From Chrysoperla carnea (Eukaryota; Arthropoda; Insecta; Neuroptera; Chrysopidae), in contig NC_058342.1 in assembly GCF_905475395.1 (NCBI RefSeq), positions 26,384,640 to 26,448,639 on the forward strand: a stretch of 64,000 bases of DNA, in the 5' to 3' direction. The translations under genes and the position numbers were made by a program. This document shows positions 1 through 64,000 of this stretch, one piece after another. The notes beneath the pieces were generated by a model, which saw only the letters and a program-made list of their open reading frames with translations, made no database searches and was not told where the DNA came from. The number at the start of each line of letters is the position of its first letter. Position 1 is the stretch's first letter.

Positions 1-2559
1 AATCTTCAATTCAAGGGTATATTGTTTTTGGTCCAGACAATCTTCAATTCAGGGAGACCTTCTTACACTCTTAAAATGGGCAAGACCCTGGTTACTTTCC
101 CATAGTATTTAATAGAAAAGAAGGACCTGTGACCACTTTTATTATAGTCAATATAAAATCTGAAAGTTCTGCGCAATTTTCTAAAGTACTTTTGTCATAA
201 ACGAAAGCTATTTCGTTTTTATTCTATCAACAGTTATTGAACATGTAGAATTATACTGAACGTATCCCTTGTGTACGGTTTCGGACATGTAAAAATTTCT
301 AATCGTCATAATTTTATTTAATTATTATTTTAAAATAATTTTTAAAAAAATCATCATTCAAAATAGAGAAAATAAAACACCATTTCAATATATAAAAAAA
401 AGAAAATTAGAGAAATATTTTTCAAAAAATTTTCCTACTATAATAATTCTGGCTTAATAAATTATTTCCTAAAAAAAAAATAATATAAAAAATTTGTTTT
501 TAAGAACACATATTAATTTTTATATTTAATATTTTTTATTATATTTAATATTTAGAAAATTTTTTTTATACTTAATTTTCAATATTTTTGGATTGGCGTT
601 TTCAAAAATTGGGCGCCAAAAACAAAAATGTTTGTTTTTTTTTTTTTATAGTATATAACAAAATCAAAAAACTTTCACATTAGGCTAATTATAATATTTT
701 TTTTAATAATAATTTTTAAATATTTTTTTTGTATAATTGCACTCAGAAATAATTTTGGTATTTTGTTTTATTTTTTTAGGGACAAATTTAAAACGTAATC
801 GACATATTCACATCTGACACACATCGATAACATTCTGGAATCAAAACAAAAAAAGGTAAATATAAAAAACCTATAAATGTATGGTAACTAAAAAATAAGC
901 CTTTCCGTTTTTTTAATATAAAAAAAAATTCCATTTTAAATTTGCCCATTTTGTGTATTTGCCATCTAAAAAAGTTCTATTTGTAAGAAGTATTACCTTA
1001 GTACGGTTTTTTTTTTTACAATATTGCACAAAATTGTAGCCTTAGTACATTCTAAGAGTGCATTCGAGTTTGGAATCAACGTTTTTAAACTTTACAATCC
1101 AAATTAAATCAAAATTTTCTTGCCTATTTTAGACTAGTTTCATAGTGTCAACATTATTGACTCAGTATATGCTAAAAGTAGTGTACTCTCATATGAGTAA
1201 ATAATATTGATCGATTAAATTTGTGATTAGAACAGAGACAGCATCGGATAACCATGCTTTTAACAAATATATTAACTGATCATCAATAAAAATCAAATCG
1301 TTTTCATTTTCTTAAATATTATTGTTTCAATATACTCCTCAGACTATCAATATATTGATCAAAATCAATATTGACTCAATAATAATGAACGTGTGAGGCT
1401 GGTCTTCAGTCAAATGAACGATTATCGATTTAACATCTGCTTTTTGCCAGTTCCACTCAAATGCATTCTTTATCCGTATTCTGACAGCTCTCGAAATCGT
1501 TATTGGTAGATGATTAGTTCAAATATACGGATATGGCTGACATTTGTCAAAATAAACACCACCGTCTAACGATAACTATAAGTGTCGTTAAAAAGTTATA
1601 GAATCCGGCCACTGATTAAAGCTTTCACATATAGATGGCAACACATTTTACAAATAGATATAATTAATTTGTGTATATACTCAAAAAAAGTATACTCCAC
1701 TGCGCATATGTACGCGTCTGCGTAGTGTATGTGTGTTTGACGAGTATATTTACAATTTTGTTGTTGTTGTTGTTGTTTTTTTTTCTTTTTTTTTTGGTTC
1801 CATATTATATATTAAATCTTTTTTTTTTCATATTTTTTAGTATTTTTTTTTGTTTTTTAAAAAAATCAAAAAATTCAACTTTTTTTTAATGTTTTCTAAT
1901 AAAATAGACTAGGAAGAATAAAAAATAATTCTTAACACATTCAATGAATTAAATTAAATATAAAACCTCTGAAAATATTTAACATATACAAAAAAAAAAT
2001 AATTGGTTAGCAAATATTAATATTAAAAAATGATTTTTTTTCTAAAAAAAAAGTTTGTAGGATTGATTCATTCTTAATATGACTTAGCGTCGTCGATTAG
2101 AACAAGTGACTAAAAATTACACTATACAAAATAAAAAATAAAAAATCACTCAAAATCGGTTAAATTGAAATCGCATTTAATTAGGATAAAGTGCTGGGGT
2201 GAGACACACTTAGACAATAGGATTGTGATACCAAAAAGTGGGTTGGCCCCCATCCCTTATGGGGATAGTTATTTTTCTGATTGCAAAAATATGTTTACTT
2301 ACTTTTAAAATTGTTGATTCAAGAAAAAATTGCGTCAATGAATAAAGTGTTATATTGAAATTTTGAGTCGTATTCACTTTATTTTGAACCGTATAAACAG
2401 TGAAGTTTTAACCACAGAGCTAGTGAATTAGTATTGGGATGCCATCCTGTTTGGGATAAAAAAATTTTAATGGTTGGTTGAAATAACGAATTTATATCTA
2501 TAATGCAGTCAATCTTAACATGAATTAGAAATTATTATGTTACTAGAGACTTATTTTGC
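1..2559. other. AT-rich intergenic DNA, no gene seen
   Basis: The stretch is dominated by A and T homopolymer runs. No reading frame in it resembles a protein. Around 1755-1865 there is a short (TTG)n run followed by T-rich low complexity, which produces a 72-residue Phe/Leu-rich frame that I regard as chance. Confidence 0.6.
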
Positions 2560-3295
2560 TACCCTTCTACTAAAACAATTCTTCTCAGAGAAAAAATGAA
2601 AGCCTAGTCGTCAAAAAACAAGTTTGCACTCTAAAAGGTCGTGTTGGGCCTCATTTGATGACTTTTATTAATGGCTCAATTTGCGCCCACAATCCGATAT
2701 AAATTAGTGGGATTGTTGCACGAATTGGTTAGTGGGATCGCACAGATCTCTTTGATCGATTAATTTTAAAAGTTATAAACCATAGATTAGCCACAATAGA
2801 AAGAAAATTTTCCCAACTTTTTATTAAACACAGCAGATTGTGCCTTTTAAAAAAGCTTTTGAAAAGTTTAGAGGGGGAACAAAAAACTATTATGACCACG
2901 CTGAAATATTTTATGGTTTACCACTTTGGTCGCCAGTTTAGAATTGTCTAGGTATCAATATTGTGAAAATGTTAACTGGTTACCCAGCCGAATTCATAAT
3001 TTTCTTCCCAAAATATCATTATTCCGGGTGACTTCAAGACTTTGAGACTCTTTGGTTGCTCTTTTATCGGAGGATCAATTTGAGCCCTCAATCCGACCCT
3101 TTTAGATATTCTAGCTTGTCTTTTGACCATCGGGCTTCTATTTTTCTCTGGAAGGCAATAGTGGTATTTCATTCTGGAAGACAATTTATGCATTTAGATA
3201 AAATGTACATATATTGCTTATAACGACTTTCGGATATAATGACCGTAATTTTACGATCAATGCCATTATAACCGATTTTGATTGTAGTATAAAAA
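2560..3295. repeat. Dispersed repeat copy with pogo-like right end
   Basis: Positions about 2730-3060 match 5633-6085 in the same orientation, sharing blocks such as GATCGATTAATTT, CAGATTGTG, and the run from TATGGTTTACC to TAGAATT. The right end (about 3255-3290, ...TATAACCGATTTTGATTGTA) resembles the terminal repeat of the element at 30988-31703. The central part also resembles the units at 20030-20700. It is a decayed, non-coding, non-autonomous element; the left boundary is not defined. Confidence 0.55.
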
Positions 3296-5559
3296 CAAAA
3301 AAATAATAATATTAAAATCAAACATTCAAATTACAGAGTGTTACATAAATATCACTGTTATAAATTCAAAATCATTTGTTTTAGATTAATATTCAAAAAA
3401 TCATTCAAGAGCGCCGAATTAATGATGGAAATATTTTTTGTTAGGAGTATAAGGTGGCAAGATTCATCCCGCAATTCAATATGCAGGCAATTCTCTCAAA
3501 ACATGCCTTATGAAATTATTTTAACACATCACGTGGCCCTAGATATAGAAAATGGAGTGCGTTTTCGATCTAGCTGTCAAATGAAGTTTTACAAAAAAAA
3601 GAGCCCATGATCCTTATCTGTCAAGAGCCTCTAAAAGGTTAAAGACGATTATGGTCACAAAAAGCCTTATGGCTCCCGTGTGTTCAATCCAGATAGCTCT
3701 GGCAACCATGACCTGATATTTTGGATGATTTCTGGAATATCATGTAAAACAAACTGACCATAAAATTGTGGCTATATAAAAAAAATAACCATACTTTGAA
3801 CGTTTTTTGGTAACCACTCTGTAAATTATTTTAATATAAACTCACAAAAATCTACTTAAAAAACACGATAAAAATAAATATAATTGACATGGATCAAAAA
3901 TTTGGATAATATTTTGTACTTATGGAGCAACAGTTGCATAAACCGACCTCTGAACCGACCAATCCAACAAATTGACAAAAAATTGTTGCCAAATTTAATT
4001 TCACTATTATACAAAACGATATAATTTAAATTCGTTTTAAATCGCTCTCCTAAACAAATGTATTGTTGAACGTACTCCTTTTTAAAGTTTCACACTGTTG
4101 AATGGTACCCATTTAAGTGTGTGTTTAGTTCTTCCAAATTCTTGATCACAATCAATTTTTCAAAATTAATAATAATTATAAAAATATACTAAAAAAAACT
4201 TCAAAATAACCAAATAATAATAATAAGTATTTTTTTTTTTAATTATCACGAAAAATTGTAAAAATTTTCATTGGGAACTATAAAAATTGGTAAAAATTAT
4301 GTGTATAAATTTTCTTTTGAAAGAAAAAAATTGTATTTCGCGCTTTTTTTCTATCTGGGCATTTAATATTTACGATATTGGTTTTAAATTAGCGTTGGAA
4401 TATTTTTTTTATAAAAAAAATTCGCCCCCCTCCCAAAAATAAAAAAAAATCAGTAAAACCAATGATTTTTTAATAATAATTCGTTAAACAGCTATGGTTT
4501 TGCCAATAATTATAAACTGTCTGGATTTCACGTTGTTAATTAAATAATTTCTTCTGATTTAAGAGAGACAAAAATATTTCTGGCATGTTAAAATCATGGC
4601 TTCCAAGTCATGTTAAACCGATCTCCATATTTTTTGAAATTTTTAAGATGGTAGTTTTCCAAACACTATTATATCGAATAGCGTTCAGCTGCCTGAGACT
4701 TAACTTATACGAGAATCCGAAGATAATCCTCTATTCTTATTACGAGTTAAGTTTTACGAAATAATTCTTTTCCTTCGATTCGAATTTTGACAATATGTCA
4801 GAATCGTTTATTCAGAAATTGCGAGTTAATAAAAAAACGGATATAATTGCGTACTAGTTTTGTAAACTTGCATTTTAAAGAAAATTTTTTTCATTCAAAT
4901 GCGTTTTTGTGGAAAACTTTTAGCAGATTTTAAAAACAGAGAAAACTTTAATTCAACCAGTAATTTCAATCAAAAACAGTCGAAATGTCTGTCCGATACT
5001 TCTTATGCGCAAGGAATAACTATATAATATGTTATAAAACAGTTTAGAATTATTGACACGAACATAGCTATATGTACAATACTAAAATAATAGGAATCAA
5101 AAATATGCTTTTAAAAAAGTTAACAAAAAACACGAAAACATTGAGATTTCAAATTTGGTTTGTTTTTTAACCTCTAAAATTTTCTTATACAATAATTTTT
5201 TTTTTAATTGGCGCACCCAAAAATTATAATTATTTCGTAATTATAAATTATTGTAAAAAGATACAAAAAATTTTGTATAAACAAGTTATATAAAAACATT
5301 TAATTTTTTTTTTTTAATAGATTTTTCAACTTTTTTTTTTGGGATTAAAAATGTATTGTTGCCCATTTTTTTTGGTGTGGGCAACACTCTCTCTAAGTTG
5401 GATATTTTTAACATCTAATTAAATTGAGAATTAAAAATGGTAGTTCCTTTTGTACACGCATTTGTATTTAGAACGTGTGCTAAGAAAAGCATTTATAGGT
5501 TCAATTAATAAAAGTCTAAAATCAGTTAGGGCATTAAAAGTTCTATCCAAATTCAAAGT
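3296..5559. other. AT-rich intergenic DNA, no gene seen
   Basis: No reading frame with recognisable similarity. The 90-residue frame at 3338-3610 has no family features. Confidence 0.55.
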
Positions 5560-6090
5560 GTTCCATTTCAGTCTAAAAAAGGATTTTGAAGTAACTCGAC
5601 AGATCGAATTTTTCAGCTAGATTTTTTAAGGGGATTCCCCAGATTTCTTTGATCGATTAATTTCGAAAATTATAAAACAAAAAATTTGGACACAATAGAA
5701 AATCATCTCAATTTTCCGTTAAAGAAAGCAGATTGTGTCTTTTGAAAGAACTTGTGGAAAGTTTAGAGGGGTCTTGAGCCTCATATGGCATGTACTGGCT
5801 TTTTTAATGAAGCCCAAATTTGGCTGTCCGTAATTGTTACTCCCCCAAAAGTCCTTTGTGATCATGATAAAATTTCTTAGTACTACGTTAATTCTTTCGG
5901 AATCAAGGAACTATCATGAACACGCCCAAAAATTTCTATGGTTTACCGCTTTGGCTGCAAATTTAGAATTTTCTAGGTATTAATATTCCGGAGATATACC
6001 TAATTTGTTGCCCCCTTCAGTTAATAGTAATTTTCTCCACAAAATACGCATGTTCCCGAGTGAGTTCAAGAATTTTAGACCGCTTTCAAG
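5560..6090. repeat. Second copy of the 2.7-3.0 kb dispersed repeat
   Basis: This is a diverged direct-orientation copy of the segment at about 2730-3060. Shared anchors are the GATCGATTAATTTC block, a CAGATTGTG(C/T)CTTTT block, a GTTTAGAGGGG block, and the run TATGGTTTACC(A/G)CTTTGG followed by TTAGAATT. No coding capacity is seen. Confidence 0.55.
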
Positions 6091-6219
6091 TATGTTAAAA
6101 AAATTAAATTTAGACTAAAACTTTTTAATGCAATTGTCCCTTATTAATTGGTATATATAGAAAATACTTTTTTCCAATGAAAATCATCTGAATACAACCC
6201 TGTTACATAATAAGTGTTG

Positions 6220-6225
<6 letters not shown>

Positions 6226-6259
<34 letters not shown>
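6226..6259. repeat. Poly(A) tract
   Basis: An uninterrupted run of A on the plus strand, longer than 30 bases. It could be the tail of a retroposed sequence or simple slippage; no target-site duplication was recognised. Confidence 0.8.
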
Positions 6260-6262
<3 letters not shown>

Positions 6263-7364
6263 AACTCAAAAAAAACTTGGTGCATTGTAAATCAAAAAAA
6301 ATTTTTGTTTAAATTTTCTTAGCAGATAAAAATATTTTTATAAATTGGGTTATCATCGAGGTGTATGAAAAACGCCTCGTTTTTCAATTTTTTCTTATTA
6401 TTGATAATTTTTCCTTTACACTAGTATTTTCCTAAGTATATTATGTCAATATAATATTTTACCTAAAAAAATTGTTTCTTACAAATTACCACAAAATTTG
6501 TAGAGCAACTTTTCTCATTTTTTTTTTTCTTTTTTTTTCCTTTGAAATATACAAACAAATTGAAAATCAAAAAATTATTGAAAATCAAAAACAATTTTTT
6601 TTATAGTTTTATAGCTATTTGATAGCATAATTATTTTTATAAAAAGAATTACATTATTTTTTCGTTTTTAGTGTTCTCTCACTTGTTATTCATTAGTATA
6701 GTCTAAAAATTGTATATAATATTGTATCGTATGCGCATGCGTAAATGTTTATAATTGTTTATAAATTTTTTATATAAAAATGTTTATATCAAATGTTTGG
6801 ATTATTTAACAAGTACTTAATTTTATATTTCAAATATATTATTGCACATGTTCCCATATTGAAAACAAAACTTTAAAAAAAATTATAAGAATAAAAAACA
6901 ATTAATTAGTTTACTTTATAAAATCATAGATGTCTCTGTCAATTAACAAAATTAATGTTTGTTCCATTTGTAATTCAAGAACCTTGTACGCGAGCTCTGT
7001 CAATGATCGCATAAAAAATTTAATTGTGAATCTTTTAAGCCTGTTTCTTAGTGTTGCCTATTGTAGGCGTCGTCTATTGTGGCATAAAATTCAATTAATA
7101 CGTCATACGGAATTGCCATGAGTGTAGCATGTGTCTAAATCGATACCATTCATGCAACTTCAGTTTGGTATATCATGTCGTTACAAACTTCTACAAACAT
7201 TTTGTCGATTTCTAGTTTTATTGCAAAAATTAGCCATTTTCAAGGGTTTTGTCTATGAAATAGGCATAATATTCAAAATTAAACCTTCGTTTTCATTTGA
7301 TTTATGCGGTTTATTTTTTGACAGCGTCGAAAGCAGCTTTTAAATTGCCTTTGAGATTGTATAT
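6260..7364. other. AT-rich intergenic DNA, no gene seen
   Basis: The two small frames at 6930-7121 and 7131-7343 show no domain, no splice context and no codon bias that would support a gene. Confidence 0.5.
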
Positions 7365-8000
7365 TTCTCTTCCAAAAACCATTCCAACTCGTGCTAACTC
7401 AACACAATCCAACTAGACTGAATTAGAAAGGATTGGGATGTTTTTTGGCAGCCCGTATACATTCTGATGATGACATTTGTATGCAGAGTTAAACGTTTAA
7501 CTGTTAACTGCGCATGTTTAAAAATCTCTTCTAAAACACTCCTACTCGTGCTAATTCAACCCAATCCAATGTGTTAGATTGAATTAGAAAAGATTGGGGT
7601 GATTTTTTATATCGCTTTTACATTCTGACGGTAATTATAAGCAGAGTTAAACGTTTAACTGTTAACTGCGCATATTTAGTAATCTATTTTAAAAACTATT
7701 CCAACCCGTGTTAACTCAACCCAATTTAATGCGTTATTGAATGAATAAGAACGAGTTGGAGTGATTTATGGCAACCCGTTTACATTCTGACGGTGATATT
7801 GTATACAAAGTTAAACGTTTAACTGTTAACTGCGCATGCTTAATCATATTTTCTTAAAATCACTCCAACCCGTGCTAACTCAACCTAATTCCAAAGTGTT
7901 ATAGATTGATTATTGAATAAGAAAGAGTTGGGGTGATTTTTGACAGCCCGTTTACATTCTGACGGTGACATTTGTTAAATGTGCATGCTTAATTATCAGT
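7365..8000. repeat. Tandem array of ~160-bp units, about four copies
   Basis: Each unit runs through CACTCCAACCCGTGCTAACT, a GATTGAATTAGAAAAG segment, GAGTTGGGGTGATTTTT, CCGTTTACATTCTGACGG and then GTTAAACGTTTAACTGTTAA. The core AAACGTTTAA falls at about 7491, 7649 and 7813, so the period is 158-164 bp. The fourth unit (7850-8000) has lost that core. Within each unit CACTCCAACCC and GAGTTGGGGTGA are imperfect inverted repeats. The units are diverged, so the array is not a very recent expansion. Confidence 0.8.
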
Positions 8001-8899
8001 TCTAAAATTATAAATAGAACAAACTGGTAACCATGATCTCAATAATTTATCAATAAAAGATATTTTAGCGTGATTAATTTAAAAAATATATGGATTCACT
8101 ATTGCACTAAAAAAATTAGTTCTGTTCAAAAATTAAAAAAAATTGGTTGTCAATTCTACGGCCAGCGTAGATTTTGGATAATATATATTTCAATTGATAA
8201 ATTTTGAGACGTTTCATCTCAATTAATAAAAATATAAAATAAATATTTAAAAAAAAAAAAGTCGTATATACATAAAATCAGAGGACCCTGTTCAAAAAAT
8301 AATTTAATAAAATTTCTTTTTTTCTTTCTTTAAAATAACAATCAGTGGAAAATGGTCCCAAGTTTTCTTTTGTTGAAAAACTTAATATATACATATTGTT
8401 TTTATTTTTTTTTGGGACACATTGATCCATATTTGGATATTTACAACCAAAGATTTGACGTAAACATTTTTAACATTAATTTGACAAAAAAATTTCCATT
8501 GTCCATTTTTTTTTTGCATTCTGTGTAAAAACTATACAATGAATGGCTTTGTTTCTATGAAAATACAAAAATTTTCATGTACTTTAAAAAGAACGACACG
8601 AAAAAACAGTTTTTGTTTTGTTTTTGAAAAATTTCTACTAGTTATTTTTTTAATTATTAATATAATTATGTCTATTCATTTGGTGGGACAGAATGTTGCC
8701 AGAAATGCGATTTGGTGATGCGATTTAGTGTGACAATAATTTTTATCAAATAAATTTTCTACCTAAATGTTTTTTTTTTTTACTAGCTATGTATAAGTGA
8801 TTTTAAAAAGTGCAAAAATCATTGTCTTAACATTGTTTTCATCACCAAAATTTGCTCGCATTTTGTACATCTGTCGCGCTGGAACTAAGCCCTACATCG
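8001..8899. other. Likely 3' UTR and flank of orb2, no other gene
   Basis: AT-rich sequence directly downstream of the orb2 stop codon on the minus strand. Several TTTATT motifs on the plus strand (AATAAA on minus, for example near 8403) could be polyadenylation signals, but none stands out. Confidence 0.4.
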
Positions 8900-11800
8900 T
8901 TAACACCAACGGAAGGGCACTGCACGTGGTCTATCAGCGCCTTCCTTTACCAATGGTTTATGAAATTCTCGTCCAGGACGTGAATGTATTGTTGCCCAAC
9001 AATTTTCACAATAATACTAAATTTTCAAATATAATTTTCCATTAAACGTATTCAATTTAAATATTCAGTACATTATAACAATTTTTCTTTTTGGAATTTA
9101 GAGAAGGCACTACTTTGTAGTTCAATTCTTTGCTTACTGCCACTTTTCGGATAGCCACTTTTCGTGATTTCTGACATTATCTCGCCCTATCGTTAAATCA
9201 ACCCGATTTTTGTTATCTCTGGATTAAATTTATCTTGTAAAATCCGTTTAAATAAATTCAGGGGAAAAAATTTTCCCTGATTTTTAACAATGTTTTTACC
9301 CCTCTCATTTGAAAAAATGCTCTATTGACCTACATTTTTATATTTTTTCTGAAAATCCTTTTTACAATTCTTTTTCCTCGTTTCGGAATTTACGTAACCA
9401 AATGTCTATTTTTTTGGACTACTAACGTTTTCATCAAAGAACGATTAATAATTATTTCCAAAAACAGAAACTGTTATAATGTAAGACATTTATTAGAGAA
9501 ACTTTGGAACTTACTTGTAAACAGGTGACATTTGCACAGAAAAATGGTGCAAATTTGCCACCACACCGTTGTCCTTGACATTCATCACACATTTGATCAT
9601 CTAAAACGTACGGTTTAACTTCCACACGCTTATCAATGTCACCGTGTTGTAATTGTACAAAACGGGCACTAATCGCAGCTATATAACTCTGTTGATTGCT
9701 AAATGCAACACGTCCAGCTCCTTTTGGATACTTCAATTCTGGGTCAGTATCAATACCAGCATAACATACGCCACCATACAAACGATCCATTATCATTGCT
9801 AATTCCACTGCAAAACAAACCAAATTAATTGTTTAAAAAACCTGTATATATTGAAATCTAAATAAGCTCAGTCACTTTTAAAGCGCTCACAATATTTCAG
9901 CATTCTGTTTTTTCATGTTAAGATATTATGCTACCTGTAGGCCCGTGCGCAGAAATCATTAAGGAGGTGAGTGGGGTTCTAATTCAAATTTTTGTTAATC
10001 TTGTTAGGTCATAAAATCGATAAAAGTACACACGGACCTGGCTACCTGATAGCCGGGCGGACAAACTTGATCTTTGTTCCAACGCCGCTGAACGAGTTGT
10101 CGCTAAGGTACAATATCGATTTCAAAGGGATCATAGAGAGTTCCAGGTAATTGCGAGCAATCGGGGGCAGTAGGCCATCGAATCATCGTGTTTATCAAGC
10201 ACAAAGATGGCCACTGCAGCGGCTACACATTTTGCTTCGGCATCATTATCCGTGATAATAAAACATCCAAAACAATTTGGTCGCGTGGAAAAGTAGGTAC
10301 TGAAGCTCAGACGGTTTGATTTTGACGTTCTTGAACAACTCCAAGTGATTCAAGGAATATGAGTGATTTGAGGGCAAACTTTTTTCAGATGCTAACTTAA
10401 TCTTGTTTTTGGTTGCATACATACCTGCTTTAAGAGGTCTTGGAACGCCACCAACAAATACAGTTTTTCGTGGATCCAAAGGCATTGATGCATCAAGTAC
10501 AAAATCAGCGTCAGATAAACGCCAGGGACGGATTTGCACTGGCTTATCTTTAATTGTTGGCGATGATACGCATAAATATAGTTTATCTTCGTCAGTAATA
10601 CAGGCGTCAATCAATTGTTGTACTGATGTTTCATCCTAAAACAGAATATTCAACACTTAGAATTAGGCAACACTTAGATAAATTCACAAACTAAGGCGTC
10701 GTATATGATTCGTTTTCTAGACATCGTATGAACAGGTTTAGAAAATAAAATTTATACCTGGAAAAGTAAAAACGCATATCCTTTTGGTGGAAAATACGAT
10801 TTACTTTCAGCTTTATGAGGCCAATCAACCACCAATGGTCCAAAACGTCGAAAACTAGCTGTTATTTCATCTTCATCGATATCCGGTGGTAAGCCACCAA
10901 CGAAAACTTTACGTGAAAATCGTTCACCACCTTCCGAACCCTGTTCAAATAAAATTTATGTATACATTTTTTTTTTTTTTGGATTAGTTTTGATTTTGAA
11001 TCATTTCATTACTTACTGGTGAGTGGGGCGAAGATCTCGATGGAGATGATAACGACTGTGGAGCAGCAGGATCAACTAAATGTCCAGGTTCTTCTAACAG
11101 TACACCCGCTTGATCGTCTAAGCCAAAAGTAGATTTTCCTCCAATGATATTGCCTAAAAATTTAATTTTATATCATAAAATAATTCTCTATAAACGTTCT
11201 TTTTGGCGAGGGCCAGGATAAGAAACATATTTTCAATTAAAAGCAGAGGCGTATTAAATAAATTATAATTTTTAACTAGTACTTATATAATACGCGCTGC
11301 TTTGTAACCTTGCGCCCCTAAACACGTACCTAGTTTGCCTTACGGATAATCCGTCTTTCATTAAAAGATATAACGAGTGTTAAGAATAATTTCCCTCTTA
11401 ACCTTCTTTAGATACGCTCGAAATTATCCCAACGAATTTGGCCTTTCAAATTCTACTAGCACCTTAAATTTTTTATTATTCTGAGACCTCAAGTGGTGAT
11501 AAAAATACAAAAGAAAAAAAAAACAGATATAGTTTAATTAATTATATAAATACTCTTTATATACTGAAATATTGAGCTTACGAGAACAAGAGATTGTTTA
11601 CACTTTCACTAAAAGCTTGCTCCTAACAAGGCCGTCCTTACCCGGGAGTGCAAGGAGTGCGTGGTTCCCGGATACAGAGTCTTGGGAGGGCATACCATTC
11701 ATTATAGATAAAGCGGCGCCAGTGATATTTACGACGGCAAATAAAACAACGAAGAAACACAAATTTGTACGATAAGGGCACCAGATTGATTTACAAAGCC

Positions 11801-14800
11801 TAAAAAACGGCACTCATCTGATTTCCGCACCCCGGCGCACGATATGGTTAAGATGACCCTGGCTACTGATAGGTACAACCCTGTTTTTATGAATATTAAT
11901 ACATTTAGTTTTCCATAATTTGATAGAGTGAATAAAAATCGTGGATCGTGTAAGAAAATAATCCAAAATTATTAAAAATCTAGTGTATTATTGGCGACAA
12001 ATTGCAGCTGGATAAGATAACCAAATTCCCGATTTTCTCAGTTTTATCCTAGGTATTTGGATAAATGTAAGTCGATGTTATCAATTTTCTTTAATTTTGT
12101 ATTATGAATTATTCTTAGTTTTTCATTACAAAACATTTTTGAAACAGTTCACTAAAATTAAATCTCCTTTTACATCGAAGGATTTAAACCAAAACAGGAA
12201 CATTTTTTGTTTGTTTTAGCTTGGCAAAAATTTCAAACTAATTTGCGATTTACTGTTAGAAAAAAACGTATATTTTAAGTCCCCGGCACAAAAAATTTGA
12301 TCGCTATGTATGTCTATCTGTGGCATCGTAACTGTGGCAGGTTTTTCTAGCAATGGTTTTCTAGACATGTTTCATCAAAATCGGTTCAACCCCTGACACA
12401 AAAAGAGGTGTGTTATAAGTTTGATGTGTTTATCTGTAGCATCATAGCTCCTAAACGGATAACCCAACTTGATCGACAGTTATCTATAGCTAAGTTTCAA
12501 GAAAACCGGTATAGTTTGGATAGAGTTACAGAGGAAAAACCGCATTTTTTAGGGGTTTTTTTAATTTTGTAAATTTCACGTGTACTTACCTTGTAAAGCA
12601 CCAAGCGATTGTAAAGTATTTGAATTTATAAATCCTAAAAATAACAGCGATTATTTTAGTTTTATTGTTTACTTATGCTGTGTTTAGTCGAAATGAGCGC
12701 TGGTTGCTCTATAACAAAATTTTCAAGTAACCGACTCACAGTGAACTGTCAAGTAGGACTTAACTGGCTTCTTACTATTCATAAGCGCTTTTTTCGGCTA
12801 AACGCAACCTTTAAAAGACAAGTACTAGTAATGGACAACTTAACGTTGTAAATCGATTTTTAAGTCGCCCATTACTAAACAAGAAAATTGTGCTAAAGTA
12901 GAACTTCATTCTTATAAGTCGGCTTATATATTTAAACAATTTATCAGCCTAATAAGCAAAATTTTATCTCTGCTGGTATTATGTAGTTTTACTTCTTCGA
13001 TAATAACAAATATACTCATTTATAAATAATGTAAACAATAAATACATACTCCAGCTACCCTGTCTATTGTATTCATAGATGGCCCTCAATCTGTCATCTA
13101 TCTAACTTTGCCTATATTGCGAGTGCCTTTTCGTTTATCAACTAACTTCATGGTGTTAAAAAAATTGTAACTAACTTCAACATGTAGTTTTCGCGTCATC
13201 CTGTGCGCGCGCATCATAAAAATTCAATCTCGTAATTATTTTAAAAAAATATAACTTTTCTCTCGCGCTTAAAGAAATATAACTTGCCGTTAAGACACTT
13301 TTTTTCGTGAAATACATTGCCATACCTTTATCAGGGTTATTACGAATATTACATACTATTCATGGAATTAAATAAAAAATTTTAAGATAAATTCAGTTCT
13401 AGGGTGGATGTGAACTACCCTAACCTACCCTCCTCTCAGTACCAACAAGCAATTGACCTAAATATTATGAAAATCGGAGATGAGAATATCCTAATTTATA
13501 AAATGAAAGTCAGCTTTTTTTTAAATTATTTCCCTAATGTTATTCGAATTTTATTCCAATTCATAAAGATCGACTTTGGAGCACAATTATTCTTGAATTA
13601 AATGATACTAACCTTTGACATCATTCTGATCTGGTAAAACACGCATGATGTCGTTTAAATAATGTTCAAGACTTCGCATATTTTCTAAAGGATTTGTGCT
13701 GTTTGTATTTCCAGGAACATTTCGATCCTGTAATTATTCAAAATACGATCAAAATTTCGCCTCCTTATATACATAATATTTCATGTATGGACACCTAACA
13801 CAAGAAATTCCTCTTATTAGTTCGGTTCTTTAGCTTAAAAACAAAAGTCAATTCCGTTCGTTTTACCAAAAAAATTCTGAAACGTTTTAACCCAACATAT
13901 TTTTAATGCGATTTTGTGATTCACTTTCAAGATTGCTACACAAGAAATTCTCGAAATCGTACATTTTCTTCAAACTTCTAAAATCAAATGGAAACAACTC
14001 CTTAAAATGAGTTTGAAACAACTTTGCATACGTGGAAAAATCGATTTAGAGATTATATAGAGATAACTGATTTTTAAGGTGGATCTTAAAATGAGATAAT
14101 TTAAAGAAAACGAGTCTTTTCGATTCAAAATAAGACCATCTTTTTAGCTAACGAACCAGACTAAAACTAGATCTTTAATTTAATTTAAGCGCTAGAGGTC
14201 CGTTAGTGAAAAATTATGCCAAGAAATTTTTTCTGAAATTATTGTAAGAAAAAACATCGTGATATAATTTTTCTTGCATATTTCCTAGTACAAGCAATTC
14301 AGAAAAAAAAAACATTACCTCTGAGCTCAAACATTTTAGGGACTCAATGAAAATTTGACTTTAGGTTGAAAAATAACTATCAATTTTACTGTCTTGTTGA
14401 ACGTTGAAAAATTAATAAATGGAAAAATCTGAGTTTCACAAATAACACGAAAGCTATGCGTGAAAGAAGTTCTAAAGTTTTTTTCACAGTCATATTGGTA
14501 AATGCATTAGCAACGCAAAACTGCTAAATAGCAACGCCATCAGTATCGAATCCAAACCATAGACATATAAGAATAGACCGCGCTAGTAACGGACGATCGT
14601 GTAAGTGGGATTCCAGACTCGGTAAAAAGAGAATGATGCTCTGACGTATGTTTTGTCTCTTTTTTTGGGCGTGACTTACTGGTGCACTTGTCCACTTACA
14701 GTAAGCACTTGTCCTGTTAATGCGCAAACGCAACTAAAGCGGCACCGTTGAGCGTTACACAAATTCATATGTTTATGATGTCATTTTAAAAAATTTTGTG

Positions 14801-17800
14801 GATTAGCTAAGATTTGAACCAGCCATCTTCAGAATAACAAGCAGATGATATAAGGTATTTGGAAATTTATGAAAAAATACCTCGCGATTTACTTTTTTAA
14901 ACAACATGATGGCCCAAATTAAAACAATTATTTTAATGTTTTATATAATTATTTAACAAAATTTGTGTTGTAAAAACTGTTACATTAACCTCTTTTATAT
15001 GCGTATGGCATGTGCGTATGTTTTACAAGATTTTAAACAAGCGTGTCTATATAAATATTATATATCTATGGACTATCAAACTAGTTCTTTTTATTATCGC
15101 TAGAGAGAGGCTCTAAGAGTTTACGAAACAAAATCCTGCAGCTCGATAAACAAGGCATATAATTTTTTCATCAAGAAGTGTTATTAAAAATTTTTTATAT
15201 TTAATTTAAATATAGGTATCTAATTCAGCAAATAATTTATTAATTTAAATTTAACAAAAATTTATTTATTTATTACTAAAAACATAGGGCACAAGTTTTG
15301 ATTTAAAGCAAACAGTCGGCTAAACAACATGAGACGTACAAGAATTAAGGCTGTTCTAAACGTACCCGCCCGCAGAAACACTGGCAACAGAACAGAAAAG
15401 TCGGGGAGTGATCTGTTAGATGAAACCGAGAAAAACAAGGCGACATCAAATGATAATAACGATAAAAAAGTTTCCATCGAAACTATTTCATCAATACGTC
15501 GTAATATAAATACCGAAACAGAGAAACCTGTTAGGGATGACGTATCATCATCAAATTTTGTAAAACTGGATGAAAATGAAAATACGTCAGTTGTTCATCC
15601 ATGTTCGTCCGAATGTAGACCTAGAACACGCTCGATGTCACGATGTTCAAATATCCAACAAATCCAAAAGCAACAACAACCTATAATAAAACGTAAAGCA
15701 CGTCGTTCCGATATCGCCGAAGCAAAACGTGATTTTTATAATAAATTTCGTACAAGAACACCAGATCGAAAAGAGTTAACAATGAAGGATCTTATCTATT
15801 ATAATCCAACGTCAAATCCCATGTTAAAGCAAACATCAACATCAAGCAAAGCAAGTAAAACTAAAAGTGTTCAAATTGACTCGGACTCGTCATCATCGGT
15901 TGATTCTAGTGATAATGATTCAATTTTTTCAAAGTCAACACTAGTGGAAGAAGAGAACGTTGATGATTCAGAAAAAGAAAATATCCAACTTGAACCACAA
16001 GTTCGAATTGGTGAAAATGGAGAAGTTGTTTTAGATGAGCAAAGTGTGGTAATTGAAACAACCGATCAAAAAAAACAACGTATGAACAAATCACATGAAT
16101 TATCTGAAACAGCGATTAATTACGATGAATTAGACACCAAATACGGCTCTTACAAACGTGGTAAACGTAAAGGAGATTGGAGTGTATATGAAACGAAAAA
16201 ATTTTATCGTGTACTTCAAATGATTGGTACAAATTTTTCAATGATGTCGACATATTTTAAAAATCGTACTAGACGTGACATAAAAAATAAATTTAAAAAA
16301 GAAGAGAAAATTAATCCTCAATTAATTGATAAAGCTTTGTTGAATCCGTGCACATTTGATTTAGAACAATTACAAAAATCATTAGATCGAGATAAACAAT
16401 TATTCGATGAGGAACAATTAAATAAAAAAAAAATGGAAGAAATTAAACGACAGGAACGAATGCAACGAAAACCGAAAACTAATGAGAAACGTGTTCGATA
16501 TAAAACTGGTAGTTTTCTAGCACGTCAGATTTATGCTAGTAAAAGTGATATGATACAAGATTTCGACGAAGATGATCCCCTTCTAACAGTGGTACCTTCC
16601 ACATCGACAGCCGAAGCAGATTCGCAACTAGATCCCCCTCCAATAATGGCACCTTCCATCGGGATATCAAATACCACATCGACAGCCGAGGTAGTTTCAC
16701 AACTAGATCACCCTCCAACATTGGTACCTTCAATAATGGTATCAAATGCCACATCGACAGCCGAGGTAGTTTCACAACTAGAGCACCCTCCAACATTGGT
16801 ACCTTCAATAATGGTATCAAATGCCACATCGACAGCCGAGGTAGTTTCACAACTAGAGCACCCTCCAACATTGGTACCTTCAATAATGGTATCAAATGCC
16901 ACATCGACAGCCGAGGTTGATTCTCAATTAGTTAATCATAATCCAATTGATAGTAATCCAACTACAGAGGTTTCTAATCAAAATTTAGAAGAAAATAATC
17001 CAAAAACTGATGAACGACCCCTAAAAAAATTTAATTCCTCATATGAAGATGAATCAGAAAAAGAATCAGAAGAAGAATCAGAAGATGAATCAGAAGATGA
17101 TGAAACTAAGAAACTCCTAAGAGTAATGTTTTTTTAAACAAACTACAACGCGTTGTGGCCGTAAGATCTGTTCTAAACTTACGACAAATTTTGAAATTAA
17201 GGGATTGGAAGATATTACTACAAAATTTTTGTTAAAATTAAATAAAATTAGGCCCAAAGCATCGCAAGGTGCCTTTTTTGTAACAAAATGTTTTTTTAAA
17301 CAAACTACAACGCGTTGTGGCCGTAAGATCTGTTCTAAACTTATGACAAATTTTGAAATTTAGGGATTAGAAGATATTACTACAAAATTTTTGTTAAAAT
17401 TAAATTAAAATTAGGTCCAAAGCATCGCAAGGTGCCTTTTTGTAACAGTACTGACTTAATCATATTATAAAATAAAACTTAATCATTAAAGTTCATAAAA
17501 TATACAAAACATTCGATTGGTTTTATTTTCGTCATAATAGACCTTTTTATTTTAGAAAAAAAACTTCAAAAAATTATTTGAAAAGGGAGATGCCATATAT
17601 TTTCTATTTTTTGTCTACAGTTCTGTTTGACAAAGATAGAAAATATTATTGTATTTGTCATTACTTGTATAATTTTTTGACAACTGCTCGAACCAGGGTT
17701 GCCAGGTTTTTTTTCCGACTCGTCGACGACCCGTGGCGCTAAAGTCGCCGCGATTAATTCAAATGGTAAAAGTGAAATAAATTTTTTTTCAATTCTAATT

Positions 17801-20800
17801 TATCAAGAATTATAGAATTATTATCATTATTATTATTCAACAAATTTTTAAATACGTATTGCAACTCAAAATAATGATTAAACTTATTTATTTTCCAAAC
17901 AATTAAATTAGCTTAAACAATACTTGTTGCGCACAATACTATTCAATTTTCATTTCATTGTTTAATTTCAAAAGTCGCCCATCGGCGACGAGTTGCCTTC
18001 AGTAAAATTTTAATCGTCAAGCATTGTCAAAAGTAGTAGCCTAAAAGGCGATAAGTCGCCCTATCTGGCAACCCTGGCTCGAATCAAAATATGAACTTTC
18101 AAAAACATTTTTAGAGCTTTTACTAAATTACGTTCCGTTTTATCATTACTTAACATTTGATTCGACTTCAGTTTTTGACAAGTAAAATGTTACATTCAAT
18201 TTGGCGGTAGGTAAGTAAGTTTTATTTTAATCAGAACGAGAACCTAATCCTTTGTTATTTTATATAACTTTTATTAAAACTTAACGTAGTTCATTTCAAT
18301 TTTAAAGTCGTAGAAAAAATGAAAATTTGCAGAATTTTGTTTGAAATTTATTTTATATGAGTTTAAAAGTTATCTGTGGAAAATTGACATTTTCCATGTC
18401 CTAGTTTTCCAAATATTCCTGATGACAATTACTTTATGTAATTGTACACATCTACAGTCAAATATTCATCAAGTCTCTAAAATTTTTAAGTTTAAAATCT
18501 CTTGCTTGTACTATTCCTTCCCTCTTTAGCGCCTTCTCTAATGATCTAATCTGATGGAAATGGAAAAAAAAATATGTCACTTTCAGTAACAATTAAAAGT
18601 GTTTCTCAATTATTAAAAATTTACATAGACTTGTTAATCGATGATAATTACAAATGTATATTAAAATAACCGTTATTATTCAAATTCACTTTCACCGTAA
18701 TTGAAGGTACCTAAGTCCAAAAAAAAAATTTAGTCTAACCTATTTTTTTATCGTTTTAATTCCACGTGGAATTTTTTTAAATTTAAATTGACATGAATTC
18801 AATTTTTTTTTTGTTAGAAAGGAGCTGCTAATTTTTACTAAAATAAAAACATTTTTTTCTTAAAAATTTTTCTTTGATCTGTCAAAAAAAAATAACCTAA
18901 AAAAAGCGCAGTCAAAATGTGTGTGTGTCCAGAAATTTATTCTAGAACCCAGATTTTTCGTGTGTACATTTTCATAGAATAAATATTGATTTTCGCATTC
19001 ATAAAGACGTCATTGAAATTTTAAAAATCACTTTTTATTTTGAGCAAATTAAATTTTTAAAATTGCATAGAAATAAAAAGGTTTTTTCGATTTTGGAGTC
19101 CTTGTAAATTTGAAAAACTATTCATGTCCCGAACTCGAAGGTTTTTTATTCAATGCTCGCTGATTTTAATACATATTGCCTATACTGCTTGAAAAATGTT
19201 AAGGCATTTTCGGATTTACTTTTATTTTTGGATTTCTTTAGCTAGCTTAAAATCATTACTGAATAGCTTTTGTGATTCAACCAGACTGCGTTTTTTTCTA
19301 AAATGACCCAAATTCGTTTAATCATAAATAAAACTGACTAACTGAAAGATCCATGGATTGTATGGATTTCTTGATTTGAAAAAAGAAACTATTGAACTAA
19401 AAAATCTGGGCAAAAATAACTAAATAGTTAGGTTTTTTTGATCTAATAAAATTTCGACTAACAATTTTTAAGCCTAATAAACCCGAAATTAATGAGCATA
19501 ATTCACTTAAAACAAGTCAATAAACCCTCCTTTAGTCTAGTGACCTATATTTTTTTAAATGGGGACAATTTTGCATAAAAATAGGTCAAATAAAAAAAAA
19601 AATAAAGCTCTGATATTTCTGGCAAATTTGTGGTTAAATCTTCAAGCAAAACACAATGCGCAACTCATGCAACGTAAAAAAACACCAAACACAAAAAGAA
19701 AACAAAAAATAAAATTTTATTTAGCAAAAAATTATAAAAATTTTGAAGAAAAAAAAAAAAGAGAAAAAAATTATTTACAAAATTTATTAAAGCGATTAAT
19801 TTTTCATTTGTTCATGCAAATTATTAATATTTTTGAATCAAAAGAAAAACAAATTTTTTTTTCATATCATACAATCAATTTTCCAATCAATCCAGTGATT
19901 TTGTTTCAATTAATTTTTTTTCAATTAGAAAATACAGTAAAACCGTTTAATCGGCAAAAAGGTTCAAGCTGAATCCATAGCCGTAATGATCATGTTGCTA
20001 GGGGCACATTTGGTGATTTTTTACCATAATCATCCTTCTCCGAAAAAAAAAATGAAAATCCGGTCGCCAAAAGACAAGCTTGAACATCAAGGCTCGAGTT
20101 ATAGATTTGAGATTCTCCTTGATTTCCAGCTTGTCTTTTTCCAATCAAGTTATTTTTCTTCGGAAAATGATGATTTAAGTGAAAAAGCAATCTACTAGCG
20201 GCACCATTATCGACTTTAGTGACTCTTTTCCACTAAAATCATACTTCTCTGATAAAAAATGAAAATCCGAAAAGCTGGAACACCAAAGGCTGCAGTTAGA
20301 GGTTTGAGATTAATCTTGGTTTCCAGATTGTCTTTTCACAATCAGGTTTTTATTTTTCTTTGGAAAATTATGATTTGAGTGAAAAAGCCACTTTTCCATC
20401 AAAATCATCCTTCTCCCATAAAAAATAAACCCGGTCGTCAAAACACAAAACACGCGTCATTTTGGGGAATCTCAAACTCCCCAACCCGACTCTTTGATGT
20501 TCCTGCTTGCCTTTTCACAATCAGATTTTCATCTTTCTTCGAAAATGGAAGATTTTTAGTGTGTCACCAAATATGCTCCTAATGACATTTCTCATTGGAA
20601 GATAATTATCCCAGCGAGATAAAATGTACATATATCGGATATAATGACCATAATTGGACGGTCATTTCAATGTCACTATAATCGATTTTTCACAAGATAT
20701 TTTAGATATACCAAAATTTGTTTTTCCAAAATGGTTAACCCAAGTGATTATTTAATGAACTTAAGTGCTAATGTTAGAATTTGATGAATTTAAGCGAAAA

Positions 20801-23047
20801 ATAAAGCACAAAGCTGTATTTACATTTTACAAAAAAAAATTTGTAGCAAGGTATTTTTGGGGTGGCAGGCGGTCTGTGGTTTTTTGATTTTGAATGCAAT
20901 TTTCTTTTTTTTTTTTGCAAAAACAACAAAAATATATTAAAAAAACAAAACAATAGAACGCAACGTGAGTGATTGAATTTAGTGGTGGGGGTTATATAAC
21001 ACGTTTAAAAAAAAAAAAACAATTGTAAATGTATTTGTGGAGCAGGACAGACATAGGCAAACAATCGCTTGGAAAACTGCTCTGATGGAATTTTTCTTGT
21101 TTTTCTAATCGGTACAGAATTTTATCTGTTTTTACAAAGATACTCTTTCCCGAACAAAAAATGAAAGGATTCAATTTTTCAATATGACGTTAAATTTCCT
21201 AAAAAATGTAAAAAATCCTAATTTCTAGGCAATTTTGGTATTATAAATGCGCATTTCGATTAAGATATAGTCATGCTCAGATCGAGTATTATTCATCGCA
21301 AATTTGATTCATGTATCTAAAAGTTATCTCTTTCTAAAGAGGTGAAAAATTTGCTAGTCTCAAAATACCGTCGAGATTTCCTATTCGTCAAAAAATTTGC
21401 TGGGCAACCACTTTGCATCGTTCTATCCTTAATTTTTTCAGTTTGGCTTTTGGCAATCAGATTTTCATTTTTCCTAGTAAAATTTCAACTGCGAAGTAAA
21501 TCAAATTCTATGTAGCCTGGTTGAATTTCCCCTTCTGACAGTGGTGAAAAGAGCGAGATTCGCCCTTCAAAATCATACTGAAAAATTATATTCTTCCATT
21601 TTTGTTCGAACGTATTATTTTACCTTCCCTTGAAAATGTAACTTCGTTTTAAATTCCGATTAACACATTCCGTAATCCGACAAACAAATAAACCATAACG
21701 TAATAAACCGTTTCTGGACTTAATCGGTCGTGATTTGCATCTGTGTAATGACAATGAGAGATGTAAAATCCCCGACTAGATAAACAAGAATATTGGCATC
21801 ATTTGAGGGAAGGCTTTCTTTAGTGTTGCTGTTTCTGCGCAGAGTGTGGACCTATGGCGTGTCCTAGTATAGTATACGTGAGATATTTGATATGTGGGTG
21901 CGTAGTCTCGTTCGTAATGTACCTGATAAGAGGGTAGCAGCATCTCGCATCCCTCGTCCATGTTAGTGATTTCAAATGTGGGCTGTGGTTGACCAACAAC
22001 ATTTGCCGGGAACATGCCCTTGCCGGGGTACGAGGTGCTGCGTCGAAACTTAACTGGTGACGACATCACGTTTGACGATTGTACACTAAAGGTGGGACTT
22101 GGTTTACGACCCACCTGCAGTCCACCGGCTGACTGTATTGGCAACATATTTGGTACAGAACGACCACGTGACCATGCTGCAGCGCCAGTCGAGCCGGATG
22201 ATAGACCACTGGAAGTCCAATTACCTCCAGTACCTTGCGGTTGCCAGGCCCCACCTGTACCAGCCGCCCCACCTTGGCTCGCGTATCCACCACTTTTTGC
22301 AACCGCTGCAACATACTGTCCAGAGGGTGGCATCTGTTGTCTAGTTCCGCCACCAGCGGCATGCAAATAGTTATGTGTAGCTGTGATTGCTCTACGACCT
22401 AATGGACTGACCAATGAATTTGTTTGTGGCGGTCCTTGTTGATAGTTTTGACGACCAAAACCACCTTGGCCTGCACCTTGACTACTCCCGTTCGTGGTCG
22501 ATCCAGACCCAGACAAGAAAGCTGTTGATGACGAATCAACAGCGTCTGTACCCCATGGAGTTGTCCCAGGTGTGATTACTTGCACACTTCCATCACTATT
22601 GACCATTACGTTACCCCCAACAGTTGTACCAGCACTATTCACCACACCTCCAGTTCCAGCACTCACAACCGATTGATGATCAACCGATCCGGTGGACGAT
22701 GACACAACTGTTGACACTAATTGTTGTTGATCAACAATCACTGTACCACTTCCTGGTGAACTTTGATTATTATTTGAATTCACCACTGTTTTCAATTTAT
22801 TCTCTTGATTTGATTGTTGATTTGATTGATTCTGTGTTGATTGTTGATTACCAGTTTGATTACCACTTTGTTGAATAACAACCGATGTTGAGACGGCACT
22901 CAATGCGCCACTCGACGACATATTATCTACGTTTACACAATTCTTTTCTGTTGAAGATGATATTTTCGTCACTACATTGACGTTTGCAGCTAATTTTAAG
23001 TCACTACTTGTCACAATACTTGCTGTAGATGATGTCTCATCTTGCAT
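8900..23047 (-). CDS. orb2: Orb2/CPEB2-4-type cytoplasmic polyadenylation element-binding protein, 8 coding exons
   Basis: Sequence-specific mRNA-binding translational regulator of the CPEB2-4 subfamily (Orb2 in insects), acting in the cytoplasm on 3' UTRs. Minus-strand coding exons: 23047-21923, 13727-13613, 12634-12590, 11153-11017, 10940-10758, 10635-10425, 9807-9515, 9016-8900 (stop TAA 8902-8900). All have GT/AG borders and phases agree, giving 742 codons. The first exon is Ser/Thr/Gly/Gln/Asn-rich, with a Q/N tract at residues about 59-96 and an RRSTSYPG block. RRM1 starts near residue 485 (KVFVGGLP, then KGYAFLLF), RRM2 near 593 (KTVFVGGVP, then GAGRVAFSN). The C-terminal ZZ-type zinc module reads CDECQGQRCGG, then CANVTCLQYYCENCW, ending VPFRWC. 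I start at the ATG at 23047; an in-frame stop lies just upstream, but an AG at 23057-23058 could instead be the acceptor of a 5' exon. Length fits insect Orb2B. Confidence 0.93.
9808..10424. other. orb2 intron with a GC-richer patch of unknown origin
   Basis: This intron lies between the RRM2 exons. About 10020-10250 is clearly less AT-rich than its surroundings. A minus-strand frame there gives fragments such as FEIDIVP and is broken by stops; it may be a transposon scrap, but I do not recognise the family. Another less AT-rich, non-coding patch lies at about 11630-11880 in a neighbouring intron. Confidence 0.35.
15329..17137 (+). CDS. Bdp1: Transcription factor TFIIIB component B'' (Bdp1), intronless
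   Basis: Bdp1 joins TBP and Brf1 to form TFIIIB, which places RNA polymerase III on tRNA, 5S and U6 genes. The 602-residue frame starts MRRTRIKAV, matching the basic start typical of the family. It contains the conserved Bdp1 block ELTMKDLIYYNPTSNPM at about residues 149-165. A Myb/SANT domain runs from about residue 279 to 335 (GDWSVYETKKFYRVLQMIG, then FKNRTRRDIKNKFKKEE). A basic, charged helix follows. Residues about 425-530 are a 25-residue tandem repeat (period 75 bp). The C-terminus is acidic (Glu/Asp/Ser). The frame is uninterrupted, and the gene sits inside orb2's intron 21922-13728 on the opposite strand. The stop falls at the start of a 162-bp tandem duplication, so the extreme C-terminus may be a later change. 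A GTAATG near 17122 could alternatively be a donor. Confidence 0.9.
   Translation: MRRTRIKAVLNVPARRNTGNRTEKSGSDLLDETEKNKATSNDNNDKKVSIETISSIRRNINTETEKPVRDDVSSSNFVKLDENENTSVVHPCSSECRPRTRSMSRCSNIQQIQKQQQPIIKRKARRSDIAEAKRDFYNKFRTRTPDRKELTMKDLIYYNPTSNPMLKQTSTSSKASKTKSVQIDSDSSSSVDSSDNDSIFSKSTLVEEENVDDSEKENIQLEPQVRIGENGEVVLDEQSVVIETTDQKKQRMNKSHELSETAINYDELDTKYGSYKRGKRKGDWSVYETKKFYRVLQMIGTNFSMMSTYFKNRTRRDIKNKFKKEEKINPQLIDKALLNPCTFDLEQLQKSLDRDKQLFDEEQLNKKKMEEIKRQERMQRKPKTNEKRVRYKTGSFLARQIYASKSDMIQDFDEDDPLLTVVPSTSTAEADSQLDPPPIMAPSIGISNTTSTAEVVSQLDHPPTLVPSIMVSNATSTAEVVSQLEHPPTLVPSIMVSNATSTAEVVSQLEHPPTLVPSIMVSNATSTAEVDSQLVNHNPIDSNPTTEVSNQNLEENNPKTDERPLKKFNSSYEDESEKESEEESEDESEDDETKKLLRVMFF
16601..16915 (+). 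repeat. In-frame 75-bp coding minisatellite in Bdp1
   Basis: The word ACATCGACAGCCGA starts at 16601, 16676, 16751, 16826 and 16901, a period of exactly 75 bp (25 codons). The units read roughly ATSTAEVVSQLEHPP then TLVPSIMVSN. Units 3 and 4 are essentially identical and the first and last are diverged, which points to recent expansion from the middle. The same repeat creates a spurious open frame on the minus strand. Confidence 0.95.
17126..17447 (+). repeat. 162-bp tandem duplication at the Bdp1 3' end
   Basis: The block starting ATGTTTTTTTAAACAAACT at 17126 recurs at 17288 and ends at about 17447 in GGTGCCTTTTTGTAACA. The copies are nearly identical (a few substitutions and small indels). 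The first copy supplies the last residues and stop codon of Bdp1. AATAAAA motifs near 17241 and 17470 are possible polyadenylation signals. Confidence 0.9.
17694..18076. mobile_element. Non-autonomous hAT-like element, 383 bp
   Basis: The left end CAGGGTTGCCAG (17694) is the inverse of the right end CTGGCAACCCTG (ending 18076). It is flanked by an 8-bp direct repeat, GCTCGAAC (17686-17693) and GCTCGAAT (18077-18084), with one mismatch, as expected for hAT insertion. Subterminal GTCGCC/GGCGAC motifs recur on both sides. No coding capacity. It lies downstream of Bdp1 within the orb2 intron. Confidence 0.82.
18090..20029. other. orb2 intron, AT-rich, no gene seen
   Basis: The longest frame (19559-19972, plus, 137 residues) is Lys/Asn/Phe-rich low complexity in A/T-only codons, has no domain, and is best explained by composition. 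Confidence 0.5.
20030..20700. repeat. Three tandem diverged ~180-bp repeat units plus a dispersed tail
   Basis: The phrase TCATCCTTCTCC(G/C).AAAAAA(T) then AAAATCCGGTCG recurs at about 20030, 20240 and 20405, each followed by a CTTGTCTTTT(C/T) and ATTTTTCTT(T/C)GGAAAAT stretch. The tail (20590-20700, GATAATTATC, AAAATGTACATATAT, GGTCATTTCAATGTCACTATAATCG) matches the ends of the repeats near 3200-3290 and 31430-31703. It is non-coding. Confidence 0.6.
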
Positions 23048-23059
23048 TGCTTTCACTAA

Positions 23060-23715
23060 TTAAATTTATTTTTGATTTACACATTCATGGACGTCGTTTT
23101 CAGAGAGTTTTTTTTTTTTTTTGGACGTCGTCTTCAGAGAGTTTCACTTTCTAGGTATCTATTTATCACCATACACATACAATTAAAACAAATTAACACT
23201 TAACGTACATAAAAATTTTGTATTTAGGTACTCTGAGATATTTTTCAGTGAACAAAATCGAGCTAGAAATTAGAAAAAAATTTTATAAGTATATATATAT
23301 ATATAAATATATAACATTTTTTGAAATGGTATATATGTGTATATATTTAGAAGTGAATTTTTTTTAAATAAAATTAAACTTAAGTTAGCCAGCTAACTAA
23401 ATCACAAGGTTAAAAAACACTAAAAAAAAATTAAATTCACAATATTAAATAAAATTTATTTTAAATAAAATGAGACCTCTACGTTTCATATGCTCTTATG
23501 TTCACTGTTTCGTTTCAAACGAAATAAAAAAATGATATAAAAATTTTACTGTAATCATACATACACTTATAAAATTTTACTGTAGTATTAAATCTACTCT
23601 CTCAAAAAAAAAAAAAAAAAAAAGAAACTAAAAATTACACAAAAAATACCGAACGAAAAACTAATAAAAATTTGATAAAATTTGTTATGTGTGTCCGAAA
23701 AAATATATGTAGAAA
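23060..23715. other. Region upstream of the first orb2 coding exon, low complexity
   Basis: AT-rich with homopolymers and an AT dinucleotide run near 23295-23315. A direct repeat, TTTTTTTTTTGGACGTCGT versus ATGGACGTCGTTTTCAGAGAG, is visible at 23088-23140. Probably 5' UTR or intron of orb2. Confidence 0.4.
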
Positions 23716-24080
23716 TTGAAGTCTTTTGAACCCGTTCGACGTTTTAGTGCACTAAGAATATATATCTGGAACGGGAGGTACAGGTGCTTTCAGGAACGCA
23801 CGGCACACGTCCTGTGCTCTGGTTGCATTGCAGATATGCGCAGTAGTTACTGGCATCAAGTGCGACGCCTCTCAGCTGATCGACATCGATTGTCGCTCCC
23901 CGCTGTTAAATTCACTGTTGTGTGTTCTGTTCAATGTTATCCAATTCAATTTTATTTATACAACGATTGCGTATATAAACTCTGTACGTGTTCGTCAATG
24001 TTCGTGAGTGTAGTGTTCAATGTTCGTGTGTTCGTTTACAGTACTGCCACACTACCAGCACAGTTTGCACAGTAAATAAG
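23716..24080 (-). promoter_or_regulatory. Candidate orb2 promoter / 5' exon region
   Basis: This is a conspicuously GC-richer patch in an AT-rich setting, 0.7-1.0 kb upstream of the first orb2 coding exon. It has a CAGCTGATCGACATCGAT cluster near 23874-23891 and several CG-containing words. The position suggests a transcription start or non-coding first exon. No core promoter element was identified with confidence. Confidence 0.25.
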
Positions 24081-24184
24081 TGTTGAATTTGGTATGGTTT
24101 TAGGTTGGTACACCTTACAAATAGAATACACGAACGGAACGAACACAAGTACCAATATGTACATTGCTAAATACTTTTTTAACT

Positions 24185-24320
24185 TCACCAGTGAACTTTG
24201 TTCTTTTTTACCTCGGTGTAGTACACTTTTTGTAAGTAGACAAAGATTAAGTACTATTTACAATGCTATAAGACTCTCCTTTTCTATTTACACTTAATGT
24301 AAATAGTGTACACATATTAG
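24185..24320. repeat. Small fold-back MITE, copy 1
   Basis: The segment from TTTGTTCTTTTTTACC with GTGTAGTACAC... to ...TTACACTTAATGTAAATAGTGTAC shows imperfect inverted symmetry. It matches the element at 26128-26262, read in the reverse direction. Confidence 0.45.
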
Positions 24321-24530
24321 GATACAAAAATAACAACTAACATACAGATATAGAGTACACAGTATTCTTGTAATATATTATACAATAACTCTTTTTTCAG
24401 ATTCAATGCAGACGTCACACAACTTCCATATTCAATTTAGACAAAATCGGTTACACCAACATCCAAATCTGTTATAACGACCAACCAGTTATTACAATAA
24501 ATTGACTAGAAACTGATTCAATTCGGTAAT

Positions 24531-24605
24531 TGGAAAAAATAGATCCGGAAAAAATAGACCTGGAGGAATAGATCCGGAAAAAGTAGATCCGCAGAAAATA
24601 AACGT
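24531..24605. repeat. Short tandem repeat, ~16-bp unit
   Basis: Four imperfect copies of AATAGATCCGGAAAAA (variants with GACCTGGAGG and GATCCGCAGA). Confidence 0.8.
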
Positions 24606-25361
24606 GGGAAAAATCATAAATCCATTCAATTCAAATATAAATAATTTGGGAGCGTCCATAAATTTTGTGGCTCAATTTCAGGTTCTTTGGAATTTCTTCT
24701 CTCCTTTATGTATCTAATTGATCTACTAAGGCATAAGGTTACCGTATGCTATTGATAAGTTTCTGTCTCTATTGTTAATCGGAAATATTAAAACGCATTG
24801 TGCTCACGAATTTTAATGGTAAAAGATTCCTTAGATTATATATAACGCGTTCATGAGTGGTATCATCATTAAATGACATATAATTGAATTTGAAAGTTAA
24901 ATTTTTGTCAACTAAGTTTTTAAAAATTTTTCTACGATTTTTAATTATTGTTATTGTTAATACTAAATTTAATCAATTATATTGTGTTAATTTAATTAAT
25001 TGTCACTTTTTTTGTATCATTGTATAAAAACAATTCAAAATAGTTGCTTATTTGATTAAACTGTTTCTTGTCCTTAAAACTAAAAAATACTACTATAGAA
25101 GGATCTGCCTCGTATGCTAATGCTATCATAAATCAGCAAAAAGCCGAGGATTTGAAAAGAGATTGGATCATAAAATTTTTTGCAACTTTATTGCGTTTAT
25201 GTTATAAAATGCAAATTTTGTTTGAATATAGTTATTTTTTTTAACCATGCCTGTAAATTTTATTTGAATTTATGGAAGAAGGCGTATAAACAATATTGGA
25301 AATGTTGAAAATTTTAAATATATTTATTTTGAGATCGAAAATAGATAATTCTTAAGGTGTG

Positions 25362-25863
25362 TTTTCATGATGACGCTCGACGCTGAGTTTGAGCGTCAAA
25401 TTAGGTTACGGCCTAAAATGACTTTTTAATGACTTTTTAAAGTTTAAACAATTTTTATTATCAGGATTAATTTTGAGAGTATTGGATATAGTTGTTTATC
25501 ACTACCCATTATGGATATAGTTGTTTATCATTACCAAGTATCTTATTAAAAATGAGGTTATAGATTAATAAACGTTTTTGTTTTTTGCCGCTACTTTTTA
25601 CAATAGGCCTTTTCATCATGTTATAAGCGCAAGTGCAGGGTTTATTTTTTCGTACTGACAGCAATAAGTACGACTAAGATAGAAGATATTTGTTATTCAT
25701 TTTATCACATTGGTTATAAATCATTTAGTACGAAACAAAAGTGAATCGTGATTTTAAAATGAAAAGCCCTATTTGACGCTGGACATAGTTCTATTTATTT
25801 CAGCTAGGTGGAATCCTAATTTGTCGCTCAAAGCCAGCGTCAAGCGTCACCATGAAATTACAT
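25362..25863. mobile_element. Non-autonomous element with GACGCT-rich inverted ends
   Basis: The left end TGATGACGCTCGACGCTGAG then TTTGAGCGTCAAATTAGG is mirrored at the right by CCTAATTTGTCGCTCAAAG then CCAGCGTCAAGCGTCACCAT. A similar end is found at about 60215-60320 (TTTGACGCTCAAAG and AAAGCGTCATTATGAA). No coding capacity; about 500 bp in total. Confidence 0.65.
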
Positions 25864-26127
25864 CTTTAATACATACTAAGCATAAAATATCCTTGAAAAA
25901 AATAAATTGAATCAAAATAACTTTTCAAATTTTTATTAGCGGTTTTTCTCAAAATATAATTTGCGAACTTACGCCCTTGTTTCATCCATTTCCTCAATTG
26001 GTGACCTGATCACCATACATATTCGGTTGTTTTTTATGCATGGAGGTGTAAACTAAATACCTATACCTTTAAAATACGACGAACTCACCATACGTAGTGA
26101 GTAAATGAGTATATACGTAATAACGAC

Positions 26128-26262
26128 GTTCTCTTTGAACTTTAGTGTATACACTATTTGCACTGAGTGTATTTAGAAAAGGATATCCTTATAGTGCTAT
26201 GATAGCACTTGTCTCTTTTTACTTACACCCAGTGTAAATACACGGAGACAAAAAGAACGAAA
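26128..26262. repeat. Small fold-back MITE, copy 2
   Basis: CGTTCTCTTTG...AGTGTATACACT on the left is mirrored by AGTGTAAATACACGGAGAC and AAAAAGAACG on the right. The centre holds short palindromes (AAGGATATCCTT, GTGCTATGATAGCAC). Confidence 0.6.
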
Positions 26263-26639
26263 TAATGTAATATAAACAGTGATACACAGTACCAGTATCA
26301 GAGTACGTTTATCACAATTTATTCACAAATATTGTACATATTTTTTATTTGAACTGTTACGTGGCGACATTTCAAAAATGTTCTTAAGGGATCTTTTCAG
26401 TTTAGTAGACAAAAAATTTACGTTTTTTGGATTTTTTTATAAACTTTATTATTTATTGCAAATAAAATATAATTTAAGGTAGTTAAATATAAAAATAAAC
26501 TTAAGAAGGAAAACCCACATGACAGGTTAAAAAGTTTTTACGGGAAGAACTAATTATTGCAGGATGGATTACTTTGTTAAGGAAGTACGAACAAGAGATT
26601 AAGGGTTGAAAATTTTGTACCAAATTTTATCGCTGCACG

Positions 26640-27180
26640 GGCAGCCTACATGACAGGCCCCACAAAAAAATGAAAAAAAAGTCTATGATGAAAACATATT
26701 CACCAAATTTCCGGGAAACAAAATACGTTGGTTTGCGGTGAAAATTTAAATGTTTTTGATTTTTTACCATAAATTTCATCAAATTTCACGCCGAAAGGAA
26801 AAACCGCAACTTTCTAGCATATATAGAAGAAAATAGACAGTTTTGGAGGTATTTTCTCATTTACGGGGAATTGCGACGTATATCTTTAAACTTCTGGTAG
26901 TTTTCTGTTAATTTGACATGATTACACGTCGAATGGGAAAACTTCATTATTCTACGTGAACAGAAGTGAAAAGGGTAGTTTTAGAAATGTTTTGCCTATT
27001 TCCGGCGGATATTAAAATACATTATAGTCTTATTCCCCCTTTTATCGCCTATTTCACCCCTTCAAGTTTTATTTTCGCAACAAAAAGTATCCTATGTCCT
27101 TTTTCAAGGTCCCATCTATCTCTAAGTCGGAAGTCATCAAAATTGGTTTTGTGTCTTAGGCGTGAAAACGTAACATAAAT
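26640..27180 (+). repeat. Dispersed repeat, inverted relative to 37860-38260
   Basis: Landmarks in order: ACCGCAACTTTCTAGCATATAT, GTTTTGGAGGTATTTTC, a GAAGTGAAAAGGGTAGTTTT block, the TATCGCCTATTTCACCC block, then AACAAAAAGTATCCTATGTC. The same landmarks appear in reverse complement in SNX17 intron 5. No intact frame. Confidence 0.65.
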
Positions 27181-27397
27181 ATTTTCACATTTATAATATT
27201 AGTTAGGATATGTTCGTGCAAAGAAAGGGAAGATTTAACACGTGAATCGAAGTGGTAGTGTAAAAATTTGCACTGTTTTTTCGGTTTGTCGCCACTCTTT
27301 TATTGCACCAGACACCTTAATAGATTGATATAACCATACTTAATTAATTACGTGTATTTAATTTAGCATTTACGTCAATTTAATATTTTTGAAAAAC

Positions 27398-27940
27398 AAG
27401 TGAAAACAAACAATTGACTGAGTTAATTGTTGAAATACCATGTATAGACAGTGTTGATTACGCAATCGTTTAGTTTTTTACGTCATGTAAGTAAAGAAAG
27501 GTACAAGAACATACTATATGTTCCTAACCTAATTTGGGTCTTCACGGGTAAACAGTTATGTTTTCGAAAAAATGTTTCAAACAAAAGTTGTTAACTTTTT
27601 TATAAGAAACATTTTTTACCTTTAAGTTTTTCTTCTATCTCTTACGGTTTACAAGATGGGTCCTACGGACCCAATACTCAATTGACCTATGTTACTCATT
27701 TACGAACTCGAACTAACTTTTTACGTCCTAAGCACGCTATAAAAATTTCAGTTCGATATCTTCTTTCGTTTTTGAGTTTTCGTAATGACAGATGGACAAC
27801 CGGAAATGAACTGATTAGGTTATTTTATGAATACATATACAAAAATTTTGTTGGTAGCATCAATATTTTTAAGCGTTGAAAAGTTGGGATTAAACTTAGT
27901 TTACCTTGATATATTTCATTTAAATATGTTATAAAAAACT
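27398..27940 (+). repeat. Family-A dispersed repeat (~570 bp), copy 1
   Basis: It starts AAGTGAAAACAAACAATTGA and TACCATGTATAGACAGTGTT. It contains GGTTTACAAGATGGGTCCTA, CTCATTTACGAACTCG, a GACAGATGGACAACCGG block and ends near GCGTTGAAAAGTTGGGATTA. Other copies: 50733-51218 and 53720-54285 (same strand), 34770-35150 and 49608-49768 (reverse), and a 5' fragment at 30544-30625. No coding frame is shared among copies, so it is non-autonomous. Confidence 0.8.
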
Positions 27941-28016
27941 GTTATGATTATTCGTAAAATTTACATTTATGAAAGATAATTCTACTGGAGTAAATCTAAG
28001 CAAAAAAAGGCTGTTA

Positions 28017-30001
28017 TATGGATTAAAAGTTCGAGCAGTGAAACTTTGGGGTTTTTCTTTTCACATCAAAATAAGTATTTTTTGAAATTTTTTACTTTCC
28101 CGGAGTGGTGCAACATGTTTAAAAAACAAAATGGCGTCAAAAATGGAATTTTTTTCAGAAATTTTATCATTTTTATTTTATATTCGCAAAAGGAGACATC
28201 GGTGTATATCCAAATTTGCTAGGTTTGTAGTCAATGTTAAGAACTACTCCTCATATTTTTTTGGTGGGGTTTCGTCCCTTCCCCTCCCAGTTATATATAT
28301 ATGTATACATACATATGGTAAAACAGTTCATTTGACTGTAACTTGAAAAATATTCGATTGATTTTAATGAAACTAATATCAATAGTAGGTTTTATTACTT
28401 ACAACTTTCGGTTAAAATTTTAGCAAAATCCGTTAAATAGTTCGGCCAAAATTTCCAATTTAGGGAATTGTTTAAAATGGCTGCCATTTTATGCCATTTT
28501 GTCCTACGAGGTTAAATTTTTTTTTAAATTGTAGCATTTTTTATTATCTTTTGATTTTATAATAAGTGACTTACCCGTAAAATGACTCCTTGATCCATAT
28601 TTTTGCGAAAAACGGAAAATTTAACACTTTCTGGAAATAATTGTTTGGGGGGTGTATGGACTGGCTTTGGGGGGTGTTTTTTGTTTTGGCATGAGAAAAC
28701 TATTTTTAAAATGGGTCTATATGGTTTAAAGCAAAATTTTTAAGTTTTAACCCCCGCGCTGTAAAGGGGAAGGGGTGTATGAAATAAATGTATCTTAAAA
28801 GATTTTAAAAAGAGGTCAAAATAGTTTAAAATGCTAAAGTAACCCAAAATATTAGCTGTTTATATTAATATAGCACTTTTTACAACATCCACCCCTTCCG
28901 CTCCCGCTTTCATATTTTTTGCAAATTCAAAATTTTTAAGATGTATGAAGGGGTTTTGGGGGTCGCTGATCTCGAACTTTTGGCCCAAATAAGTACACCC
29001 CCTAAAAATATTACAATTGTTTTTGATAATCTATTGCAAAATTCGAGATCAGCGACCTCAAAAACCCCTTTATACGTCCTAAAAATTTTGAATTTGCAAA
29101 AAATATGAAAGCGGGAGTGGAAGGGGTGGATGTTGTAAAAAGTGCTATATTAATATAAACAGCTAAAATTTTGGGTTACTTTAGCATTTTAAACCATTTT
29201 GACCTCTTTTTAAAATCTTTTAAGATACATTTTTTCATACACCCCTTCCCCCTTACAGCGCGGGGGTTAAAACTTAAAAATTTTGCTTTAAACCATACAC
29301 ACCTCTTTTAAAAATAGTTTTTTCATGCCAAAACAAAAAACACCCCCCAAAGCCAGTCCATACACCCCCCCAAACAGTTATTTCCAGAAAGTGTTAAATT
29401 TTCCGTTTTTCGCAAAAATATGGATCAAGGAGTCATTTTACGGATAAGTCACTTATTATAAAATCGAAAGATAATAAAAAATGCTACAATTTAAAAAAAA
29501 ATTTAACCTCGTAGGACAAAATGGCATAAAATGGCAGCCATTTTAAACAATTCACTAAATTGGAAATTTTGGCCGAACTATTTAACGGATTTCGCTAAAA
29601 TTTTAACCGAAAGTTGTAAGTAATAAAACCTACTATTGATATTAGTTTCATTAAAATCAATTGAATATTTTTCAAGTTACAATCAAATGAACTGTTTTAC
29701 CATATGTATGTATACATATATATATAACTGGGAGGGGAAGGGACGAAACTCCACCAAAAAAATATGAGGAGTAGTTCTTATCATTGACTACAAACCTACC
29801 AAATTTGGATATGCACCGATGTCTCCTTTTGCGAATATAAAATAAAAATGATAAAATTTCTGAAAAAAATTCCATTTTTGACGCCATTTTGTTTTTTAAA
29901 CATGTTGCACCACTCCGGGAAAGTAAAAAATTTCAAAAAATACTTATTTTGATGTGAAAAGAAAAACCCCAAAGTTTCACTGCTCGAACTTTTAATCCAT
30001 A
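28017..30001. mobile_element. Giant fold-back element, two 960-bp inverted arms
   Basis: The left arm 28017-28976 is the reverse complement of the right arm 29042-30001 over its whole 960-bp length, with only scattered mismatches, separated by a 65-bp loop (28977-29041). The outermost bases read TA-TGGATTAAAAG and CTTTTAATCCA-TA, consistent with a TA target-site duplication. Each arm carries the same 71-residue open frame (28131-28346 plus; 29672-29887 minus) differing at three residues; it matches no family I know. There is no transposase. A transcript would form a very long hairpin. Confidence 0.92.
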
Positions 30002-30987
30002 CACAAGGCGTAATTTCACTCTACTATTCTTCTCAATGGAAAATTCGAGTTAAATAAGAATTCGATGACGCAAGAAAAAATAATGATAAATTAACTATAT
30101 TTGATAATGTAGGCAATAAGGTCATTGTATTAAAAAGGGTATATATATTTGGCGTCCATGTGCGTCAATTCTCTCCCCTCATATTCAACTCAAGCGGGTT
30201 AACATCAATGCACCCCCAAATTAAATAATATATGTATTTAAAATTGAGCCTTTTTTTTTGCTATGATCAGTTTCATTTGTTTTTTTTGGTAATTCTAAAA
30301 TTTTACTATTGATTTTTTAGATTTTCATGTATTTTCAGAAAATTTTTTGTAATAATTACGTCATTGAAGTATTTTAATGTGATTAAGTTGGCTGTCATGT
30401 GTTTGATGAATTAAATAAATGCAATTATGTTTGTGGATTATGGAAAGTTTTAACAAATCAAAATACACTTCAAATATTATAAGGCCATGTTTAGACTAAT
30501 TGTAATTAATCTTGGGCTTAATAAAAAATATTAAAAAAAAAAAGGAAAACAAATTAAAATAAACAATTTACTTGAGTTAATTGTTTAAATACTCTGTATA
30601 GACAGTACTGAATATCAGTGCTTGTATTATTTTTCATAAATTAGAAAAATTATTTCCGTATATTTTCGAAGTAATCTTTGTTTGAAATCTTTATGCTTCA
30701 AAATTTTTCTCAAAAATGAACTCCTTTGATTCTCTTAATATAATCAGATTAGTTTGTGAATAGCCCCTAAAGAGCGAATTTACAAATTCATAATTGTCAC
30801 GTAAGAAAGTTTTTTTGTACACTTTGCTAAATTTTTAGAGGACGCGTTTGTTTTTAAAAAAAAGCGCGCCCAGTCTCATCGTATAACTACATCCATTGTG
30901 TTGTAGGTGTCGTTTCTAGTGTGAAAGCACCCTTTACCAATAGACAATCTTGTAAGCATATCTAATAATGATAAGATCTTCGATGTA
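30002..30987. other. AT-rich intergenic DNA with a family-A 5' fragment
   Basis: About 30544-30625 resembles the first ~80 bp of the family-A repeat (AAACAATTTACTTGAGTTAA, then CTGTATAGACAGT). Otherwise no gene is seen. Confidence 0.45.
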
Positions 30988-31703
30988 CAGTCAAAATTCA
31001 TTATAACGACGACTTGCTTATTATAGCCTTTCCAATTTACTTTACAGTAAATTTGACAGTCCTCAGTAGCTTTTATTATAAATTATTGGAAGTATATTTA
31101 TTTCAATTTTTAAATTTGGATAAACTGAGTTTACTAAACATAAAAAATATCACGCAGCGTTTTGATTCGATCATATTATTAGATGAATTTCACTGCCTCC
31201 AGACTTTCTGGTTTAACTTCGAGGTAGCAACCCTATCGACAGTTGTTAATTTTTTGTAAGGAACAACTTTCTATAGTAAATTTCTATCTATAATGTTGCC
31301 AACATTAGTATGGCTTTAATTGGTTTTTTTCACTAAAGTATTGACACTTCTAGGAATGACGAAACTGGAAATTCTAAAATTATGCTCTATTATATCCATC
31401 AGTCGTTTTAAGCAATATGCACAATTAATCTTTCTGAGATAATTATCTTCCAAAGAGAAATATTGCCAAGAACCTAATTTGATGACTAATAATACCTTTC
31501 TCCGAAGAAAAATAAAAGTTTGTCAAAATCAGAATCATTAAAAAGCCGTATTGGACTCCCCATCCCTCCCCCTTCTCTGTATGCTAACTATCCTTGATAG
31601 ATAAACTGTACTACTGAACTTATCGTAATATAAATGTACCATCGCATATAACGATCATATTGTACGATCCTTTCAATATCGCTATAACCGATTTTGACTG
31701 TGT
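30988..31703. mobile_element. Pogo/Tigger-like non-autonomous DNA element
   Basis: The left end CAGTCAAAATTCATTATAAC is mirrored by the right end TATAACCGATTTTGACTG, about 716 bp apart. Preceding bases are TA on the left; on the right they are TG, so a TA target duplication is only half preserved. Related right ends occur near 3265-3290 and 20670, and a related end at about 56225. The family label rests only on the CAG start and TA. It ends about 235 bp upstream of the SNX17 start codon. Confidence 0.6.
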
Positions 31704-31937
31704 TTGACAGAATGGTTTGTATGTAATTGACACTATACCGAGAAGAAAGAGGGGTTTATAAACTAGATGTCGGTAATGTAGATATTTTCATTAGAATGGT
31801 TTGTATAATTGTCAAGTAATTTTTTATAGAAGTATGTTTAGGAAGTATATCTGTCAATTTAATTTTTTTTTGTTTTTATTAAAAAATTTCTAATTTTTCA
31901 AGTTAATTTTCATTTATGTAGTTTTTAATTTAGAAAA

Positions 31938-34900
31938 ATGCATTTTTCAATACCTGATACGAAGGAGTACACGGAAAATGGTAGTTCTTATATCGTAAGT
32001 AACTTAATATTACCATATTTCCCAAAATAAATAACACAAAAGCTTTCCATATTTTTTTTGTATGTAAACATTCCCTCTTTGGGAAAATTTGGTAGAAGAA
32101 ATTAATGATGAGGAAAATTATATTACAAAATTACAATCTTAGAGACATTGGAAGTTTTACCACAAATCAAAATCCATTCATCTTAAAAATCAACTTTCAC
32201 AATTTACTAAATTTTCCGTAGCCCAAAATGAATTAACTCCAATAAAAGTTAAAACCATTTTAACATTGTTAATCTATTTCAAAGAAACTATAATAAAATT
32301 TATGGTGTATTTTCTCAACGAAGTATATGAAAACATTTGGTGGTATATTTTCTAAAATTTCCTATAATTTTCCAGGGGTATAATATACATATAAATGGTG
32401 TGTACCATTGTACGGTCCGATATAAGCAATTACACAATTTACACGAACAGTTAAAACGAAAATGTGGATCATCAAATTTACCACAATTTCCACCAAAGAA
32501 ATTCTTACCCTTAACTACGTCACAACTATATGACCGTCGTGCTCAATTAGAAAAATATGTTCAAGCAAGTGAGTATTTTTATCATAAATAAATTAGTTGA
32601 ATCCTAAAAAAATATTCCTTTACAATAAATTATAAATTTAGTCATTTTCGATTGAGATTAGTGGTGCAAAGTATTTTTATCTCAAGTTCTAAAACTAAGA
32701 AATATTGGGATCTGAAGTAAAACTGTTTCCCACAAATTCGTCTGTTATTCAATCAAAAACGTAAAGAAATATCATCCTGATATTTTAAAAGCGTGTTCTT
32801 TCCCTAAAAGGTGATTATAATTTTGTGAACGTCTCAAATAAGAGATGAAAGAAAAGTTAAAAACAAAGAACTGAAAATTTGTTTACAGGTTAGGTTAGTG
32901 TCAAGGAAAAGTATTTTGGCTGAGTCAACTCCCAGGCTCACTTCTCCCTTTCTTTTAAAGATAATTTGGAGTAGATGATCAGCTTTAACCGAATATTATC
33001 TTAGTTTTTCGAGCTTTTCTCGGATTTTATGAAGATAAGTTAATGAACGCAATCAGAAGGTTATCCAAAAAGCCATAAAACTCGCAGCCTCGTGCTACCT
33101 CGACCCCATTAAAGGCATAGCCAATCCGTGAATCATAAAATGAACGCAATACCATAGAGAAAACCTATTAATTTTTCATCAGCTACAACAACGGATTTGT
33201 AATCTACGTAAAAAGTACTTTAATTTGAAAAGTCGCTAAAGATAGCCATTTGACACACGAGTGTGTCCGGATAACCTTACCGTTTTTTTTTTTTTTTTAT
33301 GTCGAAATATCATTTTTTCGCAGTTTTTAATGCTTTGCGTTCTTTCATAGCCTCTCCAAATCATGCTAATCTTACTTCGCAGTTTTTATGGCTTTGAATA
33401 TTTGTACATCCCTCAGAATTAAGCTAGAGGCTTGAAAGTCGATATGTAAATTGGATTAGGGTCATGGATGTGTCTTTCAGAGTTGTCAGCATTTTAGCCC
33501 ACCTCCCTCGTTTCCGCTCTTTTATGTAGATATCGCATATTTTCATAAATTGCAAAATATAGATAAATTCCATTTCAATAAAAAAGCATCTTCTGCTTGA
33601 TTTTAAGCAAATTTTGGTTTTGGGACCGATAGAGGTATAATGGCTGCACTGGATGTCCGGGAAACGTTATTTAAATGGAACTCCCTGTATATTATTTTAT
33701 ATTCAGGTTCTACGATCAAAATAAAATTGAATGTCATTAAAGATTACCTCACTTAAAATTCACGTTTTTCGAAATGTTATGTATTTTTTGAAAATGTAGT
33801 GAAAATTTTAACCTATAAATTCTCAAAGCTTATATCCGTTTTTCAAACCAAATTCGATTTAACTTGGAGTCTACTAATGTATTCAGTTTTTTGGTGCAAT
33901 TGTGAATAATTGAATTACGTATTGCCCAGGTTGTCCCAAAATTATGACTAAAACAAGTTTTAAACGATAGTAATTTGTTCAAATTAAATAGACGCTCTGT
34001 ATTTTATGTCAACAATACATGTAAAATGTAGTTATTTGCCAAAAACTATCAACTTTCCTATAGCTAACTGATTACGTTTTCATTTTCATAAAATTTTCTT
34101 AAAATCAAGCAGTTTATTCTTAATTTTTCTGAATAGTGAGGGGGAAATATGAGACTTTAGTGATGGAGCTGCTCACGATTTTTTTTATTTTATTCAATAT
34201 TGATTTGCGATTTTTTTTAAATTTATAGTTGGACAAGAATCACGGATAATAACATCGAACATTCTGAACAGTTTCTTACGAAATGCACAACAGGAGAGCG
34301 AAGGTTCCGTCACCGAACAGACAACAATGGATATATATTTAATGAACGGTTATCAAATACAGATACATTTATTAACAACGGATCAAACGAATACAGTTTT
34401 AAAAAAAGTATGCGAGCAAATCAATTTACCACCAGAGTATATCGATTATTTTGCGCTGTTTTGTATACGTCGTAACGAAAATGGTGATATTACAATTGTA
34501 CGAAAATTAGAAGATTTTGAATCACCGTATATTTCTCAAAAGTTATACGAAAATTCTAAACACAGCGATGTACAACGGATATATTTACGAAAAATGTAAG
34601 TTATACTTCCATCTTTATATTCTGGAAACGCAGTTCTCTGCACGATTTCACTGAGGGAAAAGCATTTTACTTGATTAGTCTAATTTTCCCCGAAAGATGT
34701 ATCAAAGGTCAACGTGAGTGGTGGATATAATTCCGTTTTATGACACCTAGAACACTTATTTATACCTTGTTTACTAAATTTAGTTCCAAGTTTGTAACGC
34801 TTAAAAATATGGATACTAGGAACAAAATTTTGGTATAATTGTTCATAAAATCATCTAATTAGTCCATTTACGGTTGTCTGTCTGCCAGCCCGTCTCCCTG

Positions 34901-37900
34901 ACAACACGATAACTCAAAAACGAAAAAAGATATCAAGCTGAAAATTTTATAGCGTGCTCAGGATGTAAAAAGTGAAGTTGAGTTCGTAAATGAGCAACAT
35001 AGGTCAAGGTCTTAGACCCATCTTGTAAATCGTTAGAGAAAGAACAAAAGTTTAAATGTAAAGAATATTTCTTTACATAATAATAAACAATTTTTCTTTG
35101 AAACATTTTTTTGTAAACGTCACTGCTTACCCGGGCGCAAGTTAGGACAACATTTTGGTGTCTTTTTCTCCAGATAGAGAGTTAAAACTATAAAAGATAG
35201 AGAGTTAAAAATTTACAGATAGCTTCAACTAGTGGTTTTTTGAAACATTCTCGAAAAACGAAACAAAATTACAGAAAATTATTTTCGAAATTTTCGAAAA
35301 CCAAATAAATAGCGGCCGGAAGTCCACTTGTTTTATTATGATACTAAATTTTTACTAATTAATATGGCGTCTGGTGGTCGCTATATTGAATTTTCATTAC
35401 TGCTATATCTTTAGTAGCACTCGCAAGGTTAAAAGAATCAAGAATAATCAAAATCGACCGACGCGTTTGGCCTCTGGTGTGCCACATAGGAATAGACATA
35501 GACTGATAAACACATTACCACTCCTTTGCGTTGCTCACTCGGGTAAAAAACCCTTTGTGTCCATGGAATCCCTGCTATCGACTAAAGTAAATGTGACCCT
35601 AATGAAGATTTGAATTTGAATTTTCGAATCAAATTTCAAATTAAGATACTTTAAAAACAGCCAGCATTTTCAGTTTTTTGACAGTCTCTTTTATTTAAAG
35701 GTGTTGGGATCCCGAATACGATTTGGAACTGATGTGTCATCCGGTATCGTTAAATCTACTGTATGTGCAAACTGTGAGCGATGTAGAACGTGGCTGGATC
35801 ATATGTACGAAAAGTGTGTTAGCACAATTAGCCGATTTACAATCGCGTGGTGCTAAAAAGCAATACTTGGAATTAGCACGAACACTTAAATATTATGGAT
35901 ATATGCAATTTGGTTATGCAATTAGTGATTATCCGCAACCGGATACACGTGTCATTATTGCGATTGGAAAACGAGAGTTGAGTATGCGATTACCGAGTGC
36001 GACAGAATGTAACACACGCGAAGGTTGTTTTAAAGTTACACGTATGCGATGTTGGCGTATTACAACTGTTCGCAAGGTAAGCGAATATGATTGACCGGAA
36101 ATTATTATGGTTAATCTAAGATTAACCTCAAACAGTCAAGTTAGTATTATAGACTCTAATATATGGAGTCAGAAAATGCTTTAAATGTTGAAAACCTGTC
36201 GTATTTCAAAAAATTGGTTTTTCTAAGTGTTCTTTAGACTTTTAGGAACATTCATCAACAATAACCTATGCCTTAATTTGAAAATTGGGGAAGTTTCAAT
36301 CACCCCCCCCCCCCCAACAAGAAACGGTCTATAAAATGATTATTTTGCCTCTTGGCTCTAGGGGGTTTTTGTTTTCTGACTACGAATACGGGGTTTGAAT
36401 TCATCAATACCACACTCCAGTGGCATACACAGTATGCTCCAACAACACCATATTCCAGTATGAGATTCGTGCCATTTTTGGTGAAAAAAAACTCATTTTT
36501 TTTGGGCGAAAATTGAAATATAAACATTTTGCTGCGAAAAATTCTACCAGAGGTTTGTTGTTGGTCGCTGATCGGCATTACTCGACATTACTTTGAAAAC
36601 TGAGAAATTTAGTGTAGGTTTCCAATCCCCAAAGCACTCCAAATAGTTACATAGTGATAAAAAAATTTTTTTAAATCAAGGTCGCTGATCATGAATTCAA
36701 GGTTAAAAAGTTGTTGTCGTATTCAGTTGCTTTTTATCCTTGAATTTATGATCAGCGACTTCGAAAACTCTCGGGGGGCAATTTCCTAGATGAAATTTTA
36801 ATTGTTTAAAATTTATTTCACTGTTACCATTTGAAGTGCTTCGGGGATGGGAAAACTACCGCAATTTTCTTAGTTTTCAAAGTACTGGCGAGGTTAGGTT
36901 AAAATTTTTATTGAAATCGGAGCTGTTCTTCCATTTTTCCACATTTGATGGTATTTTCCCGCTTATTTACTGTGTTATATAATTAATTAAAAAATTCAAA
37001 AACAGTTATTTCAAAGTTTTAAGTTTTCATTCCCGTCAACAGTCCCCATGACTGACTTTATTTATTTATTTGTTTTTTGTTTAAAACAGAATGACACAAA
37101 CGATTGTGACCCAGAACCACAACTGGAATTATCGTTTGAGTATTTATTATCGAAGGATAAGCTGCGTTGGATCAATATATCAAGTCCACATGCCATATTT
37201 ATGTCAACATGTTTACAATCGGTGGTCGACGAACTCTTATTGAAGAAGAATGGTCTTAGTGGTGGGGTAGGAGACAGCAGTGGAGCCACTAAACAATTTA
37301 ATAATATTGATGCCAAGAATCATTCATGGACCTATATGAAACGTGACGGATCTATCTCTTTAATTGATCTAAATTCATCTGTTGATGCGCCAGAAAATGT
37401 GGTAAGTAGAGTAAAATAATTGTCATTATATCTGATAGTCATTATAAGCAATATGTACGTTTTATCTCTTTGAAATAATTATCTTCTTGAGTGAAATATT
37501 ACTAGGAGCAATTACAAATGAAGTCCGGGTCCTTTGGACGCCCCAACAAGAAGAGTCCCCTGATTAGTGTCATGACTAAAAAATAGTGTCTAGTCGCTAT
37601 AATGGTACAGGGCGTCTAGCTAGCGGTCCTGGCTTAGAATGTTCGGGTCCAAAACCTAAGATCCATCAATCCTGGGAGAGATCCCGACGCAGAAGCTGTG
37701 GGCTTTCTGCGTGGTGTCTGGCCTCGACAAAATCCTTTAGCTTCGTCCGATTTTAAAAGCGCCTCCTATCCGAAGACTTTTCGTTTTCGGATTACAGGCC
37801 GTTCTCACGGAGGGCACAGAGGACTCTTGGTCTAGGCGCTAGGGGCGCACTTGCGGTACCCCTCTTTTATTTACAAGCAATTTTGAAACTTTTCTGGAAA

Positions 37901-38465
37901 ACTTTTTACACCTAAACTTACGAACCACGTTTTACGCCTAAACTTCCAAACTCTCCTAAGATTTTCGGATTAGAGATAAACGGAACTATGGGAAAGGACA
38001 TAGGATACTTTTTGTCGCGAAAATAAAACTCTTAAAGAGGGTGAAATAGGAAAAACAGCTCTAAAACTACTCTTTTCACTTTTATTCAAATTTTTTTTCT
38101 ATTCGGCACGTAATAAAGACGAATTAACCCGTCGAAAATGGTAAAAACACCCCCAAAACTACCTCTTTTCTCTTATATATGTTAGAAAGATGCGGTTTTT
38201 TACTTTCGAGCTAAAATTCCATGAGACTTATGGTAAAAATAAAAAAATTTTAAATTTTCATCGTAAACTACCAGTTTTGACTGCAAATATGTAATATGTG
38301 TTTCAGGAAAATACACCACGATCATCACAACAATGGAGTGAACCATTTTCAATAAAAAAATTACAAGAGAAATTCAGCAACAGCGCTCTAAGTCGTTTTA
38401 TGAGCGGAAACAATCAATTTATTGAGAACGATGCCTTTGAAGATATCGGTGATGAAGATTTGTAA
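31938..38465 (+). CDS. Snx17: Sorting nexin-17, 6 exons
   Basis: Endosomal PX-FERM adaptor: binds phosphatidylinositol 3-phosphate and NPxY/NxxY cargo tails (integrins, LRP1 in vertebrates) and, with the Retriever complex, recycles them to the plasma membrane. Exons: 31938-31994, 32376-32568, 34229-34595, 35701-36076, 37090-37401, 38307-38465; all GT/AG, phases consistent, 488 codons (human protein 470 residues). The PX domain fills about residues 1-110 (YNIHINGVYHCTVRY, FPPKKFLPL, YDRRAQLEKYVQA). The atypical FERM module follows, with SNX17-type blocks DQTNTVLKK, LYVQTVSDVERGW, YYGYMQFGYA, FKVTRMRCWR and LSFEYLLSKDKLRW. The C-terminus ends AFEDIGDEDL, the family's acidic Retriever-binding tail, where vertebrates have Gly in place of the Asp. 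Introns 2-5 carry dispersed repeats. Start chosen at MHFSIPDT, the SNX17-type N-terminus. Confidence 0.96.
32880..34200. repeat. SNX17 intron 2: decayed repeat related to 38.6-39.5 kb
   Basis: Blocks such as TTTTTCGCAGTTTTTA, GCCTCTCCAAAT, TTGAAAGTCGATATGTA and GTCA.GGATGTGT.TTT recur at 38930-39320. GAGGGGGAAATATGA near 34140 recurs near 39378. Non-coding. Confidence 0.5.
34770..35150 (-). repeat. Family-A dispersed repeat in SNX17 intron 3, reverse orientation
   Basis: Reverse-complement matches to the 27398 copy: CCAAGTTTGTAACGCTTAAA, CATAAAATCATCTAATTAGT, GATAACTCAAAAACGAAAAA, GTAAATGAGCAACATAGGTC, GACCCATCTTGTAAA. Confidence 0.75.
36160..37000. mobile_element. Fold-back element in SNX17 intron 4
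   Basis: Inner arms: AAGGTCGCTGATCATGAATT at about 36679 is mirrored by AATTTATGATCAGCGACTT near 36745. Outer parts (AAAACTGAGAAATTTAGTG; CCAATCCCCAAAGCACT) are mirrored by AGTGCTTCGGGGATGGGAAA and TTTTCTTAGTTTTCAAAGT (36836-36883), at roughly 75-80% identity by eye. The left part resembles the element at 43430-44240. It includes a C-only run at 36302-36315. Confidence 0.7.
37430..38260. repeat. SNX17 intron 5 filled by two dispersed repeats
   Basis: 37630-37870 (GGTCCAAAACCTAAGATCCA, CAGAAGCTGTGGGCTTTCTG, GGGCACAGAGGA) matches the minus strand at about 55680-55812. 37880-38230 is an inverted copy of the 26640-27180 repeat. At 37430-37510 there is also a fragment of the pogo-like tail family (AGCAATATGTACGTTTTATC). 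Confidence 0.6.
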
Positions 38466-38574
38466 ATTTTTATTTTACAAAGAAGGGATGATCTAGACTG
38501 AAATGAATCGCTTCTAAATCGCTTTTAGAAATTTTGTTTTTTTTTTTATTAACTTTGTGCAATAATTTTGTTTT

Positions 38575-39560
38575 TAAATTCTTTGACTGAATTTTATAGG
38601 TCGATAAAAATCATAGACTAACTAATCTAGGAGCAAGTGTAATATTTGAAACGTCATTTTAGAATGGCTGTAAATTTTGGGGATTGTTGTCATTGTCGTG
38701 CTTAGTAATTTTTTAAAATACGATAATTTTCATAGCCAAGAACTTTTCTGTTGCAACTCTCTTGAGACTTCTGTTGCTCTACACCTTAAAAAGTGAAAAA
38801 TTTCAGGCGTCGACCGATGGGCATTCTGCCTTGCTGAATATCGAATAAAATTAATTTTGTATTTTTGATGTTATAAAAACGGGGTTTTTAGCAATTAGGA
38901 GGGGATTCTTAGAGGAAAAACTGTTTTACTGCTTTGAACTTCCGTACAACCTCTCCAAATTGAGCCCTTAGGTTGAAAATCGATACGTATGTTGAGGTTA
39001 GTATCAAGGATGTGTTTTTTGAAAGTGTTAATTTTTCTTCTTCCACCTCTTTTTCTATATCACAAAATCATATTTTTTTAGCGGTTTTTAAGGCTTTCCA
39101 AACTACTATAGCTCTTCCAAATTGAACTACAGTGTTGAAAATTGGTACGTATGTTGAGGATGTACCTTTTAGAATTTTTAACTCCACAGCACTTCTACCT
39201 CCTTTTCTATACCACAAAATCTTTTTTTTCGCGATTTTTAAGGCTTTTCACACCCTCAAAGCTCCGCTACAGTGTTGAAACTTATATAAGTTGAGTTAAT
39301 GTCAAGGATGTGCTTTTTGAGGGTGACAACTTCCCAACCCTCCCTTTTTTTACCCCAAAATATTTGACATCTAACAGAGAGGGGGAAATATGATTTTAGT
39401 GATGGGGATCCGCTTCTCACTTTTCTAGGGTCATTAGAAAGTGTAATATCCGACTAAAAGTATTAAGACAGAACCTTGATAAATTTCTATCGAATTTTCA
39501 GCCATTCTAAAGTGACTTTCAAATAATATACCTGGCCACAGACCTACAATTGGCGAAATT
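38575..39560. repeat. Inverted-repeat element with internal ~150-bp tandem units, downstream of SNX17
   Basis: The left end TAATATTTGAAACGTCATTTTAG... (about 38640) is mirrored by the right end GCCATTCTAAAGTGACTTTC (about 39500). The interior holds three diverged direct units near 38930, 39085 and 39238, each with the GCTC(T/C)TCCAAATTGA and GTTGAAAAT(T/C)G(A/G)TACGTATGTTG phrases. Non-coding; includes the SNX17 3' flank (AATAAA near 38847). Confidence 0.6.
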
Positions 39561-40004
39561 GAAAAACTTGCAGAGAATTTTTGAAAAAAAGTCTATGATT
39601 AACGACTTTTTTACATGCTTTTATTTCAGAGCAAAATGAACGTTCAACGTGATATTTGTACGAACATTTGTTTTTAACACTTTCTAAATTATTAGATGAA
39701 AATCGTTAAACTAAATTATAAACTGTTCGCCCAAAAAAAAAACTGCAATCAAAAGATTAGAAACTTATACCAAAACATCGCATTTTTTGAGTTTCGTACC
39801 CAAAAGGTGACCAACGGAACCCTATTACGAAGGTATAGTCTGATTTTATACAGGGTTTTGGGCGCTACCACAGAAAATATTCGATGAATTCTCAAATGAA
39901 CGTGATTTTTGTATTATATCAGCAAATTTTACCGAGTTTTAGCAAATTTCGACGAAAAGGGATATCCAATTTCGATAAAACGCAGTACAAAAGATAATTT
40001 TGTC

Positions 40005-40285
40005 CCCAAAAATTGTAGGAAAATATGAATGACCTAAACGAGCTGCCAAAACCTTGGAACCTGGGTGATTTTATACGTTAGGCCAGAATCACACTTTTCC
40101 ACAAAGTGGAAATGGGTGCGCTATCTCCCCCACCAAAGATTTTTAAGGGGATAACGACCTCCAGTACCATTGGGAGAATTTGAAATTATGTGGAATATTA
40201 TGGTTTTGGACAAATCTACAAAACCATTATGGCCCCAGGTTTTTGGCAGCTCGTTTTGGTCGTCTTGCATATTTTATTACAACTT
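40005..40285. repeat. Fold-back repeat
   Basis: The run AAACGAGCTGCCAAAACCTTGG near 40037 is mirrored by CCAGGTTTTTGGCAGCTCGTTTT near 40233, with flanking AATATG and CATATT also mirrored. A direct copy of the left arm occurs at 41515-41615 (AAACGAGCTGCCACAAACCT). Confidence 0.65.
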
Positions 40286-41119
40286 CGAGGGCAAAATTTG
40301 GTTCATTTAATGATTGATTGCGTAGTTTCTGAGATATCGTCAAAAATTTCATACGACGAATAAAAATATAGTGGATTCTAGTGTCCTTTGGATATTTTCC
40401 AAATTTTTAAAACAAAAGAGATTATTTTTTTTAATTTACTGGCTATAATTTTAAATTTTTAGAATGTTTATAATTTAATTTAACGATTTTACCAAAAAAT
40501 TGTTGTAAAAAAATACAAGGTGTTCCAGTGAAGTTGTTAAAAAATTAGTTTAGAGAAAAAATGGAAAATTTGTAATTAGTCCTTTACTGAATCACTTTGT
40601 TAATTGGCATTAATGCTAATTTGATATTTCTAAACCAAAGAAAAATCAATTTTTTAGGAACACATTTATGAGGAAACAATGTCCTCGAATGAAAATGGAA
40701 ACAGGGATTCTTTTTTTTTTTTGGTTTTAAAACCTTGACCCTATATGTATGTAAAGTAGACTTGTGGTACAAATTAATGTTCCATTACTCAATTAGTTAA
40801 GTTTTTTATATTTTATTTTTTTTGGCGAAACGAAAAATTACTACGTCAAACTTTTTGCCCACTTTCACATGACAAAGATGGCTTTTGTTTTTGTTTTAAA
40901 ATCGACTGAAACAATTGACAAATGATTTTAGGGAAAAATTCAAAAGTGCCAACTTTTTTCCATAGTTTTTTTTATCAATTTTTTGTTTACAGGGAGTTTT
41001 AGTTTTCTAAGTATTTTTACAACGGTCATAATAAAAATGTTTACAAGTTACTCGAGACATGTCATCAAAAATCGATTTTAGGGGATTTTCTTTTTCAATT
41101 TTTCCATAAACACTTAAAG

Positions 41120-41860
41120 ATACTAGAGTCAAACGTAGTATTTGACAGTCATTTCAGAACTGGGGGACTTTTATTTTAGGGAATGTCTGGAAAATGTTAA
41201 ATTACTCGGCAAGCACCTCTGAATGTTGTTCGCTGCCAAAAACAGTACATTGACAAATGTAGGTCAGATCAAAACCAAACTTTTCCATTTTCAATTCCCC
41301 CGAATGGTACTAAGAACCTCTAGCCACTCAGATGATTTTTTTGATCGCTGATGACACTTTATAAAATGAATGTTTGCTGGAAATGGCTCCAGGGGATTTT
41401 TCTTAATCGCTTAGACCCAGACATTACGGGCCTAAGCATTAATCCAGCCTAGATCTTGGCTGGATTAATGCTTAGGCCCGAGTGCTACTGAGAGTCTCTA
41501 GTCACCCCTCCCTTCATAGTTGTAGGAAAGTATGCAAAACTTAAACGAGCTGCCACAAACCTGAGACCTTTTAAGCTTTGTAGATTAGCCCAGAACCACA
41601 TTTTTCAAAAAATCCGCAAGTAATATCACGGCTCGCTATGCTCCGCCAAAGTTACATACTTTTACGGTGGATAGCGATCCCTAATCCACTCGGTGGATTG
41701 GAATTTAGTTTGTTTAGAAAAACGTAAGAAAAGACTTTGGCCATGAAAGTTTGTGTATTCTAAAAAAGTGATAAGAAACGATTTTGACGAAAGTCTCTCA
41801 AATTTCCAGTCATTCTGAATTGACTGTCAAATACTACATGTGACCCTAGACCTAATATGC
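41120..41860. mobile_element. Inverted-repeat element with a perfect internal hairpin
   Basis: The left end GTAGTATTTGACAGTCATTT with CAGAACTG is mirrored at about 41810-41845 by CAGTCATTCTGAATTGACTG and TCAAATACTAC. The family is related to the ends of the element at 38575-39560. At 41427-41449 and 41458-41480 lie 23-bp perfect inverted arms separated by 8 bases (TAGATCTT). Confidence 0.65.
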
Positions 41861-43429
41861 ATTTAATATAAACTTGCCATAATAATACTTTTTGTCAAAC
41901 TGAAAAAGCAAATCAGAAACTTTCTCATTTGTGTTTCGAGTAAAACTAGAATAGTTTTAGTAATAATTGGGACGCATAATATTTCCACTAAAGTTTTCTC
42001 GACCAATCTTCTATTAATATTTTTTATTTTGGGAATGTGTGAATTGTGTAAATAAAATGATTGTGTGTGAAAAATGGGACCCTATGGCTCCTTTTTTTGA
42101 TCATTTTAGGCTTTAAATTATATTTCAATTTTTTTTTTTTAAATTAACCCTATAGGTTGATCTTGAGAGTGGTATTGATGCGATGAAAATCAATAAAAAC
42201 TTTGGCTGTAGGGTATTCCTAGGTTTAAAAATTTATTTATGAAAATTTTAAAGATGCATTAATTATTTCTATATTATCATGATATTCTATTTAATTTTAT
42301 TAGACTTAAAACGTTTTAACACTTAAATTTTCAATTTGTTGCCCCCCTCCCTCCCTTTCTAAATTTTTTATAGCCTAAAATGATCGAGAAAATTTTTTAC
42401 TTTTGTTTGTATACATGTGTTTGATGAAAGTTACGTACAATTTATAGATTGAATGTTGTTTGGGGAAAATCTAAATATTTTGTCCAAGCAGAAAGTATTT
42501 AGATTTGGTGTAAATGATACACTCAAAACGTAATCAAATTTGAACCAATTGAACGTGACCCAATCCGTAGAGATCTTGTATCCGATATTAGGATCGTCTA
42601 TATTATAGTCGAATTAAGGTGGTTCAGCTGTCTCGTGACTAGTCAACTAGGAAATTTTTATGACGTAAATGTAAAAAAATGTTCTAAAAATATCGAAAAA
42701 GCGTTAAAAACCAAAGTTTTTTCATGTTTTATTTTTGGAAAGCGCCGTAAGGTAATGTTTTTCTGCATAAAGAAAATCTGTGATAAATTTTCTTCATGAT
42801 GAAAACTTTTTTGAAGCTCATTCACCGAATCACAATTTTAAAATGAAATAATTCAAAATTGCCCCGCAAGAGGCCCGTACTTGCACGTACTTCACCGTAC
42901 TTGCTCAAACAGCCAAACCACTTTAATAAGCCAGAAAATGTTGGAAACTTGTCGGAGAACAACGATTTTAAAAATTCCTTTGCGGAAATTTCAAGGATAA
43001 AATTGAACACACAAGAAATAAATTTGTCTTTAGATTATGATTCGATTGGTTCATTTTGATTATATGCGAGTGTACATGAAAATTTTATTAAAGAAAATAG
43101 TTAAAAATATAAATTTATATGTATTTTCCAAAAATAAAAGAAAATCGTTATAATCGATACCAATTTATATTAATTTCGGTAAATTATTTTATATACATAA
43201 TATTAAAACCCAATGAATTTGATTATTGATTCCCAAAATTGCATCCAAAAGTAAGTTAAGGCTCCTTTAGGCACCTTGGAACATATACATACTGTGAGTA
43301 GAACGAATCCAGGCAGAAACTATATAACCTAAAATAAATTTTAACTTAGTAATTTTCGCCCATTCTCTCCCGAAAATAATTTTATAAAACATCCATAATT
43401 TATCAAGAAAAACAGCAAGTTTTCCTTAG
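41861..43429. other. AT-rich intergenic DNA, no gene seen
   Basis: Only short frames, paired on both strands around 42822-43059, with no recognisable domain. Confidence 0.45.
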
Positions 43430-44245
43430 ATTTGTCTAATGGTCGAATAAAGTTGCCGGAAAAAACTGCCAATTTTTGAAAATTTATCGAACAGCACTAA
43501 TTTCAAAAATTAGACTTTGAGGAACATTCATCACCACCAACCTCTGTCTAGATTTGAAAATTGGGGGAATTTAACCCCTCCCAAACTACCTTAACAAGAA
43601 ACAAGTCTCACCTCTGGAATTGGTTTTAGGGTGTTTTTTTTTTTGTCTCTGATCACGAATACGGTCTCTAAATTCAACAATACCACATTCCAGTAGGAGA
43701 TTTGTGCCATTTTTGACCAAAAATACACTCCCCCCAAACGACCCTAACAAAAAACAGTCTATGAAATGAATATTTTACCTCCGGAATTGGCTCTAAGTAA
43801 TTTTTTTGTTCTCTGATCACGAATATGGGTTCTAAATTCAACAATATCACATTCCAGTAGGGGATTTGTGCCATTTTTGGTCAAAAATACACTCCCCACC
43901 CCAAACTACCATAATAAGTATATCCAATGAAAATTTTACCTCCGGAATTGGCTTTGGGGGGTTTTTTTAGTTTCTGATCACGATGCATTCCAGTACTGGA
44001 TTCCAATATCGAAATTGTTGCGAGAAGAGATCACTTGAGCCAATTTCGGAGGTAAAATATCCATTTTATTGACTGTTTCTTGTTGGGGTGGTTTGAAGGG
44101 ATTGAAACTCTTCCAATTTTCAAATGAAGTGGTGATTAATGTTCCTGAAGGTCTTAAGGAGCACGAAGAATTTTTTTTAATCGGTGCTGTTCGGCAGTTT
44201 TTCAACATTTTCCGGCTTATTAATTCGACTATAAAAAGGTTATTT
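43430..44245. mobile_element. Fold-back element with internal ~165-bp direct units
   Basis: The outer left (GGTCGAATAAAGTTGCCGGA, then GAACAGCACTAATT, GAGGAACATTCATCACCACC) is mirrored by the outer right (AATCGGTGCTGTTCGGCAG, CATTTTCCGGCTTATTAATT, TGGTGATTAATGTTCCTG). Inside, units starting near 43560, 43728 and 43893 share the phrases TACCTCCGGAATTGGCT, TCTCTGATCACGAAT and CACATTCCAGTAG. Related to the SNX17 intron 4 element. Confidence 0.7.
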
Positions 44246-44999
44246 CGCCCATCGATTACAAAAAAACCAAAAAGTAATGTTTTTTAGTAAAATTGAAAAT
44301 TTTTAATGTTTTTAAATTGGTTTTCCCGTATTCGCTTACACCTGGAATTTCCTTAAACAACCTGATCTCAAGGTAAATTCCCATGTGCCAAAACTTTGAA
44401 TGCAATTCTGGAGATGAGTTTTTTTTTTACTCTCATTCACTGGGCTATTATTATCCAATTCAAATAATATAATGTACGCTAAGCGATCTTCACACGATAG
44501 CGTCTCTTGTAAAGTAATTTTGGATCCAACGTGTTTTAAATCCAAATGTTTTTACTCATACTCAGCTACATTTGTAATGAGCAGATTATCTTTAAATGTC
44601 AGGGAATTTTGAATTTTTTTTTTTAATATTCATAATAAATGATTACGCTAACGTGTGAATAGACTGGTGTACTAATATGTAATAGAAAATATAATAAAAA
44701 TGTGACTGAAGCCATCTCTAAATCATTTTCTCCGAAATTAATTTTGAAGTTGTCCAAAATATTTTAGAAAATTAATATGTCGGGAAAATTTTTTTTTCGA
44801 AGAAAATGATTTGGATGTGAGTGTATCAGGCATAAGATTCAAATGTTTTTTCAATATTATATTATTAATTTTTGTAACAGAAGGCAAAATATACAGAAAA
44901 ATATTTTATACTTGACTGATTGTGTTTTTTTTTTCTTTTGGACCCTAGATCTCTTTTGACAATTTTCTATGAAAAATATCGTCAATTATCAGGCCTATA

Positions 45000-45310
45000 T
45001 CTCGAAAAATTTTTGGCCTAGTTGAATTTTAAGTGCTTGATTGTTAATTGTTAAGAGAGCGCGCGAAAAATCACCCATGTTCTATATATGCTAGAAAGAT
45101 GGGATTTTCACAAATCAACTCGAAATAAATTCAAATTTTTCGAACTTTTCTATTAATTTGACTTATTTTGAGTCGTTTGGTGAAAATCCCATCTTTCTAG
45201 CATGCATAAAACAGCAAATCGTTATCATTGGGTGGTTTTCCGCGCGCTCTCTTAACAATAAGCAATCAAGCACTTAAATTTCAATAAGGCCAAAAATTTT
45301 TGCGGGATAC
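45000..45310. mobile_element. Short fold-back element, ~310 bp
   Basis: The left arm (about 45001-45123) has AAAATTTTTGGCCT, AAGTGCTTGATTG, TTAAGAGAGCGCGCG and CTAGAAAGATGGGATTTTCA. All are mirrored in the right arm 45172-45308 (TGAAAATCCCATCTTTCTAG, CGCGCGCTCTCTTAA, CAATCAAGCACTTAAA, AGGCCAAAAATTTTT). Confidence 0.85.
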
Positions 45311-45889
45311 TGTTGAGTAAGCTTTGCACTACAAATACGTAAGTTTTATACATATTGAAAATCACATAGATTTTCATAGGCTTTTATACATTTTCATAGG
45401 CTTTTTGAGGGATGAAAAATCTCTAAGAACATTTTTCAAGTATAAGATAAAATTTTCCGAAGCAATTCGGTCAATATTACTCATTTGTTAAAAAAAAATT
45501 AGTTTTAACAATATCCTACCGAGTTACCCACCGGCAACCTGCAATGTTAGCATGTTTTCAACAAGATCCTGCAAAAATTTTCCTTGCGAAAATTAATCAT
45601 ACTCAATGACGAATTTTGCCGGGACTAAAGGAAAATCATTTCTGTATATAAAAGTGTCCGTTCTACAACATTAAATAAGGATAGCGCTGCTGTAGCAAAA
45701 ATGTACATTTTAAAATATGTACTCAAAGTAATAAGAGAAGGATACATAACTAAACAAGTTATTAGAGAATGATAGAGAAGTTCACTCAATCTTCCAGAAC
45801 CCTTTTTAATTCGTCCGTCGATCAAAATCGAAAAAATCAAAAAAAATTTTCTCAACATTTTTTAAAGTTTTTAAGCATTTTTTGAAGAT
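45311..45889. other. Intergenic DNA, no gene seen
   Basis: A 77-residue minus-strand frame (45625-45858) shows no domain; nothing else was recognised. Confidence 0.4.
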
Positions 45890-47700
45890 TTGACATTAGG
45901 AGAACATGATCAGAATTCAACTTTATTTGGGCTCACTACTTTCCCAATTGTGAGCAATTTTATAAGATTTGGTAACAGGAAAACATGTTAAATATAAGTA
46001 TATGCAAATATAAGCAAGATGTGTTTCTTTTTTAACTATATACAATTATGTATATATCTAACTCTCTTACAATATTATTTTAAAGCGGCCATGTTTTTTT
46101 ATTATTGACCAATAGAATAGCTTTATTATAATATATTTGTTTCTCTTGGTACAAAGAAGCTATGTATATACTTTACTCTCTTGTTAAGCAAGATATTAAA
46201 TTTAAAGGTAGTACATCCGTATACCTTTTTTAAGGTAGTATAACCATAAATTCACTTTTCTGTGCAATGTAATATCATGTTTTCCTATCACCAAATATTA
46301 AATTTTTTACTTCAAAAATAGAAAATTGGCTTGTAACGTGTTTTGCCTGTATCCGTAATAATAAATAAAATGTCCAAAACTATTTTAGGAATTCAAATAA
46401 AAATTTTGATGACTTTAAAATTTAAATGGATTTTATTTACTAATTTGAACTCAAGGTAGATAATAACACTATAATAATAACTTTTTAATAATAATTTTGT
46501 TCTTAGACTGTGAATGAACTGGGAAGTGACATTTTATCTCTGTAGTATTTTCATTGAAAATAATATTTTTTGATTGAAAATAATGTTGTAATTTGTACAT
46601 TGCTGGTTAAATTCACAGTCTAATTTACGAAATCGTAGACAAGGATGGAGAGATATAGTTAGGTAATGCCATCTAAAAGTATATTAAGAAAACTTTAAAC
46701 ATTAATTGCAGTCTTCTGTAAAATAAAGCCATCTATTTGTGTAATATTCATTTATAAGTACAGTTTTTTATTTTATTTAATAAAAGAAATCTGTGTAATC
46801 AAAGGAGATGCAGATTCCTGTAAAAAAAGCGCTTCCATCTATATTTTATAAAATTAACTACGAACTTTGTTGTTGTTGTTTTGTTTCAAAAACATGTTTT
46901 AAGTTTGTGTATTAGGAAGACATGATCTCAACATAGAAATAATCCAATTAAATCCATCCAAATCATCCAAATTCAGAGAAATTTTATAAGTTTTGGTAAT
47001 AGGATAACATGTTAAATATAACTATATCGCATGATATGTTTGTCTTTTTTGGTTCATTTTATTTACATATATATCTCACTTTTATTCGTTATCTCTCTTA
47101 ACTAAATTTAATTCTGTATATATCTAACTCTTATATATTAAAGCGGCCATATTTTTTTTTTATTATAACGTTACTCTTTTGTTTGAAGGCGTATCTATTT
47201 TTATCATCTGTGGAGGTAGTTTGTCTTTTTTGGTTCATTTATTTTCATATATGTCTCACTTTTATTATAAATTAAATTCGTTATCTCTCTTAACTATATT
47301 CAATTATGTATATATCTAGCTCTTTTATATTAAAGCAGCCATGTTTTTTTTATTATTGACCAATAGGAATATCTTATTAATAATATATTTGTCTCTTTTA
47401 GTTCAACATAATTATTGTATACAACGCACTCTTTTTTTAGAAGGCGTGTCTATTTTATTCATCTGTTAAGGTAGTATTCCGTTTATAATATTTTAAGGTA
47501 GTTGTCTGTAAACTCACTATTTGTTTATCAATTTTTCATGTTCTCCTGTCACCAAATATTAAATTTTTTACTTCAAAAATAGAAAAGTAGCTCGTAATGT
47601 GTTTTGCCTATATTGTAATAAATTTACAAACTGTCAAAACTACTTTTACGAGTCAAATAAAATAATATTTATTTTTTTCTAGTGGATTTTAATATATATA
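45890..47700. repeat. Large direct duplication directly upstream of zinc-finger gene 1
   Basis: Copy A (about 45890-46440) and copy B (about 46900-47700) share, in order, AACATGTTAAATATAA, TTATGTATATATCTA, TAAAGCGGCCAT, GACCAATAG, the CACCAAATATTAAATTTTTT and ACTTCAAAAATAGAAAA blocks, and AACTA(T/C)TTT. The offset is ~1,020 bp at the 5' end and ~1,260 bp at the 3' end, because copy B has an extra internal duplication (TAAAGC(G/A)GCCAT at 47140 and 47331). No coding frame. It could be duplicated promoter/5' UTR sequence from lost zinc-finger gene copies. Confidence 0.7.
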
Positions 47701-47929
47701 AGTTTAAAGTTCATACTTTAATTTTCAAAATAAGCTTTAAAGCTTCGAATTACAATGTTTAAACTAAAAATAGTTAAATAAATGTATCTTAATTTCGAGG
47801 TTATTGGTTCGGGTAGTAAATTCGACCAGAAGTTTATGATTTGTGTGTATATTCTGTGTATCTTTTTTCTCCGATTCTTCAAATATTTTCTTTAAAATCG
47901 AAATCATCACATGTATATCAGTTTGAAAA

Positions 47930-49432
47930 ATGGAAAAGAAAATGGCAATTAAACTTGAAAATCAAATTAATACAGAACTCATAATTAAAGATGAAATATT
48001 AGAAGACAGTGATATTCAATTAGAAAATGAACAAATTAAAGAAGTTAATTTTACAATGGAAGATCGGAAAATTGAGGAAATTAAAAATGAAAAATTAGAC
48101 AGTGATGTTACAATCAAATTTGAATATATTCATATTGAAAAACAATTAAAAACAGAAATTAAAGAAGAAAAATTAGATGAAAGTGATTTAGAACTATTAC
48201 ATAGTGAAGAAAAACAATTTCCATGTGATGTTTGTGATAAAACATTTAAAAGAAAAAGTTATTTAATTGAACATAAACGTATTCATAGTGGAGAAAATCC
48301 ATTTTCATGTGATGTTTGTGATAAATCATTTAAAAATAAAAGTAATTTAGTTCGACATAAACGTGTTCATACCGGAGAAAAACCATTTTCATGCGATTCC
48401 TGTGATCAAAAATTCAATCAACGTAATGTTCTACTACGACATATTCAACGTTTTCACAGCGTAGGAAAATCATTTTCATGTGATATTTGTGAGAAAACAT
48501 TTAATCATCAAAGTAATCTAGTTCAACATAAACGTGTTCACATCGGTGATAAAACATTTTCATGTGATATTTGTGAAAAGAAATTTACTCATCATCAGGG
48601 TTTATTTCAACATAAACGAATTCACAGTCAAGAAAAACCATTTTCATGTGATATTTGTTGTAAAACATTTAGTCAACGTGGTAATTTTGTTGATCATCAA
48701 CGGATTCATAGTGGGGAAAGACCATTTTCATGTGATAATTGTGATAAAACATTTATAACTAAAAGTAATTTAGTTCGACATAAACGAATCCATAGTGGAG
48801 AAAAACCATTTTCATGTGATGTCTGTGATAAAACATTTAATCAGCTTAATTCTTTAATTCGACATAAATGGATTCATGGTGAAGAAAAACAAAGAATTGA
48901 ACTTAAATGTATTAATACCGAGGAAAAACTATTTTCATGTGATATTTGTTATGCAACATTTAATCAAGAAAGTCATTTAATTACGCATCAACGTGTTCAT
49001 ACCGGAGAAAAACCCTTTTCATGTGATATTTGTAAGAAAAATTTTAATCAAAAAAGTAATTTAATTAAACATAAACTTCTTCATGGTGGAGAAAAACCAT
49101 TTTCATGTGATGTTTGTGATAAAAGTTTTAATCAAAAAAGTAATTTAGTTAAACATGAACGTGTTCACGACGGAAAAAAACCATTTTCCTGTGATATTTG
49201 TAAGAAAAATTTTAATCAAAAAAGTAATTTAATTAAACATAAACGTGTCCATACTGGAGAAAAACCATTTTCATGTGATATTTGTAAAAAAACATTTAAT
49301 AATCAAAGTAATTTAGTTCAACATAAACGGATTCATAGCGAAGAAAAACTATTTTCATGTGATATTTGTAATAAAAAATTTAATTATCAAAGTAATTTAA
49401 TTAAACATAAACGTGTTCACCAAAGAATATAA
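47930..49432 (+). CDS. Poly-C2H2 zinc-finger protein 1, 14 fingers
   Basis: Probable sequence-specific DNA-binding nuclear protein, 500 residues in a single exon. The acidic/Lys-rich N-terminus (residues 1-97) has no ZAD, BTB or KRAB domain. It carries short motifs fitting the sumoylation consensus (hydrophobic-K-x-E): IIKDE at about 19-23 and EIKEE at about 76-80. Fourteen C2H2 fingers follow, mostly FSC(D/N)ICxKxF...HKR(I/V)H with TGEKPF- or SGEKPF-type linkers. An unusual long spacer after finger 8 (GEEKQRIELKCINTEEKL) splits the array 8 + 6. Fingers 10 and 12 share NQKSNLIKH helices. It is a tandem paralogue of the gene at 51802, which has the same N-terminal motif and orientation. DNA target unknown. 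An upstream non-coding exon is possible. Confidence 0.9.
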   Translation: MEKKMAIKLENQINTELIIKDEILEDSDIQLENEQIKEVNFTMEDRKIEEIKNEKLDSDVTIKFEYIHIEKQLKTEIKEEKLDESDLELLHSEEKQFPCDVCDKTFKRKSYLIEHKRIHSGENPFSCDVCDKSFKNKSNLVRHKRVHTGEKPFSCDSCDQKFNQRNVLLRHIQRFHSVGKSFSCDICEKTFNHQSNLVQHKRVHIGDKTFSCDICEKKFTHHQGLFQHKRIHSQEKPFSCDICCKTFSQRGNFVDHQRIHSGERPFSCDNCDKTFITKSNLVRHKRIHSGEKPFSCDVCDKTFNQLNSLIRHKWIHGEEKQRIELKCINTEEKLFSCDICYATFNQESHLITHQRVHTGEKPFSCDICKKNFNQKSNLIKHKLLHGGEKPFSCDVCDKSFNQKSNLVKHERVHDGKKPFSCDICKKNFNQKSNLIKHKRVHTGEKPFSCDICKKTFNNQSNLVQHKRIHSEEKLFSCDICNKKFNYQSNLIKHKRVHQRI

Positions 49433-49437
49433 GTAGT

Positions 49438-49768
49438 CGAAGAAACGATGCAATGAAATTTGAAAAATTTGACTTCATTTATTGAAAACTCCCTTAAGTG
49501 ATGGGGATACCGCTCCCTGAAGGTACCTCTGACACCAATTCTGTCACGATATTCATGTTTAGCGACCCCAAAAAACCCCGAGGAACGAGGTTTTTTGGGG
49601 TCGCTCTTTTTCATAAAATCACGTAATTAGTCCATTTGTCCGTACGCCTGTCTGTGGACACGATAACTCAAAAACGAAGTGAGGTATAGAGCTGAAATTT
49701 TTATAGCGTGCTCAAGGCGTAAAAAGTGAGGTTAAGTTTGTAAATGAGCAACATACGCAATGGCCAAT
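49438..49768. repeat. Repeat with a perfect 17-bp hairpin, then a family-A fragment (reverse)
   Basis: 49438-49605 resembles 61300-61450 (ACGATATTCATGTTTAG(C/T)GA, CCCCAAAAA). The arms at 49561-49577 and 49589-49605 (AGCGACCCCAAAAAACC and its complement) are a perfect inverted repeat around 11 bases. 49608-49768 is a reverse family-A fragment (GATAACTCAAAAACGAAG, GTAAATGAGCAACATA). Confidence 0.7.
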
Positions 49769-49899
49769 GACTTAACCCGGCCCAGATAGCCGTTAATTCG
49801 GCCACGGGCGCTTATAGCTCGGTATAGGAGTTTCAAGTCCTTATATATATGTTCTTGCTTCTCCTCTATCTTATACTCTTTGGTGTTCACCATTCCCGA

Positions 49900-50732
49900 G
49901 GATAATGATTTTCATGTTATATTTTTGTAATAAAGAATTAATCGCAAGTTAATTTAATTATTCCTTTAACCTTAACGCTCCTTTTTTAACTTTAAAACTT
50001 TTTTTCTTCACAATTTCAAATGGAATGACCCAAATTTAATACTTAAGGATGTATGAGCACGGTAGTGGGAGCACAAATTTAAAAAATATATATTTTCAAT
50101 TTTGATGATAAATTATATTAAGAAGACAATATAAGAAGAAAAATAAGAATAAAATTTTTCAATATCTGGCGTTTTTTTCGAAATATTGAAAATTGAAAAT
50201 TTTGTTTAATTATTCAGCTTTCGATATTTCGAAACCCAAGGCACATATCGAAAAATTTTATTCTTATTTTTCGTCTACATTTATGAAGTTATAACAAAAT
50301 TCATCATCAAAGTTGAAAATAAGATAAAAATAATTTCAACCCTTAATCTACCCTGCTCTTACATCCCTTACATGGACGGTGACACTTAGTTTTTTTCTTT
50401 TCTAATTCATTGCTAATATGTTTACTTTCTATTAAAAAGTTTTTTTTAAATTTGTTTTCATTCATTCCAAATGAAAATTATCAAAAACTTCCAAAATATG
50501 TCGTTTTTTGAGATTCCTCCATAAGAGCCAATGTATTTTATATCGATTTTTAATGACTTTTCTTAAAAATTTGCACGGATACCTAAGCTGAAATTTTAAT
50601 CACATATTCTTTGAGTAAAAATCTACCTATTCAAAAATTGTGAGCCTTTAAATCAAACATTGTTGTCATGCTCATACATCCTTAACAGGATAATGAATAA
50701 AAATATTTTAAAAACTGAAAATATAAAACAAC
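49900..50732. other. Intergenic, imperfect inverted symmetry, no gene
   Basis: AAATTTTTCAATATCTGGCG (50153) and ATCGAAAAATTTTATTC (50247), and GAAAATTTTG (50190), give local dyad symmetry around 50100-50300. TGAGCAC(G)...CATACATCC words at 50055 and 50680 suggest another decayed inverted-repeat element. No coding sequence. Confidence 0.35.
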
Positions 50733-51218
50733 AAGTGAAAACAAACAATTGACTGAGTTAATTGTTGAAATACCATGCATAGTCAGTGTTGATTTCTTTA
50801 TCACATTACACATACAAACATGTGACACATACATAACTGATAATCAAGTATAGTACATATTATAAAATTTCCGCCTAATTGGCGCCCTCACGGGTAAACA
50901 GTGATGTTTACGAAAAAACCTATCTCTAACGGTTTACAAGATGGATCCTACGGACCCAAGCCCCAATTGACCTGTGATGCTCATTTACGAACTTGACCTC
51001 ATTTTTTACGTCCTGAGTACGCTGTAAAAATTTCAGCTCGATATCTTTTTTCGTTTTTGAGTTATCGTGTCCACAGACGGACGGACAACCGGAAATGGAC
51101 TAATTAGGTGATTTTATGAACACCTATGACGAAATTTTTTTCCTAGCATCATTATTTTTAAGCGTTACAAACTTGGGACTAAACTTAATATACTATGTAT
51201 ATTTCATATATACATGGT
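50733..51218 (+). repeat. Family-A dispersed repeat, upstream of zinc-finger gene 2
   Basis: Full-length-looking copy: AAGTGAAAACAAACAATTGA at the start, GGTTTACAAGATGGATCCTA, AATTTCAGCTCGATATC, ACAGACGGACGGACAACCGG, and the end ACTATGTATATTTCATATAT. Same direction as the copy at 53720. Confidence 0.85.
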
Positions 51219-51801
51219 ATAATTATTGTTATTTGATTGGATGGTGTTCAAAAACGGGGTGACAGTACATATTGAACTGTATTCCGTTTTAACCAGTAAC
51301 TATTATTGATAACTGGGAGTTGCAACTCGTCAAATGGTGATAATAATTCGTACTAGTTAATATCAGAAGAAGGCCCGAATTCAGTAGTTACAATTTGTAC
51401 TTGTACTTACTATTTTTTAAGGCCAATAAAAATATTCAAATTCAAATCAGATAAATCCCGTTAACTGGCAATAAAATTAATGGGCCGTTTTTTCAGCAGT
51501 TCCAATTTAGACCACCTGATTATTTAACATTTGTCAACAGCTGGCAATAAAAGTATACTGAATAAACGCCATCTTTCACAGTAGTCGCAGTGTATATCGG
51601 AACGCACCCTTTATTATAATATAGTCATCACGATCATCAACCTTAAAATCATTCAAATCATTGAAATAACTTTGAGGTTATAACATGTTTACATAAACTG
51701 TTAAAAATATTTTATATAATCAAAGATTTATTTAATATTTTACTTTGCAATAAAATTTATTTTAAATAATAAATTTCTGGAAGATAGTGAAACAAATTAC
51801 A
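51219..51801. other. Upstream region / 5' UTR of zinc-finger gene 2
   Basis: No coding frame. A less AT-rich patch at about 51540-51610 (GCCATCTTTCACAGTAGTCG) may be the promoter, but no core element is certain. Confidence 0.35.
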
Positions 51802-53586
51802 ATGGAGCGTGTACGTATTACATATGAAAAATCAGATACCAGTAGTGATATGAAACCTGAAAACATTCATGAAAATGATAAAAATTCAATTACAATCAAC
51901 TGTGAAAATAATATTAAAATGGAAAAACAATTAAATACAGAATTTATAATAAAAGAAGAAATATTAGAAGACATCGATGTCAACATGGAAAGTGGACACA
52001 TTGAAGAAGGTCTGGAAAATAGTTTTACAATGGAACATGGCGGCAGAATTAAGAATGAAGTTCTAAACGATTGTTATTCATTGGAATGTATACCAACTAA
52101 AAATGAAAAACTGGAAAATTCAACTACTTTAATTAACTACGAAAACATTAAACTTGAAAAACAATTAAATACAGAGCTCATAATTAAAGATGAAACAAAT
52201 TATGAACCAGTACAAGATAATTATGAAAAAAAATCATTTTCATGTGATATTTGTAATAAAACATTTACTTATCAAGGTTATTTAGTTAAACATAAACGAA
52301 TACACAGTAGAGCAATAAATACAATACAACAATTTTTATGTCGTGTTTGTTTTAAAATATTTACTCAGAAAAGTGATTTAGTTTTACATGAACGAATTCA
52401 TAACGAAGAAAAACTATTTTCATGTGATTTTTGTAATAAAACCTTTACTGAACAACACCATTTAGTTGAACATAAACGAATTGACCATGGAGAAAAACCA
52501 TTTTCATGTAATATTTGTAATAAAACATTTAATCTGCTGGGTAATTTAGTTCAACATAAACGTATTCACACCGGAGAAAAATCATTTTCATGTGATATTT
52601 GTAATAAAACATTTACTCAGAAAGGTTCGCTAGTTAAACATATACGAATTCACACCGTAGAAAAACCATTTTCATGTAATATTTGTAATAAAACATTTAA
52701 TCTGCTGGGTAATTTAGTTAAACATAAACGTATTCACACCGGAGAAAAATCATTTTCATGTGATATTTGTAATAAATCATTTACTTGGAAAAGTTCGCTA
52801 GTTTCACATATACGAATTCACACCGGAGAAAAACTATTTTCATGTGATATTTGTAATAAATCATTTACTCGGAAATTTTCGCTAGTTTCACATATACGAA
52901 TTCACACCGTAGAAAAACCATTTTCATGTAATATTTGCAATAAAACATTTAATCTGCTGGGTAATTTAGTTAAACATAAACGTATTCACACCGGAGAAAA
53001 ATCATTTTCATGTGATATTTGTAATAAATCATTTACTTATCAACACCATTTAGTTGAACATAAACGAATTCACAGCGGAGAAAAACCATTTTCATGTAAT
53101 ATTTGTAATAAATCATTTACTCGGAAATTTTCGCTAGTTTCACATATACGAATTCACACCGGAAAAAAACCATTTTCATGTAATATTTGCAATAAAACAT
53201 TTACTCGGAAAGGTTCGCTAGTTTCACATATACGAATTCACACCGTAGAAAAACCATTTTCATGTAATATTTGTAATAAAACATTTAATCTGCTGGGTAA
53301 TTTAGTTAAACATAAACGTATTCACACCGGAGAAAAATCATTTTCATGTGATGTTTGTAATAAAACATTTACTCAGAAAGGTTCGCTAGTTATACATAAA
53401 CGTATTCACACCGGAGAAAAACTATTTTCATGTGATATTTGTAATAAATCATTTACTCGGAAATTTTCGCTAGTTTCACATATACGAATTCACACCGTAG
53501 AAAAATCATTTTCATGTAATATTTGCAATAAAACATTTCGACATAAAATTTCTTTAATTGGTCATAAACGTATTCATACTAAATAA
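51802..53586 (+). CDS. Poly-C2H2 zinc-finger protein 2, 16 fingers
   Basis: Probable DNA-binding nuclear protein, 594 residues from the ATG at 51802; the longer open frame begins at a GTG, which is not a credible start here. The N-terminal ~145 residues are acidic and lack known effector domains. They contain two copies of an LNTE(F/L)IIK(E/D)E motif (about residues 46-55 and 126-135), also present once in the neighbouring paralogue as INTELIIKDE, each including a K-x-E site. Sixteen C2H2 fingers follow. The specificity-determining segment LLGNLV occurs in four fingers and RKFSLVSH in three; many are identical at the DNA level, implying recent internal duplication or conversion. Several linkers read HTVEKPF or HTVEKSF rather than the usual HTGEKPF. 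Finger 2 (FLCRVCFKIF) follows a long linker, and finger 3 has HKRIDH spacing. Confidence 0.9.
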   Translation: MERVRITYEKSDTSSDMKPENIHENDKNSITINCENNIKMEKQLNTEFIIKEEILEDIDVNMESGHIEEGLENSFTMEHGGRIKNEVLNDCYSLECIPTKNEKLENSTTLINYENIKLEKQLNTELIIKDETNYEPVQDNYEKKSFSCDICNKTFTYQGYLVKHKRIHSRAINTIQQFLCRVCFKIFTQKSDLVLHERIHNEEKLFSCDFCNKTFTEQHHLVEHKRIDHGEKPFSCNICNKTFNLLGNLVQHKRIHTGEKSFSCDICNKTFTQKGSLVKHIRIHTVEKPFSCNICNKTFNLLGNLVKHKRIHTGEKSFSCDICNKSFTWKSSLVSHIRIHTGEKLFSCDICNKSFTRKFSLVSHIRIHTVEKPFSCNICNKTFNLLGNLVKHKRIHTGEKSFSCDICNKSFTYQHHLVEHKRIHSGEKPFSCNICNKSFTRKFSLVSHIRIHTGKKPFSCNICNKTFTRKGSLVSHIRIHTVEKPFSCNICNKTFNLLGNLVKHKRIHTGEKSFSCDVCNKTFTQKGSLVIHKRIHTGEKLFSCDICNKSFTRKFSLVSHIRIHTVEKSFSCNICNKTFRHKISLIGHKRIHTK

Positions 53587-53719
53587 AAATCATTTTAATG
53601 TAATATTTAGATAATTTTTCCTTAAAATATATTTGTTTATTTTTTGTTGATAATTTTTGTAAATAACGTTTTTTTGGTTTAAAAAAAAAAAAAATCAAAA
53701 ACCCGATTGTATTAAATAC

Positions 53720-54285
53720 AAGTGAAAACAAACAATTGACTGAGTTATTTGTTGAAATACCATGTATAGACAGTGTTGATGCGCAATCGTTTGTTTTTTG
53801 ACGTCACGTAAATAACAAAAGATATTCACTTTTAAATAGACACACACACACAACTGATATTCCTATATTAATACATACTATAAAATTTGCACTTAATTAA
53901 CGCCCTCGTGGGTAAACAGTGATGTTTACAAAAAAATATTTGAAAAAAGTTTTTTATTTTTTTATAAGGAACATTTTTTACATTTAAACTTTTGTTCTAT
54001 CTCTAACGGTTTACAAGATGGGTCCTACGGACCCAAGACCCAATTGACCTATGATGCTCATTTACGAACTTGACCTCACTTTTTATGTCCTGAGTACGCT
54101 GTAAAAATTTCAGCTCGATATCTTTTTTCGTTTTTGAGTTATCGTATCCACAGACGGACGGACGGACGGACAACCGGAAATGAATTAATTAGGTGATTCT
54201 ATGAACACCTATACCAAAATTTTTTTCGTAGCATCAATATTTTTAAGCGTTACAAACTTGAGATGAAACTTAATATACTATGTAT
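53720..54285 (+). repeat. Family-A dispersed repeat, between zinc-finger gene 2 and eIF2D
   Basis: It starts AAGTGAAAACAAACAATTGA (first base approximate) and contains GGTTTACAAGATGGGTCCTA, AAATTTCAGCTCGATATC and three extra GACG units in GACGGACGGACGGAC. It ends AAACTTAATATACTATGTAT. It separates the tail-to-tail genes. Confidence 0.85.
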
Positions 54286-54543
54286 AAAAATAATTAAATA
54301 AATCACAATAAAACACTGGAATTAATTTATTTTGAATCCAAAATACAAAAAAAAAAATTTGGCATATAATTAAAAATCGGTTCAATAAATTATAAACAAA
54401 TAACATATCAATTCTTCGATTGCTGGTAAAAAAAAATAGAGGCACTTGAAAATTATGATTTTGGAAAATTTTATTGCTATTTTGAAGTTTTTGAACACAA
54501 CGCTTAAAATTATGAAGAAAATTTCTCGCCCCCCATTCAATTT

Positions 54544-57500
54544 TTATTTTTTCTTTGCTTTTGGAGCATTTTGTAAACCATTTACCATATTTTTTGGAAT
54601 TTTATACTTTTCTAAAAAAAAACAAAACATATATTTTAGTTGTTTCGAAGTCATGAAAATGTCATAGGCATATCATTTATATAAAGTCTTTGAAATATAG
54701 TAATACCTCGATTTACGCGATTCCTAAACAGGGTTCGAGGATATATATCATGATATATATCCGATATATATCACGTGAATTTTTATGATATAATATCAAT
54801 ACAAAAATGATTTAAAAAAATTTAATATTATTTAGTAATTTTTGGCGTTTGTTACCGTATTTCTACTTCCCCAATTTTTATGGCATTGGAGTAGAGTTAA
54901 AACCTACTAATACTAAGCTCAAATCGTGTCGTGTCAGAAAAAATTCGTTACTAAAGAGTAAGTTTAAGAAACATTCAGAATCGGAAGATGATCTAGCTTT
55001 ATCTTCCTTGCAGGCAAACCACGCACAATTATGAAACGACATTTTTTTATTTTTTATTTGATAATTAACAGTTTATTACTGATGACTGATTTGATAATTA
55101 AAAGACTGATTATACTCTAGAGTTATTATTTGTAATGTTTATTGTTTTGTTGCCTAAGTGTAGGTATGACCATTGACTGATAACAATTTATAAAATTGTT
55201 TTTTGTTTTAAAGTTGATTTTTATTTATAAAAATTTTATTATTTTTAATTGATTTTGCCTGATCTAGAAGAATATTTTATGTTTTGGTTTCATTTGTCTG
55301 ATTTGAAGTGCCTAAGTAAATAAAACCTTTAAACATTTTAGTTTTTTTTAAATATCAAATTTTTGATATATATCGAATATATATAAAAAATATCCGATAT
55401 TTTGATATTTATAATAAATATCGGATATTTTCGAACCCTGTTCCTAAATCTTCCTATTTCAAACCTTATCTCATAAGACGGTTTATAGAACAAGATACAG
55501 GGTGGGCCATTTTGATCTATTATGGTAAATAGTTCGTTTTGTAGTTTTAACAAAGAAACTTAAACAAACTGTATAGTTTGATGGGGGGCATCATGTTCTG
55601 ACATCAGATTAGACCTAGTTCTCCGGGTTGCTTTAATAGTCAGTTAAGATCCTAAAAGATAAGAGATAATAATAAATCAAAAGAGGGGTATCCCTGTGCC
55701 CTTTTCGAGAACGATCTGCCACCCAAAGACTGAACGTCACGCAGAAAGCCCAAAGCTTCTCCGTCAGGATCTTTCCCAGGATAGATGGATCCAAGGTTTT
55801 GGGCCCAAACTTTCGGAATCTAACGCCTTGCAGATTTCTTTTTTTTGCTAAAAGGAGATGGGAAACCTTTGAATGCTTATAACTTCTTCGTTTTTTAATC
55901 AATTTTACTTTTACTTTCAAATTTTGTCATGGTATCAAGACTAGTTTTACATTTTTATGGGTAATATGGCTAATTCGACATCAGGGCTATCCCCTATTGA
56001 CTATTAAAGCAACCCTGGGAACTAGGTCCAGTCTGATGTCAAAACATGATGCCCCCTATCAAACCCTGGAACTTTTGTATAAGTTATTTTTTTATCGACT
56101 TTTTGATTAAAATGGTACACTCTGTAGATCTCGTCATACGCGGTTATCATTCAATCCCACCTACCGCGTAAGTTCGAGATATTACTCTGTAATACTCTTT
56201 CTTTTTAACAACAAATTTTTCCGTTTTAAGAGTCAAAATCGGTTATAACCAAATTGAAGGGACTCATTGATATTGCCTGTCTGATAGATATAAAAAAAAT
56301 TTACCTGTTAATAATTTGTGAATAAATAAAATTTGATTTCCTTGAACTAATAGCTGTGCTAATTTTTTTCCAGTTGGAGTTTGAACCGTTGCACTGGCAC
56401 CAACACCTTGTTGACATTGTTTTGCGAACTCTTGTACATTGATATTAAATAATTCTAAGTTATCGACAAGGGTGACTTTTTTATTACCGCTGCGTGTTTG
56501 TACACACATTTGTATGGGTCGTAATTTTCCACGTTCAACTTTCTCTGTTGTGCTACCATGATATGGGGTCATTTGTCCTGCTATAGCATTTATTACATCC
56601 GCCCATGCTGTTAATTCTTTTGTTTTCACTAACGATTCTATAAATTCATCTGGTTGAATTTTATCTCTGCAAAATATAATTAATTCATCTTTTAAATATG
56701 AATATTTTTATACCATGGCACCAAAAAATAAGGGACATCCACTCATTACAAGATTCTTTTTGTTTTTTCATGTTTTTAAAAACATGTTGAATCTACATAA
56801 AAGGAAGAAAAGGAGAGTCGGGATGGGCTACATTTTCAACCCTATAATTCAATTTGATAGGCTGTAAAAGACGGAAAGCATCCCTTCCGACAGGATGACA
56901 TTTCCTCGATATTAATTTAATTCAAATACAAATTTTTACCCCTCTCCCTCCATTTTTAAACGTACAGGAACTGTAGAGGAATGCAAATTTTCAAAATCGT
57001 GATAAAAGTTGTTTTTTCCCGGAAATCCTCTCATAAAATTTGTATTATGTAATAATTATGGACAGAGGCATGTCCCGTCGGTACGCCTATGGTAAGAGGG
57101 GTACTGCAAATAAGAGGTCCTCTGTGCCCTCCTTAAAAACAACTAGTCACCTGGAGGTGAAGAATCTCCAAGTGGAAGGCGTTACTTTAAGCAAGTGAAG
57201 TAACAAGTTTCTGATGATGCAGTGCGGAAAACCCATTGATTTTCTGTGGGGATTCCTTCCAGGATCGATGTAGGCTTCTTTAAAAGCAAATAGGTTAGGT
57301 TAGATTAGAGAGGCGGTCCTGGGATGGGACAAACCTACACCAAATGTCCGATTGGCTCATCCCTAATCACTACTCCATGAATCATTCTGAGCTGTTTAAG
57401 AACAGCAGGGTTGTTTTGACGTCAACGGAATTAAGGTCGGAGAGGTCGTCAAAGAAAAGCTGACTCAAGTGATTCTATCTTCTTATGGCAATAGCTAGAC

Positions 57501-60500
57501 AGTGACAGGCGATTAAAGATCGTTTCTTTCTCCTCCCCACTGTCAGCTTCTGTAATAATCGTGATACACTATCAGCCCCAGGCATTCAACGTGCTTGTTG
57601 TCTAGTCAGTGTCTAGGGGTGCTTTGACATCAACGGAATTAAGGTCGTAGAGGTCGTCAAAGAAATGCTGACTCAAGTGAGTCCATCTTCTTATGGCAAT
57701 AGCTAGACAGTGACAGGCGATTAAACATCGTTTCTTCCTCCTCCCCACTGTCAGCTCTTGCAATAATCGTAATACACTATAAGCCCCAGGCATTCAACGT
57801 GCTTGTTGTCTAGTAAGTGTCCTGTTATAGCCGCAACGATTTTGCTTATAGAGGCCCTTTGAAGTGACCATACTCGGATAATATCTATCTTGTAGTACCA
57901 CAATCGCGTTCCTCCCTCACCCTAAAATTTACTCTTTTTTAAGATATCTTCATTCAGGAGCAGTTTGTTATTAGCAAACGGAACTACTTCACAATTCCCT
58001 GAAATGTCTCTATGTCCCGGTACCCATGCCAGATTTAAATTCATTTGTTCCGCCAATTCATTTAAGGACGTTCGGCAAGAAAGTGCAAATAAAAGGGATG
58101 AAGGTTTAATCGCCCAACCATGCAAGCCAAATAAGTGAAATCATCCGAGTTAAAACAACTAAAAAAACATACTTAACAGCTAGTTGATGTTCTTTGACAT
58201 AAAACGTTAAATGTTTTCGAATATCCTTCGGTGTAATCATATCTCCACGACTATATCCAGCATAATTAAATAACCTCAAAACAGGCATTGTCACCGAAAA
58301 GAATTCATTTGGTACAACTGTCGTATTTAACGCTGGCGTTGATTCCTCTGCACTCTTCGTTTCCGCTCCCGTAATTGTATCATTATCCCAAAGTTTAAAG
58401 CCAATTACATCCGGATGTGTGTTATTTAACGTCTGAATATATTGTACTAATTTCACTTCGGTGAATGTTAAGAATCCTAATATTTGCATTTCTTTTAGGA
58501 AGATGTTCAATTTTTTATACGATGATTGTTTAATGTTGATTTTTAGGTGTTCCGGTACCGCGAGTAACATGTAATTACGATAAAATGTTGATACTAACAT
58601 AGGTAATTTGATTGATTTAAAATGTAACTTAATAACTTTACATAGACTATATTTTAAGCGTGTATCCATCTCTTCACTAGGTGATATCGAGGATGATGTT
58701 GGATCTAATTTTGATTCAGTATCATCATTGTCTGACTCATTATTCACTTCATTCTCAATATTATTTGGTGTTTCTGTATTTCCGATTATGTCTTCTTCAG
58801 AAGCTTTTGCATCGTCATCTGTGTTTTCATTTACATAATCACTGATTGATGTTTGATAATATTGAGCAGTTAATTTTTCATCTAAAAAAATATAAAGGAA
58901 ATTTATTATATAGTGTTTTTCTTCTACCTCAAAAATAGATAATTAACTCCAAAAGTTAGTTGAGATTTAAGTACCTGGAGGAGGCAAAACGAGGCATCTA
59001 CCCCAAAAATTATAAAGGGGTACAAGGGGTTCTCTGTGTCCTCCTTGAGAAAACCAAGGTAAATCGAGAGCAACAACAATAATAACATGCATCCGTAAGA
59101 GCAGATAGATTGCGGCTAACAAAACAGGCGGGGGTGAGGTTAAAGTAACTCAAGTAATCTGTTTGTGATGGAGTGGTTACTTAACTACACCAAAAAATAA
59201 CTTTCAATGCAAAAGAGTTGGGTTTTCTGATTATTGTCCGGAAATTTGGTATAAATACTCCACTGTGTGGCGCCCATGATTGTACCAACTAACTTTTGAA
59301 ACAAAGACTGAAAATGAATAAATATACTAACACATTTGACCACAATCGTATAACCATTGTGGTGGACCAACTTCAGGGACAGGTAACGGACATAATCGCC
59401 ATAAAAAATCTGAATACCTATGTAAGATCTTAACACATTTACCCCGTCCAGCGGACATAAACATATCATCACTAGACAATGCCGTAATGCCCACAGCATG
59501 TGCGGATTCATTTGACGTTAAATTGATGTAAACCAGTTGCCCTTTTGGATGTGTACCCCATTTATGGTGATTGGAATTTGGTTGCGGTTTTGTTAAAACA
59601 CCAGGGCACATTAAATCCGCTCCATTCAACAATCGTGGCCATACTTCTTTGTAGGTGGTAAATGCCGGTAATAAAGATGTCCATGTCCATAATGTGAAGA
59701 CAGTTGGATATAAATGATCGTCGTAATCTAATTTGAAGAATGTGGGCTTCTGATCGACTAAATATACATATAATTGAATTCCTTTACAGGTGCATATTCG
59801 TATTTTAAAAAGTGTGTCCGTTAATGGCATATATTCCCGTAATTTTTCCTGTGTTATATTTGGATATTGTTTTAAAATCGTTTGATGTAAATTTTTTCTA
59901 AAAAATAAAATAAAAATTCGTGAGCGACAGAGCACCAACATTACGGTCATATTTACTCCTCATTAAATGCTTTTTATTATAGTCCCATCAAATTAGATGA
60001 AATTTCATTTGTTGTAGTTTTCGAGGCAGCAATGCTACCTATGTCAATTTTTAGCTCTCTATCTGTAGAATAAAAAATTTCATATGTGCAGATGAAAAAA
60101 GAGGTGATTTCGGAAAAACCAAAAATTTTCTACGTTTTTCCACACAGGGAATGACTATTAGTATATATATCTCGAAATATCGACTTTCGACATTAATAAA
60201 CTTTTTTGTAGCTCATAGTTACAATTTGACGCTGACGCTGGATATAACTTTATTTTTTTCAACTAGATGGAACCCTGATTTGACGCTCAAAGCCCGCGTA
60301 AAGCGTCATTATGAATTTACATCTTAAGAAAACTATACAAAGCTCACCATACATAAACCTGTGTTCTTTCAGAATGCATGTGATCATATGATGATGGACC
60401 GTGAAGAAAAGAACAGATTATCATGATATGGAGGTGCTAAATATACAGAGAGAGTCCACAACATCAATTCATGACGAAAACCCGATTTTGTCGGTTGCCT

Positions 60501-60913
60501 CAACATAAAACGCTATATACAAGAAAATTTTTAATTTGCCTGAAGAAGCTTTCTACCAAATATCGGCTTTGGACGCAAAAGTGGATTTGGCTTTTTTAAT
60601 TTTCTTTCAGTTTCATTCGACAATATTAATGAAAATCTAATTTTAATCCTCTGCAAAACGATGAATTTTATGCATATCAGTATTTCCCGACATGTAAAAT
60701 TTTCCATAGTGACACATACTGATGAAATCTACATACATGCCAAGATTTTCTTGTCTTTTATCAGATGGGATCCGTATTTTAAATAAATTTTTAGGTTTTT
60801 TTTTACTAGGATAACCTCAAATTTTATGGATTTGTTTTGAAAAAGTAATATAAATACCGTTCGGACGTCTTCAATGCATTCTTCCCTTTAATTTTGAATT
60901 CTTTTAAAAACAT
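54544..60913 (-). CDS. eIF2D: Eukaryotic translation initiation factor 2D (eIF2D/ligatin), 5 exons
   Basis: Binds the 40S subunit and delivers or removes P-site tRNA without GTP; acts in non-canonical initiation, reinitiation and post-termination recycling. Minus-strand exons: 60913-60858, 59897-59332, 58881-58173, 56666-56305, 54611-54544, all GT/AG with consistent phases, 587 codons (human 584 residues). Exon 1 encodes MFLKEFKIKGKNALKTSE, a ligatin-type N-terminus. Exon 2 has the DUF1947-like/PUA region (LYPTVFTLWTWTSLLPAF, NGADLMCPGVL, NESAHAVGITALS). Exon 3 has an acidic linker, a winged-helix region (KLPMLVSTFYRNYML, IKQSSYKKLNIFL) and the start of a SWIB/MDM2-like domain. Exon 4 completes it and carries the SUI1 domain (SGNKKVTLVDNLELF, LLVQGNQILFIHKLL). 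Exon 5 gives KYKIPKNMVNGLQ and a Lys-rich end. A minus-strand AATAAA lies at 54331-54326. Introns 3 and 4 are transposon-filled. Confidence 0.95.
54729..55440. mobile_element. hAT element, 712 bp, intact ends and 8-bp target duplication
   Basis: The ends are CAGGGTTCGA (54729) and TCGAACCCTG (to 55440). Both sides carry the perfect 8-bp direct repeat TTCCTAAA (54721-54728 and 55441-55448), which fits the hAT pattern with T at position 2 and A at 7. Subterminal regions are rich in ATATATCCGATATAT-type palindromes. The interior has one 61-residue plus-strand frame (54849-55034; ...SESEDDLALSS...) of unknown identity; there is no recognisable transposase domain, so the element is non-autonomous. 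Confidence 0.93.
55576..56064. mobile_element. Inverted-repeat element, ~68-bp terminal repeats
   Basis: The arms 55576-55643 and 55998-56064 are complementary with few mismatches (GTTTGATGGGGGGCATCATG versus CATGATGCCCCCTATCAAAC; GGTTGCTTTAATAGTCA versus TGACTATTAAAGCAACC). The interior (55680-55812) matches SNX17 intron 5 at 37630-37870 in reverse complement. Non-coding. It lies in eIF2D intron 4. Confidence 0.85.
57050..57310. repeat. Dispersed repeat fragment in eIF2D intron 3
   Basis: GGTCCTCTGTGCCCTCCTTAAA, GAAAACCCATTGATTTTCTG and GATTCCTTCCAGGATCGATG resemble, in decayed form, the repeat interior at 55690-55800 and 58985-59100 (TTCTCTGTGTCCTCCTTGAG). Confidence 0.45.
57362..58125 (-). 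pseudogene. Broken LINE (RNase H-bearing non-LTR retrotransposon) with duplicated 3' end
   Basis: On the minus strand, 58125-57922 encodes a ribonuclease-H-like piece, with CRTSLNELAEQMN followed by LAWVPGHRDISGN, the signature WVPGH..I.GN motif of I/R1/Jockey-type LINEs. The expected downstream Asp/Glu-Ala motif is disrupted. The C-terminal tail region (57830-57370) occurs as two direct copies 208 bp apart (AACGGAATTAAGGTCG at about 57425 and 57633), with stops and frame breaks in both. No reverse transcriptase remains. It is a dead insertion, antisense to nothing, lying in the same orientation as eIF2D within its intron 3. Confidence 0.8.
58940..59200. repeat. Short dispersed repeat in eIF2D intron 2
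   Basis: GGGGTACAAGGGGTTCTCTG, TGTCCTCCTTGAG and AGAGCAGATAGATTGCGGCT resemble the repeat at 57100-57300 (same orientation). No coding content. Confidence 0.4.
59898..60857. other. eIF2D intron 1, contains a MITE end
   Basis: 60215-60320 matches the right end of the element at 25362-25863 (GACGCTGACGCTGGATATAA, TTTGACGCTCAAAG, AAAGCGTCATTATGAA). Otherwise AT-rich with no gene. Confidence 0.5.
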
Positions 60914-61279
60914 TTTGTTCTAATTATCGAAAAATAAAAACAATTTAAACTTCAACTCGTAAATTTACAACACACTAAAAAAAATTATAAACTCACTAAA
61001 ATCAAATTGCTGTCAATTTTTATTAAATAGTTCAATCAGAGATGGCGTTGTATAAGGGTGGAAAATACGAAATACAACCACTTTTTCAAATATTTCTCAT
61101 CGGAGGAAAATTTTCTTTTGCAATTACACGAATATAACAAATTTTTATTAAAATTCTTTAAAATTATTTTATAAATTGAGAAAATTCTTGTAGGTATTAC
61201 AGGATATCTAAATATTGGACAATTCATAAACAATTTTGACCAATAAATTCAAACAATTGTAATTTTTTTAATTTTGCGT

Positions 61280-61455
61280 GAAAATTATCCACAAAAAAGA
61301 AAGAAAATGAAAGTTATTATATAACGAATTTCCCGAAAACTCCAGGAAGCGACCGGGATACCGTTTACCCTGAGCGCCAGATACCTCAGAGATCAATTCT
61401 GACGCACGATATTCATGTTTAGTGATCCCAAAAACCCCCCCGAGTAACAAGCTAT
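61280..61455. repeat. Dispersed repeat related to 49438-49605
   Basis: GACCGGGATACCGTTTACCC, ATACCTCAGAGATCAATTCT, ACGATATTCATGTTTAGTGA then CCCAAAAACCCCCCCGAG align with the repeat downstream of zinc-finger gene 1. Confidence 0.6.
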
Positions 61456-61582
61456 AAATCAATTTTGGTCACAAAATTCCCTGACGCTCTAACGGATCGA
61501 ATGCAGAAAACCAGATTCAAATTCGTCTTACTGTTCAAATTTTTCGAACTTTGTTTTTAGTGTTTCATTTCCGCCACTACAA

Positions 61583-61683
61583 ATGCTGCGTGTCCTGGCA
61601 GTTTTACCTCTGACAACAGTGACGAATGAACGCACCTTTTCAGTTTTGCGTCGTCTCAAAGTCTTGCAGAGGTCGATGCGCAT
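61583..61683 (+). pseudogene. Relic of a hAT transposase C-terminal dimerisation domain
   Basis: The plus-strand frame reads LRVLAVLPLTTVTNERTFS then VLRRLKVLQRSMR, the hATC-type signature (LP.TTATNERSFS.LRRLK..LRS.M) of zf-MYM/TTF-type hAT transposases. Only about 34 residues are recognisable, with no open frame for the rest, so it is a dead fragment. Confidence 0.82.
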
Positions 61684-61770
61684 AGCGTTTTGGAAAAGTT
61701 TTTGCTGTATCTCACAAAATTAACTTGAATATCCAATTTGACATAATGGATGATTCCTGCGCGCGGACCT

Positions 61771-61801
61771 GGATCGAGTAATTTTAACAATTACTCGATC
61801 C
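61771..61801. repeat. Perfect 13-bp hairpin
   Basis: GGATCGAGTAATT (61771-61783) and AATTACTCGATCC (61789-61801) around a 5-base loop, about 90 bp downstream of the hATC relic. Confidence 0.85.
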
Positions 61802-64000
61802 CAAACCCAAAATCCTACATGAAGCCAGCTGTATCTTGAGAAAGATTTTCAACATTATCTTTAGAGCTAGTCATTAAGTTGTCAATTAAACTGGATTTTG
61901 TATTTTTTGGGATGGACCTCTTTCGTTTAATTGTTTTTGGTACTCTTTCGGCTAATTGTTTCAGCGAAACCTAGACACTCTTCGAAAAAAATTTCCCAAT
62001 AAATCCAATTAAAGTGGTTCGCTTTTCTATAAAGACCATTTTAGTTCAAATTGAATGAACAGCGCACAAAAAGTTAGATTGTTGCTATCAATTACTGTCT
62101 AAACTATTTACAAAAAAATGTTTGCGTATTTATAAAGAACAACTTTCTAATTTAAAGTGTTCGTCTAATGTTTGCCAGTTATGACAGTGAAGTTTTAATT
62201 GAGCCTGAAAACTTAAATCGAATTCGATGGTGGTATAAGATGTGATCTTTTGAAAGTAATATTTTTCGTTTGAAGCATTTTCCTCGATTAACTTTATTTC
62301 TCGGGTTTCAAGCATATGTCAACTTAAAAAAGACACCCTGTTTATGGTATGAGTGTAAATGGGCGGCAAATATTATTTTTGCCCGGCGCTTCTAAATAGG
62401 TAGATCGGGCCCGGGGCTTACAATAAATAATTGAAACAAACTAAAAATGAAAATTGTTTATTTTGTTTGAAAAATAATTAGGGACCTTCTACTTTTTTGT
62501 CGCCCTAGGGCCTGACTGATCTTAAGGATTTAAAATAAAAAGGCAACAGATTAAAATGTTTTAAAATAATATTTTTTATTGAATTGTGTTTGTATTTTCA
62601 TTACAATAATTATTTTCTTATGTAATTAATTAATTATCTAATAATTAAAAGCTCTAATTACCATTTTACATATGAAATGAAAAATAACTTAAAGAAAAAA
62701 TCAAGAAAAACATAATTGTTGGGAAAATTGATTATTTCCAAGTACAAAAATAAAAATTATCCAAATACTCCATATATACTTTTGTTTTGTCTATTTTCTT
62801 CCTTAGAATTACAGATACGGAATTTTTAATAAAGAAAATTATTTTTCTAAAACGGGGAAACAAATCTAAAAACAAAGCATACATGCCCACTTATAAGGCA
62901 CAGGTGCATTTTCATGAAAAATTAAGGTATATTTTCGTTGCTTACATTTCAAATATAATTTATAGACTATCTTCTCAATCTTTTGGGTTTTCCATAAAAA
63001 TTTGAAAAATGTTCGGGAAATTTTTTCTATTATATATCAAGTGAAGTATCCTTTAGAAAAAACAATTTTTCTGACGGAAAATTACGTACCTTTAATGTGT
63101 TAGAGCTAGGGACTGGTTATACGGGAAATCGAGAGAATTCACGGTGGTCCGGTGGGCTCAGAGAGAAAAAACGATCAATTACTGTTTTTTTTGTCTACCA
63201 GCTGTTTTGTGTCCATTTTTGCAACACAATGTCAGATAAATACTTAGGAGTCAGTAAAATCTGTGTACCTTGTTTTACGCATTGAGCCAACCCTTCCTTC
63301 AATTTCCGGTGGGCCGCTTACCAACAGTCCGCCCATGAAGAGGACTAAGGAGTGTGACAGTCAAAGTTAGAAAACTGCTTAACGTCGAAACTATCCTGAT
63401 TTTCTAACCGAATCATGCCACACTTTATCTACCTAAAAATCGAATTTTTAGGGAATATTGACCCTTGGAAATATTGACGCTGTAGGCCCCATTGCGTTTT
63501 TTCAAATCGGTAGATAGGACAACAACCGCACAGCCTTATGATTTTTGAAAGCGTATCCCCTGATTTAATTCCCAATTATTTTTCAAATTATAAATGAAAC
63601 AACAAAAAATTTTCACATATTTCTCTGAATTGTATAATTTTATGTCTAAATAAAAAATATTTGAGATGTAAGCTCAACTTAAATAAAGTTTTGTAGTAAT
63701 TTTCTTACGTTTTAAGTAGAATTCGTACACCTCGAAAATTACCAACAAAATTTGTGTCAATAAAAACAATAAAAGATAAACTTTTCACAAAAATTTTTAT
63801 TTAAATCAATAATTTATTTCCTTGAAATAAAAAACATTATTCTTAAAAAAAAAATTGAAGCAAATTAGAAAATTTGGGGAAAATTTTTTTTGTATTTTCA
63901 AAATTTTTTGTTTTTTTAAACATCTTAATCGATTTTTTATTTTTTTTATTACATTGATAACATGAAATAAATCTCAAATCGTGAGTAAATAGAGTGCTCA
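61802..64000. other. AT-rich intergenic DNA, no gene seen
   Basis: A GC-rich island at 62365-62415 (GCCCGGCGCTTCTAAATAGG, TCGGGCCCGGGGCTTAC) and CGCCCTAGGGCC at 62501-62512 may be the end of a hAT element of the type whose transposase relic lies at 61583. The frames at 62787-63005 and 63097-63285 have no recognisable domain. Confidence 0.4.

Follow-up and report, generated by a model that had tools for sequence, protein, structure and literature searches.

The long palindrome of Chrysoperla carnea described here forms the foldback-type body of a non-autonomous DNA transposon, which recurs at hundreds of places in the genome, makes target duplications of 3 bp and carries two arms that evolve in concert around a loop found in either orientation. 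In the window, that is, the whole 64,000-nucleotide stretch analysed (C6:26384640-26448639), the element measures 2044 bp (27983-30026) and has TTC on each side. Our model as a whole, in which this transposon would be mobilised in trans while its arms pair, convert each other and invert the loop, has in our judgement a probability of about 0.78.

Results

Architecture of the palindrome

The palindrome foreseen in the original prediction, two equal arms around a short loop, is confirmed (Table 1). BLAST gives the arms an identity of 97.1% with 25 mismatches, and global alignment places 25 substitutions (18 transitions and 7 transversions) and 2 indel columns inside them, in agreement with the scattered mismatches that had been expected, with a further mismatch immediately outside, at 28016. 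The arm lengths are equal because each arm has a 1-base indel and the two cancel each other. In the folding check proposed at the outset, the central 1491 nt collapsed into a single long hairpin of -1134 kcal/mol; by alignment and folding, the long inverted repeats constitute most of the element and are able to snap back. BLAST detected no second copy of the palindrome within the window, where the runner-up among the self-palindromes listed is 312 bp long and 78% self-complementary.

The inner end of the left arm matches the outer arm end (AAAAGTTCGAG..CAGYGA) with a local score of 14, which is reached by 0.045% of random 40-mers from the window, and at the inner end of the right arm the resemblance is weak (score 9, reached by 5.6% of such 40-mers). 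A TA stands beside both inner arm ends and also at both outer borders of the palindrome. An origin of the core in two inverted units is possible, given the repetition of the outer end at the left inner end. Two separate units that still move on their own today were also considered and dropped, since no solo unit occurs among the fetched copies.

Table 1. Features of the element copy in the window and their coordinates
Feature	Position	Strand	Description
Left target-site duplication	27980..27982	.	3 bp, TTC; the window copy is L048
Left outer end of element	27983..28016	+	34 bp, TACTGGAGTAAATCTAAGCAAAAAAAGGCTGTTA
Left palindrome arm	28017..28976	+	960 bp, starts TATGGATTAAAAG; BLAST and global alignment
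Inner end of left arm	28971..28989	-	Repeats the outer arm end (AAAAGTTCGAG); TA next to it, 28990-28991
Loop	28977..29041	.	65 bp; other copies carry either orientation relative to the outer ends
Right palindrome arm	29042..30001	-	960 bp, ends CTTTTAATCCATA; BLAST and global alignment
Right outer end of element	30002..30026	+	25 bp, CACAAGGCGTAATTTCACTCTACTA
Right target-site duplication	30027..30029	.	3 bp, TTC

Copies, ends and target-site duplication

The genome searched comprises 559 Mb in 337 contigs, the six most often met of which measure 38.6 to 140 Mb. A search with one arm returned 81 matches from 40 scored of 1027 candidates; the exact 19-base left end occurs at 389 places, and left junctions with at most 2 mismatches at 537 genome-wide, with 0 in the reversed control of either count. 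Whether the arms occur elsewhere as a unit had been named beforehand as a test, and both the arm search and the count of left junctions place the unit at hundreds of sites. Copies were drawn in two sets: 40 stretches with flanks picked by similarity to the window arm, including the window copy, of which 37 have both borders; and 60 stretches with the exact left end on contig C1, taken in order among 100 listed of the 389. Four more places (L109-L112) were picked as absent among the listed left junctions.

Beyond the palindrome borders, 36 of the 37 fetched copies with both borders share a left stretch of about 34 bp and a right stretch of 25 bp, with single-base changes only among the 36 and a left stretch of 35 bp in L033; the remaining copy, L020, carries the right-hand stretch at both borders. 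The border-to-border span is 1982-1986 bp in 29 of the 37 (the window copy included). The TA borders (28017-28018 and 30000-30001), which had been taken for the ends of the element, are thus internal to it: a TA target duplication with TA-TGG borders as ends was dropped because the sequence outside them is shared by other copies and the duplication that lies beyond is of 3 bp, not TA as in Tc1/mariner elements. The actual termini are TACTGGAGTAAATCTAAGC... and ...GGCGTAATTTCACTCTACTA. The palindrome stops short of them, leaving 34 and 25 bp of unlike sequence outside, and these outer ends are poor inverted repeats, with a local score that 8% of random 25-mers from the window reach. After the exact left end the next base is A at all 389 places, and at the right end a base other than C precedes GTAATTTCACTCTACTA at only 3 exact places in the genome, always T.

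The 3-bp target duplication is perfect in 91 of the 93 copies with both ends, all sets taken together. In the first set it is perfect in 36/36 and extends to 4 bp in 0/36, whereas shuffled right flanks gave a mean of 6.1 matches in 36 and a maximum of 12. The C1 set has 51/53 perfect duplications, with a 4-bp extension in 1/53, and the four additional places have 4/4. Left out of this count are 10 copies without the right end in the stretch (3/40 in the first set and 7/60 in C1) as well as L020, which has two right ends. The targets are mostly AT-rich (TAT, ATA, TTA, AAA), and GTC, GCT, GTG and AAG also occur.

The element shares with non-autonomous class II (cut-and-paste) transposons a target duplication of fixed length at dispersed sites; it is non-coding, and it has a high copy number, a common standard length and a 2-kb body that is a single palindrome between poorly repeated ends. 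Its longest stop-to-stop frame is 86 aa, in line with the expected lack of a transposase, and a search of the genome for a transposase-bearing relative with the exact element ends, in which a partner with diverged ends would be missed, found none. Target duplications of 3 bp are known from the PIF/Harbinger, CMC/EnSpm and Zator superfamilies. As no transposase is linked to the ends, the element is assigned to no superfamily. Our literature searches, which included the outer-end and arm-end sequences, returned no paper on the family; a tRNA scan, phage records and patterns in viral and prokaryote contigs yielded nothing useful.

Variant forms

The usual arm start is replaced by other sequence after the left end at only 4 exact places (L055, L113, L114 and L115), and L113 and L114 start with a diverged arm (420 bp seen). 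In L055 (C1:14575677-14577927), both outer ends are joined directly in a 63-bp form that has its own ATA/ATA duplication, so that a palindrome-free form exists. Its interpretation as an ancestral empty element was dropped, given the scarcity of exact atypical left junctions and the failure to find the exact 61-bp form without the palindrome in the genome. L020 (C3:11241990-11244862) has two right ends and no loop, and where other copies have the 3-bp duplication it has a direct repeat of 8 bp (TAAACATA). L115/L117 (C2:49696085-49700885) is an older copy in which a different inverted-repeat element is nested at the left junction; the nested element has TAGTCTAAGATCC... ends and an apparent TAT duplication, and possibly belongs to the same 3-bp class. 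This locus was considered as an autonomous partner and dropped, because past the nested element the arm continues for about 480 bp at 92.5%, with no long frame.

Among the C1 copies that have both ends, 25 of 53 are shorter than 2015 bp, and over both sets 31 of 89 are. The deletion removes the centre (reference position 1022) in 23 of these 31, and the deletion junction shows an overlap of 1-17 bases in 18 of the 30 short copies with a mapped junction, its placement within such similar arms being partly ambiguous. In 7/31 (L015, L031, L046, L050, L070, L094, L108) the left arm is retained as far as the edge of the loop (reference 981-998), and the right arm is partly lost. The simple mirror form of that deletion was found in 0/31, although L095 and L075, once past a deletion on the left, pick up again at the right inner edge or close to it; the left/right bias thus seen involves small numbers.

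Arm homogenisation and loop orientation

The comparison of arms covered 58 full-length copies, of which 30 came from the first set and 28 from C1; the 31 short copies and L109-L112 were left out. Differences were counted along the outermost 900 bp of each arm. The arms of one copy differ on average at 5.4 of the 900 sites and those of different copies at 20.4, and for 95 of 116 arms the nearest or joint nearest arm is the partner in the same copy. Arms do not group by flank side (20.33 vs 20.38) or by loop side (20.36 vs 20.35). Among the 319 variants private to one of the 58 copies, 146 are present in both arms and 173 in one, against 0.45 symmetric ones expected from independent mutation; some of them may also occur in copies outside the sample, in which case it was an ancestor that underwent the homogenisation. 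Gene conversion between the arms, one of the two explanations originally offered for their high identity, fits this excess. At four diagnostic sites (215, 238, 838 and 844) only 3, 2, 2 and 3 of the 58 copies are asymmetric; by their four-site haplotypes, 26 copies have one symmetric form and 20 the alternative. The loop is in one orientation in 30 copies and in the other in 28, and both orientations occur within the two commonest haplotypes (14:12 and 10:10). The arms evolve in concert, and exchange between them, by recombination or by template switching, explains the pattern.

The more symmetric private variants a copy has, the fewer one-arm variants it tends to carry (rho -0.29, P=0.028). 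Differences between own arms show mild clustering (P=0.011), and symmetric and one-arm private sites do not segregate into tracts (P=0.48); a test for GC bias of conversion gave none (P=0.50). The number of own-arm differences ranges from 0 to 25 and is overdispersed, with a variance/mean of 4.4, which suggests insertions of differing age and a conversion that lags behind in some copies. The window copy has 20 differences over the 900 sites; it ranks 56th of 58 and is among the most diverged sampled. A recent fold-back transposon had been one of the two readings proposed for this locus: the transposon is borne out by the foldback core, the hundreds of copies and the 3-bp duplications, whereas its recency holds only in part for the window copy.

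Edge effect along the arms

The symmetric share of private variants, in steps of 100 bp from the outer end, is 4/20, 15/35, 18/31, 19/29, 21/32, 21/39, 17/40, 15/40 and 16/53. It peaks in mid-arm and is low at both edges, a quadratic fit being better than a flat one (likelihood ratio P=7.5e-6). Close to the outer border, all 13 copies that are asymmetric at site 21 (counted from TGG; window 28039) have C in the left arm and T in the right arm, and their loops are divided 9:4 between the two orientations. Beside the loop, in 38 of 58 copies the base at site 940 depends on the side of the loop, T or G, and is independent of the flank. Some mid-arm asymmetries, each found in 3-5 copies, look inherited by side (5/5 at site 534, 3/3 each at sites 187 and 701). 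The outer edges tend to travel with the flanks and the inner edges with the loop, and exchange occurs mostly between them. This profile fits crossing-over and conversion between inverted repeats, since a requirement for a minimum of homology would produce it.

Genomic surroundings

The genes of the window, as judged from reading frames and Pfam matches, mark it as animal nuclear DNA. The palindrome is located between an open frame on the minus strand (21776-23059) and a downstream SNX17-like gene with PX and SNX17 FERM domains, of which the frame from 31938 beginning MHFSIPDTKE is presumably the first exon. The window also holds an eIF2D winged-helix frame and a Myb-domain frame, and C2H2 zinc-finger long open frames with tandem 84-bp units are found at 47927-49432 and 51766-53586. 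Another dispersed repeat family has five copies (27391-27934, 34759-35133, 49610-49761, 50726-51222 and 53714-54288), about 77-92% alike over the longer pieces, one of them directly to the left of the element. Four shorter self-palindromes, at 44998-45309 (78% self-complementary), 50091-50321 (76%), 41427-41480 (96%) and 36681-36759 (78%), are perhaps other inverted-repeat elements.

Discussion

We propose that a transposase supplied elsewhere would move the element by means of its short and unlike outer ends (34 and 25 bp), making the 3-bp duplications. As no transposase-bearing relative with these ends was found, mobilisation in trans is something that we infer. The two arms would pair with each other, probably in the germ line, where non-crossover events would copy one arm onto the other and crossovers between the arms would invert the loop. 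Exchange of this kind would require homology on both sides, and so it would be rarer near the outer border and the loop and commonest in mid-arm. Copies escaping exchange would slowly diverge, as may be the case of the window copy, and others would lose the centre through internal deletion. Several results count against this model: the poor inverted repeats of the outer ends, an overdispersion of own-arm differences that would not be predicted from a steady rate of conversion alone, the mid-arm asymmetries that look inherited by side, the lack of tracts and of GC bias, and the near-loop sites with at most one difference in 21 of the 58 copies.

Polymerase template switching at replication forks, rather than recombinational exchange, might also homogenise the arms and invert the loop, and in the yeast short inverted repeats treated in parts of PMC8604942 it is described as giving both outcomes. 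A nascent strand that folds back on itself should, by our own reasoning, favour the sites closest to the loop, but a smaller share of the private variants is symmetric in the inner 200 bp than in the middle of the arm (31/93 vs 79/131, P=8e-5), and 37 of the 58 copies keep at least 2 own-arm differences at sites 915-958. The near-loop sites are not immune, however, since 21 copies keep at most one difference there, and switching between strands of two molecules would be free of any loop-proximal bias. With these points on both sides, we regard template switching as somewhat unlikely, and homologous recombination as the probable basis of the exchange.

The wide spread of own-arm differences (0 to 25, variance/mean 4.4), which resembles that of insertions of different age, would also be expected if the arms were made symmetric only at each transposition, by gap repair or through a hairpin intermediate, and then diverged passively. 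Against this doubtful alternative, the difference at site 21 lies on the same side in all 13 asymmetric copies and has most likely been carried unchanged through transposition, and symmetry drops at the arm edges. Both observations make the re-templating of whole arms at every move unlikely, a partial form of the idea being easier to reconcile with them. In a further reading, the arms would exchange during a transposition-linked stage (excision and gap repair, or an extrachromosomal form), with conversion in mid-arm, flipping of the loop and faithful copying of the outer ends. We consider this reading improbable; if it were true, palindromy would be actively renewed by the transposon each generation, rather than being a mere leftover.

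A hairpin-RNA locus, whose double-stranded transcript would give rise to siRNAs and for which the palindrome would be maintained, was the other reading offered by the original prediction. A transcript of the palindrome would indeed be predicted to fold almost perfectly, to judge from the folding energy given above. Nevertheless, the window has no Rfam match at gathering scores, and hundreds of copies of the unit are dispersed in the genome, so that a role specific to this locus is not needed; such a function seems very unlikely. An artefact of assembly or polishing is still harder to defend: short reads could produce random loop orientations and mid-arm blurring in 2-kb palindromes, and polishing with them, by blurring the middle of the arms more than the edges, would mimic part of the edge effect, but independent errors in each copy are unlikely to result in two symmetric four-site haplotypes shared by 26 and 20 of the 58 copies, the target duplications are clean in 91 of the 93 copies examined with both ends, and mid-arm asymmetries persist in many copies. 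Finally, the idea that the palindrome itself is a TA-targeting foldback element of the Tc1/mariner type, suggested by the TA at both outer borders and beside both inner arm ends, so that the core may have arisen from an inverted pair of TA-flanked units of about 970 bp each, is scarcely credible, considering that 36 of the 37 fetched copies with both borders carry the same outer ends, that only 4 places have C or T directly before the exact arm end (2 of these lie at the usual distance from left ends among those listed) and that a search for the exact 61-bp palindrome-free site gave no match.

Among transposons already described, those of the foldback type resemble the present element. The FB element of Drosophila is of the foldback type, with long inverted repeats and a short middle. 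Galileo and Tetris, as described in parts of PMC4168063 and PMC4079207, likewise combine long inverted repeats and a short middle with rearranged and internally varied forms; according to the same parts, Tetris has no conserved open frames, no autonomous copy of it was found, and in two of its three complete copies the internal repeats were noted to cluster with each other, for which homogenisation is a possible cause. Their target duplications are of 7-8 bp in Galileo and 8-10 bp in Tetris (PMC4168063, PMC4079207). Unlike these elements, as far as those parts describe them, the present one has unlike termini, a palindrome that ends 34 and 25 bp short of them and a 3-bp duplication, and it is found at hundreds of copies with the loop in both orientations (PMC4168063, PMC4079207). 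Duplications of 7-10 bp were not seen in our copies, with the exception of the 8-bp direct repeat of L020.

Long palindromes are generally held to be unstable, and the upkeep of arm likeness has been studied mainly in large sex-chromosome palindromes. In the latter, as reported in PMC8981503 and elsewhere, the arms are likewise kept alike by conversion between them; those palindromes are large and chromosomal, whereas the present one is mobile, 2 kb long and present at hundreds of sites, and the GC-biased conversion reported in PMC8981503 is not seen in it. The arm homogenisation and spacer inversion of the yeast short inverted repeats are shared by our element, though the yeast arms in the parts of PMC8604942 concerned measure about 5-16 bp, and those described here are 960 bp long and have an edge effect at both ends.

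The element belongs to an ordinary class of object and is an unusually informative record of palindrome exchange. Here, over 500 sites carry one and the same palindrome; its outer landmarks are fixed, inversions can be read from the loop, and conversions from the arm variants. Its copies give a position-resolved profile of the exchange between arms, low at both edges and high in the middle, and they constitute natural replicates for measuring the rates of exchange, the length of the tracts and the link to transposition.
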